Source of the DNA: Deltaproteobacteria bacterium
GTDB lineage: Bacteria; Myxococcota; Myxococcia; SLRQ01
Direction of reading: 5' to 3'
DNA length: 64,000 nucleotides
Assembly: GCA_029210625.1 (NCBI GenBank)
Contig: JARGFU010000009.1
Coordinates: 124,001-188,000 of the forward strand
Part shown: positions 1 through 64,000 of the stretch, piece by piece
How positions within the stretch are numbered: the first letter of the stretch is position 1
Layout: each line of letters begins with the position of its first letter
Translations under genes and position numbers: made by a program
Notes under the pieces: generated by a model
The model's database searches: none
What the model was told of the DNA's origin: nothing
Seen by the model: only the letters and a program-made list of their open reading frames with translations

Positions 1-3000
1 ACGGTGGACGGGAGCCCGGTGAGCAACGCCTCTCCGGTCTACACCGGCCCCCTCACCATCACCGCCGACACCACGGTCCAGTTCTTCTCCATGGATCAGG
101 TGGGCAACGCCGCGGGCGTGCGCTTCCTCGACTTCCAGATCGACACCCAGGCCCCGGTGACCACCGCCAGCCTCTCTGGCGGCCTCTACACCGCCGACCA
201 GACCCTGGAGCTCGCCTGCGACGACGGCAGCGGGGTGGGGTGCGCGGCGATCCACTTCACCCTCGACGGCAGCGCCCCGGATCTCGCCTCACCGATCTAC
301 ACCGGCGCCCTGCTGATCACGGTGGACACGACGGTCCGCTTCTTCTCCGTCGACCTGGTGGGCAACGCCGAGGCGCCCCGCTCGGAGAGCTTCACCTTCG
401 ACCGGATCGCGCCGACGACCACCGCCAGCCCGGCGGGCGGCCTCTTCACCAGCGCCCCGAGCGTGAGCCTGGCCTGCGACGACGGAGGGGGCTCGGGCTG
501 CGCCGCCATCCACTACACCCTGGACGGCAGCCTGCCGACGACCGCCTCGCCGGTCCACGCCGGCCCCATCTCCATCTCGGCGGACACCACCCTGCGCTTC
601 TTCGCGCTCGATCAGGCGGGGAATGCCGAGGCCGTCCAGACCGAGACCTACACCGTGGACGGGGCGGCACCGACCGTCAGCGCCAGCCCCGTCGGCGGCC
701 TCTTCAACAACGACGTGCTCGTGGTGCTCAGTTGCGACGACGGCGTGGGCTCGGGCTGCGCCACCATCCACTACACCCTCGACGGCAACCCGCCGACCAC
801 TGCCTCGCCGGTCTACACCGGCGCCTTCACGCTCACGAGCAGCGGGCGCGTCCGGGCGCTCGGCGTCGATCAGGCTGGCAACGTCGGCCCCGTCCTCACC
901 GAGACCTACAACCTCGACACCACCCCGCCGGCCACCGTCGCCAGCCCCGCCGGTGGCGAGTACGCGGCGGCCCAGACGGTGAGCTTGAGCTGCACCGATC
1001 CCTTCGGCTGCGCGGCCATCCACTTCACCCTCGACGGCAGCCTGCCGACGACGGCGTCGCCGACCTACGGCGCCCCGCTGAACATCGCCTCGGACACCCT
1101 CCTGCGCTTCTTCGCGGTGGACACCGCCGGCAACGCCGAGGGCGCGGTCTCCGAGACCTACCTCATCGACACGACCGCTCCGAGCCTGAGCATGGCGCCG
1201 GCCGGCGGCCTCTTCGGCACCGAGGTCTGGGTCAGCGTGACCTGCGACGACGGCGGCGGCACCGGCTGCGCCGCCATCCACTACACCACCGACGGCACCC
1301 CCCCCACGACGGGCTCGCCCCTCTACGTGGGCCCGGTCTCCATCTCCACCGACACGACCCTCCGGGCCCTCGGCGTCGACCGCGTGGGCAACCAGAGCGT
1401 CCCGATGACGCAGCAGTTCACCATCGACAGGACGCCGCCGGTCACCGTCGTCGCGCCGGCGGGCGGCGCCTACGCGGCGGCGCAGAACGTCGCCTTGAGC
1501 TGCAGTGACGCTTCCGGCTGCCTCGCCATCTACTTCACCCTCGACGGCAGCCTGCCGACGACGGGCTCGACCCTCTACACCTCGCCCCTGAACATCAGCG
1601 CCGACACCACCCTGCGCTTCTTCGGGGTGGACCTGGCCGGCAACGCCGAGGGCGTGGTCAGCCACTCCTACCGCATCGACGCGACGGCCCCGACCCTCAC
1701 CGTCGCGCCCGCGGGTGGGCTCTTCGCGAACGATCTCTGGGTCACCCTCGGCTGCGCCGACGGTGGTGGCACCGGCTGCGCCGCCATCCACTACACCACC
1801 GATGGCAACATCCCCACGGCCACCTCGCCGGTGGTGACGGGGCCGGTGGCGCTCACCGCCGACACCCGCCTGCGGGCGGTGGCCTTCGATGGGGTGCTCA
1901 ACCAGAGCAACTTCATCGACGAGAGCTACACCTTCGATCGCAGCGCGCCGCAGACCGTCGCCACTCCGGCGGGAGGCATCTACGCCTCCGCCCAGTCCGT
2001 CGTCCTCGGCTGCAGTGACGCCAGCGGCTGCACGACCCACTACACCACCGACGGCAGCCTGCCGACGACCAGCTCGCCGGTCGCCACGGGCCCCATCGCG
2101 ATCCCCTCGACCGCCACCCTGCGCTTCTTCTCGGTCGATCCGGTGGGCAACGCCGAGGGCGTGCACACCGAGCTCTACCGGATCGACGGCACCCCGCCGG
2201 TGCTCACGGCCACGCCCCTGGGCGGCGCCTTCCGGGCCACCCTCTGGGTGAGCCTCACCTGCGACGACGGCGCCGGGGAGGGCTGCGCGGCGATCCACTA
2301 CACCCTCGACGGCAGCGCCCCCTCGCTCGCCTCGCCGGTCTACACGCTGCCCCTCCAGCTCGCCAGCGACACCCGCGTCCGGGCCCTGGCGGTCGATCTG
2401 GCCGGGAACCAGAGCGCCAGCCGCGTGGACGAGCTCTACACCTTCGACTACGCGCGCCCGGGCGCGTCTGCGGCGCCCGCCGGCGGTCTCTACAACGCCA
2501 GCCAGACCGTGGTGCTCAGCTGCACCGACGCCGGCAGCGGCTGCGCCGCCATCCACTACACCCTGGACGGCAGCCCGCCGAGCCTGGCCTCGCCGGCCTA
2601 CACGGTGCCCCTGGGGCTGGTCGCCGACACCACGCTGCGCTTCTTCGCGGTGGACGTCGCCGGCAACCAGGGGCTGGAGGTCACCGAGGTCTACGACTTC
2701 GACCTCGTCGCGCCGACGGCCTCGGCGAGCCCGGCGGCCGGGCTCTACAACAGCCCGCAGGAGATCAGCCTGGCCTGCGACGACGGCGCCGGGAGCGGCT
2801 GCGCCGCCATCCACTACACCACCAACGGTTCGGCCGCGACGACCGCGTCGCCCCTCTACGTGGCGCCCTTCACCCGCTCCACGAACACCGTGGTCCGCTT
2901 CCTGGCGGTGGACGTCGCTGGGAACCAGAGCCCCGAGGGGAGCGCGCTCTACACCTTCGATCTGGTGAACCCGACCACCACCGCCAGCCCGGCCGGCGGG

Positions 3001-5940
3001 CTCTTCAACGCGGCCCAGAGCGTGACCCTCACCTGCAACGACGGCACCGGCAGCGGCTGCGCCACCACCTACTACACCACCGACGGCAGCGATCCGACGA
3101 CGGCCTCTCCGACCTACTCGGCGCCGATCTCGGTCGCCGCGAGCGGCACCCTGAAGTTCCGCTCGACCGACGTGGCCGGGAACCTCGAGACGATCCGGAC
3201 CGAGGACTACACCATCGACACCGTCGCCCCCTCGGTCGTCACCACCTTCCCGGCGGACGGCGCCACGAGCGTGACCCTCAACCCGGTCCTCACCGTCACC
3301 TGGGACGAGCCCCTCGAGCCCACGAGCGTGGGCGGCGCCACCTTCTCGGTGGACAACGGGGTCACCGGGACGGTGAGCTACGACGCCGGCACCAACACGA
3401 TGCGCTTCACCCCGGACGCGCCCTTCGTCTACGGCGTTGTCTACACGGCCTCGTTCACGGCCGGGATCACGGATCCGGCCGGCAACCCGATCTCCCCGGG
3501 GAGCTTCTCCTTCACCACGATGGACCCGCCGGATCTCCTCTCCGGGATCTCGACCGCCAACTTCGCCACCCGGGGGCTGGCCCTCGACGCGTCCGGCAAT
3601 GGCGTCCTGGTCTGGGTCTCGAAGTCGGGCTCGGGCTGGCGGCTGCTCGCCTCCTACTACGACAGCACCACCAGCGCCTTCCTCCCCGAGGTCGAGCTCT
3701 ACGCGGTCCCCAACACGAGCACCGAGAGCTGGACCCTGAGCGGGGAGTACACCTCCTTCGTGGGGGCCTCCCTCGTCGCGAGCAACGGGACGACCTTCCA
3801 GGTCGTCTATCCGGACGGTCGGGATCTCGTCGCCCGGGAGATCGTCGGAGGGGTGGTCGGCGCGGAGCAGATCATCTCCACCGGCAACAGCGGCAACGCC
3901 GGGCAGGCCAACATCATCGCCTCGGGGGGCGAGTACCTCGCCACCTTCCAGGAGGCGCAGTTCGCCGACAACCGGGTCCACGCCATCATCCACGACGGCA
4001 CCGGCTGGGGCACCGACACGGTGGTCGAGGGGCAGCCCAACAACGTCGACGTGCCGGTCTCGGCCGGCTACGGGGGCGGCTGGGCCGTGGCCTGGCGCAA
4101 CTGGTACGGCAGCACCCACGAGATCTGGGTGAGCCGCCACGACGGCACGTCCTGGCAGGCCGAGGAGCTGATCGGCTCGGGGACGGTCCCGCAGCTGGCC
4201 TCGAACGGCAGCGGCTACGCCCTGAGCTACCGCTCCGGCTCGGACGCCTTCGGCTCGATCTTCGATGGGACGACCTGGAGCGTGGCGGCCGAGTTCGACG
4301 GGCTCTCGGAGAGCGTCCAGGGCACGGCCCACCTCGCCTCCGATGGCAGCGGGTACCTGGCGAGCTACCTCTCCGTGATCACGGTCTCGCCCTGGACCTA
4401 CAAGGTCCGGGCGCAGCGCTACGTCGCGGGGGCCTGGACCCCGGCCGTGGAGGTGGTCACCGACACGGTCCCCCTCACCGTCCTCGACGCGTCACCCGGG
4501 CCGGTCGCCGGCGGCTACGTGGTCGCCTACCGGACCCGCGAGGTCGATCACCCCTACACCGACCTCTACGGCCTGCGCGCCGTGGACTTCGATGGGAGCA
4601 CCTGGGGGACGCCCGTCGACGTGGAGACCGATCCGGCGAACGTGTCGCAGGCGCTCCTCGCCACCGCGGCCGGGACCACCGTGGTGACCTTCTCCCAGCC
4701 CTTCGGCGAGACGGCCCGGCAGCGCGCCCGGGCCTTCGACGGTGCGACCTGGCAGCCGTTGGAGGAGGCCGCCTCGAGCGTGCACCTCGGGGCCGCCTAC
4801 GAGCCCACCCTCGTCGGGAACGGCAGCGGCCAGAGCGTGGCGGTCTGGCTGGCCCAGAACGTCAACGGGCTCCTCTCGGTCTTCACGGCGCACCACGACG
4901 GCGCCAGCTGGTCGGCGCCCGTGGTCCTCTCGGATCCCTCCTACTCGGGGCGCGCGCCCGCCCTCGCCACCGACGGCACCAATTTCATGGTCTGCTACGA
5001 GGAGTACCCCCGCGGCATCGCTGCCCGGGAGTTCGATGGCACCACCTGGCTGGCGAGGGAGCAGGTGAGCGGGGCGACCTCGGCGGCCTCCTTCTGTGAC
5101 GTCGCCTCGGATGGCAGCCGCTATGCGGTCGTCTGGAAGCAGCTCCTGAGCGGCGCCGGCAGCACCTACGCCAGCGTCCGCACCGCCGGCACCTGGAGCG
5201 CACCCGCGGTCCTCGAGGCGGTGAGCGATCCCACCTACGACCCCGCCATCGCCTCCAACGGCACGGGCTTCATGGCGGTCTGGGTGCAGGAGCTCTTCAC
5301 CATCGACAGCGTCTTCGCCGCCGAGTACGCCTTCGACGGCTCCGGCTGGAGCTGGGGTCCCGCGACCAGCATCGAGAACACCAACGCCTACGCCCGCCCG
5401 GTGGTCGACATCGTCTCCAACGGCACGGGCTACGCCGCCCTCTGGACCCAGTACGACACGGGCTTCTTCAACCTGCGCCCGCGGGTCGCGATCCACGACG
5501 GCACCGGTTGGACGCCCGGGGCGGCCATCTCGACCAGCCACATCGTCAGCTCCTCCTACGTGCCCCGGATCGCACCGATGGGCGGCGACTATCTGGCGGC
5601 CTGGAAGGATGGCGGCCGGCTCTACGGCGCCCGCTACTCCGCGGGCGCCTGGCAGGCGCCGATCGAGGTCGATAGCAGCACCTACGAGCCGACGGCCCTC
5701 CATGCGATCGCCGGTGAGGCCAGGGTCTCCTTCCCGGCCTGGGACGGCACCGGCGTCAGCCTCTATACCCGCACCTTCGATGGTGCCGCGTGGGGGCCCC
5801 GGAACCTGATCGAGGGAGACGACACCCGGACCTTCTCCTCCAGCGTGGGCCACGACGGCAGCGACTGGAGCATCGTCTGGTCGCAGGTGGACGGGATGGA
5901 TCCCCTCGTCCGCGACATCCAGGGGCGGGTGGGCTTCTAG
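1..5940 (+). CDS. Giant secreted repeat protein, chitobiase-C-like Cys-pair repeats (5' partial)
   Basis: The reading frame is open from base 1 and ends at the TAG at 5938-5940, so the true start lies upstream and at least 1,979 residues are present. From the N-terminal end there are one partial and twelve full repeats of about 85 residues. Each has a pattern like A-G-G-x-[YF], then C-D-D-G-x-G-x-G-C-A-A-I-H-Y-T-x-D-G-S, then a T-L-R-F-F-x-V-D-x-A-G-N core. This matches chitobiase/beta-hexosaminidase C-terminal-like (Fn3-associated) domains, and the two cysteines per unit suggest a disulfide. The repeats end near 3230. A SbsA-type bacterial Ig-like domain (Big_5) follows at about 3236-3535, with the typical P-A-D-G-A and D-x-A-G-N-P-I motifs. 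The remaining 800 residues hold repeats of about 45-60 residues with F-D-G-T-x-W and G-x-G-Y-x-A-x-W motifs, probably a beta-propeller-like fold. No sortase or PEP-CTERM tail is visible. An adhesin or surface-layer role is inference. Confidence 0.85.
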   Translation, partial: TVDGSPVSNASPVYTGPLTITADTTVQFFSMDQVGNAAGVRFLDFQIDTQAPVTTASLSGGLYTADQTLELACDDGSGVGCAAIHFTLDGSAPDLASPIYTGALLITVDTTVRFFSVDLVGNAEAPRSESFTFDRIAPTTTASPAGGLFTSAPSVSLACDDGGGSGCAAIHYTLDGSLPTTASPVHAGPISISADTTLRFFALDQAGNAEAVQTETYTVDGAAPTVSASPVGGLFNNDVLVVLSCDDGVGSGCATIHYTLDGNPPTTASPVYTGAFTLTSSGRVRALGVDQAGNVGPVLTETYNLDTTPPATVASPAGGEYAAAQTVSLSCTDPFGCAAIHFTLDGSLPTTASPTYGAPLNIASDTLLRFFAVDTAGNAEGAVSETYLIDTTAPSLSMAPAGGLFGTEVWVSVTCDDGGGTGCAAIHYTTDGTPPTTGSPLYVGPVSISTDTTLRALGVDRVGNQSVPMTQQFTIDRTPPVTVVAPAGGAYAAAQNVALSCSDASGCLAIYFTLDGSLPTTGSTLYTSPLNISADTTLRFFGVDLAGNAEGVVSHSYRIDATAPTLTVAPAGGLFANDLWVTLGCADGGGTGCAAIHYTTDGNIPTATSPVVTGPVALTADTRLRAVAFDGVLNQSNFIDESYTFDRSAPQTVATPAGGIYASAQSVVLGCSDASGCTTHYTTDGSLPTTSSPVATGPIAIPSTATLRFFSVDPVGNAEGVHTELYRIDGTPPVLTATPLGGAFRATLWVSLTCDDGAGEGCAAIHYTLDGSAPSLASPVYTLPLQLASDTRVRALAVDLAGNQSASRVDELYTFDYARPGASAAPAGGLYNASQTVVLSCTDAGSGCAAIHYTLDGSPPSLASPAYTVPLGLVADTTLRFFAVDVAGNQGLEVTEVYDFDLVAPTASASPAAGLYNSPQEISLACDDGAGSGCAAIHYTTNGSAATTASPLYVAPFTRSTNTVVRFLAVDVAGNQSPEGSALYTFDLVNPTTTASPAGGLFNAAQSVTLTCNDGTGSGCATTYYTTDGSDPTTASPTYSAPISVAASGTLKFRSTDVAGNLETIRTEDYTIDTVAPSVVTTFPADGATSVTLNPVLTVTWDEPLEPTSVGGATFSVDNGVTGTVSYDAGTNTMRFTPDAPFVYGVVYTASFTAGITDPAGNPISPGSFSFTTMDPPDLLSGISTANFATRGLALDASGNGVLVWVSKSGSGWRLLASYYDSTTSAFLPEVELYAVPNTSTESWTLSGEYTSFVGASLVASNGTTFQVVYPDGRDLVAREIVGGVVGAEQIISTGNSGNAGQANIIASGGEYLATFQEAQFADNRVHAIIHDGTGWGTDTVVEGQPNNVDVPVSAGYGGGWAVAWRNWYGSTHEIWVSRHDGTSWQAEELIGSGTVPQLASNGSGYALSYRSGSDAFGSIFDGTTWSVAAEFDGLSESVQGTAHLASDGSGYLASYLSVITVSPWTYKVRAQRYVAGAWTPAVEVVTDTVPLTVLDASPGPVAGGYVVAYRTREVDHPYTDLYGLRAVDFDGSTWGTPVDVETDPANVSQALLATAAGTTVVTFSQPFGETARQRARAFDGATWQPLEEAASSVHLGAAYEPTLVGNGSGQSVAVWLAQNVNGLLSVFTAHHDGASWSAPVVLSDPSYSGRAPALATDGTNFMVCYEEYPRGIAAREFDGTTWLAREQVSGATSAASFCDVASDGSRYAVVWKQLLSGAGSTYASVRTAGTWSAPAVLEAVSDPTYDPAIASNGTGFMAVWVQELFTIDSVFAAEYAFDGSGWSWGPATSIENTNAYARPVVDIVSNGTGYAALWTQYDTGFFNLRPRVAIHDGTGWTPGAAISTSHIVSSSYVPRIAPMGGDYLAAWKDGGRLYGARYSAGAWQAPIEVDSSTYEPTALHAIAGEARVSFPAWDGTGVSLYTRTFDGAAWGPRNLIEGDDTRTFSSSVGHDGSDWSIVWSQVDGMDPLVRDIQGRVGF

Positions 5941-5943
5941 CGG

Positions 5944-7029
5944 CTAGGTGCGCAGCTCGGCGCGGCCGGCGAAGGCCCGGAGGTAGCGCCGGGCGTCCTC
6001 GAGGCCGAAGCGGCGGTTGCCGATCGCCGACAGATCGTAGATCCCCCAGTCGCGGCAGCCCTGGGCGCAGGCCGGGCCGCGGCGCGCGTTCTCCCGGAAG
6101 CCCTCGCTCGCGAGGATCTGGCCCACGCTGTGGGTGCGGAGGCTGGCGTAGGGGGCGCGCGAGGTGCAGGCGACCACGCTGCCGTCGGGCATGACGGGCC
6201 CGAGGGTGTAGGCGGGGTAGTGGCAGGGGTAGGTGCGCCGGTCGTCGATGATCTGCCCGAAGAAGGCGCGGGAGCCGACCACCGCCTCGCCGCTGCGGGC
6301 GGCGTCGCGGATCAGGCGGAAGGCGTCGCCCACCGCCTCGAAGTCGGGGGTGTGCTCCTTCGCCGCGGCGTTGGGGCGCTCCTCGAGGGCGAACTGCCCG
6401 TCGTAGGTGGGGGGCTGGAAGGCCACCGGCAGCCGCAGGTCGCGGGCCAGGCGCAGCATGTCCCCGACCCGGTGGAGGTTCTCCCGGGTGACGGTCATGT
6501 TCAGGGCGAGGTTCAGGCCCGGCAGGCGCCGGCGCACGGTCTCGATCCCCTCCAGGGCCGCCGCGAAGAGGCCCTCGTGGGCGCGCAGGCGGTCGTGCTC
6601 CTCGTCGGGGGCGTCGAGGGAGACGAAGAGGGTGCCCACGTCGCGCAGGCGCTCCCAGCGGGCGGAGAGCAGGAGGCCGTTGGTGAAGACGGTCGGATAG
6701 ATCTCCTCGCGCACCTCGCGCAGGACCACCGGCAGGTGCTCCCAGAGCAGGGGCTCGCCGCCGACGATCACCGCCAGCCGGAAGCGGCGCGCGGCCAGCT
6801 GCCGGTAGAGGTCCAGGGACTCCTCGAGGGTCAGCTCGCCGCCGCCGGGGAAGCGCTCCTGGTTGAAGTCCTTCTGCTCGGGGCCGCTCACGTAGCAGAA
6901 GGGGCAGGCGAGGTTGCAGCGCACCGTGGGCAGGTGGTTGAGCACGAAGGGCCGGCGCTGCTGGCGCAGGTAGACCCCGAAGAGGGAGAGGGCCGAGAGG
7001 GCCGAGGGGACCGACTGGCGGATCTGCAT
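5944..7029 (-). CDS. Radical SAM protein with SPASM-like C-terminal cysteines
   Basis: The 361-residue protein has the radical SAM [4Fe-4S] motif CNLACPFC at Cys38, Cys42 and Cys45. A G-G-E-P-L segment (SAM contact) follows, and C-terminal cysteines near residues 269, 288, 321 and 325 (C-x3-C, CAQGC) could hold an auxiliary cluster as in SPASM/Twitch proteins. The family cleaves S-adenosylmethionine to a 5'-deoxyadenosyl radical; the substrate cannot be told from sequence. The gene starts 18 bp downstream of the GntR regulator on the same strand, so the two are probably cotranscribed and possibly autoregulated. No small precursor peptide is evident nearby, so a peptide-maturase role is not supported; an oxidoreductase or biosynthetic role is equally possible. 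Confidence 0.85.
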   Translation of the reverse strand: MQIRQSVPSALSALSLFGVYLRQQRRPFVLNHLPTVRCNLACPFCYVSGPEQKDFNQERFPGGGELTLEESLDLYRQLAARRFRLAVIVGGEPLLWEHLPVVLREVREEIYPTVFTNGLLLSARWERLRDVGTLFVSLDAPDEEHDRLRAHEGLFAAALEGIETVRRRLPGLNLALNMTVTRENLHRVGDMLRLARDLRLPVAFQPPTYDGQFALEERPNAAAKEHTPDFEAVGDAFRLIRDAARSGEAVVGSRAFFGQIIDDRRTYPCHYPAYTLGPVMPDGSVVACTSRAPYASLRTHSVGQILASEGFRENARRGPACAQGCRDWGIYDLSAIGNRRFGLEDARRYLRAFAGRAELRT

Positions 7030-7047
7030 GACGCGCTCCGTTGGGCT

Positions 7048-7800
7048 TCAGGGGACGGGGAGGAAGGGGGGACGCTCGAAGAGCTCGGTGAAGGCGGCCC
7101 GGGCGGCGGCGGCGTCGCCGGCCGCCAGGGCGTCGGTGGCCCGCCGGTAGAGGGCGGCCAGGGCCGCGGGGTCCTCGACCACCCAGGTGAAGAGGGGCAG
7201 GACCCGGCGGTAGACGTAGGTCAGGGAGTTGTAGAGGAGGGTGAAGGCGAGGTTTCCCCCGCCCTGGACGATCACCCGGTGCAGCTCGATCTCCAGCAGC
7301 TGCAGGCGGGAGACCTCGGGCGCCCCGGAGGTCGCCTCGGCCTCGAAGGCCCGGGTGGCGGCCTGGAGGGCGGGCAGGGCGCCTCGCTCGAAGCCGTCGA
7401 TGCAGGCGTGGATCATCGCCTGCCCGAGGATCGCGCGGGCCCGGGCGATGTCGCCGAGGATCTTCGCGCCGTCCACCTCACCGGAGAGGGCGTCGTCCTC
7501 CAGGAAGGTGGCCAGCAGCTCCAGGCCCGCCTCCTGGCGGAAGTCCCGGGCGACGGCGCCGCTGCCGTGGCGGATGGCCACCAGCCGCAGCCCCTCGAGC
7601 TGGCGCAGGGCGTCGCGGACGGTGTTCCGGGTCACCTGGAACTGCTCGGCGAGGGTGCGCTCGGGGGGCAGGGTCTCCCCCGGGGCGAAGCGCCCCTCCA
7701 GGATGCTCCGGCGGATGGCGCGGGCCACGCGCTCGGAGGTCCGCAGGGCGCGGATGGGGGCGAACTCGGGGAAGGGGGGAGTGGCTCTGGTTTGGCTCAT
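7048..7800 (-). CDS. GntR-family (FadR/FCD subfamily) transcriptional regulator
   Basis: The N-terminal winged helix-turn-helix covers roughly residues 15-80 and shows the GntR signature L-P-P-E-R-x-L-A-x-x-F-x-V-[ST]-R-x-T-V-R-x-A-L. An all-helical C-terminal effector domain of about 160 residues with conserved His and Arg positions fits the FCD/FadR_C type. Regulators of this class often bind acyl-CoA or organic-acid ligands. I start it at the ATG at 7798-7800 (M-S-Q-T), giving 250 residues; an in-frame TTG at 7837-7839 would add 13 residues but coincides with a -35-like box. The gene diverges from the acyl-CoA catabolism operon beginning at 7937, and the palindrome between them suggests that it controls both itself and that operon (inference). 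Confidence 0.88.
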   Translation of the reverse strand: MSQTRATPPFPEFAPIRALRTSERVARAIRRSILEGRFAPGETLPPERTLAEQFQVTRNTVRDALRQLEGLRLVAIRHGSGAVARDFRQEAGLELLATFLEDDALSGEVDGAKILGDIARARAILGQAMIHACIDGFERGALPALQAATRAFEAEATSGAPEVSRLQLLEIELHRVIVQGGGNLAFTLLYNSLTYVYRRVLPLFTWVVEDPAALAALYRRATDALAAGDAAAARAAFTELFERPPFLPVP

Positions 7801-7821
7801 TGGTGGTACCACTAAGCCAAA
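7791..7821. promoter_or_regulatory. Palindromic operator for the GntR-family regulator
   Basis: A perfect 10-bp palindrome GTGGTACCAC at 7803-7812 extends to TT.GTGGTACCAC.AA (7800-7815). It is nested in a second inverted repeat, TTTGGCT at 7791-7797 and AGCCAAA at 7815-7821. The core has the half-site spacing seen in FadR-type GntR operators (T-G-G-T...A-C-C-A). It overlaps the regulator's start codon and its likely -10 region, so autorepression is likely. Confidence 0.6.
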
Positions 7822-7839
7822 TGGAAGCGGAAGGGTCAA
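7811..7839 (-). promoter_or_regulatory. Candidate promoter of the GntR gene
   Basis: On the minus strand, TTGACC (7834-7839) is followed after 17 nt by CTTAGT (7811-7816). The transcription start would fall within a few bases of the ATG at 7800, so the message may be leaderless; no Shine-Dalgarno sequence precedes that ATG. The -10 match is only moderate. Confidence 0.4.
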
Positions 7840-7862
7840 CCCCCCGGTCGAGCGGCCGCGTC

Positions 7863-7891
7863 TGGACCGTCGCCCGGGCGGCAGCTATCTT
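7863..7891 (+). promoter_or_regulatory. Candidate promoter of the acyl-CoA catabolism operon
   Basis: TGGACC (7863-7868), a 17-nt spacer, and TATCTT (7886-7891) form a sigma-70-like promoter. The predicted start at about 7898 gives a leader of about 40 nt before the ATG at 7937. The GntR palindrome would then lie at about -85 to -95. Confidence 0.45.
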
Positions 7892-7936
7892 GCCGCCTCC
7901 CCGCGGGAAACAAGCGGGCTCACCCCACGAGGCACC

Positions 7937-8725
<789 letters not shown>

Positions 8726-8740
8726 GGAGCGCGAGACACC

Positions 8741-10279
8741 ATGGAAGCCAAGCACACCGGAGCGCAGATCGAGGCCACCGAGAAGACCGTCAAGAAGGGC
8801 GGCGCCCAGAAGTACCACGCCGCCAACAGCGAGAAGGGGAAGCTCTTCTGCCGCGAGCGGATCCGCCTCCTGGTCGACGAGGGGAGCTTCGTCGAGGACG
8901 GCCTGCTGGCCAACGTCAAGGACGGCACCCTGCCGGCGGACGGGGTGGTCACCGGCCTGGCGACGATCGACGGCCGGACCGTGGCCATCATGGCCAACGA
9001 CTCCACCGTGAAGGCCGGCTCCTGGGGCCGCCGGACGGTGGAGAAGATCCTGCGCATCCAGGAGACCGCCGAGCGGCAGCAGTGCCCGCTCTTCTACCTG
9101 GTCGACTCGGCCGGGGCGCGGATCACCGACCAGGTCGAGATGTTCCCCGGGCGGCGGGGCGCAGGAAGGATCTTCTACAACGAGGTCCAGCTCTCCGGGC
9201 AGATCCCGCAGATCTGCCTGCTCTTCGGCCCCTCGGCGGCCGGCGGCGCCTACATCCCGGCCTTCTGCGACGTGACCTTCATGGTCGACGGCAACGCCTC
9301 GATGTACCTGGGCTCGCCCCGCATGGCCGAGATGGTCATCGGCGAGAAGGTCACCCTCGAGGAGATGGGCGGCGCGAAGATGCACTGCAGCGTCTCCGGC
9401 TGCGGCGACTTCCTGTGCAAGACCGAGCAGGAGGCCATCGAGCTGGCCAGGAAGTACTTCGCCTTCTTCCCCCAGAACTGGATGGAGAAGCCCGACCTCA
9501 TCGAGTCGCGGCCCCCGGGCGGCCCCGCCGAGTCCATCGACGAGATCATCCCGAAGGAGCAGAACAAGTTCTTCGACATCAAGATGCTCATCGACAAGAT
9601 CGTCGACGAGGAGTCCTTCGTCGAGGTCAAGAAGCGCTTCGCCAAGGAGATCGTCACCGGCCTGGCCCGCATCGGCGGCATCCCGGTGGGCATCATCGCC
9701 AACCAGCCCAAGGTGAAGGGTGGGGTGCTCTTCGTCGACAGCGCCGACAAGGCCGCGCGCTTCATCTGGCTCTGCGACGCCTTCAACATCCCGCTGCTCT
9801 ACCTGGCCGACGTGCCGGGCTTCATGATCGGCACCAAGGTCGAGCGGGAGGGCATCATCCGCGCCGGCGCGAAGATGATCGCGGCGGTGAGCGAGGCCAC
9901 CGTGCCCCGGATCAGCGTCATCGTCCGCAAGGCCTACGGCGCCGGCCTCTACGCCATGTGCGGCCCGGGCTTCGAGCCCGACGTCACGATCGCGCTGCCC
10001 CAGGCGATGATCGCCGTGATGGGCCCCGAGGCCGCGGTGAACGCCGTCTTCGCCAACAAGATCGCCGAGAGGCCGGAGGAGGAGCGGGAGGCCTACGTCG
10101 CCAAGCTCCGGGAGGAGTACGCCGAGGACGTCGACATCGTGCACCTCGCCAGCGAGCAGGTGGTGGACGACATCGTCCCCGGCGAGCGCCTGCGCCAGAA
10201 CCTCATCGATCGCTTCACCCACTACTTCCAGAAGGAAGACGTGCGCGCTCCCAAGAAGCACTGCGTCTATCCGGTCTGA
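8741..10279 (+). CDS. Acyl-CoA carboxylase carboxyltransferase (beta) subunit
   Basis: The 512-residue protein has the two crotonase-like carboxyltransferase halves of biotin-dependent acyl-CoA carboxylases. Visible motifs are R-E-R-I-R-L-L-V-D-E-G-S-F, D-S-A-G-A-R, P-Q-I-x-L-x-x-G-P-S-A-A-G-G-A-Y, and in the second half A-D-V-P-G-F-M-I-G and Y-G-A-G-x-Y-A-M-x-G. It transfers a carboxyl group from biotin to an acyl-CoA such as propionyl- or methylcrotonyl-CoA. The sequence looks intermediate between PccB and MccB, so I do not assign the substrate. A purine-rich AAGGAG stands about 10 nt upstream of the ATG. No biotin carboxylase/BCCP alpha subunit is encoded in this window, so the partner must come from elsewhere. 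Confidence 0.9.
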   Translation: MEAKHTGAQIEATEKTVKKGGAQKYHAANSEKGKLFCRERIRLLVDEGSFVEDGLLANVKDGTLPADGVVTGLATIDGRTVAIMANDSTVKAGSWGRRTVEKILRIQETAERQQCPLFYLVDSAGARITDQVEMFPGRRGAGRIFYNEVQLSGQIPQICLLFGPSAAGGAYIPAFCDVTFMVDGNASMYLGSPRMAEMVIGEKVTLEEMGGAKMHCSVSGCGDFLCKTEQEAIELARKYFAFFPQNWMEKPDLIESRPPGGPAESIDEIIPKEQNKFFDIKMLIDKIVDEESFVEVKKRFAKEIVTGLARIGGIPVGIIANQPKVKGGVLFVDSADKAARFIWLCDAFNIPLLYLADVPGFMIGTKVEREGIIRAGAKMIAAVSEATVPRISVIVRKAYGAGLYAMCGPGFEPDVTIALPQAMIAVMGPEAAVNAVFANKIAERPEEEREAYVAKLREEYAEDVDIVHLASEQVVDDIVPGERLRQNLIDRFTHYFQKEDVRAPKKHCVYPV

Positions 10280-10305
10280 TCCGACCCGCCGAAGGAGGCG
10301 ACGCC

Positions 10306-11448
10306 ATGAACTTCGAGCTCCCCGAGGACCTCCAGATTCTCCAGAACTCCATCCGCTCCTTCTGCGAGGAGAAGGTCGCCCCGAAGGCCCGCGCGTGGGA
10401 CCGGGACGAGACCTTCCCCCACGAGGTGGTCCGCGAGCTCGGCGAGCTCGGCGTGATGGGCGTGACCGTCGCCGAGGAGTACGGCGGCGCGGCGATGAAC
10501 TACCTGGCCATGTCGGTGGTCATCGAGGAGATCGCCCGCTTCGACGGCTCCCTCGCCCTCACCGTGGCCAGCCACAACGGGCTCTGCAGCAACCACATCA
10601 AGATGTTCGGCAACGACGCCCAGAAGGAGCGCTTCCTGCCGGGGCTGGCCGCCGGCAAGCTCCTGGGCGCCTGGGGGCTCTCCGAGGCCCACTCCGGCTC
10701 GGACGCCGCGGGCCTGAAGACCACCGCCGTGAAGAAGGGCGACACCTGGATCCTCAACGGCTCCAAGATGTGGATCACCCAGGGGACGGTGGGCGACGTC
10801 TACGTCATCCTGGCCAACACCAGCCCCGAGAAGAAGCAGAAGGGCATCACGGCCTTCATCCTGGAGAAGGACACCCCCGGCTTCAGCCGCAACGCCATCC
10901 ACGGGAAGCTGGGCATGCGCTCCTCCGACACCGCCGAGCTGGTGATGGAGGAGGTCGAGGTCTCCGACGAGATGCGGCTGGGCGAGATCGACCACGGCTT
11001 CATCGACACCCTGCAGATCCTCGACCGGGGCCGGATCACCATCGGCGCCCTGGCCACCGGCCTCGGCCGCGGGGCCGTCGAGGAGGCCAGCAAGTACGCC
11101 CTGGAGCGCGAGGCCTTCGGCGGCCCCATCGCCCAGTTCCAGGCCATCCAGTGGAAGATCGCCGACATGGCGACCGAGAACGACGCCGCCCGCCTCCTGG
11201 TGCGCCGCGCCGCCACCCTCCACGACGCCGGCAAGCCCTTCGGCATCGAGGCCTCGAAGGCCAAGCTCTTCGCCTCCGAGTCCGCGACCCGGGCCTGCTC
11301 CGAGGCCATCCAGATCCACGGCGGCTACGGCTACACCAACGAGTTCCCGGTCGAGCGCTACTGGCGCGACGCCAAGCTCTGCGAGATCGGCGAGGGCACC
11401 AGCGAGATCCAGCGAATGGTGATCTCCCGGGCCCTGCTGGCCGGCTAG
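10306..11448 (+). CDS. Acyl-CoA dehydrogenase
   Basis: This 380-residue protein is a standard FAD-dependent acyl-CoA dehydrogenase. It has the N-terminal helical domain (about 1-120), the central beta domain with G-L-S-E-x-x-x-G-S-D and M-W-I-T (near residues 125-160), and the C-terminal helical domain. Q-I-H-G-G-Y-G-Y and the E-I-G-E-G-T-S-E-I-Q-R segment near the C-terminus supply the FAD-binding and catalytic-base region. It introduces the alpha,beta double bond in acyl-CoA esters and passes electrons to ETF. A strong GAAGGAGG at 10291-10298 sets the ATG at 10306. Chain-length or branched-chain preference (isovaleryl-, butyryl-) cannot be read safely; its neighbours argue for branched-chain amino-acid or odd-chain catabolism. 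Confidence 0.92.
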   Translation: MNFELPEDLQILQNSIRSFCEEKVAPKARAWDRDETFPHEVVRELGELGVMGVTVAEEYGGAAMNYLAMSVVIEEIARFDGSLALTVASHNGLCSNHIKMFGNDAQKERFLPGLAAGKLLGAWGLSEAHSGSDAAGLKTTAVKKGDTWILNGSKMWITQGTVGDVYVILANTSPEKKQKGITAFILEKDTPGFSRNAIHGKLGMRSSDTAELVMEEVEVSDEMRLGEIDHGFIDTLQILDRGRITIGALATGLGRGAVEEASKYALEREAFGGPIAQFQAIQWKIADMATENDAARLLVRRAATLHDAGKPFGIEASKAKLFASESATRACSEAIQIHGGYGYTNEFPVERYWRDAKLCEIGEGTSEIQRMVISRALLAG

Positions 11449-11455
11449 CGCATCG

Positions 11456-12496
11456 ATGGCTGACCCCGCGCAGAGCACGACCGAGCGCATCGAGCGCATC
11501 GTCCGCGGTGAGGTGCGGGCCGCCGCCCGCCTCATGCGCGATCTCGACGACGGCCTGCCCGCCGCCCGGGCGGCCCTCGCCGAGCTCCACCCCCACACCG
11601 GCCGGGCCTTCATCGTCGGCATCACCGGCAACCCGGGCTCGGGGAAGAGCACGCTCACCGACCAGCTGATCGAGCACTGGCGCAAGGCCGGCAAGCAGGT
11701 CGGCGTCGTGGCCATCGATCCGACCAGCCCCTTCACCGGCGGCGCCATCCTCGGCGACCGGGTGCGGATGCAGCGCCACGCCTCGGACGAGGGGGTCTTC
11801 ATCCGCTCCCTGGCCACCCGGGGCCACCTCGGCGGCCTCTCCCGCTCCACCCTCGACGTGGTGCGCGTCCTCGACGCGATGGGAAAGGACCTGATCATCG
11901 TCGAGACCGTCGGCGTGGGTCAGGACGAGATCGAGATCACCCAGGCGGCCCACACCTCGGTGGTGGTGGTGGTGCCGGGCCTCGGCGACGAGATCCAGGC
12001 CATCAAGGCCGGCATCCTCGAGATCGCCGACGTCTTCGTGGTCAACAAGGCGGATCGCCCGGGCGCCGACCGGACGGTGCAGGAGCTGCGGATGATGCTG
12101 GAGCTCTTCTCCCCCGACCCCCACACCGTCGCCCACCACGGCGAGGAGATGGTCCTGCGGGGCGTGGCCCAGGCGCGCAGCCGGGGAGGGGAGTCCGGCT
12201 GGGAGATCCCCATCCAGGAGACCATCGCCGCTCAGGGGCAGGGCATCGACGCCCTCGCCGGGAAGATCGAGGCCCACCGGACCTGGCTCGAGCAGAGCGG
12301 CGGCCTCGCCGGCCGGGAGCGCGAGCGGGCCCGCTCCGAGCTCCTCTCGATGCTCCAGGCCCTGCTGGTCGAGCGGGCCCTCTCCCGGCTGCAGGACGAC
12401 GGCGAGGCCCTCGACGGCCTCGTCGCCCGCATCGCCCGGCGGGAGGCCGACCCCTACACCCTGGCCCGGGAAGTCGCCGATCGCCTGGGGGGATGA
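11456..12496 (+). CDS. meaB: Methylmalonyl-CoA mutase-associated GTPase MeaB
   Basis: This 346-residue G3E-family GTPase has the P-loop G-N-P-G-S-G-K-S-T at residues 58-66, a D-P-T-S-P-F-T-G-G-A-I-L-G-D-R-x-R-M switch region, V-E-T-V-G-V-G-Q, and N-K-A-D for guanine recognition. Length and motifs match MeaB/ArgK, the chaperone that loads and protects adenosylcobalamin in methylmalonyl-CoA mutase. It follows the acyl-CoA dehydrogenase by 7 bp, clearly in the same operon. The mutase itself is not in this window. Its presence favours a propionyl-CoA to succinyl-CoA route downstream of the carboxylase. Confidence 0.93.
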   Translation: MADPAQSTTERIERIVRGEVRAAARLMRDLDDGLPAARAALAELHPHTGRAFIVGITGNPGSGKSTLTDQLIEHWRKAGKQVGVVAIDPTSPFTGGAILGDRVRMQRHASDEGVFIRSLATRGHLGGLSRSTLDVVRVLDAMGKDLIIVETVGVGQDEIEITQAAHTSVVVVVPGLGDEIQAIKAGILEIADVFVVNKADRPGADRTVQELRMMLELFSPDPHTVAHHGEEMVLRGVAQARSRGGESGWEIPIQETIAAQGQGIDALAGKIEAHRTWLEQSGGLAGRERERARSELLSMLQALLVERALSRLQDDGEALDGLVARIARREADPYTLAREVADRLGG

Positions 12497-13179
12497 GATA
12501 CCCTCTTCTTCCGATGGTGCTCCCGATGTCACCCCGTCGCCACGTCTTCCTGCTCCTCGCCGCGCTCCCCCTGCTCCTCGCGGGGCCGGGCTGCGGCCAG
12601 CGCATCCGCTACGAGGACACCATCCAGATCCCGCTGCCCATCCCGGGCGACCGGGCCCTCGAGGTGCTCGAGGCGACGGTCTCGCCGGCGCTGCTGCGCG
12701 AGATGGGCGGGACCCTGCCGGATCCCTGGCCCCTCGACGCCCCCCGCCTCACCGAGGACCTCGTCTTCGGCGTCAGCGTGCCCCTGAGCCAGGCCGACCT
12801 GGACCGGGTGGGCGAGGACCTGGCCGCCGTCGGCGCCGGCGACGCGGAGGCCCGCCTCCTGCGGGTGGACTTCACCCACGATCGCGGAGACCTCACCCAC
12901 CCGGTGGTCAGCGGCGAGGTCTGGGTGGTGCCCGAGGCCGGCGGCCCCCTCGACGTCCCGGGCGCCCACCGGATCGGCACCCTCGAGGGCCTCGAGAACG
13001 GCACGGGGAGCATGGTCTTCCAGCCGGGGGGGCGCCGGGCGCTCACCGACGCCCTGGCGCAGGCGCAGACCGCGCTCGATCTCCAGCTCCTGATGACCTT
13101 CGACACCGGCCGCCAGCGCTCCCTGCCCGGCGGCCGGGGTGAGATCGCGCTCACCGTGCACGTCGACGTCCTGAAGTAG
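12493..13179 (+). CDS. Hypothetical exported protein, probable lipoprotein
   Basis: This 228-residue protein starts at an ATG overlapping the MeaB stop by 4 bp (ATGA); a second ATG at 12526 gives a shorter signal sequence. The hydrophobic segment L-L-L-A-A-L-P-L-L-L-A is followed by G-P-G-C-G, a less typical lipobox, so lipidation is uncertain. The mature region has no catalytic motif I recognise; it alternates acidic and hydrophobic stretches consistent with a beta-rich domain. Translational coupling to meaB suggests cotranscription with the acyl-CoA operon, but the function is unknown. Confidence 0.7.
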   Translation: MRYPLLPMVLPMSPRRHVFLLLAALPLLLAGPGCGQRIRYEDTIQIPLPIPGDRALEVLEATVSPALLREMGGTLPDPWPLDAPRLTEDLVFGVSVPLSQADLDRVGEDLAAVGAGDAEARLLRVDFTHDRGDLTHPVVSGEVWVVPEAGGPLDVPGAHRIGTLEGLENGTGSMVFQPGGRRALTDALAQAQTALDLQLLMTFDTGRQRSLPGGRGEIALTVHVDVLK

Positions 13180-13188
13180 GCGCAGGCC

Positions 13189-13881
13189 ATGCTGCCGAAG
13201 CTCGAGCCCGCGGGCACCGGGGCGCCGGTCATCGCCTTCTTCGACATGGACCTCACCCTGCTCGAGGTGAACAGCGCGAAGCTCTGGCTGGCCTTCGCCC
13301 GGCGGGAGGGGCGCATCTCGCGCCTGACCCTGCTGCGGGGCCTCGTCTGGGTGCTGCGCTACCGCTTCGGCCTCATCGACCAGCAGAAGATCACCGAGTA
13401 CGGCCTCTCCCTGGAGCAGGGCACCTCCGAGGCCGAGATGATCGAGCTCTGCGAGCGCTGGTACGCCGAGCTGGTGCGCCCCACCATCTCCCGGGCCGCG
13501 GTCGCGCGGGTGGAGGAGCACCGGGCGGCGGGCCACGAGGTGGTGATCCTCACCGCGGCGACCCGCTACGGCGCCATGCCCCTGGCCCGGGAGCTCGAGC
13601 TGCCCCTGGTCTGCAGCGAGATCGAGGTGGTCGACGGAATGCTCACCGGGCGCCACCACCCCCCCCTGTGCTACGGCGAGGGCAAGCTGGAGCGGGCCCG
13701 CGAGCACGCCCGGGGGAGGGGCGCGGCCCTGGAGGACTGCTGGTTCTACACCGACTCGGTGAGCGACCTGCCGGTGATGGAGGCGATGGGGCACCCCGTG
13801 GCGGTGAACGCCGATCGGCCCCTGACCCGGCGGGCCCGGGAGGCCGGCTGGCCCCGGGTGGAGTGGGCCGGCCGGGGCTGA
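13189..13881 (+). CDS. HAD-superfamily hydrolase, subfamily IB (PSPase-like)
   Basis: The 230-residue protein has HAD motif I as F-D-M-D-L-T (residues 18-23), motif II in V-I-L-T-A-A-T, a conserved Lys in Y-G-E-G-K-L-E-R, and motif III/IV as Y-T-D-S-V-S-D-L-P. A helical cap lies between motifs I and II. This matches HAD-IB phosphatases (TIGR01490-like), which include phosphoserine phosphatase relatives and broader small-molecule phosphatases. The exact substrate is unknown. It starts 9 bp after the preceding lipoprotein gene and ends 46 bp before the TPR lipoprotein gene. Confidence 0.85.
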   Translation: MLPKLEPAGTGAPVIAFFDMDLTLLEVNSAKLWLAFARREGRISRLTLLRGLVWVLRYRFGLIDQQKITEYGLSLEQGTSEAEMIELCERWYAELVRPTISRAAVARVEEHRAAGHEVVILTAATRYGAMPLARELELPLVCSEIEVVDGMLTGRHHPPLCYGEGKLERAREHARGRGAALEDCWFYTDSVSDLPVMEAMGHPVAVNADRPLTRRAREAGWPRVEWAGRG

Positions 13882-13927
13882 TCCCGGGCCCCGTGTCAGG
13901 CGGGGGATTTCGAGCTAGGTTCCCCCC

Positions 13928-14557
13928 ATGCGAAAGAGCCTCGCCCGGTCCGCCCTCTTCCTCGCCTGCCTCCTGGCCGCCTCCGGCTGCTCGAAGAGCA
14001 CCGAGGTCCTCGAGACCGAGCTGGAGACCGCGCTCACCCTGGGCAACGGCGGCGCCGCCCGGGCCGCCGCGGACCTGCTCCTCGAGCGCAAGCCGAACGA
14101 CCCCGACGTCCTGGCCGATCGCGGCCGGGCCCTCGAGCTCATCGGCAGCATCGACGCCGCGATCGAGTCCTACAGCAAGGCGATGGCCCTCGCGCCCGGG
14201 CGCGCCGATCTGGCGCTGCTGCGGGGGGCCGCGAACCTGCGCAGCGGCAAGGTGAAGGACGCGATCCCCGATCTGCGCATCGCCAGCCAGGCCGATCCGC
14301 AGAACGGCTACGCCGCCGGCCTCCACGCCGTGGCCCTCTACAAGACCCGCACCGCCGCTGGACAGGTGGAGGCCGAGAAGATCGCCGCCGCCTGGCTCGA
14401 GAAGGATCCCCGGAACATCGGCGCCCTGGTCGCCATGGCCTTCATCGCGCACGCGCGAGGCCAGAGGACCGTCGCCCGCGAACTCACCGCCCGCGCCCGG
14501 GAGGTCGCACCCCAGGAGCCCCTGGTGTCCGAGCTCACCGCGCAGGTCGGCCTCTAG
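13928..14557 (+). CDS. TPR-repeat lipoprotein
   Basis: This 209-residue protein begins with a lipoprotein signal (K-S-L-A-R-S-A-L-F-L-A-C-L-L-A-A-S-G-C). It then carries TPR-like helical pairs, with A-x-x-L-G-N-G-G-A-A-R-A-A-x-x-L-L-x-x-K-P-N-D-P-D and A-I-E-S-Y-S-K-A-M-A-L-A-P repeats at about 34 residues. It is probably an outer-membrane or periplasmic scaffold lipoprotein. No Shine-Dalgarno is visible; a TAGGTT box ends about 6 nt before the ATG, so a leaderless transcript is possible. The thiolase gene begins 18 bp downstream. Confidence 0.8.
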   Translation: MRKSLARSALFLACLLAASGCSKSTEVLETELETALTLGNGGAARAAADLLLERKPNDPDVLADRGRALELIGSIDAAIESYSKAMALAPGRADLALLRGAANLRSGKVKDAIPDLRIASQADPQNGYAAGLHAVALYKTRTAAGQVEAEKIAAAWLEKDPRNIGALVAMAFIAHARGQRTVARELTARAREVAPQEPLVSELTAQVGL

Positions 14558-14575
14558 ACGAAAAGGAGAAACATC

Positions 14576-15760
14576 ATGGCCAGAGATGTCGTCATCGTCG
14601 CCGCAAAGCGGACCGCCCTCGGTGCCTTCCAGGGCGCCCTCTCTTCCATCCCCGCCCCGAAGCTGGGCGCCGCCGTGATCAAGGCGGCCCTCGAGCAGGC
14701 CAAGGTCGACCCCGCCGACGTGGGCGAGGTCTACATGGGCCAGGTGCTCCAGGCCGGCGTCGGCCAGGCCCCGGCCCGGCAGGCCGCCCTCGGCGCGGGC
14801 ATCGACAAGCACACCCCCTGCACCACGGTGAACAAGGTCTGCGGCTCGGGCCTCAAGACCGTGATCCTCGCGGCTCAGGCCATCGCGCTCGGCGAGGTCG
14901 AGGTGGCCGTGGCCGGCGGCATGGAGAACATGTCCGACGTGCCCTACGCCCTGCCCAAGGCCCGGACCGGCTACCGGATGGGCAACGGCGAGGTGCGCGA
15001 CCTGATGGTCAGCGACGGCCTCTGGGATCCCTACAACGACTTCCACATGGGCATGGCCGCCGAGCTCTGCGCCCGGGAGAAGGACATCGGCCGCGAGGCC
15101 CAGGACGCCTACGCCGTCGAGTCCACGAAGCGCTCGATCGCGGCGATGGAGGCCGGGGTCTTCAAGGACGAGATCGTCCCCATCGAGATCCCCCAGCGCA
15201 AGGGCGACCCCATCGTGGTCGACACCGACGAGGGCCCGAAGAACGCCAAGCCCGACAAGATCGGCTCGCTGCGCCCGGCCTTCCAGAAGGACGGGACGGT
15301 GACCGCCGGCAACGCCTCGTCGATCAACGACGGCGCCTCCGCCCTGGTGCTGATGAGCGCCGAGGAGGCGAAGAAGCGCGGCCTCGAGCCCCTCGCCACC
15401 ATCCGGGGCTGGGGTGGGGCGGCCCGGGAGCCCGAGTGGTTCACCATGGCGCCCTCCGACGCGATCCGCGCGGCCCTGAAGAAGAGTGGCCACACCACCG
15501 ACCAGATCGACCTCTGGGAGATCAACGAGGCCTTCGCGGTGGTGGCCGAGGCCAACAACCGCGAGCTCGGCCTCGACCCGGCCAAGGTGAACGTCCGCGG
15601 CGGCGCGGTCTGCCTGGGCCACCCCATCGGCGCCTCCGGCGCCCGCATCCTCACGACCCTGCTCTACACGATGCGGGACGAGGGCAAGAAGCTGGGCTGC
15701 GCGAGCCTCTGCATCGGCGGCGGTGAGGGCATCGCCCTGGTGGTGGAGCGCGCCGGGTAG
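14576..15760 (+). CDS. Acetyl-CoA acetyltransferase (thiolase)
   Basis: The 394-residue protein has all thiolase catalytic motifs: nucleophile Cys89 in V-N-K-V-C-G-S-G, N-E-A-F-A-V-V, His349 in C-L-G-H-P-I-G-A-S-G-A-R, and Cys379 in C-I-G-G-G-E-G. Length and motif spacing fit biosynthetic/degradative acetyl-CoA C-acetyltransferases, which interconvert two acetyl-CoA and acetoacetyl-CoA; a 3-ketoacyl-CoA thiolase role is also possible. AAAAGGAG about 8 nt upstream fixes the ATG. In the leucine/ketone-body context here it would process acetoacetyl-CoA. Confidence 0.92.
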   Translation: MARDVVIVAAKRTALGAFQGALSSIPAPKLGAAVIKAALEQAKVDPADVGEVYMGQVLQAGVGQAPARQAALGAGIDKHTPCTTVNKVCGSGLKTVILAAQAIALGEVEVAVAGGMENMSDVPYALPKARTGYRMGNGEVRDLMVSDGLWDPYNDFHMGMAAELCAREKDIGREAQDAYAVESTKRSIAAMEAGVFKDEIVPIEIPQRKGDPIVVDTDEGPKNAKPDKIGSLRPAFQKDGTVTAGNASSINDGASALVLMSAEEAKKRGLEPLATIRGWGGAAREPEWFTMAPSDAIRAALKKSGHTTDQIDLWEINEAFAVVAEANNRELGLDPAKVNVRGGAVCLGHPIGASGARILTTLLYTMRDEGKKLGCASLCIGGGEGIALVVERAG

Positions 15761-16305
15761 TGGTCTGGGGGGTGGTCCTCCTCCAGGCGACGGCCTCGCT
15801 CACCCTCCTCGGGCCCTCGGCGGCCCGGGGCGGGGTGGAGGGCGCCGCGCGCGCGCAGCCGGCGCAGGTCCTCGCCTACCGGGCGCCGGCCTCGCTGCTG
15901 GTCTCCCCCCTGCGCGCCCCCCGGGGCGTCGCGCCGGAGGGCCTCGACCTCTCCGGCGGGGGCGCCGGGCTGATCGATCCGGGCCGCAGCAGCGGGGTGG
16001 ACTCCGGCGTCGCCTGCGTCGTCGGGGCGCTGGTGCCGGGGCTGGGGCACGCCATCCTCGGGCAGTACCTTCCGCGGGGGCTGGCCTTCACCTCGGCCTT
16101 CACCGCGATGGTCATCGGGGCCGTCGCGGCGATGCAGCACGCCAACAGCAGCCCCGCCCTGCGGGGGCAGCTGCTCTTCGCCGGCCTGGTGCTCCTCCTG
16201 GCCGCCGACGTGGTCTACCTCTGGTCGGTGATCGACGCCCTGATGATCTCCTCCCGGCCCAGCCCCGATCGGCAGGGCCCCGGACACCTCCTGGGACGTG
16301 ATTGA
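15760..16305 (+). CDS. Hypothetical membrane protein
   Basis: This 181-residue frame starts at a GTG overlapping the thiolase TAG by one base (TAGTG), which suggests coupling. The N-terminus has a hydrophobic signal-like stretch. Two or three transmembrane helices follow in the second half (V-A-C-V-V-G-A-L-V-P-G-L-G-H, then F-T-S-A-F-T-A-M-V-I-G-A-V, then L-L-F-A-G-L-V-L-L-L-A-A-D-V-V-Y-L). The P-G-L-G-H-x-x-x-G-Q-Y pattern is reminiscent of TM2/DUF5683-type small membrane proteins with a 'PGxGQ' turn. The function is unknown. Confidence 0.65.
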   Translation: MVWGVVLLQATASLTLLGPSAARGGVEGAARAQPAQVLAYRAPASLLVSPLRAPRGVAPEGLDLSGGGAGLIDPGRSSGVDSGVACVVGALVPGLGHAILGQYLPRGLAFTSAFTAMVIGAVAAMQHANSSPALRGQLLFAGLVLLLAADVVYLWSVIDALMISSRPSPDRQGPGHLLGRD

Positions 16306-16330
16306 CGGCCCGCAGGGGGGCGAGTAGGAA
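16302..16330 (+). promoter_or_regulatory. Candidate promoter upstream of PilZ gene
   Basis: TTGACG (16302-16307), 17 nt, TAGGAA (16325-16330). The -35 is good and the -10 weak. It ends 9 nt before the ATG at 16340, so a very short leader is implied; GAGGA just before the ATG could alternatively act as a Shine-Dalgarno. Confidence 0.35.
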
Positions 16331-16339
16331 CGAGGACGG

Positions 16340-16834
16340 ATGGCAACCAAGAAGCGCAGGAAGAAGAGCAAGAAGAGCGAGGCCGCGGCACCCCCGGAGG
16401 CCGCGCGGGACGCCCTCGAGGCCCTCCTGGACGAGGTGGCCATCGGCGGGCTCGGGCCCGTCGCTCCCCGGCCCCCAGACGAGCCCCTGGCGGTCCTCGA
16501 CACCGTCGAGGTCAGCCGGGCCGAGCGCGTCCCCTTCGAGGGCTACGTGCGGGTCGAGGCCGGGGACCGGGTGGTCCGCGCCCTCGGGCACGACCTCTCC
16601 GAGACCGGGATCTTCCTCGCCGCCATGGGTAGCCCCATCGCCGGGCAGGGTGAGGAGCTGAACCTCGAGATCCCCCTCCCGGACGGCGAGGAGCCGATCT
16701 GGATGACGGGGAGGGTGGTGCGCTGCGAGGAGCGGCAGGGCTTCTTCGCCGTCGCGGTCTCCTTCGGCCATCTCATCTCCGCCGATCGCACCCGCCTGAA
16801 GGCCTACGTCTCCGACCGCGCCCGCCTGCTCTAG
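16340..16834 (+). CDS. PilZ domain protein with Lys-rich N-terminus (degenerate first motif)
   Basis: The protein is 164 residues. The first 15 are strongly basic (K-K-R-R-K-K-S-K-K-S), followed by an acidic/proline linker and a PilZ-type beta-barrel from about residue 60. The D-x-S-x-x-G motif is intact (D-L-S-E-T-G-I-F-L), but the upstream arginine motif reads R-A-E-R instead of R-x-x-x-R. High-affinity c-di-GMP binding is therefore uncertain. PilZ proteins convert c-di-GMP levels into protein-protein regulation. The gene sits just before a second PilZ gene, as a tandem pair. Confidence 0.8.
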   Translation: MATKKRRKKSKKSEAAAPPEAARDALEALLDEVAIGGLGPVAPRPPDEPLAVLDTVEVSRAERVPFEGYVRVEAGDRVVRALGHDLSETGIFLAAMGSPIAGQGEELNLEIPLPDGEEPIWMTGRVVRCEERQGFFAVAVSFGHLISADRTRLKAYVSDRARLL

Positions 16835-16845
16835 AGCGGCTGCCC

Positions 16846-17259
16846 GTGCCTGGCCACGAGGACCCGGCCGGGTGTAGCATCGCCTTCGTGGTCAGCGAGC
16901 AGGACAAGGAAGGCCCGGAGAAGCGGGAAGGCGCTCGACTCGAGCATCCGGTGATGGTCGCCTACCGGACGGTCGATCGCTTCCTCTGCGACTTCGGCAC
17001 GAACATCTCCCAGACGGGGATCTTCGTGAACACGCCCGATCCCCTCCCGGTGGGGACCCCGGTCCGCCTCCTCGTCTCGCTGCCCGAGGCCGACATCCCC
17101 GAGCTGCGCGGGCGCGTCACTCGCGTGCAGCCGGCGGCCGAGGGCGTCGATCCGGGCATGGGCGTCGAGTTCATCGAGCTCCCGGCCCCGGTTCGCAGCC
17201 GCCTCGACGCGCTGGTCCACGAGCTGCGCGAGAAGCTCGGCCAGGACGAGTCGGATTGA
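16846..17259 (+). CDS. PilZ domain protein (Myxococcus paralogue type)
   Basis: This small PilZ protein (137 residues from the GTG at 16846) has the full c-di-GMP motif set: R-E-G-A-R (R-x-x-x-R) then N-I-S-Q-T-G (N-x-S-x-x-G), followed by L-R-G-R-V-T-R-V and G-M-G-V-E-F. This layout is the TIGR02266-like PilZ variant expanded in myxobacteria. A GTG at 16888 (M-V-S-E-Q-D), preceded by TAGCAT, is a credible alternative start that keeps the whole domain. Its stop overlaps the start of the VWA gene by 4 bp. Confidence 0.85.
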   Translation: MPGHEDPAGCSIAFVVSEQDKEGPEKREGARLEHPVMVAYRTVDRFLCDFGTNISQTGIFVNTPDPLPVGTPVRLLVSLPEADIPELRGRVTRVQPAAEGVDPGMGVEFIELPAPVRSRLDALVHELREKLGQDESD

Positions 17260-18644
17260 GCGCGCCCTCGGCGACCCTCGCCCGCTTCGGTCGCCTCCTG
17301 CGCCTGGCGGGCCTCCCGGTGGCCACCAGCGAGCTCCTCGACGCGGTCACCGCGCTCCTGGCCCTCGATCCCGGTGACCGCCCGGCGGTGGAGGCCGGGC
17401 TGGAGGCCGCGCTGGTCCGCAGCCGCCACGACCTGCCCATCTTCCGGGCGCTCTTCCAGCTCTCCTTCCTGGGGGCGGGCGAGACGCCCGGATCGGCCGC
17501 CGACGACCCCGAGGCCGATCCCACCGGCGAGCTCGCCGCCTTCCTGGCCCAGGCAGGCGGCGGCGCGGGGCTCTCGCCCTGGGGCCAGGCGCTCCTCTCC
17601 GGGCGCGACGATCTGCTGGGTCTGGAGGCCCGGCGGCTGGCCCTCCAGGACGGCCTCGCTGGCCTGGAGAGCCCCCTGCAGCGGGGCCTCTACGGGGTGC
17701 GGCTCTGGGACGAGGCGATGGCCTCGGGTCTGTCCGCCGATCTGGCGCACCTGGAGGCGGTCTGGGACGCGCTCCCCGAGGCGCGCCGGGCGGCCCTGGG
17801 GGAGGCCCTGGCCCGCCGCCTGGGCCGCCTGCGCCGCTTCCTGGGGGGCGAGGTCGAGGCCAACCTCGAGGCCCGCCGCCTGGCGCGCGGGCAGGGCGGG
17901 GGAGGGGCCCTGGACGACCGCCCCCTCACGGCGCTCTCCCCCTCGGAGATCGCCCGGATGACCCACCTCGTGCGCCGCCTGGCGCAGCTGATCCGGGACC
18001 GCATGAGCCGGCAGCAGCGGGTGCGGCGCCGCGGGCGCTTCGACGTCCAGCGCACCATGCGCGCCTCCCTGCGCTACGGGGGCACGCCGGCCGAGCCCAT
18101 CTTCCGCCGCCGGCGGCCGCACCGGCCGCGGGTGGTGCTGCTGACCGACGTCTCCGACAGCGTGCGCAACGTCTCGCGCTTCTTTCTCCACTTCGTCACC
18201 ACCCTGCAGCAGACGGTGCTCTCCGCCCGCTGCTTCCTCTTCGTCAGCGACGTGGGAGAGGCGACCTCGCTCTTCCAGGACGCCCGGGTCGAGGAGGCGG
18301 TCGACCGGGCCTTCGCGGGGCAGGTGGTGAACCTCCACGCCAACTCCAACTACGGCCGGGCCTTCGCCAGCTTCGTCGACCACCACCTGCCCTCGCTCCA
18401 CCCCCGGAGCACGGTGATCGTGATCGGCGACGGCCGGAACAACTACAACCCCCACCGGGTGGACGCCCTCCAGCGCATCCGGCACCGGGTGCGGCGCCTG
18501 ATCTGGCTCTGCCCCGAGCCGCGGATGGCCTGGGGCTTCGGGGACTCCGAGATGGGCCGCTACGCCCGGGTCTGCGACCAGGTGGAGGTGATCCGCTCCT
18601 TCGCCGATCTCCGACGCTTGGTCGAGTCGGTCCCGGCCTGGTAA
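17256..18644 (+). CDS. CoxE-like VWA domain protein
   Basis: This 462-residue protein starts at a TTG that overlaps the PilZ stop (TTGA). The N-terminal 250 residues are helical and Ala/Leu/Arg-rich. The C-terminal half holds a von Willebrand factor A-like fold with the MIDAS motif D-V-S-D-S in V-V-L-L-T-D-V-S-D-S-V, and N-S-N-Y-G-R-A-F and V-I-G-D-G-R-N-N-Y-N-P elements typical of the CoxE/DUF58-related VWA family (PF05762). Such proteins usually work with a MoxR-type AAA ATPase, which is absent here. Translational coupling to the PilZ gene hints at c-di-GMP-linked control (inference). Confidence 0.85.
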   Translation: MSAPSATLARFGRLLRLAGLPVATSELLDAVTALLALDPGDRPAVEAGLEAALVRSRHDLPIFRALFQLSFLGAGETPGSAADDPEADPTGELAAFLAQAGGGAGLSPWGQALLSGRDDLLGLEARRLALQDGLAGLESPLQRGLYGVRLWDEAMASGLSADLAHLEAVWDALPEARRAALGEALARRLGRLRRFLGGEVEANLEARRLARGQGGGGALDDRPLTALSPSEIARMTHLVRRLAQLIRDRMSRQQRVRRRGRFDVQRTMRASLRYGGTPAEPIFRRRRPHRPRVVLLTDVSDSVRNVSRFFLHFVTTLQQTVLSARCFLFVSDVGEATSLFQDARVEEAVDRAFAGQVVNLHANSNYGRAFASFVDHHLPSLHPRSTVIVIGDGRNNYNPHRVDALQRIRHRVRRLIWLCPEPRMAWGFGDSEMGRYARVCDQVEVIRSFADLRRLVESVPAW

Positions 18645-18657
18645 GAGGCCCCCCGCG

Positions 18658-20046
18658 ATGTCCGACACCACACGAGACCAGCCGGCCCGGGGGGTCTACC
18701 TCCACACCTTCGGCTGCCAGATGAACGTCTACGACGCCAACCGCATCCTCGAGCGGCTGGCCGAGGATGGCTACCACCGGGTCGAGACCCCCGAGGAGGC
18801 CGAGCTGGTGCTGCTGAACACCTGCTCGGTGCGGGAGAAGGCCGAGCAGAAGCTGCTCTCCTCCCTCGGGCGGCTGGCCCTGCTCAAGCAGGCCCGCCCC
18901 GAGCTGCTGGTGGCGGTCTCCGGCTGCGTCGCCCAGCAGGAGCGTGAGCGCCTGCTGAAGAAGGCGAAGGTGGTCGACCTCGTCTTCGGGCCCGACGCCG
19001 TCCCGCGGGTGCGGGAGCTGGTGCGGCGCAGCCGGGAGGAGAAGGGCAAGATCGTCGACGCGCGCTTCACCGAGCCGAGCAAGTACGCCTTCCCCCGGGC
19101 GATGCCCGCGGCCGGCGCCGAGCAGGGGGTGACCGCCTTCGTCACGATCCAGAAGGGCTGCGACAAGGTCTGCACCTACTGCATCGTGCCCTTCACCCGG
19201 GGCCGCGAGGTCTCCCGCCCCCGGGAGGAGATCCTCGAGGAGGCGCGGGCCTTCCTCGCCACCGGCGTGCGGGAGCTGACCCTCATCGGCCAGAACGTGA
19301 ACTGCTACCACGGCGGCTCCACCTTCGCGGAGCTGCTGCGCGCGGTCGCCGAGCTGCCCGGGCTGGCCCGGCTGCGCTACACCACGAGCTACCCCGGGGA
19401 GATGGGCGACGACGTCTTCGCCGCGCACCGGGATCTGCCGGTCCTCTGCCGCCACCTCCACCTGCCGGTGCAGAGCGGCTCCGATCGCATCCTGGAGCTC
19501 ATGCGCCGCGAGCACAGCGCCGCCGAGTACCGGGAGAAGGTCGCCCGGCTGAGGGCGCTGGTCCCGGGGATCGCCATCACCACCGACATCCTGGTGGGCT
19601 TCCCCGGGGAGAGCGACGAGGACTTCGAGGCGACGATGGCCCTGATCGAGGAGCTGCGCTTCGACAACCTCTACTCCTTCGTCTACTCGGAGCGCCCCGG
19701 CACCTGGACCGCCCGCAACGGCGCGAGCCTGGGTGAGGTCCCCCAGGCGGTGAAGGTCGAGCGCCTCGAGCGGGTGCAGGCCCGCCAGCGCGAGATCAGC
19801 CTGGAGAAGACCAGCGCCTTCGTGGGCCAGACCCTCGAGATCCTGGTGGAGGGACCCTCCCGCAAGGATCCGGCGGTGCGGGCCGGCCACGCCTCGGAGG
19901 GCTGGACGGTGCACTTCCCGGGCACGGAGGCCGAGGCGCCGGTGGGCAGCTTCGCCCGGGTCCGGATCGACTCCGCCAGCCACTTCGGCCTGCGGGGAGA
20001 GCTGGTCTCGGTCGCCTCCGAGCCCGACCGGGGGCCGGGCAGTTGA
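18658..20046 (+). CDS. miaB: tRNA-2-methylthio-N6-dimethylallyladenosine synthase MiaB
   Basis: The 462-residue methylthiotransferase has the N-terminal UPF0004 domain with three cluster cysteines (F-G-C-Q-M-N-V-Y, L-N-T-C-S-V-R-E-K-A, V-S-G-C-V-A-Q). The radical SAM motif is C-D-K-V-C-T-Y-C-I-V-P-F-T-R-G-x-E, and a TRAM domain occupies about the last 70 residues. The Q-M-N and S-V-R-E-K-A variants point to MiaB rather than MtaB or RimO. It adds the methylthio group to i6A37 of tRNAs reading UNN codons. The gene lies 13 bp after the VWA gene and overlaps the VanZ gene by 4 bp. Confidence 0.95.
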   Translation: MSDTTRDQPARGVYLHTFGCQMNVYDANRILERLAEDGYHRVETPEEAELVLLNTCSVREKAEQKLLSSLGRLALLKQARPELLVAVSGCVAQQERERLLKKAKVVDLVFGPDAVPRVRELVRRSREEKGKIVDARFTEPSKYAFPRAMPAAGAEQGVTAFVTIQKGCDKVCTYCIVPFTRGREVSRPREEILEEARAFLATGVRELTLIGQNVNCYHGGSTFAELLRAVAELPGLARLRYTTSYPGEMGDDVFAAHRDLPVLCRHLHLPVQSGSDRILELMRREHSAAEYREKVARLRALVPGIAITTDILVGFPGESDEDFEATMALIEELRFDNLYSFVYSERPGTWTARNGASLGEVPQAVKVERLERVQARQREISLEKTSAFVGQTLEILVEGPSRKDPAVRAGHASEGWTVHFPGTEAEAPVGSFARVRIDSASHFGLRGELVSVASEPDRGPGS

Positions 20047-20417
20047 GGGGCCGGGGATGGCGCTGGCTGCCAGCCCTGGCCCACGCCGCGCTGATCTTCT
20101 ACCTCTCCCACCAGCCGCAGTGGCCCTTCGCCCCGCCGCAGATCCTGGGGGTGGACAAGCTCCTCCACCTGGCGGCCTTCGCGGCCCTGGCCGCGCTGAT
20201 CCTCTTCGCCCTGGGCGAGCAGGGCGCGACCCCGGGGGGCCGGGCGCTGGTGGCCGTCCTGGGCGTCGGCTGGGGCGTCCTGGACGAGCTGCACCAGGCC
20301 TTCGTCCCCGGGCGCTTCGCCGACCCCTGGGACGCGCTGGCGGACGCGCTGGGCGTGCTGCTGGTCCTGGCAGTTCACTTCGCCTGGTCGCGGGGGCGTG
20401 CTAGAACCACCGGCTAG
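20043..20417 (+). CDS. VanZ-like family membrane protein
   Basis: This 124-residue protein has about four hydrophobic segments and the VanZ-family pattern S-H-Q...D-K-L-L-H-L-x-A-F-x-A-L-A-A-L...D-E-L-H-Q-A-F-V-P-G-R-x-x-x-x-x-D-A-L-A-D-x-L-G. The start is a TTG overlapping the miaB stop (TTGA). The biochemical role of VanZ-like proteins is poorly defined; VanZ itself gives low-level teicoplanin resistance, and cell-envelope roles are assumed. A housekeeping role alongside miaB is more likely here than resistance. Confidence 0.85.
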   Translation: MRGRGWRWLPALAHAALIFYLSHQPQWPFAPPQILGVDKLLHLAAFAALAALILFALGEQGATPGGRALVAVLGVGWGVLDELHQAFVPGRFADPWDALADALGVLLVLAVHFAWSRGRARTTG

Positions 20418-20425
20418 AGGCCGGG

Positions 20426-20890
20426 ATGGAAGCGATCCAGACACTACGCGGTTGCGGGCTGCTCAAGTCGTTCACGGACGTGGGCGTGAAGATCCTCGCG
20501 TCCATCGCCCAGCCCCGGACCTTCGGCCCCGGTGAGGCGATCTTCCGCCAGGGTGAAGACTCCGACGCCATGTGGGTGATCGGCGCGGGGCAGGCCTCGA
20601 TCATCCTCGAGCGCGAGGAGGGGGAGCCCCAGGAGATCGGTCAGGTGGGCCCGGGCGACGTGATCGGTGAGCTCGCCCTGATCGCCGGCGGCAAGCGGAT
20701 GGTCAGCGTGATCACCGACGGGCCCCTCCAGGCCGTGCGGATCACCCGCCTCGAGCTCAACGGGCTCCAGCGCAAGAAGCCGCAGGCCTGCCTCAAGCTG
20801 CTGATGGTGATCTCGAAGCAGCTGGGCAAGCGGGTCGCGGAGGACGGCGAGATCTTTCGCCGGATCATCACCGCCGCGCTGCCCGACTAG
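20426..20890 (+). CDS. Stand-alone cyclic nucleotide-binding domain protein
   Basis: The 154-residue protein is essentially one CNMP-binding (cNBD) beta-roll. F-G-P-G-E-A-I-F-R-Q-G-E-D-S-D-A-M-W-V-I is the first hairpin, and G-D-V-I-G-E-L-A-L-I-A-G-G-K-R is the phosphate-binding cassette (G-E-L-A-L with a following Arg), then a C-terminal helix. There is no helix-turn-helix or kinase domain, so it is not a CRP-type regulator. Proteins like this act as a trans-acting regulatory subunit. The gene starts 8 bp after the VanZ gene. Confidence 0.82.
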   Translation: MEAIQTLRGCGLLKSFTDVGVKILASIAQPRTFGPGEAIFRQGEDSDAMWVIGAGQASIILEREEGEPQEIGQVGPGDVIGELALIAGGKRMVSVITDGPLQAVRITRLELNGLQRKKPQACLKLLMVISKQLGKRVAEDGEIFRRIITAALPD

Positions 20891-20916
20891 CGGAAGAGCC
20901 CGCGCGCGTGGGCGGC

Positions 20917-23295
20917 CTAGGCCTTGCCCACCATTCGCTTGAAGAAGGAGAGCAGCCTCCCACTCGTCGAGGGGAGGGCGTCGGTGGCGCGCTGCTCGGC
21001 CTCCCTCGAGGCGCCGACGTCCGCCTTGAGCCTGTTGCGGATCTCCTCGGGGGTGCCGCGGGTGGCCAGCTGGGTGGCGATCTCCTGACCGGTGGCGATG
21101 TTCCGGGCGCTCACCGAGAGGACGCAGTCGGGGCCCAGCTCGAAGGTCACCGCCACCCGGACCTGGCCGGCGGGCAGCTTGGGCAGGCCATCGAGGCGCG
21201 CCGTCCCCAGGAACTCGTTGCCCGCGATGTGCTCGTCCTCTCCCTGGAAGACCGAGATCTCGAGGCGGGTCTGGTCGTTGCGGGTGGTGGCGAGGCTGTA
21301 GGTCTTGCGCACCGGCAGCGGCGTGTTGCGCTCGATGATCCGGTGGAAGCGTCCCCCGGGGAGGCCCACGCCCAGGGTCATGGAGAGCACGTCGACCAGG
21401 ACCACGCTGTCGACCTTCCCCAGCGAGGCCGCCAGGAGGGCGGCGCCCAGCCCCACCGCCTCGTCGGGATGCACGCCAGGGTGGGGCGGCTTGCCGAAGA
21501 AGAGGGCGAGCTTCTCCCGCACCAGCGGCGAGCGGCTCTGGCCGCCGACGAGGATCACGTCGTCGATGCCGTCGGGCCTCATCCCGGCGTCGAGGAGCAC
21601 GTCCCGCACCACGTCCAGGGTGCGCTCGACGAGCCCCTCGTGCAGCTCGTCGAGGGTCTCCCGATCGAGGGTGGTCTTCAGGTCGTGGGGGACCCCGTCG
21701 GCGTCCACCACGAGGTAGGGCACGTGGATCTCGTGCGACCTGCTCTCGGAGAGGGCGACCTTGGCGGCCTCGGCGGCGTCGGCTACCCGGGAGAGGGCCA
21801 CCCGATCTCCCTGGAAGGGCATGCCCTCGTTGTTCTCGAAGACCCCGAGGAGGTAGTCGACCACGCAGTTGTCGAAGTCGGCGCCGCCCAGGAAGGTGTC
21901 ACCGCCGGTGGCCAGCACCTCGAAGACGTTGTCCGAGATCTTCATCACGGTGGCGTCGAAGGTGCCGCCGCCCAGATCGTAGATCAGCACCGTGCGGTTC
22001 AGCTCACGGTTGAGGCCGTAGGCGAGGGCCGCCGCAGTGGGCTCGTTGAGCATCCGCTCGACCTTCAGGCCGCAGAGCTGCCCCGCCATCCGCACCGCCT
22101 GGCGCTGCGCGTCGGAGTAGTAGGCGGGCACGGTCACCACGGCCCGGTGCACCTCCTGACTCAGGTGCTCCTGGGCCATCTGCTTGGCCTCGCGCAGGAT
22201 CAGGCCCTGCACCTCCTCCAGGGAGAGGATGTGGTCACCGAGCTGGACGGCGGCCCGCCCGATCCGATCGGCGCAGATGGGGTAGTGGAAGTGGCTCGCC
22301 ACCTCTCGCACCACCGGGCTCTCGAAGTTCCGGCCCACCAGCCGCTTCGCTCCGTAGACCGTGCGGATCGGGTTGATGAGCATCTGCCCCTTGGCGGGGT
22401 GGCCGACCAGGAGGCGGTCGTTCTTCGCCAGGGCGATCACCGAGGGGATGGTGTTGTAGCCCTGCTTGCTCTGGATCACCCGGGGGCGGCCCTCCTCGAA
22501 GACGGCCACGCAGGAGTTCGTGGTGCCCAGATCGATCCCGATGACCGGCCCGATCTCGGGGATGGTCTCGGGAGCCTCGAGGAAGACCACCGGCGGGGGC
22601 GCGTGGGGATCGACGACCTCGTCGACGTCGATGTCCAGCGCGTCGTCCTCGTCATCGGAGAGGTCCACGTCGATGTCGAGCTCGAGATCCGGCTCCGAGA
22701 GCGGCTGGGCCGGCGCAGGGGGCGGATCCATCGGCGCGGGGACCGGCGAGCGGGGCTCGGGAGGGGTGGCGTCGTGCACCTCGTCGTCGTCGAAGTCGAG
22801 GACGACCTCTTGCTCCTCCAGGGGCTGCGGCTCGGCGGGGGCGAGGTCACCGAGCTGCGCTGCGAGGGCCTCGGTGGTCGTGTCCACCATCGACCGGCTC
22901 GCGGGGGGAGGGGCCTCCTGGCCCGGGCCCGGCTCCACGGTGCCGGGCTCGCGCGCACCCCGGAGGGCGAGCATCCGCTCGACGAGGGTCTGGGAGTGGG
23001 GGTCGAGGACGGTGAAGGTGATACCCATTCCGGAGGGCCCTTCGACCCCCTCGGGGCGGACCCAGGCCACGGTGCCCGAGCCCCGCAGGACGGGGAGCCC
23101 ACCGGCGATGTGCACCTCGAAGCGAACCTCGGTGCCCACCGGCTGCGGAGAGCGCGACTGCACGAACATCCCGCCGGGTGAGAGGTTCACCGCGAAGCGC
23201 TCGATGAACTCGTCGATATTGCCGTGTTTGAGTCGGACCACCAGCCCCACGGCGACCCGATCCCCCGATCTTCTCTCTCCGTTTCCGTCTGACAT
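20917..23295 (-). CDS. PilZ-Hsp70 fusion protein (c-di-GMP-type sensor on a DnaK-like chaperone)
   Basis: The 792-residue protein begins with a PilZ domain (about 9-112) carrying the full motif R-S-G-D-R (9-13) and N-L-S-P-G-G (37-42). A linker rich in Asp, Glu and Pro (about 113-250) contains D-F-D-D-D-E and D-I-D-V-D-L-S-D-D-E-D-D. An Hsp70 nucleotide-binding domain starts at G-I-D-L-G-T-T-N (253-260), with V-P-A-Y-Y-S-D-A-Q-R, N-E-P-T-A-A-A-L-A-Y-G and D-L-G-G-G-T-F-D. A beta-type substrate-binding domain follows, and the alpha lid is short. It is far from the usual dnaK-dnaJ-grpE context and is divergent from an MshEN-domain gene 95 bp away. Regulation of chaperone activity by c-di-GMP is inference, but the domain order is directly visible. 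Confidence 0.92.
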   Translation of the reverse strand: MSDGNGERRSGDRVAVGLVVRLKHGNIDEFIERFAVNLSPGGMFVQSRSPQPVGTEVRFEVHIAGGLPVLRGSGTVAWVRPEGVEGPSGMGITFTVLDPHSQTLVERMLALRGAREPGTVEPGPGQEAPPPASRSMVDTTTEALAAQLGDLAPAEPQPLEEQEVVLDFDDDEVHDATPPEPRSPVPAPMDPPPAPAQPLSEPDLELDIDVDLSDDEDDALDIDVDEVVDPHAPPPVVFLEAPETIPEIGPVIGIDLGTTNSCVAVFEEGRPRVIQSKQGYNTIPSVIALAKNDRLLVGHPAKGQMLINPIRTVYGAKRLVGRNFESPVVREVASHFHYPICADRIGRAAVQLGDHILSLEEVQGLILREAKQMAQEHLSQEVHRAVVTVPAYYSDAQRQAVRMAGQLCGLKVERMLNEPTAAALAYGLNRELNRTVLIYDLGGGTFDATVMKISDNVFEVLATGGDTFLGGADFDNCVVDYLLGVFENNEGMPFQGDRVALSRVADAAEAAKVALSESRSHEIHVPYLVVDADGVPHDLKTTLDRETLDELHEGLVERTLDVVRDVLLDAGMRPDGIDDVILVGGQSRSPLVREKLALFFGKPPHPGVHPDEAVGLGAALLAASLGKVDSVVLVDVLSMTLGVGLPGGRFHRIIERNTPLPVRKTYSLATTRNDQTRLEISVFQGEDEHIAGNEFLGTARLDGLPKLPAGQVRVAVTFELGPDCVLSVSARNIATGQEIATQLATRGTPEEIRNRLKADVGASREAEQRATDALPSTSGRLLSFFKRMVGKA

Positions 23296-23377
23296 GGGTG
23301 GGCCCAGTATCGTCCAAACCCCTGCAAAAAGGCACGGAATTCCAGGCCCGCTGGGCAGGAGCGGTCGAGTCGGATAG

Positions 23378-27057
<3,680 letters not shown>

Positions 27058-27215
27058 CGCCCCAAGGGGTATTGCATGCCCGAGACGGTGTCAAATCGGC
27101 TGGCCTTGCCGGCGCGCGCGTTCGCGTGCTACCGCCAGCGCCGCGAGCCAGCCCGCAGGAGGGTGATCGTGGCTCGCGCTTCCTCCTGGCCACCGCCACG
27201 AACGCGAGAAGGACC

Positions 27216-28772
27216 GTGAAAGAGCGCATCCTCATCCTCGACTTCGGCTCGCAGTACACCCAGCTCATCGCCCGCAAGGTCCGGGAGGCCGGGATCTACG
27301 GGGAGATCCATCCCTTCCACCTGGACGCCGACGCGCTGCGCGCCTTCGACGCGAAGGGGATCATCCTCTCCGGGGGGCCCTCCTCGGTGACGGACGAGAA
27401 GGCGCCGATGCCGGATCCGGTGGTCTTCCAACTCGGGGTGCCGGTCCTCGGCATCTGCTACGGGCTCCAGGTGATGACCCACCTCCTCGGCGGGCAGGTC
27501 GCCCGCTCGGACCACCGAGAGTACGGCCCCGCGCGCATCACCATCGAGCGCAGCGAGGACCTCTTCGCCGCCTTCGCCGGCGACCCCTCGGCCGAGGTCT
27601 GGATGAGCCACGGCGACCGGGTGGAGGCGCTCCCCGAGGGCTTCGAGCCCGTCGCCCACAGCGAGGGCTCTCCCTTCGCCGCGATCGCCCACCGGGAGCG
27701 GCGCCTCTTCGGGGTGCAGTTCCACCCCGAGGTGCACCACACCCCCCGGGGCAAGGAGATCCTCTCGGCCTTCCTGAAGGAGACCTGCGGCTGCTCGGGG
27801 GAGTGGTCGATGGAGTCCTTCCTCGAGGAGGCCGTGGCCCGGGTGAAGGCCCAGGTCGGCGATCAGGGCCGGGTGGTCTGCGGGCTCTCCGGGGGGGTCG
27901 ACTCCTCGGTGGTCGCGGCGCTCCTCGACCGGGCGATCGGCAAGCGCCTGACCTGCATCTTCGTGGACAACGGCCTGATGCGGCACGAGGAGGCCCGGGA
28001 GGTCGCCGAGGCCTTCGAGGGCCGCTTCTCCCGGCCCATCGTCCAGGTGGACGCCTCCGACCGCTTCCTCACGGCCCTGGCCGGGGTCGACGATCCCGAG
28101 CAGAAGCGGAAGATCATCGGCCGCACCTTCATCGAGGTCTTCGAGGAGGCCGCCGAGCTCGAGTCGCAGGTCCACGGGAAGGCCGACTTCCTGGCCCAGG
28201 GGACCCTCTATCCGGACGTCATCGAGTCCGTCTCGGTGCGGGGCCCCAGCGTCACCATCAAGACCCACCACAACGTGGGCGGGCTGCCCGAGGTCATGAA
28301 GCTCGGCCTGGTCGAGCCCCTCCGGGAGCTCTTCAAGGATGAGGTGAGGGTTCTTGGCAAAGTCCTTGGCCTGCCTGACTTTTTGCTGGGCCGCTGGCCC
28401 TTCCCGGGGCCGGGCCTGGCGGTGCGGATCCTCGGCGAGATCACCCGGGAGAGGCTCGAGGTCCTGCGCAAGGCCGACGTGATCTTCCAGGAGGAGATCC
28501 GGAAGGCGGACCTCTACGACGAGATCTGGCAGGGCTTCGCCGTGCTCCTGCCGGTGAAGTCGGTCGGCGTGATGGGAGACGAGCGCACCTACGAGAACAC
28601 CTGCGCGCTGCGGGCGGTGACCTCGGTGGACGGGATGACCGCCGACTGGGCCCGGTTGCCGCACGAGGTCCTGGCCCGGATCTCCACCCGGATCATCAAC
28701 GAGGTGCGGGGGATCAACCGGGTCGCCTACGACATCTCCTCCAAGCCGCCCTCGACCATCGAGTGGGAGTAG
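27216..28772 (+). CDS. guaA: GMP synthase (glutamine-hydrolysing) GuaA
   Basis: The 518-residue enzyme has an N-terminal class I glutamine amidotransferase ([11 protein letters not shown], nucleophile Cys81 in G-I-C-Y-G-L-Q, F-H-P-E-V-H). An ATP-pyrophosphatase domain follows with the P-loop S-G-G-V-D-S-S-V, and then the C-terminal dimerisation domain with [10 protein letters not shown]. It aminates XMP to GMP. The GTG at 27216 follows a GAGAAGG Shine-Dalgarno and matches the family N-terminus; the longer open frame upstream is antisense to the lipoprotein gene. A short patch at about 28337-28390 uses AT-richer codons than its surroundings and reads G-R-W-P-F-P-G-P-G where most GuaA have R-[HQ]-P-F-P-G-P-G. 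Confidence 0.96.
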
Positions 28773-28840
28773 GGGCCGCCCGGAGCCCGGCCCGAGAGCA
28801 GGAAAGCCGCTCGTTCAGCGCCTCATAGCGACTCCCGGGC

Positions 28841-28864
28841 GAAGTTTACATAATGTATCTTATC
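28841..28864. repeat. AT-rich element with short palindrome, resembling a second element at 29665
   Basis: GAAGTTTACATAATGTATC (28841-28859) is strikingly AT-rich for this genome. It contains the palindrome TACATAATGTA (28847-28857) and a good -10-like CATAAT (28849-28854). Sixteen of the first 21 positions match the sequence starting at 29665 on the other side of the lipoprotein gene. It may be the promoter of that gene. Confidence 0.4.
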
Positions 28865-29656
28865 AGACCCAAGGTTCGAAACGGCCCCCTGGGGGTGCTC
28901 CGGTCCCGGGGGCCCGAGGGGCTGCCGATCCGACCCCCTGATCGGCCCCGGGAGGTCGGCCCCCGCGGCCGGATCCGGGCTCCTTTCTGGGCCGGTCTGG
29001 GGCTGCTGCTCCTGGCGGGCTGTCCGGCCGGTGATCGCGGCGGGAGCACGGCGGCCACCGGCGCCGGGAGCCAGGCGCAAGCGATCCAGCCCGTGGTCGA
29101 CGCCGGACCACCGGCGCCGCCGCCTTTGCCCTTCGAGATCGAGGACGATCGCCTGGACGTCGTGGCGGCCTGGGCCGTCCTGCCGGCGGAGCGCGGGAGC
29201 GTCGACGGCGGCAGCGGAGACGCCGGCGCCGAGGCGCCCACCGCGGGCCCGATCCTCGAGGAGCTTCCCCGGGAGACCCGGCCCTGGTCCGTGCCCCTGG
29301 ACGGCGCCCTCCGGATCGAGCTCTGGCAGCGCCTCATCGACTTCAGGGTCCGGCTCCTGGACAGCCAGGGGCGCTCCCTGGGCAGCGAGGTCCTGGTCGG
29401 CGAGGTGCCCACTCGCCAGCGCGGCGGCGAGGCCGAGCCCGGAGGCACCTGGATCGAGGTGCGGCCGCGCGGGGGCTTCCCCCCGGCGACCCCCTGCCGG
29501 GTCGTCTTCGACGGTGAGAGCGGCCCCTACGTGCTGGATCTGAAGGGAAAGGCCTTCCAGGACCTCACCCTGGACGTCGTCGGAGACTCCCCGCCGGCCG
29601 AGCTCGAGGCCGGCGACGGCGGCGCCCTCCCCATCGGCAGCGAGGAGCTGCCCTGA
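28853..29656 (+). CDS. Hypothetical lipoprotein
   Basis: This frame has 267 codons from the ATG at 28853, but the real start may be downstream (GTG at 28895, for example) because the first ATG lies inside the AT-rich promoter-like element. The hydrophobic segment and lipobox L-L-L-L-A-G-C lie at about residues 47-57, then comes a low-complexity Ala/Gly/Pro stretch. A later domain of about 130 residues begins around R-P-W-S-V-P-L-D-G-A-L-R-I-E-L and ends with a beta-rich L-D-L-K-G-K-A-F-Q-D-L-T-L-D-V-V. No family recognised. It converges on the Nudix gene. Confidence 0.6.
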   Translation: MYLIRPKVRNGPLGVLRSRGPEGLPIRPPDRPREVGPRGRIRAPFWAGLGLLLLAGCPAGDRGGSTAATGAGSQAQAIQPVVDAGPPAPPPLPFEIEDDRLDVVAAWAVLPAERGSVDGGSGDAGAEAPTAGPILEELPRETRPWSVPLDGALRIELWQRLIDFRVRLLDSQGRSLGSEVLVGEVPTRQRGGEAEPGGTWIEVRPRGGFPPATPCRVVFDGESGPYVLDLKGKAFQDLTLDVVGDSPPAELEAGDGGALPIGSEELP

Positions 29657-29667
29657 GGGATCACGAA

Positions 29668-29694
29668 GTTGACATAACCTATGGTTACGTCAAC
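29668..29694. terminator. Imperfect 12-bp inverted repeat between convergent genes
   Basis: GTTGACATAACC (29668-29679), loop TAT, GGTTACGTCAAC (29683-29694): 11 of 12 positions pair. It lies between the stop of the plus-strand lipoprotein gene and the end of the minus-strand Nudix gene, so it could serve both as a terminator hairpin. It lacks a clear U-run and resembles the 28841 element, so an operator role is also possible. Confidence 0.45.
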
Positions 29695-30083
29695 TCGGAC
29701 CGGAGCAGCTCGACCAGCGGCCGGTCCGCCGGTGGCAGCGGAAGCCGCCCGAGGGTCTCCCCGTCCGCCCAGCAGAGCTCGGCCACCTCGACGGCGCGGG
29801 GCTCCACCCCCTCGGGAAGCTCGGTCCGGAAGAAGGCCAGCGCGACCTCCTTCTCGGGATAGGCGTGCTCCACCCGGCAGAGGCACTCGCCGATCCGGGC
29901 CCCCGAGACCCCCAGCTCCTCCTCCAGCTCCCGGATCAGGGCCTCGGCCTCGCTCTCCTCCGGGTGGACCTTCCCGCCCGGAAACTCCCAGAGGCCGGCC
30001 AGGTGGACCCCTTCCGGCCGCCGGGAGAGCAGCACCCTCCCGTCGCGGATCACCACCGCGGCGACGACCTCGACCCGACGCAT
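29685..30083 (-). CDS. Nudix hydrolase (MutT-like)
   Basis: The 132-residue protein contains a full Nudix box, G-G-K-V-H-P-E-E-S-E-A-E-A-L-I-R-E-L-E-E (consensus G-x5-E-x7-R-E-U-x-E-E-x-G-U, continuing E-L-G-V), at about residues 36-59. W-E-F-P-G-G directly before the box is typical of 8-oxo-(d)GTP diphosphatases, which sanitise oxidised nucleotides. It lies 7 bp downstream of the BamB-like gene on the same strand, as last gene of that operon. Other NTP substrates cannot be excluded. Confidence 0.9.
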   Translation of the reverse strand: MRRVEVVAAVVIRDGRVLLSRRPEGVHLAGLWEFPGGKVHPEESEAEALIRELEEELGVSGARIGECLCRVEHAYPEKEVALAFFRTELPEGVEPRAVEVAELCWADGETLGRLPLPPADRPLVELLRSELT

Positions 30084-30090
30084 CCCGGCG

Positions 30091-31266
30091 CTAGCGCCCG
30101 AGGCGATAGAGGTAGCCGCCGTTGCTGAAGACCCAGAGCCCTCGCCCCGCAGGGCTGGCCGGCGCGCTCACACCCTTGCCCGGGGCGAAGAAGGCGATCG
30201 GGCGGCCGCTCTGCCGCGAGAGGCCGTAGAACGAGCCGTCGCTGGCGCCGATGTAGAGCTCGTCCCCGAGCAGGACCGCCTCGGTGGGATCGCCCTCCCC
30301 CAGCTTCGCCCGCCAGGCGACCTTGCCGTCGACGAGGCGCAGGGCGACGGCCTCTCCCGAGCCGAGGACCAGCAGCTTCTCGCCACCGCGATCCCCGGTG
30401 AGCGAGAGGTGGACGGCGCCCTCGTGGCGGCCGGGGGCCTCCCAGACGGTCTCGCCGTCGGCGAGGGCGAGGCCCCGCACCCGACCCGCGTAGGTGGCGT
30501 AGTAGGCGACGTCCCCGTGGATCACCGGCCCCGCGTCGACGTCGTCGAAAGGGGTGTTGGTGACGTGCCGGCGCTGCCAGAGCTGCTTCCCGTCCGCCAC
30601 CGAAAAGGCGGCGACGGTCCCGTCGGCGAAGGCGGCCACCAGGCGATCGCCGGCGACGGCCGGCACGGAGGCGCCCCGGATGGCCAGCTTCGAGCCCGAG
30701 GGGTTGCGGTGCTGCCAGAGCAGCTCGCCGGTCTCGGCCTCCACCGCGGTGAGCGAGTCGCCGAGGCTGGGGACGATCAGGCGGCCGTCGGCGAGGACCA
30801 TCCGGACCCCGAGCTCGAGGCCCAGATCCTTCTCCCAGAGCGTGCGGCCGGTGGCGGCGTCGAGGGCGAAGAGGAGCCCGCGCGCCGAGGCGGCGTAGAG
30901 GCGGTCCCCGTCGAGGAGGAGCGGCGCGTCGATCGCGCCCCCCAGATCACGCACCCAGCGCTCGGAGAGCCGGTCGCCGTCGAGGGCGAAGACCTTGCCT
31001 CCGCGGGTGCCCACGAAGAGCCAGTCGCGGCGCAGATCGTAGACGGGGCCGCTCCGCTGCCGGGTGCCGACCTCCAGGGGGGCCGGCTTCTCCAGCTGGA
31101 TGCGGGCCTCCACCGGCAGCCGCCGGGGGGCCACCTTCTGCGGCTCGATCCCGTCGGGGTGCTCGGGGCGGTCGCGCCGGGCGACCTCGCCGAGGGTCTG
31201 GCAGCCCGCGAGCGCGAGCAGGAGTGGCAGCGCGAGCAGGCCGGCCCGGCGACGCAGGAGGCCCAT
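30091..31266 (-). CDS. bamB: BamB-like PQQ-repeat beta-propeller lipoprotein
   Basis: From the ATG at 31266 the protein has 391 residues. A GTG 15 bp upstream overlaps the preceding gene, but TAGGAA sits correctly spaced before the ATG. The signal ends in lipobox L-A-L-A-G-C. The body has repeated PQQ-type blades with G-x-L-F-A-L-D-A-A-T-G-R-T-L-W, V-Y-A-E-T-G-E-L-L-W-like and S-V-A-D-G-K-Q-L-W motifs. BamB helps the BAM complex insert outer-membrane proteins. The order YfgM-like, BamB, with Der nearby matches the enterobacterial yfgM-bamB-der neighbourhood, which supports the assignment beyond generic PQQ repeats. Confidence 0.85.
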   Translation of the reverse strand: MGLLRRRAGLLALPLLLALAGCQTLGEVARRDRPEHPDGIEPQKVAPRRLPVEARIQLEKPAPLEVGTRQRSGPVYDLRRDWLFVGTRGGKVFALDGDRLSERWVRDLGGAIDAPLLLDGDRLYAASARGLLFALDAATGRTLWEKDLGLELGVRMVLADGRLIVPSLGDSLTAVEAETGELLWQHRNPSGSKLAIRGASVPAVAGDRLVAAFADGTVAAFSVADGKQLWQRRHVTNTPFDDVDAGPVIHGDVAYYATYAGRVRGLALADGETVWEAPGRHEGAVHLSLTGDRGGEKLLVLGSGEAVALRLVDGKVAWRAKLGEGDPTEAVLLGDELYIGASDGSFYGLSRQSGRPIAFFAPGKGVSAPASPAGRGLWVFSNGGYLYRLGR

Positions 31267-31273
31267 GGAGTTC

Positions 31274-32056
31274 CTACTCACCGGCTGCTTCGGCGGAGCC
31301 CTCGGCGTCGGCCGCGGCCGGTGCCGGAGGAAGCTGGCCGAGCAGGGTGTCCGCCTCGGCGCGCACGGCGCTCTCGGAGAACTCGTCGACCACCTGCTGG
31401 GCCCGGCGGCGGGCGTCGTCGGGGCGCTTCAGCGCCACGAGCACCCGGGCCTCGTGCACCAGGGCGTAGGGCTTGTAGAAGTCGCCGCCCTCCTTGCCGA
31501 GGCGCTCGAAGGCCTTCAGCGCGCCCTCGAGATCGTCCTTGGCCTCGAGGGTGTAGCCCAGGCCCTCGAGGGCCGAGAAGCGCATCCGGTCGTCGCGGCT
31601 GGACTCCTTCAGGAAGCGCTCGTAGTCGGCCAGGGCGCTGTCGTACTCACCGGCCCGGTAGGCGCGGTCGGCGAGCTCGAGGGTGGCCACGGCCGCGGCG
31701 GCGGTCCCCGAGTGATCGATCCGCACCGCCTCGAGGGCGGCGTTGACCTTCTCCTTCTTCTCCTCCTCCGAGGTGAAGAAGGGATCGTCGGAGGTCGCGG
31801 CGGCGCCGCCGTCCTCGAGGACCGGGCGCTCGGCCATCTCGAGGGCGTCCCCGAGGGCCGCGCCGGCGCGGACGGCCGACTGCTCGAAGTACCAGGACCC
31901 CAGCGAGAGCAGGACGCCGACGACGACGATCCCCCCCAGGCTGGAGAGCACGAGCGTGCCGTGCTTCTGGAGGTAGTCGACGACCGCCGTGCCGGTCTGC
32001 ACGAATTCGTCGGGGCGCTTGAGTTCCTTGCGGCTGAGCTTCTTGGCGTGGGCCAC
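31274..32056 (-). CDS. YfgM-like membrane-anchored TPR protein
   Basis: The 260-residue protein has a basic N-terminus, one transmembrane helix at about 33-53 (L-V-L-S-S-L-G-G-I-V-V-V-G-V-L-L-S-L), and a periplasmic domain with TPR-like repeats (A-Y-R-A-G-E-Y-D-S-A-L-A-D-Y-E-R-F-L, D-L-E-G-A-L-K-A-F-E-R-L). The C-terminus is Ala/Glu-rich. This layout matches YfgM/tetratricopeptide_21 proteins, an ancillary SecYEG and periplasmic chaperone factor. The start is a GTG after GAGAGG. It is the first gene of the operon with bamB and the Nudix gene. Confidence 0.8.
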   Translation of the reverse strand: MAHAKKLSRKELKRPDEFVQTGTAVVDYLQKHGTLVLSSLGGIVVVGVLLSLGSWYFEQSAVRAGAALGDALEMAERPVLEDGGAAATSDDPFFTSEEEKKEKVNAALEAVRIDHSGTAAAAVATLELADRAYRAGEYDSALADYERFLKESSRDDRMRFSALEGLGYTLEAKDDLEGALKAFERLGKEGGDFYKPYALVHEARVLVALKRPDDARRRAQQVVDEFSESAVRAEADTLLGQLPPAPAAADAEGSAEAAGE

Positions 32057-32105
32057 TTCTGCCTCTCGATCCCTGTGGAAAAACGGGTCCTTATCGAAGG
32101 CCGCG

Positions 32106-32135
32106 GTTATAGGAACGCCCCACCGGGCCTGTCAA
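32106..32135 (-). promoter_or_regulatory. Strong sigma-70-like promoter for yfgM-bamB operon
   Basis: On the minus strand TTGACA (32130-32135), an 18-nt spacer and TATAAC (32106-32111). It is the best promoter match in the window and gives a leader of about 40 nt before the GTG at 32056. Confidence 0.65.
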
Positions 32136-32171
32136 CGTCGGGGCGCGCCCTCGTGCTATCTTCCGACCACC

Positions 32172-32726
32172 TTGCACCCGCTCCGAGACCCTCCTCGATC
32201 CGCCTCCAGAGCCCTCCCGGGCCTGTTCCTCCTGGTGATCCTCCTCCTCCCGGGCTCCGCCCGGGCCCTGGGCTACGAGCTCTCGGCCGGCGCCAAGCTC
32301 GGGCGGGGTCAGGCCACCGCGCTGCAGACCGGCGCCGAGCTGGAGCTCGCCCTGGCGCTCGATCCGCAGATCCTGGTCGGGATGCGAGCGGAGTCCGGCA
32401 CCCGCCGCGCCCTCCAGGGTTGGGAGCCCCTCCACCGGGCGGGCCTCGCCGCGGCCTGGCGCTTCGACCGCACCCGCTGGATGTTCCGCCTCGGCGCGGC
32501 CACGGGCGTGGAGGTGGGCCCGGCCGGGGGGCCGGGGCTCTGGGCCGGCGCCGCGCTGGGCCTGGACCACTGGCCCACGCCGCACCGGGGCATGGCCTAC
32601 GGCCTCACCCTCGGCTACGAGCTGGATCTGCGCAGCGGCGCCGAGCGGATCGTCCTGGGGCTCCACCTGCGGGTCGGCGGCGAGGCCGAGCGCCGGCCGG
32701 AGCCTAGCGGCCGCTCCGCCCCTTGA
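32172..32726 (+). CDS. Small outer-membrane beta-barrel-like protein
   Basis: Starting at the TTG at 32172 gives 184 residues with a classic signal peptide (L-P-G-L-F-L-L-V-I-L-L-L-P-G-S-A-R-A, cleavage before L-G-Y-E-L). The mature part alternates short amphipathic strands ending in G-L-T-L-G-Y-E-L-D-L-R-S and V-L-G-L-H-L-R-V-G-G, consistent with an 8-stranded barrel. TATCTT at 32157-32162 lies just upstream, so the message is probably leaderless. The gene is inverted between yfgM-bamB and der; its last 23 bp overlap the end of der on the other strand. Function unknown. Confidence 0.6.
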   Translation: MHPLRDPPRSASRALPGLFLLVILLLPGSARALGYELSAGAKLGRGQATALQTGAELELALALDPQILVGMRAESGTRRALQGWEPLHRAGLAAAWRFDRTRWMFRLGAATGVEVGPAGGPGLWAGAALGLDHWPTPHRGMAYGLTLGYELDLRSGAERIVLGLHLRVGGEAERRPEPSGRSAP

Positions 32727-34041
32727 AGGTGAGGCGCAGGGTGACCCCCTCGAGGGGATAGGTGTCGCGCAGGCGGTTCACCAGGTAGCGCTGGTAGTGA
32801 TCGGGTACGTCCGCCGGCCGCGAGCAGGTCAGCACGAACTTCGGCGGCGCCCGCCCGACCTGCGTGGCGTAGAAGAAGCGGTTCGGCCGGCCCTTCACCA
32901 GCGGCGGCGGCCGCTCTCCGGTGACCTGCTCCAGCCAGCGGTTCAGCTCGGCGGTGGGGATCCGGGTGGTCTGCCGGACGTGCACCGCCCGCACCTCGTC
33001 GAGGAGCTTGAAGACCCGCTTCCCCTCGAGGGCCGAGGTCAGCACGATCGGCGCGTGGCGCACCTCGGGCAGGGTCTCCCGCACCCGGGCGCGCAGGGCG
33101 TCGGGCCCCTCCCCCTCGTCGCTCTCCAGGATCAGGTCCCACTTGTTCACCGCGATCACCAGGCCCTTGCCCCGGTCGACCACGAGCTTCGCCAGCCGGG
33201 CGTCCTGGCTCACCGCTACCTCGGTGGCGTCGAGGACGAGGACCGCGACGTCCGAGTTCTCCACGCTCTTCAGCGAGCGGATGACGGTGTAGCGCTCGAG
33301 GTCCTGGGAGATGGACTTGCGCCGCCGGATCCCCGCCGTGTCCGTGAGGATGAAGGTCTCCTTCTGGTAGCGCAGCGTGGCGTCGAGGCTGTCGCGGGTG
33401 GTGCCGGCGACCTCCGTGGCGAGGAAGCGCTCCTCACCCAGGAGCGCGTTGAGCAGGGTGGACTTGCCCACGTTGGGCCGACCGATCACCGCCAGGCGCA
33501 GCCCGGTCTCGGCTTCCGGCTCCTCTTCGCCGATCCTCGGCAGCACGACCGCCTCGAGGAGGGCGTCGAGGAGGTCCCCCACCCCGCGCCCGTGCTCGGC
33601 CGAGATCGGGTGGGCGTCGAAGCCCAGCCGGGCGATCTCGGCGATCACCCCGGTGGTCTCCTCGCCGTGCATCGAGTCGATCTTGTTGGCGGCGATCACG
33701 GTCGGGGTCCCCGACCGGCGCAGCTGACGGGCGATCTCCTCGTCGGCGGTGGTCAGGCCGTCGCGGGAGTCGACCACGAAGATGATCCCCGCGGCCTCCT
33801 CCACCGCCAGCTCGGCCTGGGCCCGCATGCCGGAGAGGAGCTCGTCCTCGGCGTCGGGCTCGAAGCCACCGGTGTCGATCAGGATGAAGCTGTGGCCACT
33901 CCACTCGGCGTCCCGGTAGTGACGATCCCGCGTGACGCCGGGGACGTCCCTGACGATGGCGTTCTTGCCTCCGCAGATGCGGTTGAAGAGGGTCGACTTC
34001 CCGACGTTCGGGCGACCGACGATGGCGATTAGACGGCTCAC
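32704..34041 (-). CDS. der: GTPase Der (EngA), ribosome assembly
   Basis: The 445-residue protein has two tandem G domains, each with G-R-P-N-V-G-K-S-T (residues 8-16 and again near 190), D-T-G-G-F / D-T-A-G-I, and N-K-I-D / N-K-W-D. A C-terminal KH-like domain ends in L-T-F-K-G-R-S-G-R. Der is an essential 50S-subunit biogenesis GTPase. The GTG start overlaps the era stop by 4 bp (GTGA), closing a chain of overlapping genes. Confidence 0.97.
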   Translation of the reverse strand: MSRLIAIVGRPNVGKSTLFNRICGGKNAIVRDVPGVTRDRHYRDAEWSGHSFILIDTGGFEPDAEDELLSGMRAQAELAVEEAAGIIFVVDSRDGLTTADEEIARQLRRSGTPTVIAANKIDSMHGEETTGVIAEIARLGFDAHPISAEHGRGVGDLLDALLEAVVLPRIGEEEPEAETGLRLAVIGRPNVGKSTLLNALLGEERFLATEVAGTTRDSLDATLRYQKETFILTDTAGIRRRKSISQDLERYTVIRSLKSVENSDVAVLVLDATEVAVSQDARLAKLVVDRGKGLVIAVNKWDLILESDEGEGPDALRARVRETLPEVRHAPIVLTSALEGKRVFKLLDEVRAVHVRQTTRIPTAELNRWLEQVTGERPPPLVKGRPNRFFYATQVGRAPPKFVLTCSRPADVPDHYQRYLVNRLRDTYPLEGVTLRLTFKGRSGR

Positions 34042-35018
34042 GTGTACCCCATTTTTCGCAGGCCCCCGGCCTTGCGGGACCAGCCCGGCTCCACGCGCAC
34101 GTTGAGGCCCAGGTAGACCCGCGCGCCGAGCAGCTTCTCCAGGCGAAGGCGCGCGGCCTTGCCGATGCGCGAGATCATCGCGCCCTTCTTTCCGATGATG
34201 ATGCCCTTCTGGGAGGCGCGATCGACCACGATGTTCGCCTCGATCCGTACCAGGCCCTTCCCCTCGCGCTCCTCCTCGTCGAAGAGGAGGATCTCCACCG
34301 CCGTCTCGTAGGGGATCTCCTGGTGGACGTGGCGCATCACCTGCTCGCGGACGTACTCGGCGGCGATGGTGCGCTCGGCCTGATCGGTGAGCATGTCCGG
34401 GGGGAAGAGGGGCGGCGACTCGGGCATCAGCCCGGCGAGGGAGGCCATCAGGTCGGCGAGGCCCTCGCCGGTGCGCGCCGAGATGGGGTGGATCCCCTTC
34501 CAGTCGTGGACGGCCTGGTAGCTCTCGATGAGGGGCAGCAGGTAGGGCTGGTGCACCGCGTCGACCTTGTTGACGCCGAGCACCACCGGCTTGCCCGAGC
34601 GCACGAGGCGCTCGAGGATCTTCGCGTCGCGCTCGTCGAAGGCGACCTTCTGCGCCAGGGCGCGATCGAGGGCCTCGCCGGTCTCGCTCAGCGCCTCCGC
34701 GGGCAGGCGGTGGCTGACGTCCACCAGGAAGAGGACGGCCTCGACCTCGTCGAGGGTCGAGAGCGCGACGTCCACCATGTAGCGGTTCAGGCCCCCCTTG
34801 GCCGGGTGTACGCCCGGCGTGTCGAGGAAGGCGATCTGCCAGCCCGGATCGTGCGCCACCCCCAGCACCCGGGTGCGGGTGGTCTGGGGCTTGTGGGTGA
34901 CGATGGCGATCCGCTCGCCCAGGATCTGGTTGAGCAGGGTCGACTTGCCGACGTTCGGCTGGCCGATCAGCGCGACGAAGCCGGCGCGGTGGGCGCCGCT
35001 CGGGGGGGCCTCGCTCAC
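34038..35018 (-). CDS. era: GTPase Era
   Basis: The 326-residue protein has one G domain (G-Q-P-N-V-G-K-S-T, D-T-P-G-V-H, N-K-V-D, S-A-R-T-G) and a C-terminal KH domain with I-I-G-K-K-G-A-M-I, the 16S rRNA 3'-end binding loop. Era functions in 30S assembly. The start is the GTG at 35018, overlapping the cyclophilin stop by 4 bp; the longer open frame upstream is only a shadow of that gene. Proximity to rnc is the classical rnc-era arrangement, here with a cyclophilin gene inserted between them. Confidence 0.96.
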   Translation of the reverse strand: MSEAPPSGAHRAGFVALIGQPNVGKSTLLNQILGERIAIVTHKPQTTRTRVLGVAHDPGWQIAFLDTPGVHPAKGGLNRYMVDVALSTLDEVEAVLFLVDVSHRLPAEALSETGEALDRALAQKVAFDERDAKILERLVRSGKPVVLGVNKVDAVHQPYLLPLIESYQAVHDWKGIHPISARTGEGLADLMASLAGLMPESPPLFPPDMLTDQAERTIAAEYVREQVMRHVHQEIPYETAVEILLFDEEEREGKGLVRIEANIVVDRASQKGIIIGKKGAMISRIGKAARLRLEKLLGARVYLGLNVRVEPGWSRKAGGLRKMGYT

Positions 35019-35815
35019 CTCGCCCCCGGAGAGGCGCGCCGGATGCTGACCTTGTCGAGGGTCACCGCCTGCACCGGGCGGTTGCCCGGCCCCTGGGGGA
35101 CCCGGGCGATCTTCCCGATCAGCTCCTCGCCGGCGACCACCCGGCCGAAGATCGTGTGGCGGCCGTTCAGGTGCGGCGTGGGCACCTCGGTGAGGAAGAA
35201 CTGCGAGCCGTTGGTGTTCGGGCCGCTGTTGGCCATCGCCAGGAGGCCCGAACGATCGAAGCGCAGGTCCTGGGGCTCGTCGCGGAACTGGTAGCCGGGG
35301 CCGCCGATGCCCTTCCCCATCGGATCGCCGCCCTGGATCATGAAGCGCGGGATCACCCGGTGGAAGACCGTGCCGTCGTAGAAGGGCCTCTTCGCCGGCT
35401 TGCCGTCCAGGCCGCGGAACCAGTGCTTGCCCATCGCGAGGCCCACGAAGTTGGCGACGGTCAGGGGCGCCTCCTGCTCCAGGAGCTCGACCTCGATCTT
35501 GCCCATGTTGGTCTCGAAGGTGGCCAGCAGCTTGCCCTCGCCGGGCACCATCTCGCGGGCGGTCACCACCGGCGCCGTCAGGATCGGGGGCGGGCCGGCC
35601 TCGCCCGGCGCCGCGGCGGCCGGCGCTGGCGCGGCCTCGGCGGGCGCGGGCGCGGCGGCCTCGGGCTCGGCGGCCTCGGGCTCGGCGGCGGGCTTCGGCG
35701 CCTCGGCCGCCTCGCTCTCCTTCGCCGGGGCGGGCGCCTCCTCGCGGGTCTTCTGGTTGGCACAGGCCGAGAGGGCCAGGGAGAGGCCGATGATCAGGGG
35801 CAGGCGCAGCTTCAT
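35015..35815 (-). CDS. Cyclophilin-type peptidyl-prolyl cis-trans isomerase, lipoprotein
   Basis: The 266-residue protein has a lipoprotein signal (L-A-L-S-A-C at residues 13-18). An Ala/Pro/Glu-rich spacer of about 60 residues is followed by a cyclophilin domain with F-H-R-V-I-P-R-F-M-I-Q-G-G-D-P, N-G-S-Q-F-F-L-T and G-R-V-V-x-G motifs. It should speed proline isomerisation in the periplasm, tethered to a membrane. Its ends overlap rnc and era by 4 bp each, so it is embedded in the housekeeping operon. Insertion of an exported chaperone between rnc and era is unusual. Confidence 0.93.
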   Translation of the reverse strand: MKLRLPLIIGLSLALSACANQKTREEAPAPAKESEAAEAPKPAAEPEAAEPEAAAPAPAEAAPAPAAAAPGEAGPPPILTAPVVTAREMVPGEGKLLATFETNMGKIEVELLEQEAPLTVANFVGLAMGKHWFRGLDGKPAKRPFYDGTVFHRVIPRFMIQGGDPMGKGIGGPGYQFRDEPQDLRFDRSGLLAMANSGPNTNGSQFFLTEVPTPHLNGRHTIFGRVVAGEELIGKIARVPQGPGNRPVQAVTLDKVSIRRASPGAR

Positions 35816-36579
35816 GTCTCTTCTCCTCTTGAGTCTCCGCCCGGCGTCTCGCGCTCGGGGGCGGCCTCGCCGCCCACTTCCTTCTCCAGGTGCTGGAGCG
35901 CCCGCCGGGCTGCGGCCTGCTGGGCCGCCTTCTTCGTCTTTCCCTCGCCCTCACAGGCGAGGACCTCGTCCACCACCACTTCTGCCACGAAGACCTTCTC
36001 GTGAGCGGGGCCGCTCTCCGAGACCAGACGGTAGCGGGGGGTGAGTGAATATCGCCCCTGGGCCAGCTCCTGCAACCGGGTCTTGTGGTCGCGGTCCCGC
36101 TGCTCCAGGTCCAGCTCGGCGCCCTCGAGGAGGTGGCGGGAGACCACGTCTCCGGCGGCCTCCAGGCCGTCCGCCAGGAAGACCGCGCCGAGCACCGCCT
36201 CCAGGCCGTCCGCCAGCAGGCTGGTCTTGTCCCGCCCGCCGGTTTGCTCCTCGCCTCGCCCGAGGAGGAGCAGCTCCCCCAGGCCGATCCGCCTCGCCAC
36301 CGTCGCCAGGGCCGACGCGTTCACCAGCGAGGCGCGCAGGCGGGAGAGCTCTCCCTCCTGGGCGTCCGGGCACTCGCGCCAGAGGTGGGTGGAGACGCAG
36401 ATCGCCACCACCGCGTCACCGAGGAACTCGAGGCGCTCGTTGTCGCCGTCGGCCTCCTCGCGGTTCTCGTTCGCCCACGACTTGTGGGTCAGGGCGCGCA
36501 GCGCCAGGCGGGCGTCGGGAAAGGCGTAGCCCAGCGCCGCCTCCAGGGCGCGCACGCGCTCCAGGGCCTCGGTCTTCAT
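35812..36579 (-). CDS. rnc: Ribonuclease III
   Basis: The 255-residue enzyme has the RNase III signature N-E-R-L-E-F-L-G-D-A-V-V (metal-binding Glu and Asp), a second acidic site in D-G-L-E-A-V-L-G-A-V-F-L, and a C-terminal dsRNA-binding domain with K-T-R-L-Q-E-L-A-Q-G and a K-K-A-A-Q-Q-A-A-A end. It cleaves double-stranded RNA including rRNA precursors. It overlaps mnmA upstream and the cyclophilin downstream by 4 bp each. A short charged tail follows the dsRBD. Confidence 0.96.
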   Translation of the reverse strand: MKTEALERVRALEAALGYAFPDARLALRALTHKSWANENREEADGDNERLEFLGDAVVAICVSTHLWRECPDAQEGELSRLRASLVNASALATVARRIGLGELLLLGRGEEQTGGRDKTSLLADGLEAVLGAVFLADGLEAAGDVVSRHLLEGAELDLEQRDRDHKTRLQELAQGRYSLTPRYRLVSESGPAHEKVFVAEVVVDEVLACEGEGKTKKAAQQAAARRALQHLEKEVGGEAAPERETPGGDSRGEET

Positions 36580-37649
36580 TCCTTCGCCTCCAGCAGCGTC
36601 CCACCGCCGAGCAGCTCGTCTCCGTCGTAGAACACCACGGCCTGGCCGGGGGCGGCGCCCTCGACGGCCTCCTCCAGCCTCGCGACGGCCTCGTCCCCTT
36701 CCACCCCCTCGAGCACCCCGGGGCGCCCGCGGTCGCGGTAGCGGACGTGGACCTCGAGGGGCGTCTCCAGGGCAGGCGGCTCCCCCGCGATCCAGGAGAG
36801 CTCACCCAGGCGCAGCTTGCGGCGCGCGAGCGCGGAGCGCGGCCCCACGACCACCCGCCCGCTCGCCGGCTCGATCCTCGTGACGTAGCGGCGGTCCCCT
36901 CCCCCGAGCCCCAGCCCCTTGCGCTGGCCGATGGTGAAGCGGTGGAGACCCTCGTGCTCACCGAGCACCCTCCCGGCCTCGTCCACCAGGGTGCCGCTGG
37001 CCTGCGGACCGAGGCGGGCCTCGACCAGCCGCGCGTAGCCCTCCCGGCCCACGAAGCAGATCTCCTGGCTGTCGAGCTTCTCGGCGGTGTTCAGGCCCCA
37101 GCCGCGGGCCAGCTCGCGGACCTCCTCCTTGCGAAGCTCGCCCAGGGGGAAGCGCAGGCGGGCGAGGGTCGGCTGGTCGAGGCGGTAGAGGAAGTAGCTC
37201 TGGTCCTTCCCCGGATCCCGGCCGCGGTGGAGGTGCAGGCGCCCCTGGGCGTCGCGCCGGATCCGGGCGTAGTGCCCGGTGGCCAGCTCCTCGGCGCCCA
37301 GGCGGCGGGCCTGCTCGAGGAGCGGGCCGAACTTGATCTCGGAGTTGCACTGCAGGCAGGGGTTGGGCGTGTGGCCGGCGGCGTAGGCCTCGACGAAGGG
37401 CTCGATCACCTCGGCCTCGAAGCGCTCGCGGTAGTCGAGGACGTAGTGGTCCAGGCCCAGGCGGGCCGCGACCTTGCGCACGTCGTGGGCGTCCTGCGGC
37501 GCGCAGCAGGCCCGGGGGGCGGCGTCCTCGGGGCGGTCGGGGGCGTCGGCGAGGCGCAGGTGGATCCCCACGACCTCGTGTCCCTCCCGGGAGAGGAGGC
37601 CCGCCGCCACGGAGGAATCTACACCTCCACTCATCGCCACAACGATCAT
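36576..37649 (-). CDS. mnmA: tRNA-specific 2-thiouridylase MnmA
   Basis: The 357-residue protein begins with the PP-loop [11 protein letters not shown]. It has the catalytic cysteine pair in N-P-C-L-x-C-N-S-E-I-K-F and E-I-C-F-V-G, and the G-H-Y-A-R-I motif, followed by the C-terminal beta-barrel. It makes 2-thiouridine at position 34 of Glu, Gln and Lys tRNAs. As the first gene of the five-gene overlapping chain, it probably follows a promoter in the 35-bp gap upstream or is read from the kinase-like gene's distal region; no clear promoter is visible. Confidence 0.96.
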   Translation of the reverse strand: MIVVAMSGGVDSSVAAGLLSREGHEVVGIHLRLADAPDRPEDAAPRACCAPQDAHDVRKVAARLGLDHYVLDYRERFEAEVIEPFVEAYAAGHTPNPCLQCNSEIKFGPLLEQARRLGAEELATGHYARIRRDAQGRLHLHRGRDPGKDQSYFLYRLDQPTLARLRFPLGELRKEEVRELARGWGLNTAEKLDSQEICFVGREGYARLVEARLGPQASGTLVDEAGRVLGEHEGLHRFTIGQRKGLGLGGGDRRYVTRIEPASGRVVVGPRSALARRKLRLGELSWIAGEPPALETPLEVHVRYRDRGRPGVLEGVEGDEAVARLEEAVEGAAPGQAVVFYDGDELLGGGTLLEAKE

Positions 37650-37684
37650 CGCGTGCTCGCTCGCAGGTGAGAACCGCCCCGGCC

Positions 37685-38905
37685 TTAGCGAGCCGAGAGG
37701 CCTTCCGTCAACGTGGGCGGCAACGAGAACGCGATGCAGACGCCGGGATACTCGTGGCCGTCCCCGGGGTGGTGCTCGGGGGGGCTCTCGGCCCAGACCT
37801 CGAGCTCGAGGGCCGTGGCGATCTTGTGGGCCAGCGCCAACCCCAGGGAGAGCGCCGGGTGGCCGTCGCCGTCCCTGCGACCCGCACCGGAGAAGGGATC
37901 GAAGAGGCTCGCGCGCTCGCCGGGGTCGAGGGGCCGGCCCGAGTCGTAGATCCGCACCTGGGTGCCCACGGCCTGCGGCTCCACCGCCACCAGGACGAAG
38001 CCGCCCCGGGGCACGAAGGCCACCGCGTGATCCACGGCGTTCACGACGGCCTGCCGCAGGAGCTTGCCGTCGATCCGCGCCCGCACCGGCTTCGCCGGGA
38101 GGTGAAGGTCCAGGGAGACACGCCGGGAGCGGGCCTTGGACTCCAGGGTGCGCACCGCGGCCCGGCAGACCTCGTTGAGGTCCACCGGCGCGGGGTCCTC
38201 GGTGGGTCGGAAGTCGGTGAAGGAGGCGATGTCCAGCACCCGGGAGACCGTCGTGGCCAGGCGGGCGAGGTCCCGATCCACCGCGCCCAGCACCCGCCGC
38301 TGCCGGGGCACCATCGGGCCGAGCTGGCCGGAGAGGAGGCGGGAGAGGTTCGCGACCATCGGGGTCAGGGGCGCCGCGAGCTCCCGGGAGACGTTCTCCA
38401 GCACCCGCACCTTCACCTCGTCCGCCCGCCGCAGGCGGACGTTCGCGGCGGTGAGCTCGGCCACCTTCGCCTCCAGGCGGTCGACCAGCTCCCGGCTGAA
38501 GGCCTCGAGCTCGCGGCTGCGCACCGCCGGGCGCACCCGCTCGCGGTGGCCGCGCAGGTACTGGCCGATCGTCCGGGCGAAGGTGGTCGGGTTCAGGGGG
38601 GGCTCGATCACCCCGTCGCAGCCCAGGGAGAGCATCCGTTCGCGCACCTCGTGGCGCCCGAGCGCGATCACCGGCACCTGCATCAGCCCGGGGCTGGAGC
38701 GGATCCGGGAGGCCAGCGGCTCGGGGTCCTCGCCGCAGTCCTCGAGGTCGACCAGGATGAGGTCGGGGCTCATCTCCAGGGCGCGATCGGTCGCACCCCT
38801 GGCGCTCGTCTCGGTGAGGAAGTCATGACCGTCCTCGCGGAGCAGTCGCCGGGCCAGAGCATGGTGCTCGTTCTCGGCCCCGATGTAGAGAATCCTGGAG
38901 GGCAC
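37685..38905 (-). CDS. REC-histidine-kinase-like protein with degenerate active sites
   Basis: Starting at the GTG at 38905 gives 406 residues. Residues 1-120 form a response-regulator receiver fold with the phosphoacceptor-position Asp in L-I-L-V-D-L-E-D, but the conserved Lys is replaced (I-E-P-P instead of x-K-P). A coiled-coil/DHp-like helix follows: N-V-S-R-E-L-A-A-P-L has Arg (codon 38384-38386) where kinases have the phosphorylated His. A HATPase_c-like domain keeps the N-box Asn (V-V-N-A-V-D-H-A) but reads D-S-G-R-P for the usual D-x-G-x-G. It is probably a non-catalytic pseudokinase or adaptor. It diverges from the second MshEN-like gene. Confidence 0.8.
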   Translation of the reverse strand: MPSRILYIGAENEHHALARRLLREDGHDFLTETSARGATDRALEMSPDLILVDLEDCGEDPEPLASRIRSSPGLMQVPVIALGRHEVRERMLSLGCDGVIEPPLNPTTFARTIGQYLRGHRERVRPAVRSRELEAFSRELVDRLEAKVAELTAANVRLRRADEVKVRVLENVSRELAAPLTPMVANLSRLLSGQLGPMVPRQRRVLGAVDRDLARLATTVSRVLDIASFTDFRPTEDPAPVDLNEVCRAAVRTLESKARSRRVSLDLHLPAKPVRARIDGKLLRQAVVNAVDHAVAFVPRGGFVLVAVEPQAVGTQVRIYDSGRPLDPGERASLFDPFSGAGRRDGDGHPALSLGLALAHKIATALELEVWAESPPEHHPGDGHEYPGVCIAFSLPPTLTEGLSAR

Positions 38906-38949
38906 GTCGCGGCCAAGGCTATCCCATTGGCGCGAGCACTGGCCATTAC

Positions 38950-38978
38950 TTGACAGGCCCCCCGGGCTGCCCGAACAA
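38950..38978 (+). promoter_or_regulatory. Candidate promoter of second MshEN-like gene
   Basis: A consensus TTGACA (38950-38955) is followed after 17 nt by AACAAG (38973-38978), a weak -10. The start would fall at about the ATG at 38988, suggesting a leaderless transcript; no Shine-Dalgarno is seen. Confidence 0.4.
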
Positions 38979-38987
38979 GATGTGCTC

Positions 38988-40559
38988 ATGGCATCGCGGC
39001 GCCTCGGGGAGATCCTCATCTCGGCAGGCATCGTCACGTCTTCCGTCTGGGACGACGTCTCCCGCGTCGAGTCGTCCACCGGTCGCTCCGCGGTGCTCGC
39101 GCTCCTGGAGCGGGGCGCGAGCGGGGATCGGATCGCCCGGGCGATCCAGGCGGCCGGCGTCGCGCTGCACCCGCCCATGCAGCTGGTCGGCCTGCCCGAG
39201 GGCCTCGTGCAGCGCATCCCCGCCCCGGTGGCCGTCCGCTGGGTGGCCCTGCCCGTGGCGAGTCAGGGGGATCGCTTGACGGTGGTCCTGGCCGATCCCT
39301 TCGAGCCCCTCGCCCTGCAGGTCCTCTCGGAGATCTCCGGCGCTCGGGTCGAGGTCGGGGTGACCGATCCCCGCCGCCTGGCCGAGGCGCTGGACCGCTA
39401 CCACGGCAGCCAGCTCGCGATCCGCCTCGGCGCGGCGGCCGCCGACTTCCCGGTGCCCCCGGCGCCGCCTCCCGGCCTGGACCCCGTGCCGGCCTCCCTG
39501 CGGGAGTCCTCCGCCAGCGGCAGCATGGTGGACCTGGAGGTCCTCGAGCCGGCGGGCGGAGAGCTGGCCGAGCTCTTCGGAGCCCCTCCGGTCGCCGAGC
39601 CGCCCTCCCCGGACGAAGCAGGGGCCATCCCGCTCACCCGGCGCCGGGACGAGATCGCGGTGACCTCGGTGGAGGCCTCGGAGGAGACCACGCCGCTGTT
39701 CATCCCGAAGAAGAAGGCGGTGCTGGTCGCCGAGGAGGCGCCCGCCCCCGCCCCGGCGCCGCCTCCTCCCCCCGGGGGGCTGCGCGCGCCCCCTCCGCCG
39801 CCGACCTGGAGCGCGGCCGGGCCCCTCTCCCCGCCGGTCCCCGAGACGCCGGCGCCGGAGCCGATCCCCGAGCCCGTGCCGGAGCCGATCCCCGAGCCCG
39901 TGCCGGAGCCGCCCCGCCTCGCTCCCCTCCCCCCGGCCCCGACCCCGGTGGCGCCCCAGGAGGTGGCGATGCCCCTCGCCCGGCTGGCTCCGGGCCTCCC
40001 CCCGGAGGCCACGGGCCCCGCCGTGGACGCCCCGGCCCCGCGGATCGAGCTTCCGCGGCCGGTGGAGGGCCCGGACCTGAAGGAGGACTTCGACTTCGCC
40101 ATCACCCGCCTGCGCACCGGTGAGGACCGGGACGAGGTCGGCGAGGCGGCGATCCTCTTCCTCGCCCGCTGCTTCCCCCGGGCCGCCATCTTCACCCGCC
40201 GCGGCCGCACCCTCGCGGGCTGGCTGGCGGGCGGCGACCTGCAACCGGGGCAGCTCGAGGTCCTGAAGATCGAGGCCGCGCAGCCCTCCCTCCTCTGGGA
40301 GGTCATCGAGACCCGCCGTCCCTTCATCGGCCCGCCCCCCACCAAGACCCGGGAGACCCTCACCGAGCTGATGGTCACTCCGCCGAGGCACCTTGCGGTC
40401 TTCCCGGTCGACGTGGGGGAGAAGACCGTGGCGCTCCTCTACGGCGACACCATCGACGAGCGGCCGGTGCTCGTCCGGCGGGACCTGCTCGAGCGGCTGG
40501 CCGAGGAGCTCGGCGACGCCTTCGCGCGCCTCATCCTCCAGGCCAAGCTCGGCGTCTAG
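38988..40559 (+). CDS. Second MshEN-like domain protein with Pro-rich linker and GAF-like C-terminus
   Basis: The 523-residue protein starts at the ATG at 38988 (a GTG 6 bp upstream is possible). Residues 1-150 resemble an MshEN/T2SSE-N domain, with R-L-G-E-I-L-I-S-A-G-I-V at the start, but the second half-motif is weaker than in the 23391 paralogue. A long Pro/Glu/Ala linker follows with tandem P-E-P-I-P-E-P-V units (about 39858-39912). The last 160 residues (F-D-F-A-I-T-R-L onwards) align by pattern with the C-terminus of the 23391 protein: F-P-R-A-A-I-F-T-R-R-G-R-T-L-A-G-W against [16 protein letters not shown]. No ATPase domain. It is probably a sensor or assembly protein for a pilus- or gliding-type machine (inference). 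Confidence 0.7.
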   Translation: MASRRLGEILISAGIVTSSVWDDVSRVESSTGRSAVLALLERGASGDRIARAIQAAGVALHPPMQLVGLPEGLVQRIPAPVAVRWVALPVASQGDRLTVVLADPFEPLALQVLSEISGARVEVGVTDPRRLAEALDRYHGSQLAIRLGAAAADFPVPPAPPPGLDPVPASLRESSASGSMVDLEVLEPAGGELAELFGAPPVAEPPSPDEAGAIPLTRRRDEIAVTSVEASEETTPLFIPKKKAVLVAEEAPAPAPAPPPPPGGLRAPPPPPTWSAAGPLSPPVPETPAPEPIPEPVPEPIPEPVPEPPRLAPLPPAPTPVAPQEVAMPLARLAPGLPPEATGPAVDAPAPRIELPRPVEGPDLKEDFDFAITRLRTGEDRDEVGEAAILFLARCFPRAAIFTRRGRTLAGWLAGGDLQPGQLEVLKIEAAQPSLLWEVIETRRPFIGPPPTKTRETLTELMVTPPRHLAVFPVDVGEKTVALLYGDTIDERPVLVRRDLLERLAEELGDAFARLILQAKLGV

Positions 40560-40603
40560 AGGTCCCCGGAGCCCGGGCACTTCTCCCCAAGGTTCCCGCC
40601 AAC

Positions 40604-40631
40604 TTATCCACAGCTTTAACAACAGAGCTGT
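40604..40631. other. Consensus DnaA box within a small inverted repeat
   Basis: TTATCCACA at 40604-40612 is a perfect DnaA-box consensus. ACAGCT (40610-40615) and AGCTGT (40626-40631) form a 6-bp inverted repeat around a 10-nt AT-rich loop. The element sits in the 93-bp gap between convergent genes. It is a single site without neighbouring boxes, so it is not by itself an origin; it may be a weak terminator or a DnaA-titration site. Confidence 0.4.
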
Positions 40632-40652
40632 AAGTGCCCGTCCTACAATGGC

Positions 40653-41936
40653 TTATTGGAGCCCGCCTGTGGAGGACTCCTCCACCCTGGCCCTGAGGGC
40701 CTCGGGGGTGTTCCGGGCGGGATCCTCCAGGACCCAGGCCAGGAGCGCCCGCACCGTCTGGCCCACCACCGGGCCGCCGCGCACCCCCAGCAGCGCCATC
40801 ACCTCCCGCCCGGAGAGGGCGAGATCCCCCGGCACGAGGGGCGGACGGCGCGCCAGCTCCGCCCGGAGGGCTCCGGCGGCCTCGCCTGCCCCCTCGCTCG
40901 CGAGGAGGGCCGCCAGGGCCTCACAGAGGGGCTCCAGCGCCCCTGGCTGCCCCGCCAGGACCGCGAGGCGCCGGCGCAGCGAGGGGCCGTCCTGGGGCCC
41001 CGGAGCGCCCAGCTGGTGCGCCTCGAGGACCGTCCCCACCTCCCGCTGCAGGGCCCGGGAGAGGCGCAGCCCCTCCAGGACCTCCCGGGCGCGGTCGGGG
41101 CCGGCCGGGGCCAGGAAGCCCGCCCAGCGGGCGAGCTCTTCGGCCGGAAGGGTCCCCAGGGAGGCCCGCTCCAGGAAGAGCGCCCTGCCCTCCGCCTCGT
41201 CCGCCGCCGCCTCCCCGGGGACGAGGCGGCGCCAGAGCCCGGTCTCGAAGAGGAGCGCGAGGCCGCGGGCGACCTCCGGGCCGAGGAGGAGCTTCTTCAG
41301 CTCCTGGGCCAGGCGCTCCACGGCGACCCGGTCGTAGACCGGGAGGCTCCCCGGGATCGCGGCGAGGGTCTCCTCCTCGACCGTGAAGCCGAGCACCGCG
41401 GCGAAGCGCACCGCTCGCAAGGGGCGCAGGCCGTCCTCACCGAAGCGGCGCACCGGATCGCCGACGGCGCGCAGGACCCCGGCCGCGAGATCCGCCTGGC
41501 CCCCGAAGGGGTCGCGCAGCTCGTCTCGCAGGGGGCTCCAGGCCAGGGCGTTCACTGTGAAGTCCCGGCGGGAGAGGTCGTCCTCGATCCGCTCGAGGAA
41601 GGCCACCGCGTCGGGGCGCCGGCCGTCGCTGTAGCCGGCCTCCCCCCGATAGGTGGTCACCTCGACGTGGAGCCTGGCCTCGCCGGCGAGGACGGTCACC
41701 GTCCCGTGCTCCAGCCCGGTGGGGATCACCCGGGAGCGGCGGCGGAAGGCCTCGATCACGGCCTCCGGGCGGGCAGAGGTGGCGACGTCCCAGTCGAACT
41801 GCGCCGCGCCCCGCCCCAGCAGCAGATCGCGGACCGCGCCGCCGACCAGGAAGGCCTCGTGGCCCACCTCCTCGAGGCGCTCGAGGACCCCGAGCACCGC
41901 GGCGGGGACCGCGCTCTTGCGAAGTGCCTTCGACAT
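40653..41936 (-). CDS. CCA tRNA nucleotidyltransferase / poly(A) polymerase family protein
   Basis: The 427-residue class II nucleotidyltransferase has the N-terminal signature L-V-G-G-A-V-R-D-L-L-L-G-R, metal-binding D-W-D-V-A-T, R-R-D-F-T-V-N-A-L-A, and the R-F-G-E-D-G-L-R-P-L-R-A-V-R-F-A element, followed by a helical body. The family either adds CCA to tRNA 3' ends or poly(A) tails to RNA. Length and the basic N-terminus do not settle which. The three tRNA genes in this window encode CCA, which makes CCA repair rather than de novo addition the likely role if it is a CCA enzyme. It is followed upstream on the same strand by tRNA-Arg. Confidence 0.9.
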   Translation of the reverse strand: MSKALRKSAVPAAVLGVLERLEEVGHEAFLVGGAVRDLLLGRGAAQFDWDVATSARPEAVIEAFRRRSRVIPTGLEHGTVTVLAGEARLHVEVTTYRGEAGYSDGRRPDAVAFLERIEDDLSRRDFTVNALAWSPLRDELRDPFGGQADLAAGVLRAVGDPVRRFGEDGLRPLRAVRFAAVLGFTVEEETLAAIPGSLPVYDRVAVERLAQELKKLLLGPEVARGLALLFETGLWRRLVPGEAAADEAEGRALFLERASLGTLPAEELARWAGFLAPAGPDRAREVLEGLRLSRALQREVGTVLEAHQLGAPGPQDGPSLRRRLAVLAGQPGALEPLCEALAALLASEGAGEAAGALRAELARRPPLVPGDLALSGREVMALLGVRGGPVVGQTVRALLAWVLEDPARNTPEALRARVEESSTGGLQ

Positions 41937-41977
41937 GGTCGCCCCGACAAGCCGCCGCGAAGGGCGAGAGAGGAAAA

Positions 41978-42054
41978 TGGCGGCCCCGACAGGACTCGAA
42001 CCTGTGGCCTACGGTTTAGGAAACCGCCGCTCTATCCGACTGAGCTACGGGGCC
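41978..42054 (-). tRNA. tRNA-Arg (anticodon CCT)
   Basis: The 77-nt cloverleaf is complete: acceptor GGCCCCG/CGGGGCC, D-arm GCTC...GAGC, anticodon stem GCGGT/ACCGT with loop TTCCTAA (anticodon CCT), T-arm ACAGG TTCGAGT CCTGT, discriminator G, and genomically encoded CCA at 41978-41980. Confidence 0.95.
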
Positions 42055-42101
42055 GTGGCTCTTCCTCTAGCGCGAGGTCGCGCCGAGCGCCAGAGGGTGC
42101 C

Positions 42102-42614
42102 TCAAACGTGGACGAGGGAGTGGACCTCGCCGCCCAGCTTCTTGCGGCCCTCGAGGAAGTCCAGCTCGATCACGAAGAGGTAGCTGTCGACCTTCCCGCC
42201 GGCCTTGGCGATCAGCTCGCCGGTCGCGGCGGCGGTGCCCCCGGTGGCGAGGAGATCGTCCACCACCAGGACGGTCTCGCCCTCGGCGAGGGCGTCCTCG
42301 TGCATCTCGAGGGTGTCGGTCCCGTACTCCAGATCGTAGGTGACGCTCACCGAGGCGGCCGGGAGCTTCCCCTTCTTGCGCACCGGGATGAAGCCCACGC
42401 CGAGGCGGAGGGCCAGCACCGAGCCGAAGATGAAGCCCCGGGCCTCCATGCCGGCGACCTTGTCGATCTTCCGGTCCTTCACCAGGTCGGCCAGCCGATC
42501 GATCACCTGCCCGAAGGCCTCGGGGTCGCCGAGGACCGGCGTGATGTCCTTGAAGAGGATGCCCGGCTTGGGGAAGTCGGGGACGTCGCGGATCAGGTCT
42601 TTGAAGTCGCTCAT
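42102..42614 (-). CDS. apt: Adenine phosphoribosyltransferase
   Basis: The 170-residue protein has the Apt N-terminus ([21 protein letters not shown]), [10 protein letters not shown], and the PRPP-binding loop [14 protein letters not shown]. It salvages adenine to AMP using PRPP. The ATG at 42614 overlaps the stop of the YqaA-like gene by 4 bp (ATGA). The longer open frame upstream is an overlapping shadow of that membrane-protein gene. Confidence 0.96.
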
Positions 42615-43327
42615 GGCGCGGGGGACGTTACCTCGATCCCGCCCGGCTGGGCAGGCCCGGGATCGGCGGCGGCGGCCTCCTCCCCCGCACCGCAGATGCG
42701 GGCGTAGGGCGACGCGGGGGCGGCCTCGCTCTCCTTCTCCTCGTGCTTGCCCAGGGTCCCCATCAGGACGAACCCACCGATGAGGAGCACCACGAAGACG
42801 GTGGCGACCAGGTTGAAGTACTTCTCCAGGAAGCGCCGGACCACGGGCCCGAAGAGGTAGATGAGCAGGGCCACCGCGAAGAAGCGCGCGGGGCGCCCCA
42901 GCGCGCTCGCGCCGACGAAGGTCCCGAGATCCATCTCCATCGCCCCGGCGGTGATGGTGAAGATCTTGTAGGGGATGGGCGTGACGGCGGCGACGAAGAC
43001 CGCCCAGAAGTCGTACTTGGCGAAGGAGCCGGCCAGCCAGTCGAAGGTGGCCTGCCCCTTGTAGAGGGCCACCAGGCGGCAGCCGAGCACATCCATCAAC
43101 CCCCGGCCGATGGCGTAGCCGCCGACGCCGCCGAGCACCGAGGCGACCGAGCAGACGCCCGCGTACCAGAAGGCGCGCCGCGGCAGGGCGAAGGCCATCG
43201 CGATCAGCAGGACGTCCGGCGGGATCGGGAAGAACGAGGCCTCGGCGACGGCCAGGATCGCCAGCGCCGGCACGGCGTAGCGGGTGCCCGACCACTTCAG
43301 GACCCAGTCGTAGAGACGTTTGACCAT
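42611..43327 (-). CDS. YqaA/VTT-family membrane protein
   Basis: The 238-residue protein from the ATG at 43327 has an N-terminal amphipathic part and 4-5 transmembrane segments. [14 protein letters not shown] and a re-entrant G-x-x-x-G-Y-A-I-G-R-G motif match the SNARE-associated/VTT fold of YqaA-type proteins (DedA relatives), which move lipids or act on membrane homeostasis. A hydrophilic tail of about 40 residues follows. Extending the frame to 43444 would read through tRNA-Pro and its terminator, so I reject that start. It is coupled to apt by a 4-bp overlap. Confidence 0.85.
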
Positions 43328-43363
43328 CTTGCGGTGCGCGATCTTCGGGGGAGAAAAGGCGAA

Positions 43364-43391
43364 CGCCCCCGGGGTCGAAACCCCGGGGGCG
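43364..43391 (-). terminator. Terminator of tRNA-Pro, UUCG tetraloop
   Basis: CGCCCCCGGGGT (43364-43375) and ACCCCGGGGGCG (43380-43391) form a perfect 12-bp stem. On the minus strand the loop is TTCG and the stem is followed by a pyrimidine-rich TTCGCCTTTTCTCC. It begins 4 nt after the CCA end of tRNA-Pro. Confidence 0.85.
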
Positions 43392-43395
43392 CTCA

Positions 43396-43472
43396 TGGTC
43401 GGGACGACTGGATTTGAACCAGCGACCACTTGCACCCCAAGCAAGTGCGCTACCAGGCTGCGCCACGTCCCG
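43396..43472 (-). tRNA. tRNA-Pro (anticodon GGG)
   Basis: This 77-nt cloverleaf has acceptor CGGGACG/CGTCCCG, D-arm with GGCGCAGCCTGGTAGCGC, anticodon stem CTTGC/GCAAG, loop TTGGGGT (anticodon GGG), T-arm CTGG TTCAAAT CCAG, discriminator A and encoded CCA. A strong hairpin terminator follows. Confidence 0.95.
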
Positions 43473-43521
43473 TTATGGAAGGACGCTTTCTAGCGGGGGC
43501 GGCACCCCGGTGTCAACGCAC

Positions 43522-44064
43522 TCACTCGAGGGCGTCGAGATCGGCCTCCCGGCGGTCCAGGAGCGCCAGGAGATCGGAGAGGCCGTCGCGCAGGCCCTCG
43601 AGCCGATCGAGGTCCAGGCGGGCCAGCGGCACCTTGGGCGCCGAGAAGGTCTCGAGCTCCCCCTGGGAGAGGAGGCTCCTGAGCTGCTCGCGGGCCCCGG
43701 CGATCGTGAAGCGCTCCTCGTAGAGCAGCTTGCGGATCGCCACCAGGACCTCGACGTCCCGCCGCCGGTAGAGCCGCTGGTTGCGCTGGCTCTTCTGCGG
43801 CTTGATCTCCTTGAACTCGGTCTCCCAGTAGCGCAGCACGTGCGGGCGGACGCCCAGGAGATCGGCCACCTCGCCGATGCGGAAGTAGCGGCGGTCGGGG
43901 ATCTGGATCGCCCGGTGGCCCTCCCTCGCCTCGGCCGCCTCCGGGCCGACGTCCGGCGCAGGGGCGGCGCTCTCCCGGCGAGCCTCCGCCCGGGAGGGGG
44001 TGCCCTCGGCCTCGTGGGCCTGGGCATCGGCTGCAACCGTCGCGCTCCTCGGTCGTAGTGCCAC
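43522..44064 (-). CDS. MerR-family transcriptional regulator
   Basis: The 180-residue protein has a disordered N-terminal 50 residues, then the MerR winged helix (Y-F-R-I-G-E-V-A-D-L-L-G-V-R-P-H-V-L-R-Y-W-E-T-E-F with R-R-D-V-E-V-L). A helical dimerisation region follows, with no metal-binding cysteines. This type regularly sits directly downstream of ihfA in deltaproteobacteria and others; its target is not known. The gap to ihfA is only 5 bp, so the two are cotranscribed. Confidence 0.9.
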   Translation of the reverse strand: MALRPRSATVAADAQAHEAEGTPSRAEARRESAAPAPDVGPEAAEAREGHRAIQIPDRRYFRIGEVADLLGVRPHVLRYWETEFKEIKPQKSQRNQRLYRRRDVEVLVAIRKLLYEERFTIAGAREQLRSLLSQGELETFSAPKVPLARLDLDRLEGLRDGLSDLLALLDRREADLDALE

Positions 44065-44069
44065 GGTCG

Positions 44070-44345
44070 TCAGGTGTTGAGCGCGCTCTTCAGGACCTGG
44101 CTCGGACGGAAGGTGAGCACCCGCCGCGCCGAGATCTCGATCACCTCACCGGTCTGCGGGTTGCGACCGATGCGCGCGTTCTTCTCGCGGACGATGAAGT
44201 TCCCGAAGCCGGAGATCTTGATCTTCTCTCCCGCCTCGAGGGTCTCCTTCATGGTCTGGAAGACGAGCTCGACGATCTCGGCGCTCTCCTTCTTGGAGAA
44301 TCCAACCTTGTTGTAGACGCTCTCTACGATGTCGGCCTTCGTCAT
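44070..44345 (-). CDS. ihfA: Integration host factor subunit alpha
   Basis: The 91-residue HU/IHF-family protein has the DNA-bending arm R-N-P-Q-T-G-E and the G-F-G-N-F-I-V-R-E-K core; the start T-K-A-D-I-V-E and the gene's place downstream of pheST are typical of IhfA rather than HU. I use the ATG at 44345 rather than the GTG at 44354, because the GGGGAGGA Shine-Dalgarno overlaps the GTG. It binds and bends DNA as a dimer with IhfB. Confidence 0.9.
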   Translation of the reverse strand: MTKADIVESVYNKVGFSKKESAEIVELVFQTMKETLEAGEKIKISGFGNFIVREKNARIGRNPQTGEVIEISARRVLTFRPSQVLKSALNT

Positions 44346-44377
44346 CCGCTTCACTCCTCCCCGGTAGGCGCCGGTTC

Positions 44378-44406
44378 ATTGCGCCACAACCCAGGGTGCG
44401 TGTCAA
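44378..44406 (-). promoter_or_regulatory. Candidate promoter of ihfA-merR
   Basis: Minus strand: TTGACA (44401-44406), a 17-nt spacer, CGCAAT (44378-44383). The -35 is perfect and the -10 moderate. The leader would be about 25 nt. Confidence 0.5.
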
Positions 44407-44432
44407 TCAGGCTTCCTTGTGGATCACATCGG

Positions 44433-45239
44433 TCACGCCTTGACAACCATGTCGTTATCGTCCGCACTTTTCCTCACCCAGATGAGGGCCGCCCCGAGCA
44501 GGACGAGCAGGACGATCGATGTCCACTGCGCCGGCGAGAGCCCGGCGAGGAAGCCGCCCCGGTCGTCGTCGCGCAGCATCTCGGTGAAGAAGCGCAGCAC
44601 GGCGTAGCCTCCGAGGTAGAGCGCGAAGGTCGTGCCCTCCCGCCAACGCTCGCCGAGGCGAAGGTGCAGGACGAGGAGCGCGCCCGAGAGCAGCAGGAGC
44701 GCGCCCGCCTCGTAGAGCTGCACCGGGTGGAGCGGGATCCCCGGCGGGGCGAGCCCCCCGGGAGGGAAGACCACCGTGAGCGCCGCGTCGGGGGCGAAGG
44801 CGCCGTGACAGCAGCCGGCGGTGAAGCAGCCGAGGCGGCCGAAGGCGTGGCCGAGGGCCAGGCCCGGTCCGGCGATCTCGATCATCGGCAGCAGGGGGAT
44901 GCGGTAACCCCGCAGGTAGAGCAGCGCCCCGAGCGCGCCGCCCGCGAAGCCCCCGTACCAGACCAGCCCGCCGCTGGTGGTGAGGAAGACCGACCAGGGC
45001 ACGCCCTCCGGCTTGCCGTTCAGCAGCAGGAAGGCGAGGCGCGCGCCGAGGAAGCCCACCCCGAAGGCGATGGCCCCCGCGGCGAAGACGTCGAAGGCGG
45101 GGAGCCCGCGCCTGCGGGCGAGCCACGACGAGAGGCCGATCGACGCCGCCACGCCCAGGAACATCAGCGCGGCGTAGGTCGTAACCTGCAGCGACGCACC
45201 CGTGACCGGGTTGTCGAAGCTGAAGAGGACCGGGTGCAA
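44433..45239 (-). CDS. lgt: Prolipoprotein diacylglyceryl transferase
   Basis: The 268-residue integral membrane protein has the Lgt signature G-R-L-G-C-F-T-A-G-C-C-H-G, H-P-V-Q-L-Y-E, and a Y-G-G-F motif, with about seven transmembrane segments. It transfers diacylglycerol to the lipobox cysteine of prolipoproteins, so it serves the many lipoproteins in this region. The start appears to be a TTG at 45239 (H-P-V-L-F-S-F) without an obvious Shine-Dalgarno, 14 nt after a strong hairpin. The final residues N-D-M-V-V-K-A extend slightly past the last helix. Confidence 0.95.
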   Translation of the reverse strand: MHPVLFSFDNPVTGASLQVTTYAALMFLGVAASIGLSSWLARRRGLPAFDVFAAGAIAFGVGFLGARLAFLLLNGKPEGVPWSVFLTTSGGLVWYGGFAGGALGALLYLRGYRIPLLPMIEIAGPGLALGHAFGRLGCFTAGCCHGAFAPDAALTVVFPPGGLAPPGIPLHPVQLYEAGALLLLSGALLVLHLRLGERWREGTTFALYLGGYAVLRFFTEMLRDDDRGGFLAGLSPAQWTSIVLLVLLGAALIWVRKSADDNDMVVKA

Positions 45240-45252
45240 GGTCCGAGGAGAG

Positions 45253-45278
45253 GGTGCGCCGCCCGGCGGCGGCGCACC
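45253..45278. terminator. Perfect 11-bp GC hairpin upstream of lgt
   Basis: GGTGCGCCGCC (45253-45263), loop CGGC, GGCGGCGCACC (45268-45278). It lies between the end of the small membrane-protein gene and the lgt start on the minus strand. No U-run follows, so it is either a Rho-assisted terminator or a structure that limits lgt translation. Confidence 0.5.
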
Positions 45279-45313
45279 ATCACGAGGGACAGTCGAAGCG
45301 AGCAGCCGGGAGG

Positions 45314-45886
45314 CTACTCGACCTCTTCGTCTCCCTCGCCCTCGTCTCCGCCGACTTCGTCATCGCCGCCCTCGGCGGCCTCCATCTCGGCCTGCTGACG
45401 CTTCATCTCGGCTTCCATCTCGCGCTGCATCTCGCCGACGTCGACGCCCAGGGCCTCCATGCTGCCCAGGGCGGCCTCGGCGGCGGCGGCGCCCGCGGCC
45501 TCGGGCTCGGCCTGCTGCCACTCCTCGAAGGAGTTGTAGCCGGCCTCCTTGGCGGCGGACTCCATCTTGGCGGCCTGCCCGGCGGCGGCGGCGCCGCAGG
45601 CCACGGTGCAGGCGGTGGTGGCGCCACCGGCCAGGATGCCGAGGATGGCGATGACGATGCCGGCCACGGCGGCGCCCTTGCCGGCGCCCCCGACCTGCCC
45701 GGCCTTCTTCACCCCCATGATCGAGAGGATGAGCGCGACGACCGCGGCGCCCAGGCCCGCGAAGGGCATGAAGAAGAGGATCAGCCCGATGATCGCGATC
45801 ACCAGGCCTGCGATGGCGATACCGTTGCCTCCACCCGACCCGCTGGGGGCGGCTTCCTGCGGCATTCCTTGATCCGGAGTGGTCAT
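45314..45886 (-). CDS. Small Gly/Ala-rich membrane protein with acidic coiled tail
   Basis: The 190-residue protein has a polar N-terminus, then two hydrophobic helices (I-A-I-A-G-L-V-I-A-I-I-G-L-I-L-F-F and G-L-G-A-A-V-V-A-L-I-L-S-I-M-G) and a third (A-G-I-V-I-A-I-L-G-I-L-A-G-G-A-T-T). A Glu/Met-rich helix and a tail of almost only Glu, Asp and Gly follow. The first two helices resemble DUF4190-type membrane domains. The role is unknown. Its Shine-Dalgarno is tied up in a hairpin (45895-45916). It sits between lgt and pheT on the same strand. Confidence 0.75.
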   Translation of the reverse strand: MTTPDQGMPQEAAPSGSGGGNGIAIAGLVIAIIGLILFFMPFAGLGAAVVALILSIMGVKKAGQVGGAGKGAAVAGIVIAILGILAGGATTACTVACGAAAAGQAAKMESAAKEAGYNSFEEWQQAEPEAAGAAAAEAALGSMEALGVDVGEMQREMEAEMKRQQAEMEAAEGGDDEVGGDEGEGDEEVE

Positions 45887-45891
45887 GCGTT

Positions 45892-45916
45892 CTCCTCCCG
45901 AAGGGATGTTCGGGAG
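45892..45916 (-). promoter_or_regulatory. Hairpin sequestering the Shine-Dalgarno of the 45314-45886 gene
   Basis: CTCCCGAA (45895-45902) pairs with TTCGGGAG (45909-45916), an 8-bp stem with a 6-nt loop. On the mRNA its 3' arm is TTCGGGAG, whose last bases belong to GGGAGGAG (45892-45899), the Shine-Dalgarno for the ATG at 45886. Translation may thus be conditional. Confidence 0.45.
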
Positions 45917-46012
45917 CGATCACCACCCCCGAGTTTTCGACCAGGCTCTCTTCTCTAGCCCGGCTCGCGGGCTGGAGCCAAGAGACCCCGCAGGGCTCCG
46001 GTTCAGGCCGGA

Positions 46013-48442
46013 TCAGCCCCGCAGGAGGGCGCCGGCCTCGGCCTGCAGCCGCTCGAGGAGGGCTGCCTGCAGGGCGTCGGCCTCCTCGTCCTTCAGGGTG
46101 CGATCGGGGGCGAGGAACTTGAGGGAGAAGGCCAGGGAGCGCTTCCCCTCCCCGACCTGCTCGCCGGCGTAGACGTCGAAGAGGCGCACGTCCTCGATCC
46201 GCACCCCGAGCTCCTCGGCCGCGGGCAGGGGCGCCCGCAGGAGCGCGAGGAGGGAGGCGGCCGGGAGGGCCTCGTCCACCACCACCGCGAGATCCCGCAG
46301 CAGCGGAGGGAAGCGCGGCAGGGAGGGTGCGCTGGCCAGGAGGTGCGCGGCCGCGGCGAGCGGCTTCACGTCGACCTCGAGCAGCATGACGCCCCGGGGC
46401 AGATCCAGCTCACCCGCGATGCGCGGATGGAGCTCTCCCATCCAGCCGATGGCCTCGCCCCCCAGCAGGACGCTGGCGGCGGTGCGGGGGTGGAGCCAGG
46501 GGTGGGCCTCGGCGGCGGCGACGACCTCGAGCCTGGCCACGGCGAGCAGCCGGGCGGCGGCCTCGAGGACGCCCTTGAGGTCGTAGAAGTCGCTGGCGGC
46601 CTCCTCCACCGACCAGCCGCGCTCGGATCGCGGCCCCCAGAAGAGGACGGCGAAGCGCTCGGGCTCGCGGGTGCTCTCGCCGGGGGCGCTCGCGGGCAGG
46701 TAGGCGCGGCCCAGCTCGAAGAGGCGGACCCGCTCGGCGAGGAAGCGCCGGTTGAGGAGCAGGTTGGTCAGCAGGCTCTGGCTCACCATGGTCCGCATCA
46801 CCGACTGCTCGCTGGAGAGGGGGTTGGTGATCCGGATCGGCTGCCGGGCGCCGTCGAGGGCCGCGACCAGCTCGGGCGCGAGGAAGCTGTAGTTCACCAC
46901 CTCGCTGGCGTCGGCGGCCAGGGCTGCCTCCCGCAGCCGCCGCAGCACGGCGGAGGTGGGATCGTGCGCCTCGATGGCCGCCATCGGCCGATCCTGCGGG
47001 GGCAGGAGCGAGGGGATGATGCCGTAGCCCTCGATGCGGGCGATCTCCTCGATCAGGTCGATCTCCCGCGACATCTCCGTGCGGAAGGAGGGCGCGAGCA
47101 GCTCGGTGCGGTCCTCCTTCGTCTCGGCGAACTCGAAGCCGAGGCGGCCGAGGATCTCGTGCTGCCGCTCGAGGCTCACGGGGGTCCCCAGCACCTGCTC
47201 CACGCGCCCGTGCCGCAGGGTGACCCGCTGCAGCTCGTAGGGCCGGGCCTGGGTGTCCACCAGCCCCGGAGCGACCTCGCCCCCGGCCAGCTCGGCGAAG
47301 AGGGCCGCGGCGCGGTCGGCGGCGACCGGCACCATGAGGGGATCGGCGCCCCGCTCGAAGCGGTGGGAGGCCTCGGTGTGAAGCCCGTGGCGGCGGGCCG
47401 TGCGGCGGATGACCGTCGCCTCGAAGTGGGCGCTCTCGAGGAGCACCCGGGTCGTGCTGTCCCGCACCTCGGAGAGCTCGCCGCCCATCACGCCGGCCAG
47501 GGCGACCCCCCGATCGGCGTCGCCGATGAGGAGGTCGGCCGGATCGAGCACCCGCTCGACTCCGTCGAGGGTGGTGAAGCGCTCCCCCTCCCCGGCCCAG
47601 CGCACCCGGATCCGCTCCTCGTGGAGGTGATCCAGATCGAAGGCGTGGAGCGGGTGGCCGAGCTCCATCAGGACGTAGTTCGTCACGTCGACGACGTTGG
47701 AGATCGGGCGCACGCCGCAGAGCTGCAGGCGGGCCTGCATCCAGGCCGGCGAGGGGCCCATCTTCAAGCCCTCGATGATCCGGGCGGCGTAGCGCCGGCA
47801 GCCCTCGGGGGCCTCGATCTCGATCCGGGTCAGCTCCGCGGCGCCCTGCCCCGCCTCGGGGACCACCGAGCTCGGCGAGAGCAGCGGGACGCCCAGCACC
47901 GCGGCCACGTCGCGCGCCACGCCCAGGTGGGAGAGCGCGTCGGGGCGGTTCGGCGTGATGCCCAGGGTGTAGACGACGTCGTCCATCCCCAGGGCGGCGG
48001 CCAGGGAGCCGCCGATCTTCGCGTCGGCGGCCAGATCCATGATGCCGCTGTGATCGTCGCCGAGGCCGAGCTCCTTCGCCGAGCAGAGCATGCCCGCCGA
48101 GGGCACGCCCCGCACCTTGCGGGCGCCGATCTCCAGGCCGCCGGGGAGGGTCACGCCGGGGGTCGCGAAGGCGACCCGCATCCCGGCCCGCACGTTGGGC
48201 GCGCCGCAGACGACGGTCTGGGTTCCGGAGCCGTCGCTCACCTGACAGACCGAGAGCTTGTCGGCGTCGGGGTGCCTCTCGACCGAGAGGACCTCGCCGA
48301 CGATCATCCCGCGCAGGCCCTCGCCCGGGCGCTCGATCTCCTCGACCTCGAGCCCGACGTTGGTGAGGAGCTCGGCGAGCGCGTTGGCCTCCGGCAGCTC
48401 GCCGTCGACGAGCTGCTGCAACCAGCCGTGGACGATCTTCAT
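46013..48442 (-). CDS. pheT: Phenylalanyl-tRNA synthetase beta subunit
   Basis: The 809-residue protein has the full bacterial PheT order. It begins M-K-I-V-H-G-W-L, then an EMAP/OB tRNA-binding domain (G-M-I-V-G-E-V-L-S-V-E-R-H-P-D-A-D-K-L), B3/B4 editing domain, B5 DNA-binding-like domain, a catalytic-like core (A-R-I-E-G-Y-G-I-I-P), and a C-terminal FDX-ACB anticodon-binding domain (F-P-P-L-L-R-D-L-A-V-V-V-D-E). It partners PheS to charge tRNA-Phe and edits Tyr-tRNA-Phe. Its start overlaps the pheS stop by 4 bp. Confidence 0.97.
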   Translation of the reverse strand: MKIVHGWLQQLVDGELPEANALAELLTNVGLEVEEIERPGEGLRGMIVGEVLSVERHPDADKLSVCQVSDGSGTQTVVCGAPNVRAGMRVAFATPGVTLPGGLEIGARKVRGVPSAGMLCSAKELGLGDDHSGIMDLAADAKIGGSLAAALGMDDVVYTLGITPNRPDALSHLGVARDVAAVLGVPLLSPSSVVPEAGQGAAELTRIEIEAPEGCRRYAARIIEGLKMGPSPAWMQARLQLCGVRPISNVVDVTNYVLMELGHPLHAFDLDHLHEERIRVRWAGEGERFTTLDGVERVLDPADLLIGDADRGVALAGVMGGELSEVRDSTTRVLLESAHFEATVIRRTARRHGLHTEASHRFERGADPLMVPVAADRAAALFAELAGGEVAPGLVDTQARPYELQRVTLRHGRVEQVLGTPVSLERQHEILGRLGFEFAETKEDRTELLAPSFRTEMSREIDLIEEIARIEGYGIIPSLLPPQDRPMAAIEAHDPTSAVLRRLREAALAADASEVVNYSFLAPELVAALDGARQPIRITNPLSSEQSVMRTMVSQSLLTNLLLNRRFLAERVRLFELGRAYLPASAPGESTREPERFAVLFWGPRSERGWSVEEAASDFYDLKGVLEAAARLLAVARLEVVAAAEAHPWLHPRTAASVLLGGEAIGWMGELHPRIAGELDLPRGVMLLEVDVKPLAAAAHLLASAPSLPRFPPLLRDLAVVVDEALPAASLLALLRAPLPAAEELGVRIEDVRLFDVYAGEQVGEGKRSLAFSLKFLAPDRTLKDEEADALQAALLERLQAEAGALLRG

Positions 48443-49554
48443 CGGGCGAAGCTCCCCAGGAAGCGCAGGTCGTTGTCGAAGAGGAGCCGGAGGTCCTCGA
48501 CCCGGTGGCGCAGGAGCGCGATGCGATCGACGCCCATGCCGAAGGCGAAGCCGCTGACCTTCTCCGGGTCGTAGCCCACGTGGGCGAAGACGCCGGGGTC
48601 GACCATGCCTGCCCCGAGGATCTCGAGCCAGCCGGTGTCCGAGCAGGTGCGGCAGCCCTTGCCCTCGCAGAGGGTGCAGGTCACGTCGACCTCGGCCGAG
48701 GGCTCGGTGAACTGGAAGTAGGAGGGGCGCAGGCGGATGCGTGTCTCCTCCCCGAAGAAGACCCGGGCGAAGCGCTCGAGGGTCCCCTTGAGGTGGGCCA
48801 TGGTGATGCCCTCCTCCACCCAGAGCCCCTCGATCTGGTGGAACATCGGGGTGTGGGTGACGTCCGAGTCCCGCCGGTAGACCTTGCCGGGGCAGATGAC
48901 CCGGATCGGCGGCGGGTGCCGGAGCATGGTGCGGACCTGCACCGGCGAGGTGTGGGTCCGCAGCAGCACCTTCCCGGGCTCGGGGCCCCGGCCGCCTCCG
49001 GCCGTCAGGGCCGCGGCGGGGTGGGCCTCGTCCACGAAGAGGGTGTCCTGCATGTCCCGGGCGGGGTGATCCGCCGGGATGCCCAGGGCCTCGAAGTTGT
49101 AGAAGTCGCCCTCGATCTCGGGGCCGTCGGCGACCTGGAAGCCCATCCGCCGGAAGACCTCGACGAGGTCCTCCATCGTGCTCATGACGGGGTGCCGAGC
49201 GCCGGTGTGGACCGGCCGCCCGGGCAGGGTCACGTCGATGGGCGGGCCCGCGACCTCGGCCTCGAGCATCCGGCGGCGGGCGTCGTCCTTGGCGGACTCG
49301 ACCGCGGCCGTGATGGCATCCCGGACCCGGTTGGCCACCTGCCCCACCTGGGGCCGGGCCTCGGCCGAGAGCTTCCCCATGGCCTTGAGGATCTTGCTGA
49401 CCTCGCCCTTCTTGCCGAGGTAGCCCACCCGGACGGACTCGACCGCCTCGAGAGGCCTCGCCTCGGCGAGCGAGCGCGCCAGCTCCTCGCCGGCGCGCCG
49501 CTCGGCGTCTTCCAGATCCCCGATGAGCCGCTCCGGGGAGCCCTCACCCGACAT
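48439..49554 (-). CDS. pheS: Phenylalanyl-tRNA synthetase alpha subunit
   Basis: The 371-residue protein has an N-terminal coiled coil, the class II motif 1 region (H-P-V-M-S-T-M-E-D-L-V-E-V-F-R-R-M-G-F), motif 2 (F-H-Q-I-E-G-L-W-V), and motif 3 (G-F-A-F-G-M-G-V-D-R-I-A-L-L-R). A cysteine cluster C-T-L-C-x4-C-x2-C precedes S-D-T-G-W-L-E-I, as in several other bacterial PheS, and may bind zinc. The ATG at 49554 is chosen by the family N-terminus. It lies 2 bp after rplT. Confidence 0.97.
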   Translation of the reverse strand: MSGEGSPERLIGDLEDAERRAGEELARSLAEARPLEAVESVRVGYLGKKGEVSKILKAMGKLSAEARPQVGQVANRVRDAITAAVESAKDDARRRMLEAEVAGPPIDVTLPGRPVHTGARHPVMSTMEDLVEVFRRMGFQVADGPEIEGDFYNFEALGIPADHPARDMQDTLFVDEAHPAAALTAGGGRGPEPGKVLLRTHTSPVQVRTMLRHPPPIRVICPGKVYRRDSDVTHTPMFHQIEGLWVEEGITMAHLKGTLERFARVFFGEETRIRLRPSYFQFTEPSAEVDVTCTLCEGKGCRTCSDTGWLEILGAGMVDPGVFAHVGYDPEKVSGFAFGMGVDRIALLRHRVEDLRLLFDNDLRFLGSFAR

Positions 49555-49556
49555 GG

Positions 49557-49910
49557 CTACTGCTCGAGGTTGGCGGCCGCCACGATCGCGGCGAAGCCCT
49601 CGGCGTCGTGGTAGGCGATCTCGGCCATCACCTTGCGGTCGACCTCGATGCCGGCATGCTTGAGGCCGGCGATGAGGCGGCTGTAGGTGGTGCCGTTCTG
49701 GCGGGCCGCGGCGTTGATCCGGGCGATCCAGAGGGCGCGGAAGTGGCGCTTGCGCTGCTTCCGATCCCGGGTGGCGTTCTCGCGGGCCTTGTCGACCGCT
49801 TCCTGGCCACGCCGGATGGTGTTCTTCCGGCGACCCCGGAAGCCCTCGGCGTTCTTCAGAATCCGCTTGCGACGCTGCCGCCGCTGAGCTCCTGCGCTCT
49901 TGACTCTCAT
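49557..49910 (-). CDS. rplT: 50S ribosomal protein L20
   Basis: The 117-residue basic protein has the L20 pattern [23 protein letters not shown]-style opening, then [13 protein letters not shown] and [11 protein letters not shown]. It starts assembly of the 50S subunit and in many bacteria represses its own operon. AAAGGAG precedes the ATG. The 116-bp leader to rpmI contains a hairpin (CCCC...CGGGG type near 49970), possibly an L20 regulatory site. Confidence 0.96.
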
Positions 49911-50026
49911 CTCGAGACTCCTTTCGCCCCGGTCCGATGGCGGCGCTCGCCTCGCCCGGGAGCGGCTTCACCCCGTTCTTCGGGGCTCACCGACTTTGTT
50001 GGTTACTGCTGGGGGGAGCAGCTTCC

Positions 50027-50230
50027 CTAACCGTAGGGGAGCAGCTCCTTGCGGACGCGCTTGGCGTCCGGATCGGCCATCGTGGAGGTCCCACGAAGGT
50101 TCCGCTTCTGCTTCTGGGACTTGGAGAAGGTCAGCATGTGACGGGTGTGCGCATGCTTGAACTTCACCTTGCCCGACTTCCGGATCTTGAACCGCTTCGC
50201 GGCTCCCCGGTTCGACTTCAACTTCGACAT
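50027..50230 (-). CDS. rpmI: 50S ribosomal protein L35
   Basis: The 67-residue basic protein reads K-L-K-S-N-R-G-A-A-K-R-F-K-I-R-K-S-G-K near its start and has the H-M-L-T-F-S-K-S-Q-K-Q-K-R-N-L-R pattern of L35. The ATG at 50230 follows GTAGGAACG. It lies between infC and rplT in the standard infC-rpmI-rplT order. Confidence 0.95.
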   Translation of the reverse strand: MSKLKSNRGAAKRFKIRKSGKVKFKHAHTRHMLTFSKSQKQKRNLRGTSTMADPDAKRVRKELLPYG

Positions 50231-50246
50231 CGTTCCTACTCCTTCG

Positions 50247-50927
50247 CTAGTTCGTCTCGGCGGCGGCCGGTGCCTCGGGCTGCTCACCCTGGCTCTCGAC
50301 CTCCACCTTCTTCTTTTCGGCGGGCTTCTCGCTGGTCTTCTCGCTGCTCGATCCCTTGGAGGTCTTCCATCCGCTCTGCTGGGCGGCCTTCGGGGCCAGG
50401 ATCATGTGCATGGTTCGGCCTTCCATCTTCGGCGACGCCTCGACCTTGGCGAGATCGTCCACCGCGGCGGCGACGGTCTGCAGGCGCTTGATGGCGATGT
50501 CCTTGTGGATGACCTCCCGGCCCCGGAACATGATCGTGACCTTGACCTTGTCGCCCGCCTCGATGAAGCGGCGCACGTGCTTCAGCTTGAAGTCGTAGTC
50601 GTGATCGTCGGTCTTGGGGCGGAGCTTGACCTCCTTGAGCTCCTGATGGGTCTGATTTCGCTTGGCTTCGGCCTGCTTCTTCTTCTGCAGGTACTTGTAC
50701 TTGCCGAAATCCAGGATCTTGCAGACGGGCGGCCGAGCCTCCGGGGCGACCTCGACGAGATCGAGTCCGGCGTCCTCGGCTCGCTTGAGCGCAATATCCG
50801 TGGGCATCACCCCGAGGTTCTCGCCGTCGGCTCCGACGACCATCACCTCGCGGGCGCGAATTCTCATGTTGATCCGGGGACCTCGATCGGCATTTCGTTC
50901 GCGGTCGAACCGTCTGAATCGTCGGAT
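50247..50927 (-). CDS. infC: Translation initiation factor IF-3 (Dsg-like), probable AUC start
   Basis: IF-3 selects the start codon and keeps ribosomal subunits apart. Core motifs are visible: R-I-R-A-R-E-V-M-V-V, A-P-E-A-R-P-P-V-C-K-I-L-D-F-G-K-Y-K-Y, K-L-R-P-K-T-D-D-H-D-Y, and V-T-I-M-F-R-G-R-E. After L-A-P-K there is a Lys/Glu/Ser/Ala-rich extension of about 45 residues. The only ATG nearby (50934-50936) directly abuts the Shine-Dalgarno AGGAGG and is too close to be used. An ATC codon at 50925-50927 has 9-nt spacing. Myxococcus dsg, an IF-3 homologue, is known to start at AUC and to carry a C-terminal extension. The start codon is therefore inferred; the 226-residue protein is certain. 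Confidence 0.93.
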   Translation of the reverse strand: MRRFRRFDRERNADRGPRINMRIRAREVMVVGADGENLGVMPTDIALKRAEDAGLDLVEVAPEARPPVCKILDFGKYKYLQKKKQAEAKRNQTHQELKEVKLRPKTDDHDYDFKLKHVRRFIEAGDKVKVTIMFRGREVIHKDIAIKRLQTVAAAVDDLAKVEASPKMEGRTMHMILAPKAAQQSGWKTSKGSSSEKTSEKPAEKKKVEVESQGEQPEAPAAAETN

Positions 50928-50936
50928 GGCTGACAT

Positions 50937-50942
50937 CCTCCT
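50937..50942 (-). promoter_or_regulatory. Shine-Dalgarno that decides the infC start
   Basis: AGGAGG on the minus strand. It touches the ATG at 50934-50936 with no spacer, but lies 9 nt from the ATC at 50927, the optimal distance. This supports the non-canonical AUC start, a device used for IF-3 autoregulation in other bacteria. Confidence 0.7.
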
Positions 50943-50993
50943 GGAAGGGTCTCTCTTGCCCCACCGCGAGGCGGCGGGAGCGGCAAGCCGCGA

Positions 50994-51021
50994 ACGATAC
51001 TCAAGCGGCTTGCGCTGTCAA
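50994..51021 (-). promoter_or_regulatory. Promoter between thrS and infC
   Basis: TTGACA (51016-51021), 16 nt, TATCGT (50994-50999) on the minus strand. The start near 50988 would put a CTTGCC/GGCAAG hairpin (50955-50960 and 50982-50987 on the plus strand) at the very 5' end of the leader. infC-rpmI-rplT-pheST thus has its own promoter besides read-through from thrS. Confidence 0.6.
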
Positions 51022-51047
51022 GCGGCGCAGGGGCCGGATCTTTCGTT

Positions 51048-53000
51048 TCAGGGCAACTCCGGGGCAGATTCCCCCAGTTTCGGGCGCCGGGCGGCGGCCG
51101 CGAGGCGCTCGACCAGGGCCTCTCGGGCGAGGAAGCCCTCGTCCGCCCCACCCCGCAGGCGCAAGCTGGCCCCGCCCTCCTCGACCTCCTTGTCGCCCAG
51201 GACCAGCACCGCCGGCACCTTCTGGAGCGAGAAGCGCCGGATCTTGGCGTTCATCTTGTCGGAGGCCTCATCGACCTTCACCCGGATCCCGGCGGCCTTC
51301 AGGTCGGCGGCCAGGGCCAGGGCGGCCTCGAGGTGGCGGTCGGCGATGGTGACGATCCCGACCTGCACCGGAGAGAGCCAGAAGGGGAAGGCCCCGGCGT
51401 GGTGCTCGGTGAGCACGCCCACGAAGCGCTCGATGGAGCCCAGCAGGGCCCGGTGGATGACGTAGGGGCGGTGCGCGGCGTTGTCGCTCCCCACAAACTC
51501 CAGGTCGAAGCGCTCGGGGAGGTTGAAGTCGAACTGCACCGTCGAGCACTGCCAGGTCCGCCCGATGGCATCCTTGAGCTTCAGATCGATCTTCGGGCCG
51601 TAGAAGGCGCCGCCGCCCTCGTCGATCTTGTAGTCGAGCCCCGCCGCGGTGGCGGCCTTCTCCAGGGCCTTCGTGGCCCGGTCCCATTCCTCGGGCTCAC
51701 CGACGGCCTTCTCGGGCATGGTCGAGACGTAGGCCTCGAACTCGCTGAAGCCGAAGGTGCGCAGGATCTGGAGGCAGAAGTTCACCACGTCGACGACCTG
51801 CTCCTCGAGGTTCTCGGGGGCCACGAAGAGGTGGGCGTCGTCCTGGGTGAAGCCGCGGACCCGCATCAGGCCGTGGAGGGTGCCGCTGCGCTCGTAGCGG
51901 TAGACCGTCCCGAGCTCGGCGAACTTCAGGGGGAGCTCGCGGTAGCTGCGGTGCCCGTGCTTGTAGATCATCATGTGGAAGGGGCAGTTCATCGGCTTCG
52001 CGTAGAAGCTCTGCCCTTCCAGCTCCATCTCCGGGTACATCCCCTCCTTGTAGAAGTCGAGGTGACCGCTGGTCTCCCAGAGGGTCGCCCGGCCGACGTG
52101 GGGGGAGTAGACGAGGTCGTAACCGGCCGCGAGGTGCTCGTCCCGCCAGAGATCCTCGATCTGCTTGCGGATCAGGGCGCCGTTCGGATGCCAGAGGATG
52201 AGGCCGCCGCCGACCTTCTCGTCCACCGAGAAGAGGTCGAGCTCCTTGCCCAGCTTGCGGTGGTCGCGCTTCTTCGCCTCCTCGAGGCGCTCGAGGTGGG
52301 CCTTGAGCTCCTTCTTGTCGGTGAAGGCGGTGCCGTAGATCCGCTGGAGCTGCTCGTTGCCCTCCTGGCCGCCCTGGTAGGCGCCGGCCACCGAGAGCAC
52401 CTTGAAGGCCTTGATCTTGCCGGTGTCGGAGAGGTGCGGGCCCCGGCACATGTCCTCGAACTCGCCGTGCTTGTAGAAGGAGATCTCGGCGTCCTCGGGG
52501 AGGCGCTCGATGATCGCGGCCTTGTAGCGCTGGCCCGTCTCCTCGACCCACTTCAGGGCCTCCTCGCGGCCGCAAGAGCGCTTCACGAAGGGCGCGCCCT
52601 CCTTGAGGAGCTTCTTGCACTCCTCCTCGATCCTCTCGAGGTCCTCGGGGGTGAAGGGATCCACGCCGCCGATGTCGTAGAAGAAGCCCATCTCGGTGGC
52701 CGGGCCGTCGTCGAAGACCGCGCCGGGGAAGAGGCGCTGCACCGCCGAGGCGAGGATGTGGGCCGCCGAGTGGCGCAGCCGCATCAGGCCCTCCTCGTCC
52801 CGGGAGGTGAAGATCTTCAGGGCGCTGTCCTTCTCGATGGGCGCGCCGAGGTCGACCTCGACCCCGTCCAGGGAAGCGCCGAGCGCCGCGCGCAGGAGAC
52901 CCTCGCCGATCTGCTCCCGGATAAACTCGGACACCGGGGTGCCGGCGGCGACCTGCTTCTGGCTGCCGTCTGGGAGGGAGACCTTCACTTCGCTGCTCAT
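51048..53000 (-). CDS. thrS: Threonyl-tRNA synthetase
   Basis: The 650-residue protein has an N-terminal TGS domain (V-S-L-P-D-G-S), an editing domain with R-H-S-A-A-H-I-L-A-S-A-V, and the class II catalytic core (M-N-C-P-F-H-M-M-I-Y-K with the zinc-ligand Cys; R-Y-E-R-S-G-T-L-H-G-L-M-R-V-R-G-F; H-R-A-L-L-G-S-I-E-R-F). The C-terminal anticodon-binding domain follows. AAAGGAACGAAGCG precedes the ATG. No T-box or thr-operator-like leader is recognisable in the 86 bp upstream; instead the tRNA-Val gene and its hairpin lie there. Confidence 0.97.
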   Translation of the reverse strand: MSSEVKVSLPDGSQKQVAAGTPVSEFIREQIGEGLLRAALGASLDGVEVDLGAPIEKDSALKIFTSRDEEGLMRLRHSAAHILASAVQRLFPGAVFDDGPATEMGFFYDIGGVDPFTPEDLERIEEECKKLLKEGAPFVKRSCGREEALKWVEETGQRYKAAIIERLPEDAEISFYKHGEFEDMCRGPHLSDTGKIKAFKVLSVAGAYQGGQEGNEQLQRIYGTAFTDKKELKAHLERLEEAKKRDHRKLGKELDLFSVDEKVGGGLILWHPNGALIRKQIEDLWRDEHLAAGYDLVYSPHVGRATLWETSGHLDFYKEGMYPEMELEGQSFYAKPMNCPFHMMIYKHGHRSYRELPLKFAELGTVYRYERSGTLHGLMRVRGFTQDDAHLFVAPENLEEQVVDVVNFCLQILRTFGFSEFEAYVSTMPEKAVGEPEEWDRATKALEKAATAAGLDYKIDEGGGAFYGPKIDLKLKDAIGRTWQCSTVQFDFNLPERFDLEFVGSDNAAHRPYVIHRALLGSIERFVGVLTEHHAGAFPFWLSPVQVGIVTIADRHLEAALALAADLKAAGIRVKVDEASDKMNAKIRRFSLQKVPAVLVLGDKEVEEGGASLRLRGGADEGFLAREALVERLAAAARRPKLGESAPELP

Positions 53001-53048
53001 CGCTTCGTTCCTTTGCGGCTGCTGGAGCCATCCTGCTCCACGAACACG

Positions 53049-53082
53049 AACGCCACGACCCTCTTGCGTGGGCCGTGGCGTT
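53049..53082 (-). terminator. Hairpin between tRNA-Val and thrS
   Basis: AACGCCACG (53049-53057) and CGTGGCGTT (53074-53082) give a 9-bp stem, with a further GC extension inside. It begins 4 nt after the tRNA 3' end and is followed on the minus strand by CGTGTTCG, so it lacks a T-tract. Leaky termination or a processing signal before thrS is likely. Confidence 0.55.
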
Positions 53083-53086
53083 CTCT

Positions 53087-53161
53087 TGGTAGGCGCGAGT
53101 GGTTTCGAACCACCGACCTCTACCGTGTCAAGGTAGCGCTCTACCCCTGAGCTACGCGCCT
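53087..53161 (-). tRNA. tRNA-Val (anticodon GAC)
   Basis: This 75-nt tRNA has acceptor AGGCGCG/CGCGCCT, D-arm GCTC...GAGC, anticodon stem CTACC/GGTAG with loop TTGACAC (anticodon GAC), T-arm GGTGG TTCGAAA CCACT, discriminator A, and encoded CCA. Confidence 0.95.
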
Positions 53162-53208
53162 GTATCCGTACTGCGAGACGGGAGATTTATGCTCGCGCCG
53201 CCCGGGTG

Positions 53209-54183
53209 TCAACGAGGCTTTCGATCTCCGAGGGTCGTTTCCAGGAGCTCCAGCGCCCGCCGCGCCTCCTTGCGACGAGCCCCCGAGAGCCAGAGCGTGA
53301 GGCGGAGCCCATCGGGTTGCCGCTTCAGGCCCCGGAGGGTCGCGGCCTGCAGCCCGGACCCGAGCAGCAGGTCCACGTAGGCGCGCTCCTGCGGCCAGAG
53401 GGCCACGGGGCGGCCCCCCGCCTCCCGGAGGTCGAGGAGCACTCCGAGGGGATCGATGGCCGGCAGGCGCGCGGGCGCAGCACCTCGCTCGCCGATCCAG
53501 AGCGCGGCGCCCGCCTCGCCTCGGGCCACGAGGAGCGCCAACGCCTCGGGCGAGAGGCCCTCCGGCGCCTGCTGGACCAGGAGCTGATCCCGGGGGCGCG
53601 ACCCCCAGCCGCGCAGCCGCTCCGGGCTCGTGGCCCCCCGGAGCCAGACCCGCACCCGGGTCGGCGGCAGCCGCCCCAGCCCCACGCGGGCCGCCTCGTC
53701 CTCCCCGGGATCCACTCCCAGGGTGATCCCTCGCAGGCCCCGCAACCCCTCCAGCTGCTTCACGTGCACGGGCAAGAGCGGCATCTCCAGCCAGAGGTGG
53801 ACGGCGGGGTGCGCGCGGAGCCGGTTCAGCAGCGCCGGCCGGATCATGTTTCCGCGCGGCAGGTGCAGCGCGAGCACCACGCCCGGGATCGCCGCGGCCT
53901 GCTTCCAGGTGGCCGAGGGATCGTCCTCTCCGAGGACCACCATCCGGGGGATCGGGCCGAGGTCGAGCTCCAGGGCCTCGATGGCCTCCCGCTCCGGCTC
54001 GGGCCGGGGCGGCGGCGGCCGGGGCACCTCGGGCAGGCGCCCTCCCCGCTCGACCTCCAGGGGCAGCCCCCGCCGGGGCGGCTCCTTCGCCTCCCGCGCC
54101 TCGTCCTCCCCGGCCCACCCGGCGGCGGGCGCGGTGAGGAGCAGCGCGCAGCCGATGCTAGCGATGCAGCTCTTCGACCTCAC
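53209..54183 (-). CDS. Unrecognised exported protein
   Basis: The 324-residue protein has a signal peptide (S-I-G-C-A-L-L-L-T-A-P-A-A-G-W-A-G) and a Pro/Arg/Glu-rich stretch (about 25-70). Its body suggests a TIM-barrel- or leucine-repeat-like domain (V-V-L-A-L-H-L-P-R-G-N-M-I-R-P-A-L-L, L-R-G-I-T-L-G-V-D-P-G-E-D-E). I know no family for it. Its GTG start overlaps the metallophosphoesterase stop by 26 bp, so translation of the two is coupled. No Shine-Dalgarno is obvious. Confidence 0.65.
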   Translation of the reverse strand: MRSKSCIASIGCALLLTAPAAGWAGEDEAREAKEPPRRGLPLEVERGGRLPEVPRPPPPRPEPEREAIEALELDLGPIPRMVVLGEDDPSATWKQAAAIPGVVLALHLPRGNMIRPALLNRLRAHPAVHLWLEMPLLPVHVKQLEGLRGLRGITLGVDPGEDEAARVGLGRLPPTRVRVWLRGATSPERLRGWGSRPRDQLLVQQAPEGLSPEALALLVARGEAGAALWIGERGAAPARLPAIDPLGVLLDLREAGGRPVALWPQERAYVDLLLGSGLQAATLRGLKRQPDGLRLTLWLSGARRKEARRALELLETTLGDRKPR

Positions 54184-55234
54184 GGTGGTAGCCCTTCCAC
54201 TCCCGCAGGTGCGGATCCCAGCGCTCGTGGCGCTCGCTCCACTCCAGCAGGGCGTAGGTCAGCTTCACCTGCCGCCCCAGGTGCTCGATCTCGAGGCTGG
54301 TGACGTGGTTCCAGGTGCCGGTGTTCAGGTAGGTGCGCCCCCCGGGGTACTCCCGGAAGAGGGCGTGGTGGGTGTGGCCGAAGACCACGATCTCGCACTG
54401 CTGCGCCTCGAGGAGCTGCGCCGCCTCCCGCTCCAGGCTGGGCGAGGCGCTGTAGCGCAGGATCTTCCCGGCCAGCTCGAGGAAGCGGAAGCGCCGGTGG
54501 GCCTTGGGCGTGAAGATCGAGTGCAGGAGGAAGGCGAAGGAGCGCCGGACCAGCCGCAGCAGCCAGCGGGTGTCGTTCCAGACGGCCCAGCGCAGGAAGC
54601 GCCGGAAGGGGGTCACCTTGTCGATGTAGGGGCGCTGGGCCTTCTCCACGGCCATCACGTGGATCAGGTAGTGCGCGCCCCAGGGCAGGTTCACGACCGG
54701 CTCGGGGAGCCCACGGGTGAGGAAGAGGCGGCTGGCGTCGAAGTCGTTGAGGACGTCCCAGCGGTGGCCGTGCTCGATGTGGACCGCGTCGAAGCGCAGG
54801 TGGTCGAGGTGGAAGCTCACCCGCTCCCCCAGCCGCTCGCGCAGCAGCGCCTGCACCGAGTCGAAGAGGAGGCCCGGATCGTGGTTGCCCATCACGAAGG
54901 CGATGGAGCGGCGCGGCACGCTGGCGAAGCGCTCGAGGGCGTCGAAGAGCTTGCGGTGGCCGTCCAGCACCCGCCGCAGCAGCTCCCGGCAGACCTCCTC
55001 GGTGAAGAGGTCCTCCTGGCGGGCCACCTCGTTGAGCTGCAGCAGGTTGAAGAAGTCGCCGTTGATCACCAGCTCCACCTCGGCGTCGTGGAACTCGCCG
55101 GTGCGGTGGAACTCGAGGAACTCGACGAACTTCTCGTCGAAGAAGAAGTCCTCGAGGTAGTTGCGGGTGCCGTCGGCCCGGTAGCGGCCCGTGCCGAGGT
55201 GGAAGTCCGAGACGACGAGCTTGACCTTGCGCAC
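54158..55234 (-). CDS. Calcineurin-like metallophosphoesterase
   Basis: The 358-residue protein has all five phosphoesterase motifs of the dimetal site: S-D-F-H-L-G (D-x-H), N-G-D-F-F, G-N-H-D-P, a lone His in E-H-G-H, and G-H-T-H-H. The opening resembles UDP-2,3-diacylglucosamine hydrolase (LpxH) relatives, but it is longer and has inserted helices (about 200-260), so I do not assign lipid A synthesis. It lies 7 bp downstream of the AI-2E transporter gene and overlaps the next gene by 26 bp. Confidence 0.88.
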   Translation of the reverse strand: MRKVKLVVSDFHLGTGRYRADGTRNYLEDFFFDEKFVEFLEFHRTGEFHDAEVELVINGDFFNLLQLNEVARQEDLFTEEVCRELLRRVLDGHRKLFDALERFASVPRRSIAFVMGNHDPGLLFDSVQALLRERLGERVSFHLDHLRFDAVHIEHGHRWDVLNDFDASRLFLTRGLPEPVVNLPWGAHYLIHVMAVEKAQRPYIDKVTPFRRFLRWAVWNDTRWLLRLVRRSFAFLLHSIFTPKAHRRFRFLELAGKILRYSASPSLEREAAQLLEAQQCEIVVFGHTHHALFREYPGGRTYLNTGTWNHVTSLEIEHLGRQVKLTYALLEWSERHERWDPHLREWKGYHREVEELHR

Positions 55235-55241
55235 GGGGCCC

Positions 55242-56480
55242 TCAGGCCTCGCGGTAGAACTCGGACTCCCGGTAGAAGTCGAGCACCACCTTCAGGAGGA
55301 TCTTGAGGATCGCGGCCAGGGGCACCGCCACCAGGACGCCGAAGAAGCCGAAGAGCTCCCCGAAGACCAGCACCGCCACGATGATCACGAAGGGCGAGAG
55401 GCCCACCGAGTCGCCTACGATCTTAGGCGTGATCACCCAGCCCTCGAGGAACTGCACCACCCCGAAGACGGCGTAGACCGCCAGGAAGGGGCCCCAGCCG
55501 TGCCAGTCGAGGATGGCCAGCGAGGTGGCGAGGATCAACCCGACGGCGGTCCCCAGGTAGGGGACGATGTTCCCCAGGCCGGCCGAGATCCCCACCAGGG
55601 TGGCCAGCGGCAGCCCCACCGCCCAGAAGCCGACGGTGTAGAGCAGGGCCAGGATCGAGGAGACCGTGAGCTGGCCCCGGACGAAGGCGCTCATCGCCCC
55701 GTCGATGTCCCGGAAGCGGGCCGAGACCGGCTCGCGGTAGGCGGCCGGGAGCAGCTCGCGGATCCGGGCCACGATGAGGTCGAAGTCCCGCAGCAGGTAG
55801 AAGGCGAAGACCGGGATCATGAGCAGCCCGGCCAGGGAGGCCAGCAGGCTGACCGTGCCCCCGAAGAGCCCCTGGAGGACGCGCCCGACCGGCGCCGCCA
55901 GGCCCTTGAGCTCGGTGGACTGGAGCTGCCCCACCGTGTTGGTCACCAGCTCCCGCAGGCTGGCGGGCAGCTCGAGGCCGAGCTGCTCCTGCAGGTAGGG
56001 ATCGGCCCGGGTCAAGAGCAGGCTCACCTTCCCCGGCACCTGGCCGAACTCGGCGACCACCTGGGGGATGATGAGCAGGGTCAGGAGGGCCAGGACCGTC
56101 AGGAAGGAGGCCAGGAGGATCACGATGGCCGAGGTGCGGGGCACCTTGCGTGCCTCGAAGCGGTCCACGACCGGATCCAGGAGGTAGGCGATGATGAACG
56201 CCACCAGCAGGGGCACCGCCACCGAGCGCACCAGGGAGGCGAGGTAGACCAGCGCGGCCAGCGCCGCCAGGACCCCGAGCCCCCAGAGCATCCTCCGCTT
56301 CAGCCCCAGGAAGACCGCCGGATCCTCCCGCGGCCCTTCGACCCCAGCATCCGCCTCAGCCTCAGCATCCGCCTCGGCGTCCGCCGCCTGCCCCTCCGCG
56401 CCCGGAGCCTCCTCGGCCTTCACCTCGACCGGGGCTTCCTCGGCCTTCACCTCGGCCCTGCGAACCTTCTTCTTCGTCAC
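55242..56480 (-). CDS. AI-2E family transporter (PerM-like)
   Basis: This 412-residue protein begins with about 60 residues of Ala/Glu repeats (E-A-P-V-E-V-K-A-E-E-A-P) in the cytoplasm, followed by seven or eight transmembrane helices. The signature P-Y-L-G-T-A-V-G-L-I-L-A and F-L-E-G-W-V-I-T-P-K-I-V-G-D-S-V-G-L lies near the C-terminus. The family includes TqsA (autoinducer-2 export) and sodium-proton antiporters, so the substrate is open. The acidic-repeat N-terminus is unusual for the family. The metallophosphoesterase gene follows 7 bp downstream. Confidence 0.9.
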   Translation of the reverse strand: MTKKKVRRAEVKAEEAPVEVKAEEAPGAEGQAADAEADAEAEADAGVEGPREDPAVFLGLKRRMLWGLGVLAALAALVYLASLVRSVAVPLLVAFIIAYLLDPVVDRFEARKVPRTSAIVILLASFLTVLALLTLLIIPQVVAEFGQVPGKVSLLLTRADPYLQEQLGLELPASLRELVTNTVGQLQSTELKGLAAPVGRVLQGLFGGTVSLLASLAGLLMIPVFAFYLLRDFDLIVARIRELLPAAYREPVSARFRDIDGAMSAFVRGQLTVSSILALLYTVGFWAVGLPLATLVGISAGLGNIVPYLGTAVGLILATSLAILDWHGWGPFLAVYAVFGVVQFLEGWVITPKIVGDSVGLSPFVIIVAVLVFGELFGFFGVLVAVPLAAILKILLKVVLDFYRESEFYREA

Positions 56481-56539
56481 GCGCCGATTCTAGGCACACA
56501 CCCCGCTTCACTCCCAGGGTGCGCGCTCGCGGCAGCGCC

Positions 56540-57322
56540 CTACTCGCCAGCCAGCGCCGCGTCGCGCTTCTGGTTCCAGGCGACCCACGCGGCCTCGGCG
56601 GACTTCGCCTCGTCGGCCGCGGCGAACTCCTCGGGCTCGGCGGGCAGGCCGTTGGCGCCGATCTTGATGGACATCATCTCGCCCACCAGCTTCTCCCACT
56701 GGTCCTTCGAGACCTGCTGGGGACCGGCGACCTCCTGCCGCTTCTCGCCCGTCTCGTGGGTCTGGTACATCGGCCGCATGCCGGCGACGGCCACCGCGCC
56801 GTTGTAGACCCGCACGAGGGTCGACTTGTCCTTGTTGGCGTTGACCCGGAAGGTCGTGCCCCGGACGCCGGCCACGGCGTTGTCGGTGGTGATCTCGTAC
56901 TTGCTGTCCGCCCCGAAGGCCTTGGTCACCTTGGTCCAGGCCTTGCCGAGGGAGAGCCCCACCGAGACCTTGCGGCCGCCGTCGATGAAGGCGGCCTCCT
57001 TGATGGTCGCCTCGCTCTTGGGGCCGAGGCGCACCATCGAGCCGTCGCCCAGCTTGATCTCGAGCTTGGAGTTCCCGATGGTCTTCACCTTGTCGCCGGC
57101 GAAGACCGACTCGCCCTTCTTGAGGGCCTTCTTCTGGTCCTTGCCGAAGTAGCGGAAGGCGCGGCCCTCCCGGAAGGTGACCTCACCCGCGGCCTCGACC
57201 GCCGGAGCCGCCGCCGGCTCGTCGGCCGCGAAGGCCGAGGTGATGCTCACCGAGGCCAGAGTGGCGAGAGAGATCGCACCCACGAGGAGCGCGATATGGC
57301 GGCTGTCGATTCGAGCCTTCAT
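56540..57322 (-). CDS. FecR-domain exported protein
   Basis: The 260-residue protein has a signal peptide (L-A-T-L-A-S-V-S-I-T-S-A-F-A). A FecR-like domain (about 45-190) has the characteristic G-D-K-V-K-T-I-G-N-S-K-L-E-I-K-L-G-D-G-S, L-G-P-K-S-E-A-T-I and A-V-A-G-V-R-G-T-T-F-R-V motifs, followed by a helical Glu/Ala tail. It lacks a transmembrane anti-sigma anchor and no sigma factor is near, so it is more likely a periplasmic or surface binding domain than a regulator. It overlaps the PEGA gene by 4 bp. Confidence 0.88.
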   Translation of the reverse strand: MKARIDSRHIALLVGAISLATLASVSITSAFAADEPAAAPAVEAAGEVTFREGRAFRYFGKDQKKALKKGESVFAGDKVKTIGNSKLEIKLGDGSMVRLGPKSEATIKEAAFIDGGRKVSVGLSLGKAWTKVTKAFGADSKYEITTDNAVAGVRGTTFRVNANKDKSTLVRVYNGAVAVAGMRPMYQTHETGEKRQEVAGPQQVSKDQWEKLVGEMMSIKIGANGLPAEPEEFAAADEAKSAEAAWVAWNQKRDAALAGE

Positions 57323-57762
57323 GGGGCTGTCTCCTTGTCCTTTTCGTCCGATCCCTCGGGCATCGCCGGAAGACGCCGGAGCTTCACGGGAATGGTTTCG
57401 GTCACGTCGGCAGCGACGTGCACCTCCGCGCGGTAGGTCTCGTAACCGGTCAGGCGAACCTCGATGCGATGGGTCCCGGGATCGAGCTCGAGGTAGGCGG
57501 GCGCGATGAAGTCCGAGCCCAGGCCCTGGGTCACCCCGTCCAGCTCGATCTCCGCCTCGGTGGGCTGCACCGCCAGGCGGATCCTGCCCCGGCCCGGGGC
57601 CGGCATCTCGATGGGGAGGGCCGCCGGGGCGGCCTCCCCGGAGGTGACGGGGAGCGGGGTCGCCGGGGGGTCAGCCGAGGCGGGGCTCTGCGCTCCCGCA
57701 CATCCGCCCAGGCCCCCGAGGAGGCCGAGGCCGCCCAGGAGCAGGATTGGCAATCGGCTCAC
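57319..57762 (-). CDS. PEGA-domain lipoprotein
   Basis: The 147-residue protein has a lipobox (L-G-G-L-G-G-C) and a disordered Ala/Pro spacer. A PEGA domain follows with V-Q-P-T-E-A-E-I-E-L-D-G-V...L-E-L-D-P-G-T-H-R-I-E-V-R-L-T-G-Y-E-T-Y. The start appears to be a GTG after GAGGG. PEGA domains are surface or periplasmic beta-sandwiches, often in envelope complexes. It is 16 bp downstream of the FlgT-N-like gene and coupled to the FecR gene. Confidence 0.85.
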   Translation of the reverse strand: MSRLPILLLGGLGLLGGLGGCAGAQSPASADPPATPLPVTSGEAAPAALPIEMPAPGRGRIRLAVQPTEAEIELDGVTQGLGSDFIAPAYLELDPGTHRIEVRLTGYETYRAEVHVAADVTETIPVKLRRLPAMPEGSDEKDKETAP

Positions 57763-57778
57763 CCCTCGACTCCCTCGA

Positions 57779-59098
57779 CTACTTCTCCAGCTTCAAGGTC
57801 AGCGCGCCGGGCTTCACGCCCATCACGGCGACCGAGAAGGGCCCCAGCTTCTTGGCGGAGAGCTCAGCAGCGATGTCCTCGGCGCTGGCCGTGGTCTGCA
57901 CCTCGAGCTTGGCCTTTCCATCGGCGAACTCGCGCTGCTGCACCGAGCTGATGCCGGTGATCCCGTCCTGCAGCAGACCCTTGAACTTCATCAGGTCGCC
58001 GTAGGAGGACACGCCGCTCACGTCGAGCTTCACCCAGGAGCCGCTCTCCTGGTTCTGCCAGGTGTCGGCCAGGCCCTGCTTGATCTTCACCGAGAGCGAG
58101 CGGGCGAGGCTCTGGAAGCTCCAGTTGCCGGCCAGGTCGGGGGAGACCGCGGTGCCGTTGCCGTCGCCGGAGGCCGTGGTGAGCACGGCGCCGGTGCGGA
58201 TGTCGATCAGGCGGACCGAGCCGGAGGCGTGGGAGGCGACCAGCGAGTCCGAGTTCCACATCTGCTTGAGGTTGTTCTTGGGCACCATCGCCGTGGCCGT
58301 GCCGTAGACGATGATCTCGGCGTCGGTCAGGCCGCCGATCTTGGCCAGCACGTCGTCGGAGACCTTCTCGCCCTTGAGCCCCGCGACCAGCGGGTGGGAG
58401 GCGAGGGAGGTGTAGTCGAAGAAGCGGAACTGGAGGTTGGCCGGCAGGGGCTCCCAGCACTCCTTGCGCTTGGTGGCCTTGGGCGAGCCGCACTCCTCGT
58501 CGCCCTTGCGGGTCTTCACGGTCTTGCCCTCACCCACGTAGGTCTTGTTGAGGTAGTCCATGAGGGCGTTCTCGAAGACCTGCGGCCTCGGACCGGCGGC
58601 GCCACCCTCGGCGTTCCACCAGTAGCTCGGCTTCGGCGAGTCGGCGTTCTGCTCGGCGACCATCAGGAGCACGCGCGGGTAGCGCTGCTTCTGGATGAGG
58701 AGGCCGATGCGATCGAGGCGATCGCGCAGCTTGCCCTTGGACACGGTGACCTTCAGGGTCACCTTGCAGCTCGCCGCATCGCAGGAGGGCGCACCGACCG
58801 GCTCCCAGCCGCTCACGTAGCCACCGCTCTGGGCGCTGACCTCGTCGCGGACCGCGATCCAGTCCTTGCTCTCGGAGATGCCCGTGACGAAGGTGCCGGC
58901 CACCCTCTCCACCGCGTCCCGGAGGGCGTACTGCTTCGCCTTCTGCTTGGCGGCCTCCACGTTGCCCGCCACGATGGCGGCCTCACCGGTGCTCTCCACC
59001 GTCTGCTCCGCGGCCTTCTCGGCGAAGGCCGGAACCGAGAACATCGTGGTGACTGCAAGCGCCACCACCGTCCAGACCTGCTTTTCGAGGCTTCTCAT
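57779..59098 (-). CDS. FlgT N-terminal-domain-like exported protein
   Basis: The 439-residue protein has a signal peptide (V-V-A-L-A-V-T-T-M-F-S-V-P-A-F-A). Residues 35-135 show the pattern G-x-A-x-I-x-x-x-x-x-x-A-K-x-x-A-L-R-D-A-V-E-R-V-A-G-T-F-V seen in FlgT-N and LPP20 domains. Next is P-R-V-L-L-M-V-A-E-Q-N and a CsgG/FlgT-middle-like region (D-A-E-I-I-V-Y-G-T-A-T-A, V-R-L-I-D-I-R-T-G-A-V-L). The C-terminus repeats a similar short beta-alpha unit. In Vibrio FlgT forms the flagellar H ring; here no flagellar gene is visible. Strong AAAGGAG Shine-Dalgarno. It follows the LPP20-like gene by 28 bp. Confidence 0.7.
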   Translation of the reverse strand: MRSLEKQVWTVVALAVTTMFSVPAFAEKAAEQTVESTGEAAIVAGNVEAAKQKAKQYALRDAVERVAGTFVTGISESKDWIAVRDEVSAQSGGYVSGWEPVGAPSCDAASCKVTLKVTVSKGKLRDRLDRIGLLIQKQRYPRVLLMVAEQNADSPKPSYWWNAEGGAAGPRPQVFENALMDYLNKTYVGEGKTVKTRKGDEECGSPKATKRKECWEPLPANLQFRFFDYTSLASHPLVAGLKGEKVSDDVLAKIGGLTDAEIIVYGTATAMVPKNNLKQMWNSDSLVASHASGSVRLIDIRTGAVLTTASGDGNGTAVSPDLAGNWSFQSLARSLSVKIKQGLADTWQNQESGSWVKLDVSGVSSYGDLMKFKGLLQDGITGISSVQQREFADGKAKLEVQTTASAEDIAAELSAKKLGPFSVAVMGVKPGALTLKLEK

Positions 59099-59126
59099 CC
59101 TCTTTGCTCCTTTTTCTTGGCGCTCA

Positions 59127-59906
59127 TCAGTCAGTAACGATCATGACGCGCCCCTCCGAGAGGAAGGGCTCGCTCTTGGCGGCTCCGCGGACCTTGCCGG
59201 CCACGTCCATGGCCAGCACGACGTCGCTGCCCTTCGCCTCGGTGGCCTTCACCACCAGCGGCGAGCAGCCGACGCGGGCGTTCGACTTCGCCTCGTCCAC
59301 GGACTTCGCGTAGGCCGCGACGCCACGGTCGGCGGCCGCGCCGGGCTCCAGCAGCGCGGAGGCGGCGACCTCCTTGCCGGAGGCATCCAGGACCCGCGGC
59401 GCCAGCGCCGGCACGACGCCGGTACCCTTGGCGTCCACCACCAGGCCGGTGGTCCCGCCCGCGCAGGCGCCCTTCGGGGTGGCGCTCGCCGGGATCACGG
59501 CAGAGGCCAGCTCGCCGTCGAGCTTCATCTCCACGTCCACCTCCACGCCGCCGTCCGAGAAGTAGCGCGTCGCGGTGACCTCGAAGTTGCGCAGCACGCC
59601 CTGGACCTTGGCCTTCACCGAGGAGTTCGACTCGATGATCCCACCGACGCTCTCACCGCCGGTGACCTCGACCCCCTCGAGGGTCTCGAGGATGTTCCGC
59701 ATGGCATCCAGCTTGGCGGCCTTCTCGGCCCCCAGGCGGGCGACCGTGATGTTGGCCGCCTTGAGGTTGGGAGCCCCCTTACCGGTAGCCTTGACCACCC
59801 GGTTGCTCCAGTCGACTTGACCCTTCTCCGCTACCGCCGAGCTCGACAGGCCAACCCCCAGGGTAAGACTCATCAAAGCGACGACGACCCGCCCTCGCAT
59901 CATCAT
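59127..59906 (-). CDS. LPP20-like exported protein (FlgP-type)
   Basis: The 259-residue protein has a signal peptide (V-A-L-M-S-L-T-L-G-V-G-L-S-S-S-A-V-A) without a lipobox Cys. It then has an LPP20-like unit: V-K-A-T-G-K-G-A-P, A-N-I-T-V-A-R-L-G-A-E-K-A-A-K-L-D-A-M-R-N-I-L-E-T, V-E-V-T-G-G-E-S, and V-E-V-D-V-E-M-K-L-D-G-E-L. This is the fold of Vibrio FlgP and of Helicobacter LPP20. A second half contains another beta-rich unit with two cysteines. Strong AAAGGAG (59913-59919) sets the ATG at 59906. It is first in a four-gene operon. Confidence 0.75.
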   Translation of the reverse strand: MMMRGRVVVALMSLTLGVGLSSSAVAEKGQVDWSNRVVKATGKGAPNLKAANITVARLGAEKAAKLDAMRNILETLEGVEVTGGESVGGIIESNSSVKAKVQGVLRNFEVTATRYFSDGGVEVDVEMKLDGELASAVIPASATPKGACAGGTTGLVVDAKGTGVVPALAPRVLDASGKEVAASALLEPGAAADRGVAAYAKSVDEAKSNARVGCSPLVVKATEAKGSDVVLAMDVAGKVRGAAKSEPFLSEGRVMIVTD

Positions 59907-59960
59907 GCGGAACTCCTTTCCGGATGTGTCCCACTAGCGTTCTCTTTGTACTCGACAGTG

Positions 59961-59990
59961 ATCAGACCTCTTTGGATCGGGTCCCGTCAA
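59961..59990 (-). promoter_or_regulatory. Candidate promoter of the LPP20/FlgT-N operon
   Basis: Minus strand: TTGACG (59985-59990), 18 nt, TCTGAT (59961-59966). The predicted start near 59955 leaves a leader of about 50 nt. The CRP-like palindrome is centred about 88 bp upstream of this start. Confidence 0.5.
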
Positions 59991-60011
59991 GCATCACCGG
60001 CGATATCCAAT

Positions 60012-60060
60012 ATGAGTCCAAGGCCTCGAAATCTCTGTGATTGTAATCACAGGGACTCAT
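60012..60060. promoter_or_regulatory. CRP-type palindrome nested in a larger inverted repeat
   Basis: CTGTGATTGTAATCACAG (60035-60052) is a perfect palindrome and an exact match to the CRP consensus TGTGA-N6-TCACA (60036-60051). It is enclosed by ATGAGTCC (60012-60019) and GGACTCAT (60053-60060), a perfect 8-bp inverted repeat. It stands upstream of the exported operon and also 37 bp past the end of the 60097 gene, so it could be an activator site, a terminator, or both. Confidence 0.6.
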
Positions 60061-60096
60061 TCGGCTCCGCAGCGCTCCGACGGGAGGCGGCCCGGT

Positions 60097-60768
60097 CTAT
60101 TCGCCGCCGCCCCAGCGGAAGCCGAAACCGAGGACCACGTCGGTGACCCAGCCCCGCCGCAGCACCTGCAGCTCGACCACCGGCTCGGCCCGGGTCCAGG
60201 GCCAGGCCAGCTGCACCCGGCCTCCGAAGACGGGGCGCAGGCTGGTGCTGGTCTCGGTCTGAACCCCGCCCGCCTCGACGCGCTGGAGGGTGGAGCCCAG
60301 CGCCACCCCGCCGAGGCCGCCCAGCTCGAGATCAGCCTCTCCCAGCCGCAGAAGCACCGAGATCGAGCCCTGCGCCGCCAGCAGGATCTGGCGCACCGTG
60401 AGCACCGAGGTGCTCCGGCGGTGCCAGCTGGCGAGCCCCCAGGCCTGGAGGCGCAGGCTTCCCAGCGCCACCCCTCCCCCGCCGGCCAGGCCCGGCGCGA
60501 GGGCCGGGCTCTCCCGCTTCGGGGACCCCAGGGCCCAGATCCCCATCACCACGCTCCCCAGGGGCCGCAGCCCCCGCCGCCCCCGGGGGCGCGCCTCGCG
60601 CTCGCCCTCGGCGGCCTCCGGCCGGGCCGGCGCCGGTCCGAGATCCACCTCCTCCAGGGAGGTCTCCTCCTCCCCCTCCTCGCCCAAGGGGGCCCACTGC
60701 GCGTGGGCCGCAGGGGCGGCGAGCAGCGCCGTCAGGAAAAGGGCGATCGGGGGGAGGCGCCGCATCAT
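60097..60768 (-). CDS. Probable outer-membrane beta-barrel protein
   Basis: The 223-residue protein has a signal peptide (P-I-A-L-F-L-T-A-L-L-A-A-P-A-A-H-A) and a Glu-rich, then Arg/Pro-rich spacer. A series of amphipathic strands follows (L-R-L-Q-A-W-G-L-A-S-W-H, I-S-V-L-L-R-L-G-E-A-D-L-E-L-G, V-V-E-L-Q-V-L-R-R-G-W) ending in V-L-G-F-G-F-R-W-G-G-G-E. This suggests a small barrel, although the last residue is not aromatic. It follows the peptidase lipoprotein gene by 4 bp. Function unknown. Confidence 0.6.
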   Translation of the reverse strand: MMRRLPPIALFLTALLAAPAAHAQWAPLGEEGEEETSLEEVDLGPAPARPEAAEGEREARPRGRRGLRPLGSVVMGIWALGSPKRESPALAPGLAGGGGVALGSLRLQAWGLASWHRRSTSVLTVRQILLAAQGSISVLLRLGEADLELGGLGGVALGSTLQRVEAGGVQTETSTSLRPVFGGRVQLAWPWTRAEPVVELQVLRRGWVTDVVLGFGFRWGGGE

Positions 60769-60772
60769 CGCT

Positions 60773-61960
60773 TCAGGGACACCCGTTCACGGGCCCGGCG
60801 GCGGCGAAGCGCTCGCCGAGGATCCGGCAGACCCGGGCCTGGAAGGGGGCGCCCTCGCCGGCGCTGGCGGCCGCGAGGACGGCGAGGAAGTCGGGCACGG
60901 TGAAGGTGCCCACCCTCTGGATGGCCCATTCGAGCGCGGCGGGCAGCGCCGCCAGCGCGGCGAGGACCCAGCGGTCGGCGACGCCCGGGTCCTCGCTCTC
61001 GGCGCGGATGCGCCAGAGGGCGCTGGCGAGGACCGCCCCCAGGAGGTAGGGGTCGAAGCCCGTGAGGTTCTGCTCCGCGTCCGCCATGGCCTGGGTGTAG
61101 AGGCGGGCCACCGAGACGTCCCGCCGGTCGCTCTCCGAGGGGAGCGTCAGGGCGATGAAGTCGGGATCCCCCGTGACCCAGGCCCCGAAGTAGTCGGCCA
61201 GCCCCTCGTTGAAGCCCGCCAGCCGGGCCTGCGCCGGCCCGTCGAGGGAGAGGGTCCGCCAGGAGAGGGGCTCGAAGTCGTCCACCAGGCAGGACCAGAT
61301 GCCGTGGCTGTACTCGTGGGCGATGATCCCCTGGTTCATGGCCATCGCGAGGGTCGGGAACGCGTCGTGGGGGAGGAAGAAGATCGAGCCCATCAGGGGC
61401 ATGAAGAAGGCGTTGTCGTGCTGCTTGCCCCCCACCCCGCCCGCGCGCTCGATGAAGGTGAGGTCGTAGTAGGTGGGCAGCCGGGCCAGGCAGGCGGGCG
61501 GCAGGCCGGCGCCCACCGCCGCGCGTCGGGCGCGGGCCACGTGGGCGTAGGCGGTGGCCATCCCGAGGGAGTGGTAGTCCTCGGCCAGCCAGACCGTCTG
61601 CGCGCCCCCCGCGCTCTCCAGGGTGCCGGGGCTGAACATCGCCCGGGGAGGCCGGCCCCTCCGGCGGACCATCGCCTCCTTCACGTCGTCCAGGGTGAGG
61701 AGCTCGCCGGCCTCGATGCCTCGGGCGATCTCGTCGTGATCGAGGACCAGCTTCGCTCCGGCCAGCACCTCCACGCCGGGGCCGCGGAGGTGAGCCAGGG
61801 ACTCGATCTCCGGCAGCTCGGTCGGGACGATGGCGTAGGTCCCCGGCGTCTCACCGGGGCCGAGCACCCCCACCGTCACCGGACCCGAGACGTCGGGCCC
61901 GCACCCCGCCGCGAGGAGCAGCAGGATCGTCGGTAGGCAGCGCGGCGGACGAGAGGCCAT
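60773..61960 (-). CDS. Gluzincin-type zinc metallopeptidase lipoprotein
   Basis: From the ATG at 61960 this is a 395-residue lipoprotein (I-L-L-L-L-A-A-G-C). It has an H-E-Y-S-H-G zinc site (H-E-x-x-H) and, about 40 residues on, N-E-G-L-A-D-Y-F-G, whose Glu fits the third zinc ligand of thermolysin-like gluzincins. The region before has repeated Y-D-L-T-F-I-E and G-S-I-F-F-L-P-H. It is probably an active surface or periplasmic protease; no propeptide domain is obvious. Residues upstream of 61960 belong to an open frame crossing the PilZ gene and were excluded. Confidence 0.85.
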   Translation of the reverse strand: MASRPPRCLPTILLLLAAGCGPDVSGPVTVGVLGPGETPGTYAIVPTELPEIESLAHLRGPGVEVLAGAKLVLDHDEIARGIEAGELLTLDDVKEAMVRRRGRPPRAMFSPGTLESAGGAQTVWLAEDYHSLGMATAYAHVARARRAAVGAGLPPACLARLPTYYDLTFIERAGGVGGKQHDNAFFMPLMGSIFFLPHDAFPTLAMAMNQGIIAHEYSHGIWSCLVDDFEPLSWRTLSLDGPAQARLAGFNEGLADYFGAWVTGDPDFIALTLPSESDRRDVSVARLYTQAMADAEQNLTGFDPYLLGAVLASALWRIRAESEDPGVADRWVLAALAALPAALEWAIQRVGTFTVPDFLAVLAAASAGEGAPFQARVCRILGERFAAAGPVNGCP

Positions 61961-61983
61961 CCGCCGCAGTCTACCCTCGCCGG

Positions 61984-62361
61984 CTAGTTCGCGCGCGGGA
62001 GGCTCCGCCGTCGGCGGCGGCGGCGGGCCACGTAGGCCGCGATCAGGGTGCGGTAGCGCTCGGGCATGGCGGTGAAGCGGATGCCGGAGCCTTCCCGGCC
62101 GTCCTCCCCCACCTCTCGCACGATCTCGCCGCTGGCCCAGATGACCTCGCGGCTGCCGGGCAGCGCGAACTCGAGGTGCACCTCCTTGCCCTCGAGCGCC
62201 GGCTCGATGAGGCTGCGCAGGTAGATGCCTCCGATGGAGATGTTCCGGGTCCGGCACATGAAGGGCTCGTCACCGACGATCTTGTTCAGGAAGATGTCGA
62301 GCGGTGCCCGCTGCTGCCGTCGCGTCCGCTCCTCGCTCCAGGTCTTCTCGGCTGCAATCAC
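61984..62361 (-). CDS. PilZ domain protein with intact c-di-GMP motif
   Basis: The 125-residue protein starts at the GTG at 62361 after a strong AAGGAGGA. The PilZ domain contains R-R-Q-Q-R (R-x-x-x-R) and N-I-S-I-G-G (N-x-S-x-x-G), then G-E-I-V-R-E-V and G-S-G-I-R-F. It ends with a basic R-R-R-R-R-R-S tail. It lies 23 bp upstream of the peptidase gene on the same strand. An earlier in-frame start at 62553 would overlap the divergent REC gene and is unlikely. Confidence 0.88.
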   Translation of the reverse strand: MIAAEKTWSEERTRRQQRAPLDIFLNKIVGDEPFMCRTRNISIGGIYLRSLIEPALEGKEVHLEFALPGSREVIWASGEIVREVGEDGREGSGIRFTAMPERYRTLIAAYVARRRRRRRSLPRAN

Positions 62362-62449
62362 GGTGGCTCCTCCTTCGAGTGGGCCTTTTCGGGGGGTGGT
62401 GGGACTCGGGTCTCCCTCGGTCTCCCCGGAGAGGCGTTGTCCTACCTCC

Positions 62450-62477
62450 AACCTACCGACCCCCCGGCGGCCGTCAA
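62450..62477 (-). promoter_or_regulatory. Candidate promoter of the PilZ gene
   Basis: Minus strand: TTGACG (62472-62477) directly after a run of eight T, 16 nt, TAGGTT (62450-62455). The T-run may act as an UP element. The leader would be about 85 nt and contains GTGGGCCTTTT at 62379-62389, whose complement occurs at 62480-62490. Confidence 0.4.
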
Positions 62478-62543
62478 AAAAAAGGCCCACCGCGGATCGA
62501 AGCAGTTCGGTGGGGCTGGCAAGTGCCCGGAAATCGCGGTTGA

Positions 62544-63995
62544 ATGGCCGCAATGGCCGCGCGGATCCTCGTCGTGGACGACCACATCGAGCTCGCCACG
62601 CTCCTGGGCACAGCGCTCGAGGGACGGGGGCACGTGATCGAGCTGGCCCACAGCGGAGAGGAGGCCCTCCAGGCCGTCCGCGTGCAGCGGCCCGACGCCG
62701 CGGTCGTCGACCTGCTCCTGCCGGACATGCTGGGCACCGACGTGATCGACGCCCTGGTGGCCTCCGAGCCGCCGATCCCCGTCATCGCGATCTCGGGCGT
62801 CTTCCGGGGACCCTCCGGCAGCCACGCCGCGGTCGAGGAGCACGGGGCGCACCTCTTCCTCGAGAAGCCCTTCAGCACCAAGGCCCTCCTGGACGGGATC
62901 GCGGACCTGGTCGGCGCGACCGCCGAGGTGCCGGTGGAGATCGCCGAGGAGGACGCGGCCGAGGAGGCGCTGATCGAGCTGGAGCTCTCCGAGGCCATCG
63001 AGATCGACGAGGAGGAGCTGCAGCCGACCAACCCGCCCTCCCCTCCGGTGGCCTACGAGGCGCCCCTGACCTACGAGGCGCCGCTCCCCGAGCCCGGTCC
63101 GGCGCCCGAGCGCCGCAGCGCGGGGAAGCTGGCCCGGATGGGCTTCGTCGAGGATCTGGCGGGCGAGGCCGACCCCGGCCCCGCGCCGGATCGTTCGGCG
63201 AGGGCGCGGCTCCCCCGCCCCCCCCCGGAGCCGGCCACTCCGACCCGGCCCGCGGCGCGCTCCGGCGACCTCGCCCTCACCCGGGTCCCCCGCCTCATCG
63301 CCGCGCAGACCCTCGCCCGCACGACCGGCAGCCTGGTCCTGCGGCGCGGCAAGGCCACGAAGGCCATCTACTTCCAGAACGGTGAGCCGGTCTACGCGGC
63401 CTCCAACCTCGCCCGGGACCGCCTGCTCTCCTTCGCCGTGCGGCGCGGCAAGCTCGCCCGGGAGGACGCCGAGGCGGCCATGGAGATCGCCCGGGAGACC
63501 CAGAAGAAGACCGGCCAGATCCTCCTGGAGATGGACGTCCTCGATCGGGACGAGCTCACCGCGCTGGTGAAGGACCAGCTCCGGAGCCTCCTCTGGAGCA
63601 CCTTCGACTGGCGGGAGGGCAGCTACCAGCAGCGCCCCGAGAAGGGCACCCGCTCGAACGTCGGCATGGGTCTGCCCCTCGGGAGGCTCGTCCTCCAGGG
63701 CATCGCCGAGACCCTCTCCCTCGAGGCCCTCCAGGACTGGCTCCCCGAGACCACCGTGCTGGGCCCGGGCACCGCCCCGACCGTCCCCCTCGAGGAGCTC
63801 GACCTCGACTCCGGCACCGCCCACCTCCTGGTGGCCGCCGATGGCACCAAGACCGTGCGCGACCTGCTGGCCCTCGCCGCTCCGCTGCCCGAGCGCGAGG
63901 TCCTCGCCTTCCTCGCCGGCCTCGAGGCGCTGGGCATCCTCGTGACCCGCGATCAGATGCTCACGAGCCTCTCGCGGGTCGGCTTCCTGATCTGA
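62544..63995 (+). CDS. Response regulator with DUF4388 (PATAN-like) domain
   Basis: The 483-residue protein has a complete receiver domain: Asp pair in V-V-D-D-H, phosphoacceptor Asp56 in V-V-D-L-L-L-P-D, Ser in A-I-S-G and Lys in F-L-E-K-P-F. An acidic then Pro-rich linker (about 130-230) leads to a DUF4388-type domain (G-S-L-V-L-R-R-G-K-A-T-K-A-I-Y-F-Q-N-G-E-P-V-Y-A-A-S) and a helical C-terminus. This architecture is common in myxobacterial signalling and gliding-related proteins. The ATG at 62544 or 62553 is possible; neither has a Shine-Dalgarno. No output DNA-binding domain is present. Confidence 0.88.
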   Translation: MAAMAARILVVDDHIELATLLGTALEGRGHVIELAHSGEEALQAVRVQRPDAAVVDLLLPDMLGTDVIDALVASEPPIPVIAISGVFRGPSGSHAAVEEHGAHLFLEKPFSTKALLDGIADLVGATAEVPVEIAEEDAAEEALIELELSEAIEIDEEELQPTNPPSPPVAYEAPLTYEAPLPEPGPAPERRSAGKLARMGFVEDLAGEADPGPAPDRSARARLPRPPPEPATPTRPAARSGDLALTRVPRLIAAQTLARTTGSLVLRRGKATKAIYFQNGEPVYAASNLARDRLLSFAVRRGKLAREDAEAAMEIARETQKKTGQILLEMDVLDRDELTALVKDQLRSLLWSTFDWREGSYQQRPEKGTRSNVGMGLPLGRLVLQGIAETLSLEALQDWLPETTVLGPGTAPTVPLEELDLDSGTAHLLVAADGTKTVRDLLALAAPLPEREVLAFLAGLEALGILVTRDQMLTSLSRVGFLI

Positions 63996-64000
63996 CCTAG

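Follow-up and report, generated by a model that had tools for sequence, protein, structure and literature searches.

A conserved Myxococcota operon of LPP20, FlgT-like, PEGA and FecR proteins as a candidate envelope complex outside the flagellum

FlgP and FlgT are regarded as accessory parts of the flagellum. A β-hairpin described for FlgP has been linked with ring formation (PMC12222027). Tp0624, which proved to be the closest solved relative of one of the proteins analysed here, is a monomer in solution, and a role in stabilising the envelope has been suggested for it (PMC5104382).

The window, that is the whole stretch of 64,000 nucleotides that was analysed, contains four ORFs on the minus strand within positions 59906-56540. 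These are P1 (59127..59906), P2 (57779..59098), P3 (57319..57762) and P4 (56540..57322). According to their coordinates, P1 and P2 are separated by 28 bp and P2 and P3 by 16 bp, while P3 and P4 share a 4-bp overlap. Good Shine-Dalgarno sites lie upstream, reading GGAAAGGAG, AAGGAG, GAGGGAG and AAGGAG, and judged by eye the signal peptides of P1, P2 and P4 appear to be type I. The original prediction of four tightly packed exported proteins was exact in its spacing. On the same strand lie an AI-2E family permease (55242..56480; PF01594, 193 bits), a calcineurin-like metallophosphoesterase (54158..55234), identified as a syntenic neighbour by domain match and gene-neighbourhood comparison, a gene that is thrS by sequence (51048..53000; neighbour-gene family F2), which marks a conserved downstream position, and a PilZ-domain protein whose start codon is uncertain (61984..62553; PF07238, 55.9 bits). 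The permease is downstream in 25 of the 50 named loci, often as the next gene in relatives, and is probably a neighbour outside the complex. Downstream thrS and a PilZ gene ≤3 kb upstream of P1 were each observed in 25/50 named loci.

P1 has an LPP20/SHS2-type domain at about 30-137 followed by a Tp0624 D2-like domain at about 150-259. Its own LPP20 Pfam score of 18.5 bits is below the cut-off of 25.9, but LPP20 was matched by 12 of 30 P1 relatives, and a relative in locus L088 reached 34.4 bits. A profile of the P1 relatives matched solved FlgP at 6.9e-9 (8z5n), with further matches at 1.3e-7 to 3.3e-7, and Tp0624 (5jir) at 1.6e-13. The AF2 model (pLDDT 89) was paired with 5jir by Foldseek (3.2e-12, TMq 0.73), and both D1 and D2 of Tp0624 were matched by profile and by fold. 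P1 ends after D2, and it gave no OmpA match in Pfam. Unlike P1, which lacks a lipobox, the solved FlgP proteins are lipoproteins according to their deposited records; a lipobox-like motif was present in 2/41 of its relatives. The segment aligned to the ring hairpin of FlgP has the same length and is predicted in the model to form helices (87-93 and 95-105), and a hydrophobic-moment analysis of this region did not discriminate.

P2 is predicted to consist of FlgT_N (about 30-125), a CsgG/PelC/LpoB-like middle domain (about 140-350) and a C-terminal domain (352-438). Its FlgT_N score in Pfam, 25.0 bits, also falls below the cut-off (28.8), but all 34 of its 34 relatives matched FlgT_N, and since they reach 6e-14 the assignment holds at the level of the family. 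A profile of the relatives matched solved FlgT at 2.4e-5 to 1.9e-4, and solved FlgO was also matched in the profile searches. With the AF2 model (pLDDT 84), Foldseek returned FlgT 3w1e (E 6.5e-9 over 458 columns) and the LPHT-ring chain 8z5n_0 (1.3e-8). The N-M-C three-domain architecture of FlgT is present; the domains are oriented differently from 3w1e, and the whole-length TM score against FlgT is low (0.25-0.31). In the model, strands 70-78 and 81-90 form a β-hairpin that follows helix 47-67 and precedes strand 94-100; its pLDDT is about 66-83. The middle domain matched the folds of LpoB, GNA1162 and PelC, whereas a search for a CsgG domain gave 12.6 bits against a cut-off of 20.8, the profile similarity being distant (E 0.09-0.36). 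The proposed resemblance of P1 and P2 to FlgP and FlgT was therefore borne out by family profiles and predicted folds, with both proteins placed in the LPP20 and FlgT_N families through their relatives.

The companions that had been described as a PEGA lipoprotein and a FecR domain were both recovered above cut-off: P3 matched PEGA (PF08308) with 36.2 bits against 20.8, and P4 matched FecR (PF04773) with 65.6 bits against 24. P3 carries the lipobox LGGC, and a lipobox occurs in 41/49 of its relatives. An alignment of P4 relatives revealed a conserved C-terminal motif of the W-x-x-W-N-x-x-R-D type. P4 also matched models of Leptospira LipL45 and Lsa33 (1e-19), and the N-domain of P2 matched LipL46 (2.7e-8). 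Regulation of the FecI-FecR type was rejected: no ECF sigma factor adjoins P4, the neighbours being PEGA, the AI-2E permease and the phosphoesterase. In Myxococcus, MXAN_2063 is a FecR lipoprotein with neighbours unlike those of this operon, and our literature search returned nothing on a P1-P4 operon in that genus.

Gene order was kept in almost all Myxococcota families examined, all four genes being present in 34 of 52 named loci, and P1 is often upstream of thrS. Among culturable strains, Pyxidicoccus fallax DSM 14698 (locus L095) and Hyalangium versicolor (L114) have the complete operon. Because the same order recurs across Myxococcota, the cassette is conserved far beyond chance. In one family the LPP20 domain of P1 is fused to full P2 in a single protein. 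P2 and P4 are lost together (both present in 87 genomes, neither in 54, discordant in 5); on the tree, 4/4 supported contrasts were concordant (p=0.125). P1 and P3 were retained in 20/20 inspected loci without P2 and P4, although the lost genes alternate with the kept ones. The kept order, the natural LPP20-FlgT fusion and the FlgT/FecR co-loss support the view that these proteins act together. Desulfobacterota-type loci encode, in the same operon, TPR, GNA1162-like and CsgG+FlgT_C lipoproteins.

The host, a Myxococcota genome of 98% completeness, gave neither flagellin nor FlgI in a genome search, which extends to the whole genome, for these two, the prediction that the window has no flagellar gene. 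P1 was found in 146 of 195 Myxococcota genomes, 109 of these 146 being without FlgI, and in the 195 genomes the occurrence of the two was independent (odds ratio 1.05, p=1). A normal flagellum using P1 and P2 as its FlgP and FlgT is excluded by these observations. The superfamily-level membership of P1 and P2 by profile might still have marked them as remnants, or trans-acting forms, of flagellar FlgP and FlgT. This is refuted for the host genome by the same absences and by the FlgI-independent distribution of P1; moreover, the P1 and P2 genes of flagellated relatives are outside the flagellar clusters, no LPP20 or FlgT_N match being near FlgI in the flagellated genomes checked, and some flagellated genomes (e.g. 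G031 and G032) have no P1, LPP20 or FlgT_N match at all.

It is possible, if rather doubtful, that the operon is an envelope maintenance module which forms no ring, its products being small soluble or lipoprotein complexes that control the synthesis of peptidoglycan or the integrity of the outer membrane in the manner of LpoB-type activators or Tp0624. The LpoB, GNA1162 and PelC folds of the P2 middle domain, the monomeric state and proposed role of Tp0624 (PMC5104382), the persistence of P1 with PEGA alone and the housekeeping neighbours of the loci, such as pgsA and thrS, all favour such a module; PelC and CsgG relatives of that same middle domain form rings, however, the P2 model carries the ring-linked hairpin (PMC12222027), and its best full-length fold match is FlgT. 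An export pore, with a CsgG-type channel and a FlgT-like collar secreting polysaccharide or protein, would fit the CsgG+FlgT_C and GNA1162-like lipoproteins of the Desulfobacterota-type operon and the two CsgG proteins of one Myxococcota locus (L048/L140). It is unlikely, given that most Myxococcota operons lack a CsgG gene, that the similarity of P2 to CsgG is distant and that no secreted-substrate gene is conserved; for the operon in the window, which has no CsgG gene, a curli/CsgG pore was rejected. The Myxococcales non-flagellar type III systems branch earlier than secretin recruitment (PMC3459982), and the host genome has one such export gate (FHIPEP, FlhB, FliR, FliP and FliN families). 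P1 and FHIPEP co-occur (odds ratio 3.1, p=0.007, with no tree correction), but it is very improbable that the operon supplies an outer ring for this secretin-less gate, as 18 P1-positive genomes lack FHIPEP, several of them 95-100% complete, FHIPEP is present in 34 genomes without P1, and the genes are not linked.

At a probability of about 0.52, we favour a periplasmic, outer-membrane-associated complex built from H-ring/basal-disk-type parts and working outside the flagellum. The features established by computation are export signals, homology, operon conservation, independence from flagella, fusion, co-loss and the co-retention of LPP20 and PEGA. Ring formation, stoichiometry, function, the membrane location of P1, P2 and P4, and any cargo or load are what we infer. 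In such a complex P3 would be the outer-membrane anchor, and P1, the LPP20-domain protein, would bind P3 and stack on the SHS2-type N-terminal domain of P2. Below the outer membrane P2 could form a ring or collar, oligomerising by way of its β-hairpin and its CsgG/PelC-like middle domain, with P4 as a partner needed by P2 and perhaps a link to peptidoglycan or a passenger. In Myxococcaceae without P2 and P4, the P1-P3 pair may keep a simpler envelope role.

Several observations count against this reading, namely the modelled helices of P1 at the FlgP hairpin site and the monomeric Tp0624 (PMC5104382), the missing P1 lipobox, the dispensability of P2 and P4 in 54 genomes, the low TM score of P2 against FlgT, the modest pLDDT of its hairpin and the p of 0.125 for co-loss on the tree. 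The original prediction of a reused, envelope-spanning ring is favoured by the modelled hairpin of P2 and disfavoured by P1 and Tp0624, and the word reused presumes that flagella came first, a direction that the data do not give. Ring-type parts probably have an unrecognised envelope job outside the flagellum in Myxococcota that swim and in those that do not. We tentatively suggest that the H-ring and basal disk may share an ancestor with an ancient ring machine of the outer membrane that served no flagellum (LPP20, FlgT-like, PEGA and FecR, to which Desulfobacterota add CsgG, GNA1162 and TPR lipoproteins), that the Vibrio and Campylobacter rings may either have been recruited from this machine or have been its origin, and that gliding, predatory and non-motile bacteria may still keep it.

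An operon of FlgP and FlgT homologues that is phylum-wide and evolves apart from flagella makes the annotation "flagellar assembly protein T" misleading in Myxococcota. It offers a non-flagellar system for asking what LPP20 and FlgT domains do alone and how the H-ring originated, a question that can be tested in culturable myxobacteria.

Among known systems, the N-domain of P2 resembles Leptospira LipL46, and P4 resembles LipL45/Qlp42 and Lsa33, although these P2 and P4 matches are far under curated cut-offs; the three Leptospira genes are far apart by locus number (LIC11885, LIC11643 and LIC11834; PMC5553009). With the CsgG/GNA1162/LpoB/PelC lipoprotein superfamily, P2 shares the fold of its middle domain, and true CsgG and GNA1162 genes occur in the Desulfobacterota-type operons, but P2 itself is not a lipoprotein and has no clear CsgG match. 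The D1+D2 unit of Treponema Tp0624 (5jir) corresponds to P1 by profile and fold, whereas its OmpA-like D3 is missing from P1 and the operon context differs. The LPP20/SHS2 core of P1 aligns nearly without gaps to FlgP of the Campylobacter basal disk (9hmf), but is modelled with helices at the position of the ring-forming hairpin. Finally, the locus resembles the Vibrio FlgO/FlgP/FlgT H-ring (LPHT ring, 8z5n; FlgT, 3w1e) in the FlgP-type LPP20 domain of P1 and in the match of P2 to full-length FlgT. It differs in that the host lacks a flagellum, that P1 carries an additional domain but no lipobox, and that the operon contains PEGA and FecR partners and no separate FlgO gene.

The operon consists of four minus-strand ORFs, namely an LPP20/FlgP-type protein (P1, 59127-59906), a FlgT-like protein (P2, 57779-59098), a PEGA lipoprotein (P3, 57319-57762) and a FecR protein (P4, 56540-57322). 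Gaps of 28 bp and 16 bp separate P1-P2 and P2-P3, P3 and P4 overlap by 4 bp, and a good Shine-Dalgarno site lies ahead of each ORF; this arrangement is real, as originally described. Judged by eye, P1, P2 and P4 carry type I-like signal peptides, while P3 has a lipobox.

The domain naming of the original prediction was confirmed by profiles and predicted folds. PEGA (P3) and FecR (P4) score above the Pfam cut-off. P1 of the window falls below that for LPP20, which is matched by 12 of 30 relatives; a profile of these 30 matched the solved FlgP structures 8z5n (6.9e-9) and 9hmf (1.4e-13), the latter a motor-scaffold lipoprotein from Campylobacter, as well as Treponema Tp0624 across its first two domains (1.6e-13). 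Tp0624 was also the best fold match of the P1 AF2 model (pLDDT 89; E 3e-12, TM 0.73), followed by weak matches to FlgP (E 0.035) and Helicobacter Lpp20 (E 0.11). Through the P1 profile, the first domain of Tp0624 (PDB 5jir), published without an LPP20 assignment, joins the LPP20/FlgP superfamily. P2 of the window is likewise below the cut-off for FlgT_N, a match found in 34/34 relatives. Its profile matched FlgT, FlgP, FlgO and, weakly, CsgG, and its AF2 model (pLDDT 84) aligned with FlgT over 458 columns (6.5e-9), the middle domain matching the folds of CsgG, PelC, LpoB and GNA1162.

Nearly all Myxococcota families examined keep the cassette in order. Of the named loci, 52 extended far enough downstream to be scored: FlgT was present in 46, FecR in 47, PEGA in 40 and all four genes in 34. 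The next gene is often an AI-2E permease or pgsA, with thrS-infC after it. A PilZ-domain gene lies upstream in the window (61984-62553, minus), and 25 of 50 named loci have one no more than 3 kb upstream of P1, in some cases immediately before it; this proximity suggests possible c-di-GMP control. A putative lipoprotein zinc metallopeptidase (60773-62257, minus; HEYSH motif, lipobox-like AAGC, no Pfam match) probably starts well inside its ORF. Divergent to the operon is a response regulator receiver-DUF4388 fusion (62544-63995, plus), whose family recurs close by in several relatives.

Desulfobacterota-type loci (L088, L090, L107, L108, L113, L117, L119; Pfam identities verified for L108 and L119) have the order LPP20, TPR lipoprotein, FlgT-like, GNA1162-like lipoprotein, CsgG-type lipoprotein, PEGA, FecR. 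The CsgG protein of L108 carries an FlgT_C domain above the Pfam cut-off, and in L119, from a Desulfobacterales MAG, a second FlgT_N protein lies downstream of FecR (15489-16616, plus). Myxococcota locus L048/L140 has two CsgG-family lipoproteins between FlgT and PEGA (L048:4104-6007, minus). The operon of the window seems to be a reduced version of this larger one, and either form could be the older.

In one Myxococcota family (L052, L059, L147, L151) a single signal peptide precedes an in-frame fusion of the P1 LPP20 domain with the complete FlgT-like protein. Hand-curated from listings, the 146 P1-positive genomes had both P2 and P4 in 87, neither in 54 and only one in 5, most of these at contig ends by coordinates. 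P2-negative genomes that were fetched had kept P1 and PEGA and lost FlgT and FecR in 20/20 cases; since kept and lost genes alternate, each loss needs two deletions. Locus L128, which keeps FecR without FlgT, is a possible intermediate. Each of the two traits changes 6 times on an AI-2E tree, and 4/4 supported independent contrasts agree (p=0.125, too few for significance). Together, these observations link P2 with both P1 and P4, and P1-P3 stand as a separable pair.

A genome-wide search of the host, a Myxococcota genome, found neither flagellin nor FlgI, and its one type III export gate (FHIPEP, FlhB, FliR, FliP and FliN proteins) resembles the non-flagellar gate that PMC3459982 describes in Myxococcales. 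The gate of these five families at locus L071 (G000:C27, ~4364-10420) has GGDEF proteins close by and stands in a genome that lacks both flagellin and FlgI. Across 195 Myxococcota genomes, with FlgI as marker, P1 occurred in 146 and FlgI in 49 (both 37, P1 only 109, FlgI only 12, neither 37; odds ratio 1.05). No LPP20 or FlgT_N match adjoined FlgI in the flagellated genomes checked, and some, such as G031 and G032, had no such match anywhere. The cassette is therefore not a flagellar part in Myxococcota.

The original prediction of an envelope ring reused without a flagellum thus stands in part: the set is conserved, non-flagellar and related to the H-ring/basal-disk proteins, and ring formation is plausible for P2, judging from its model, and possible for P1. 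This model has the beta-hairpin tied to ring formation in FlgP (PMC12222027); the P1 model has helices there, as does the Tp0624 crystal domain, with short ones. Because the P1 segment aligns gapless with the hairpin segment of FlgP, the helix may be a monomer state.

No description of this protein set was found in the open literature searched, subscription journals lying mostly outside that search. P4 resembles LipL45/Lsa33 and P2 resembles LipL46, proteins of Leptospira that have widely separated locus numbers there.
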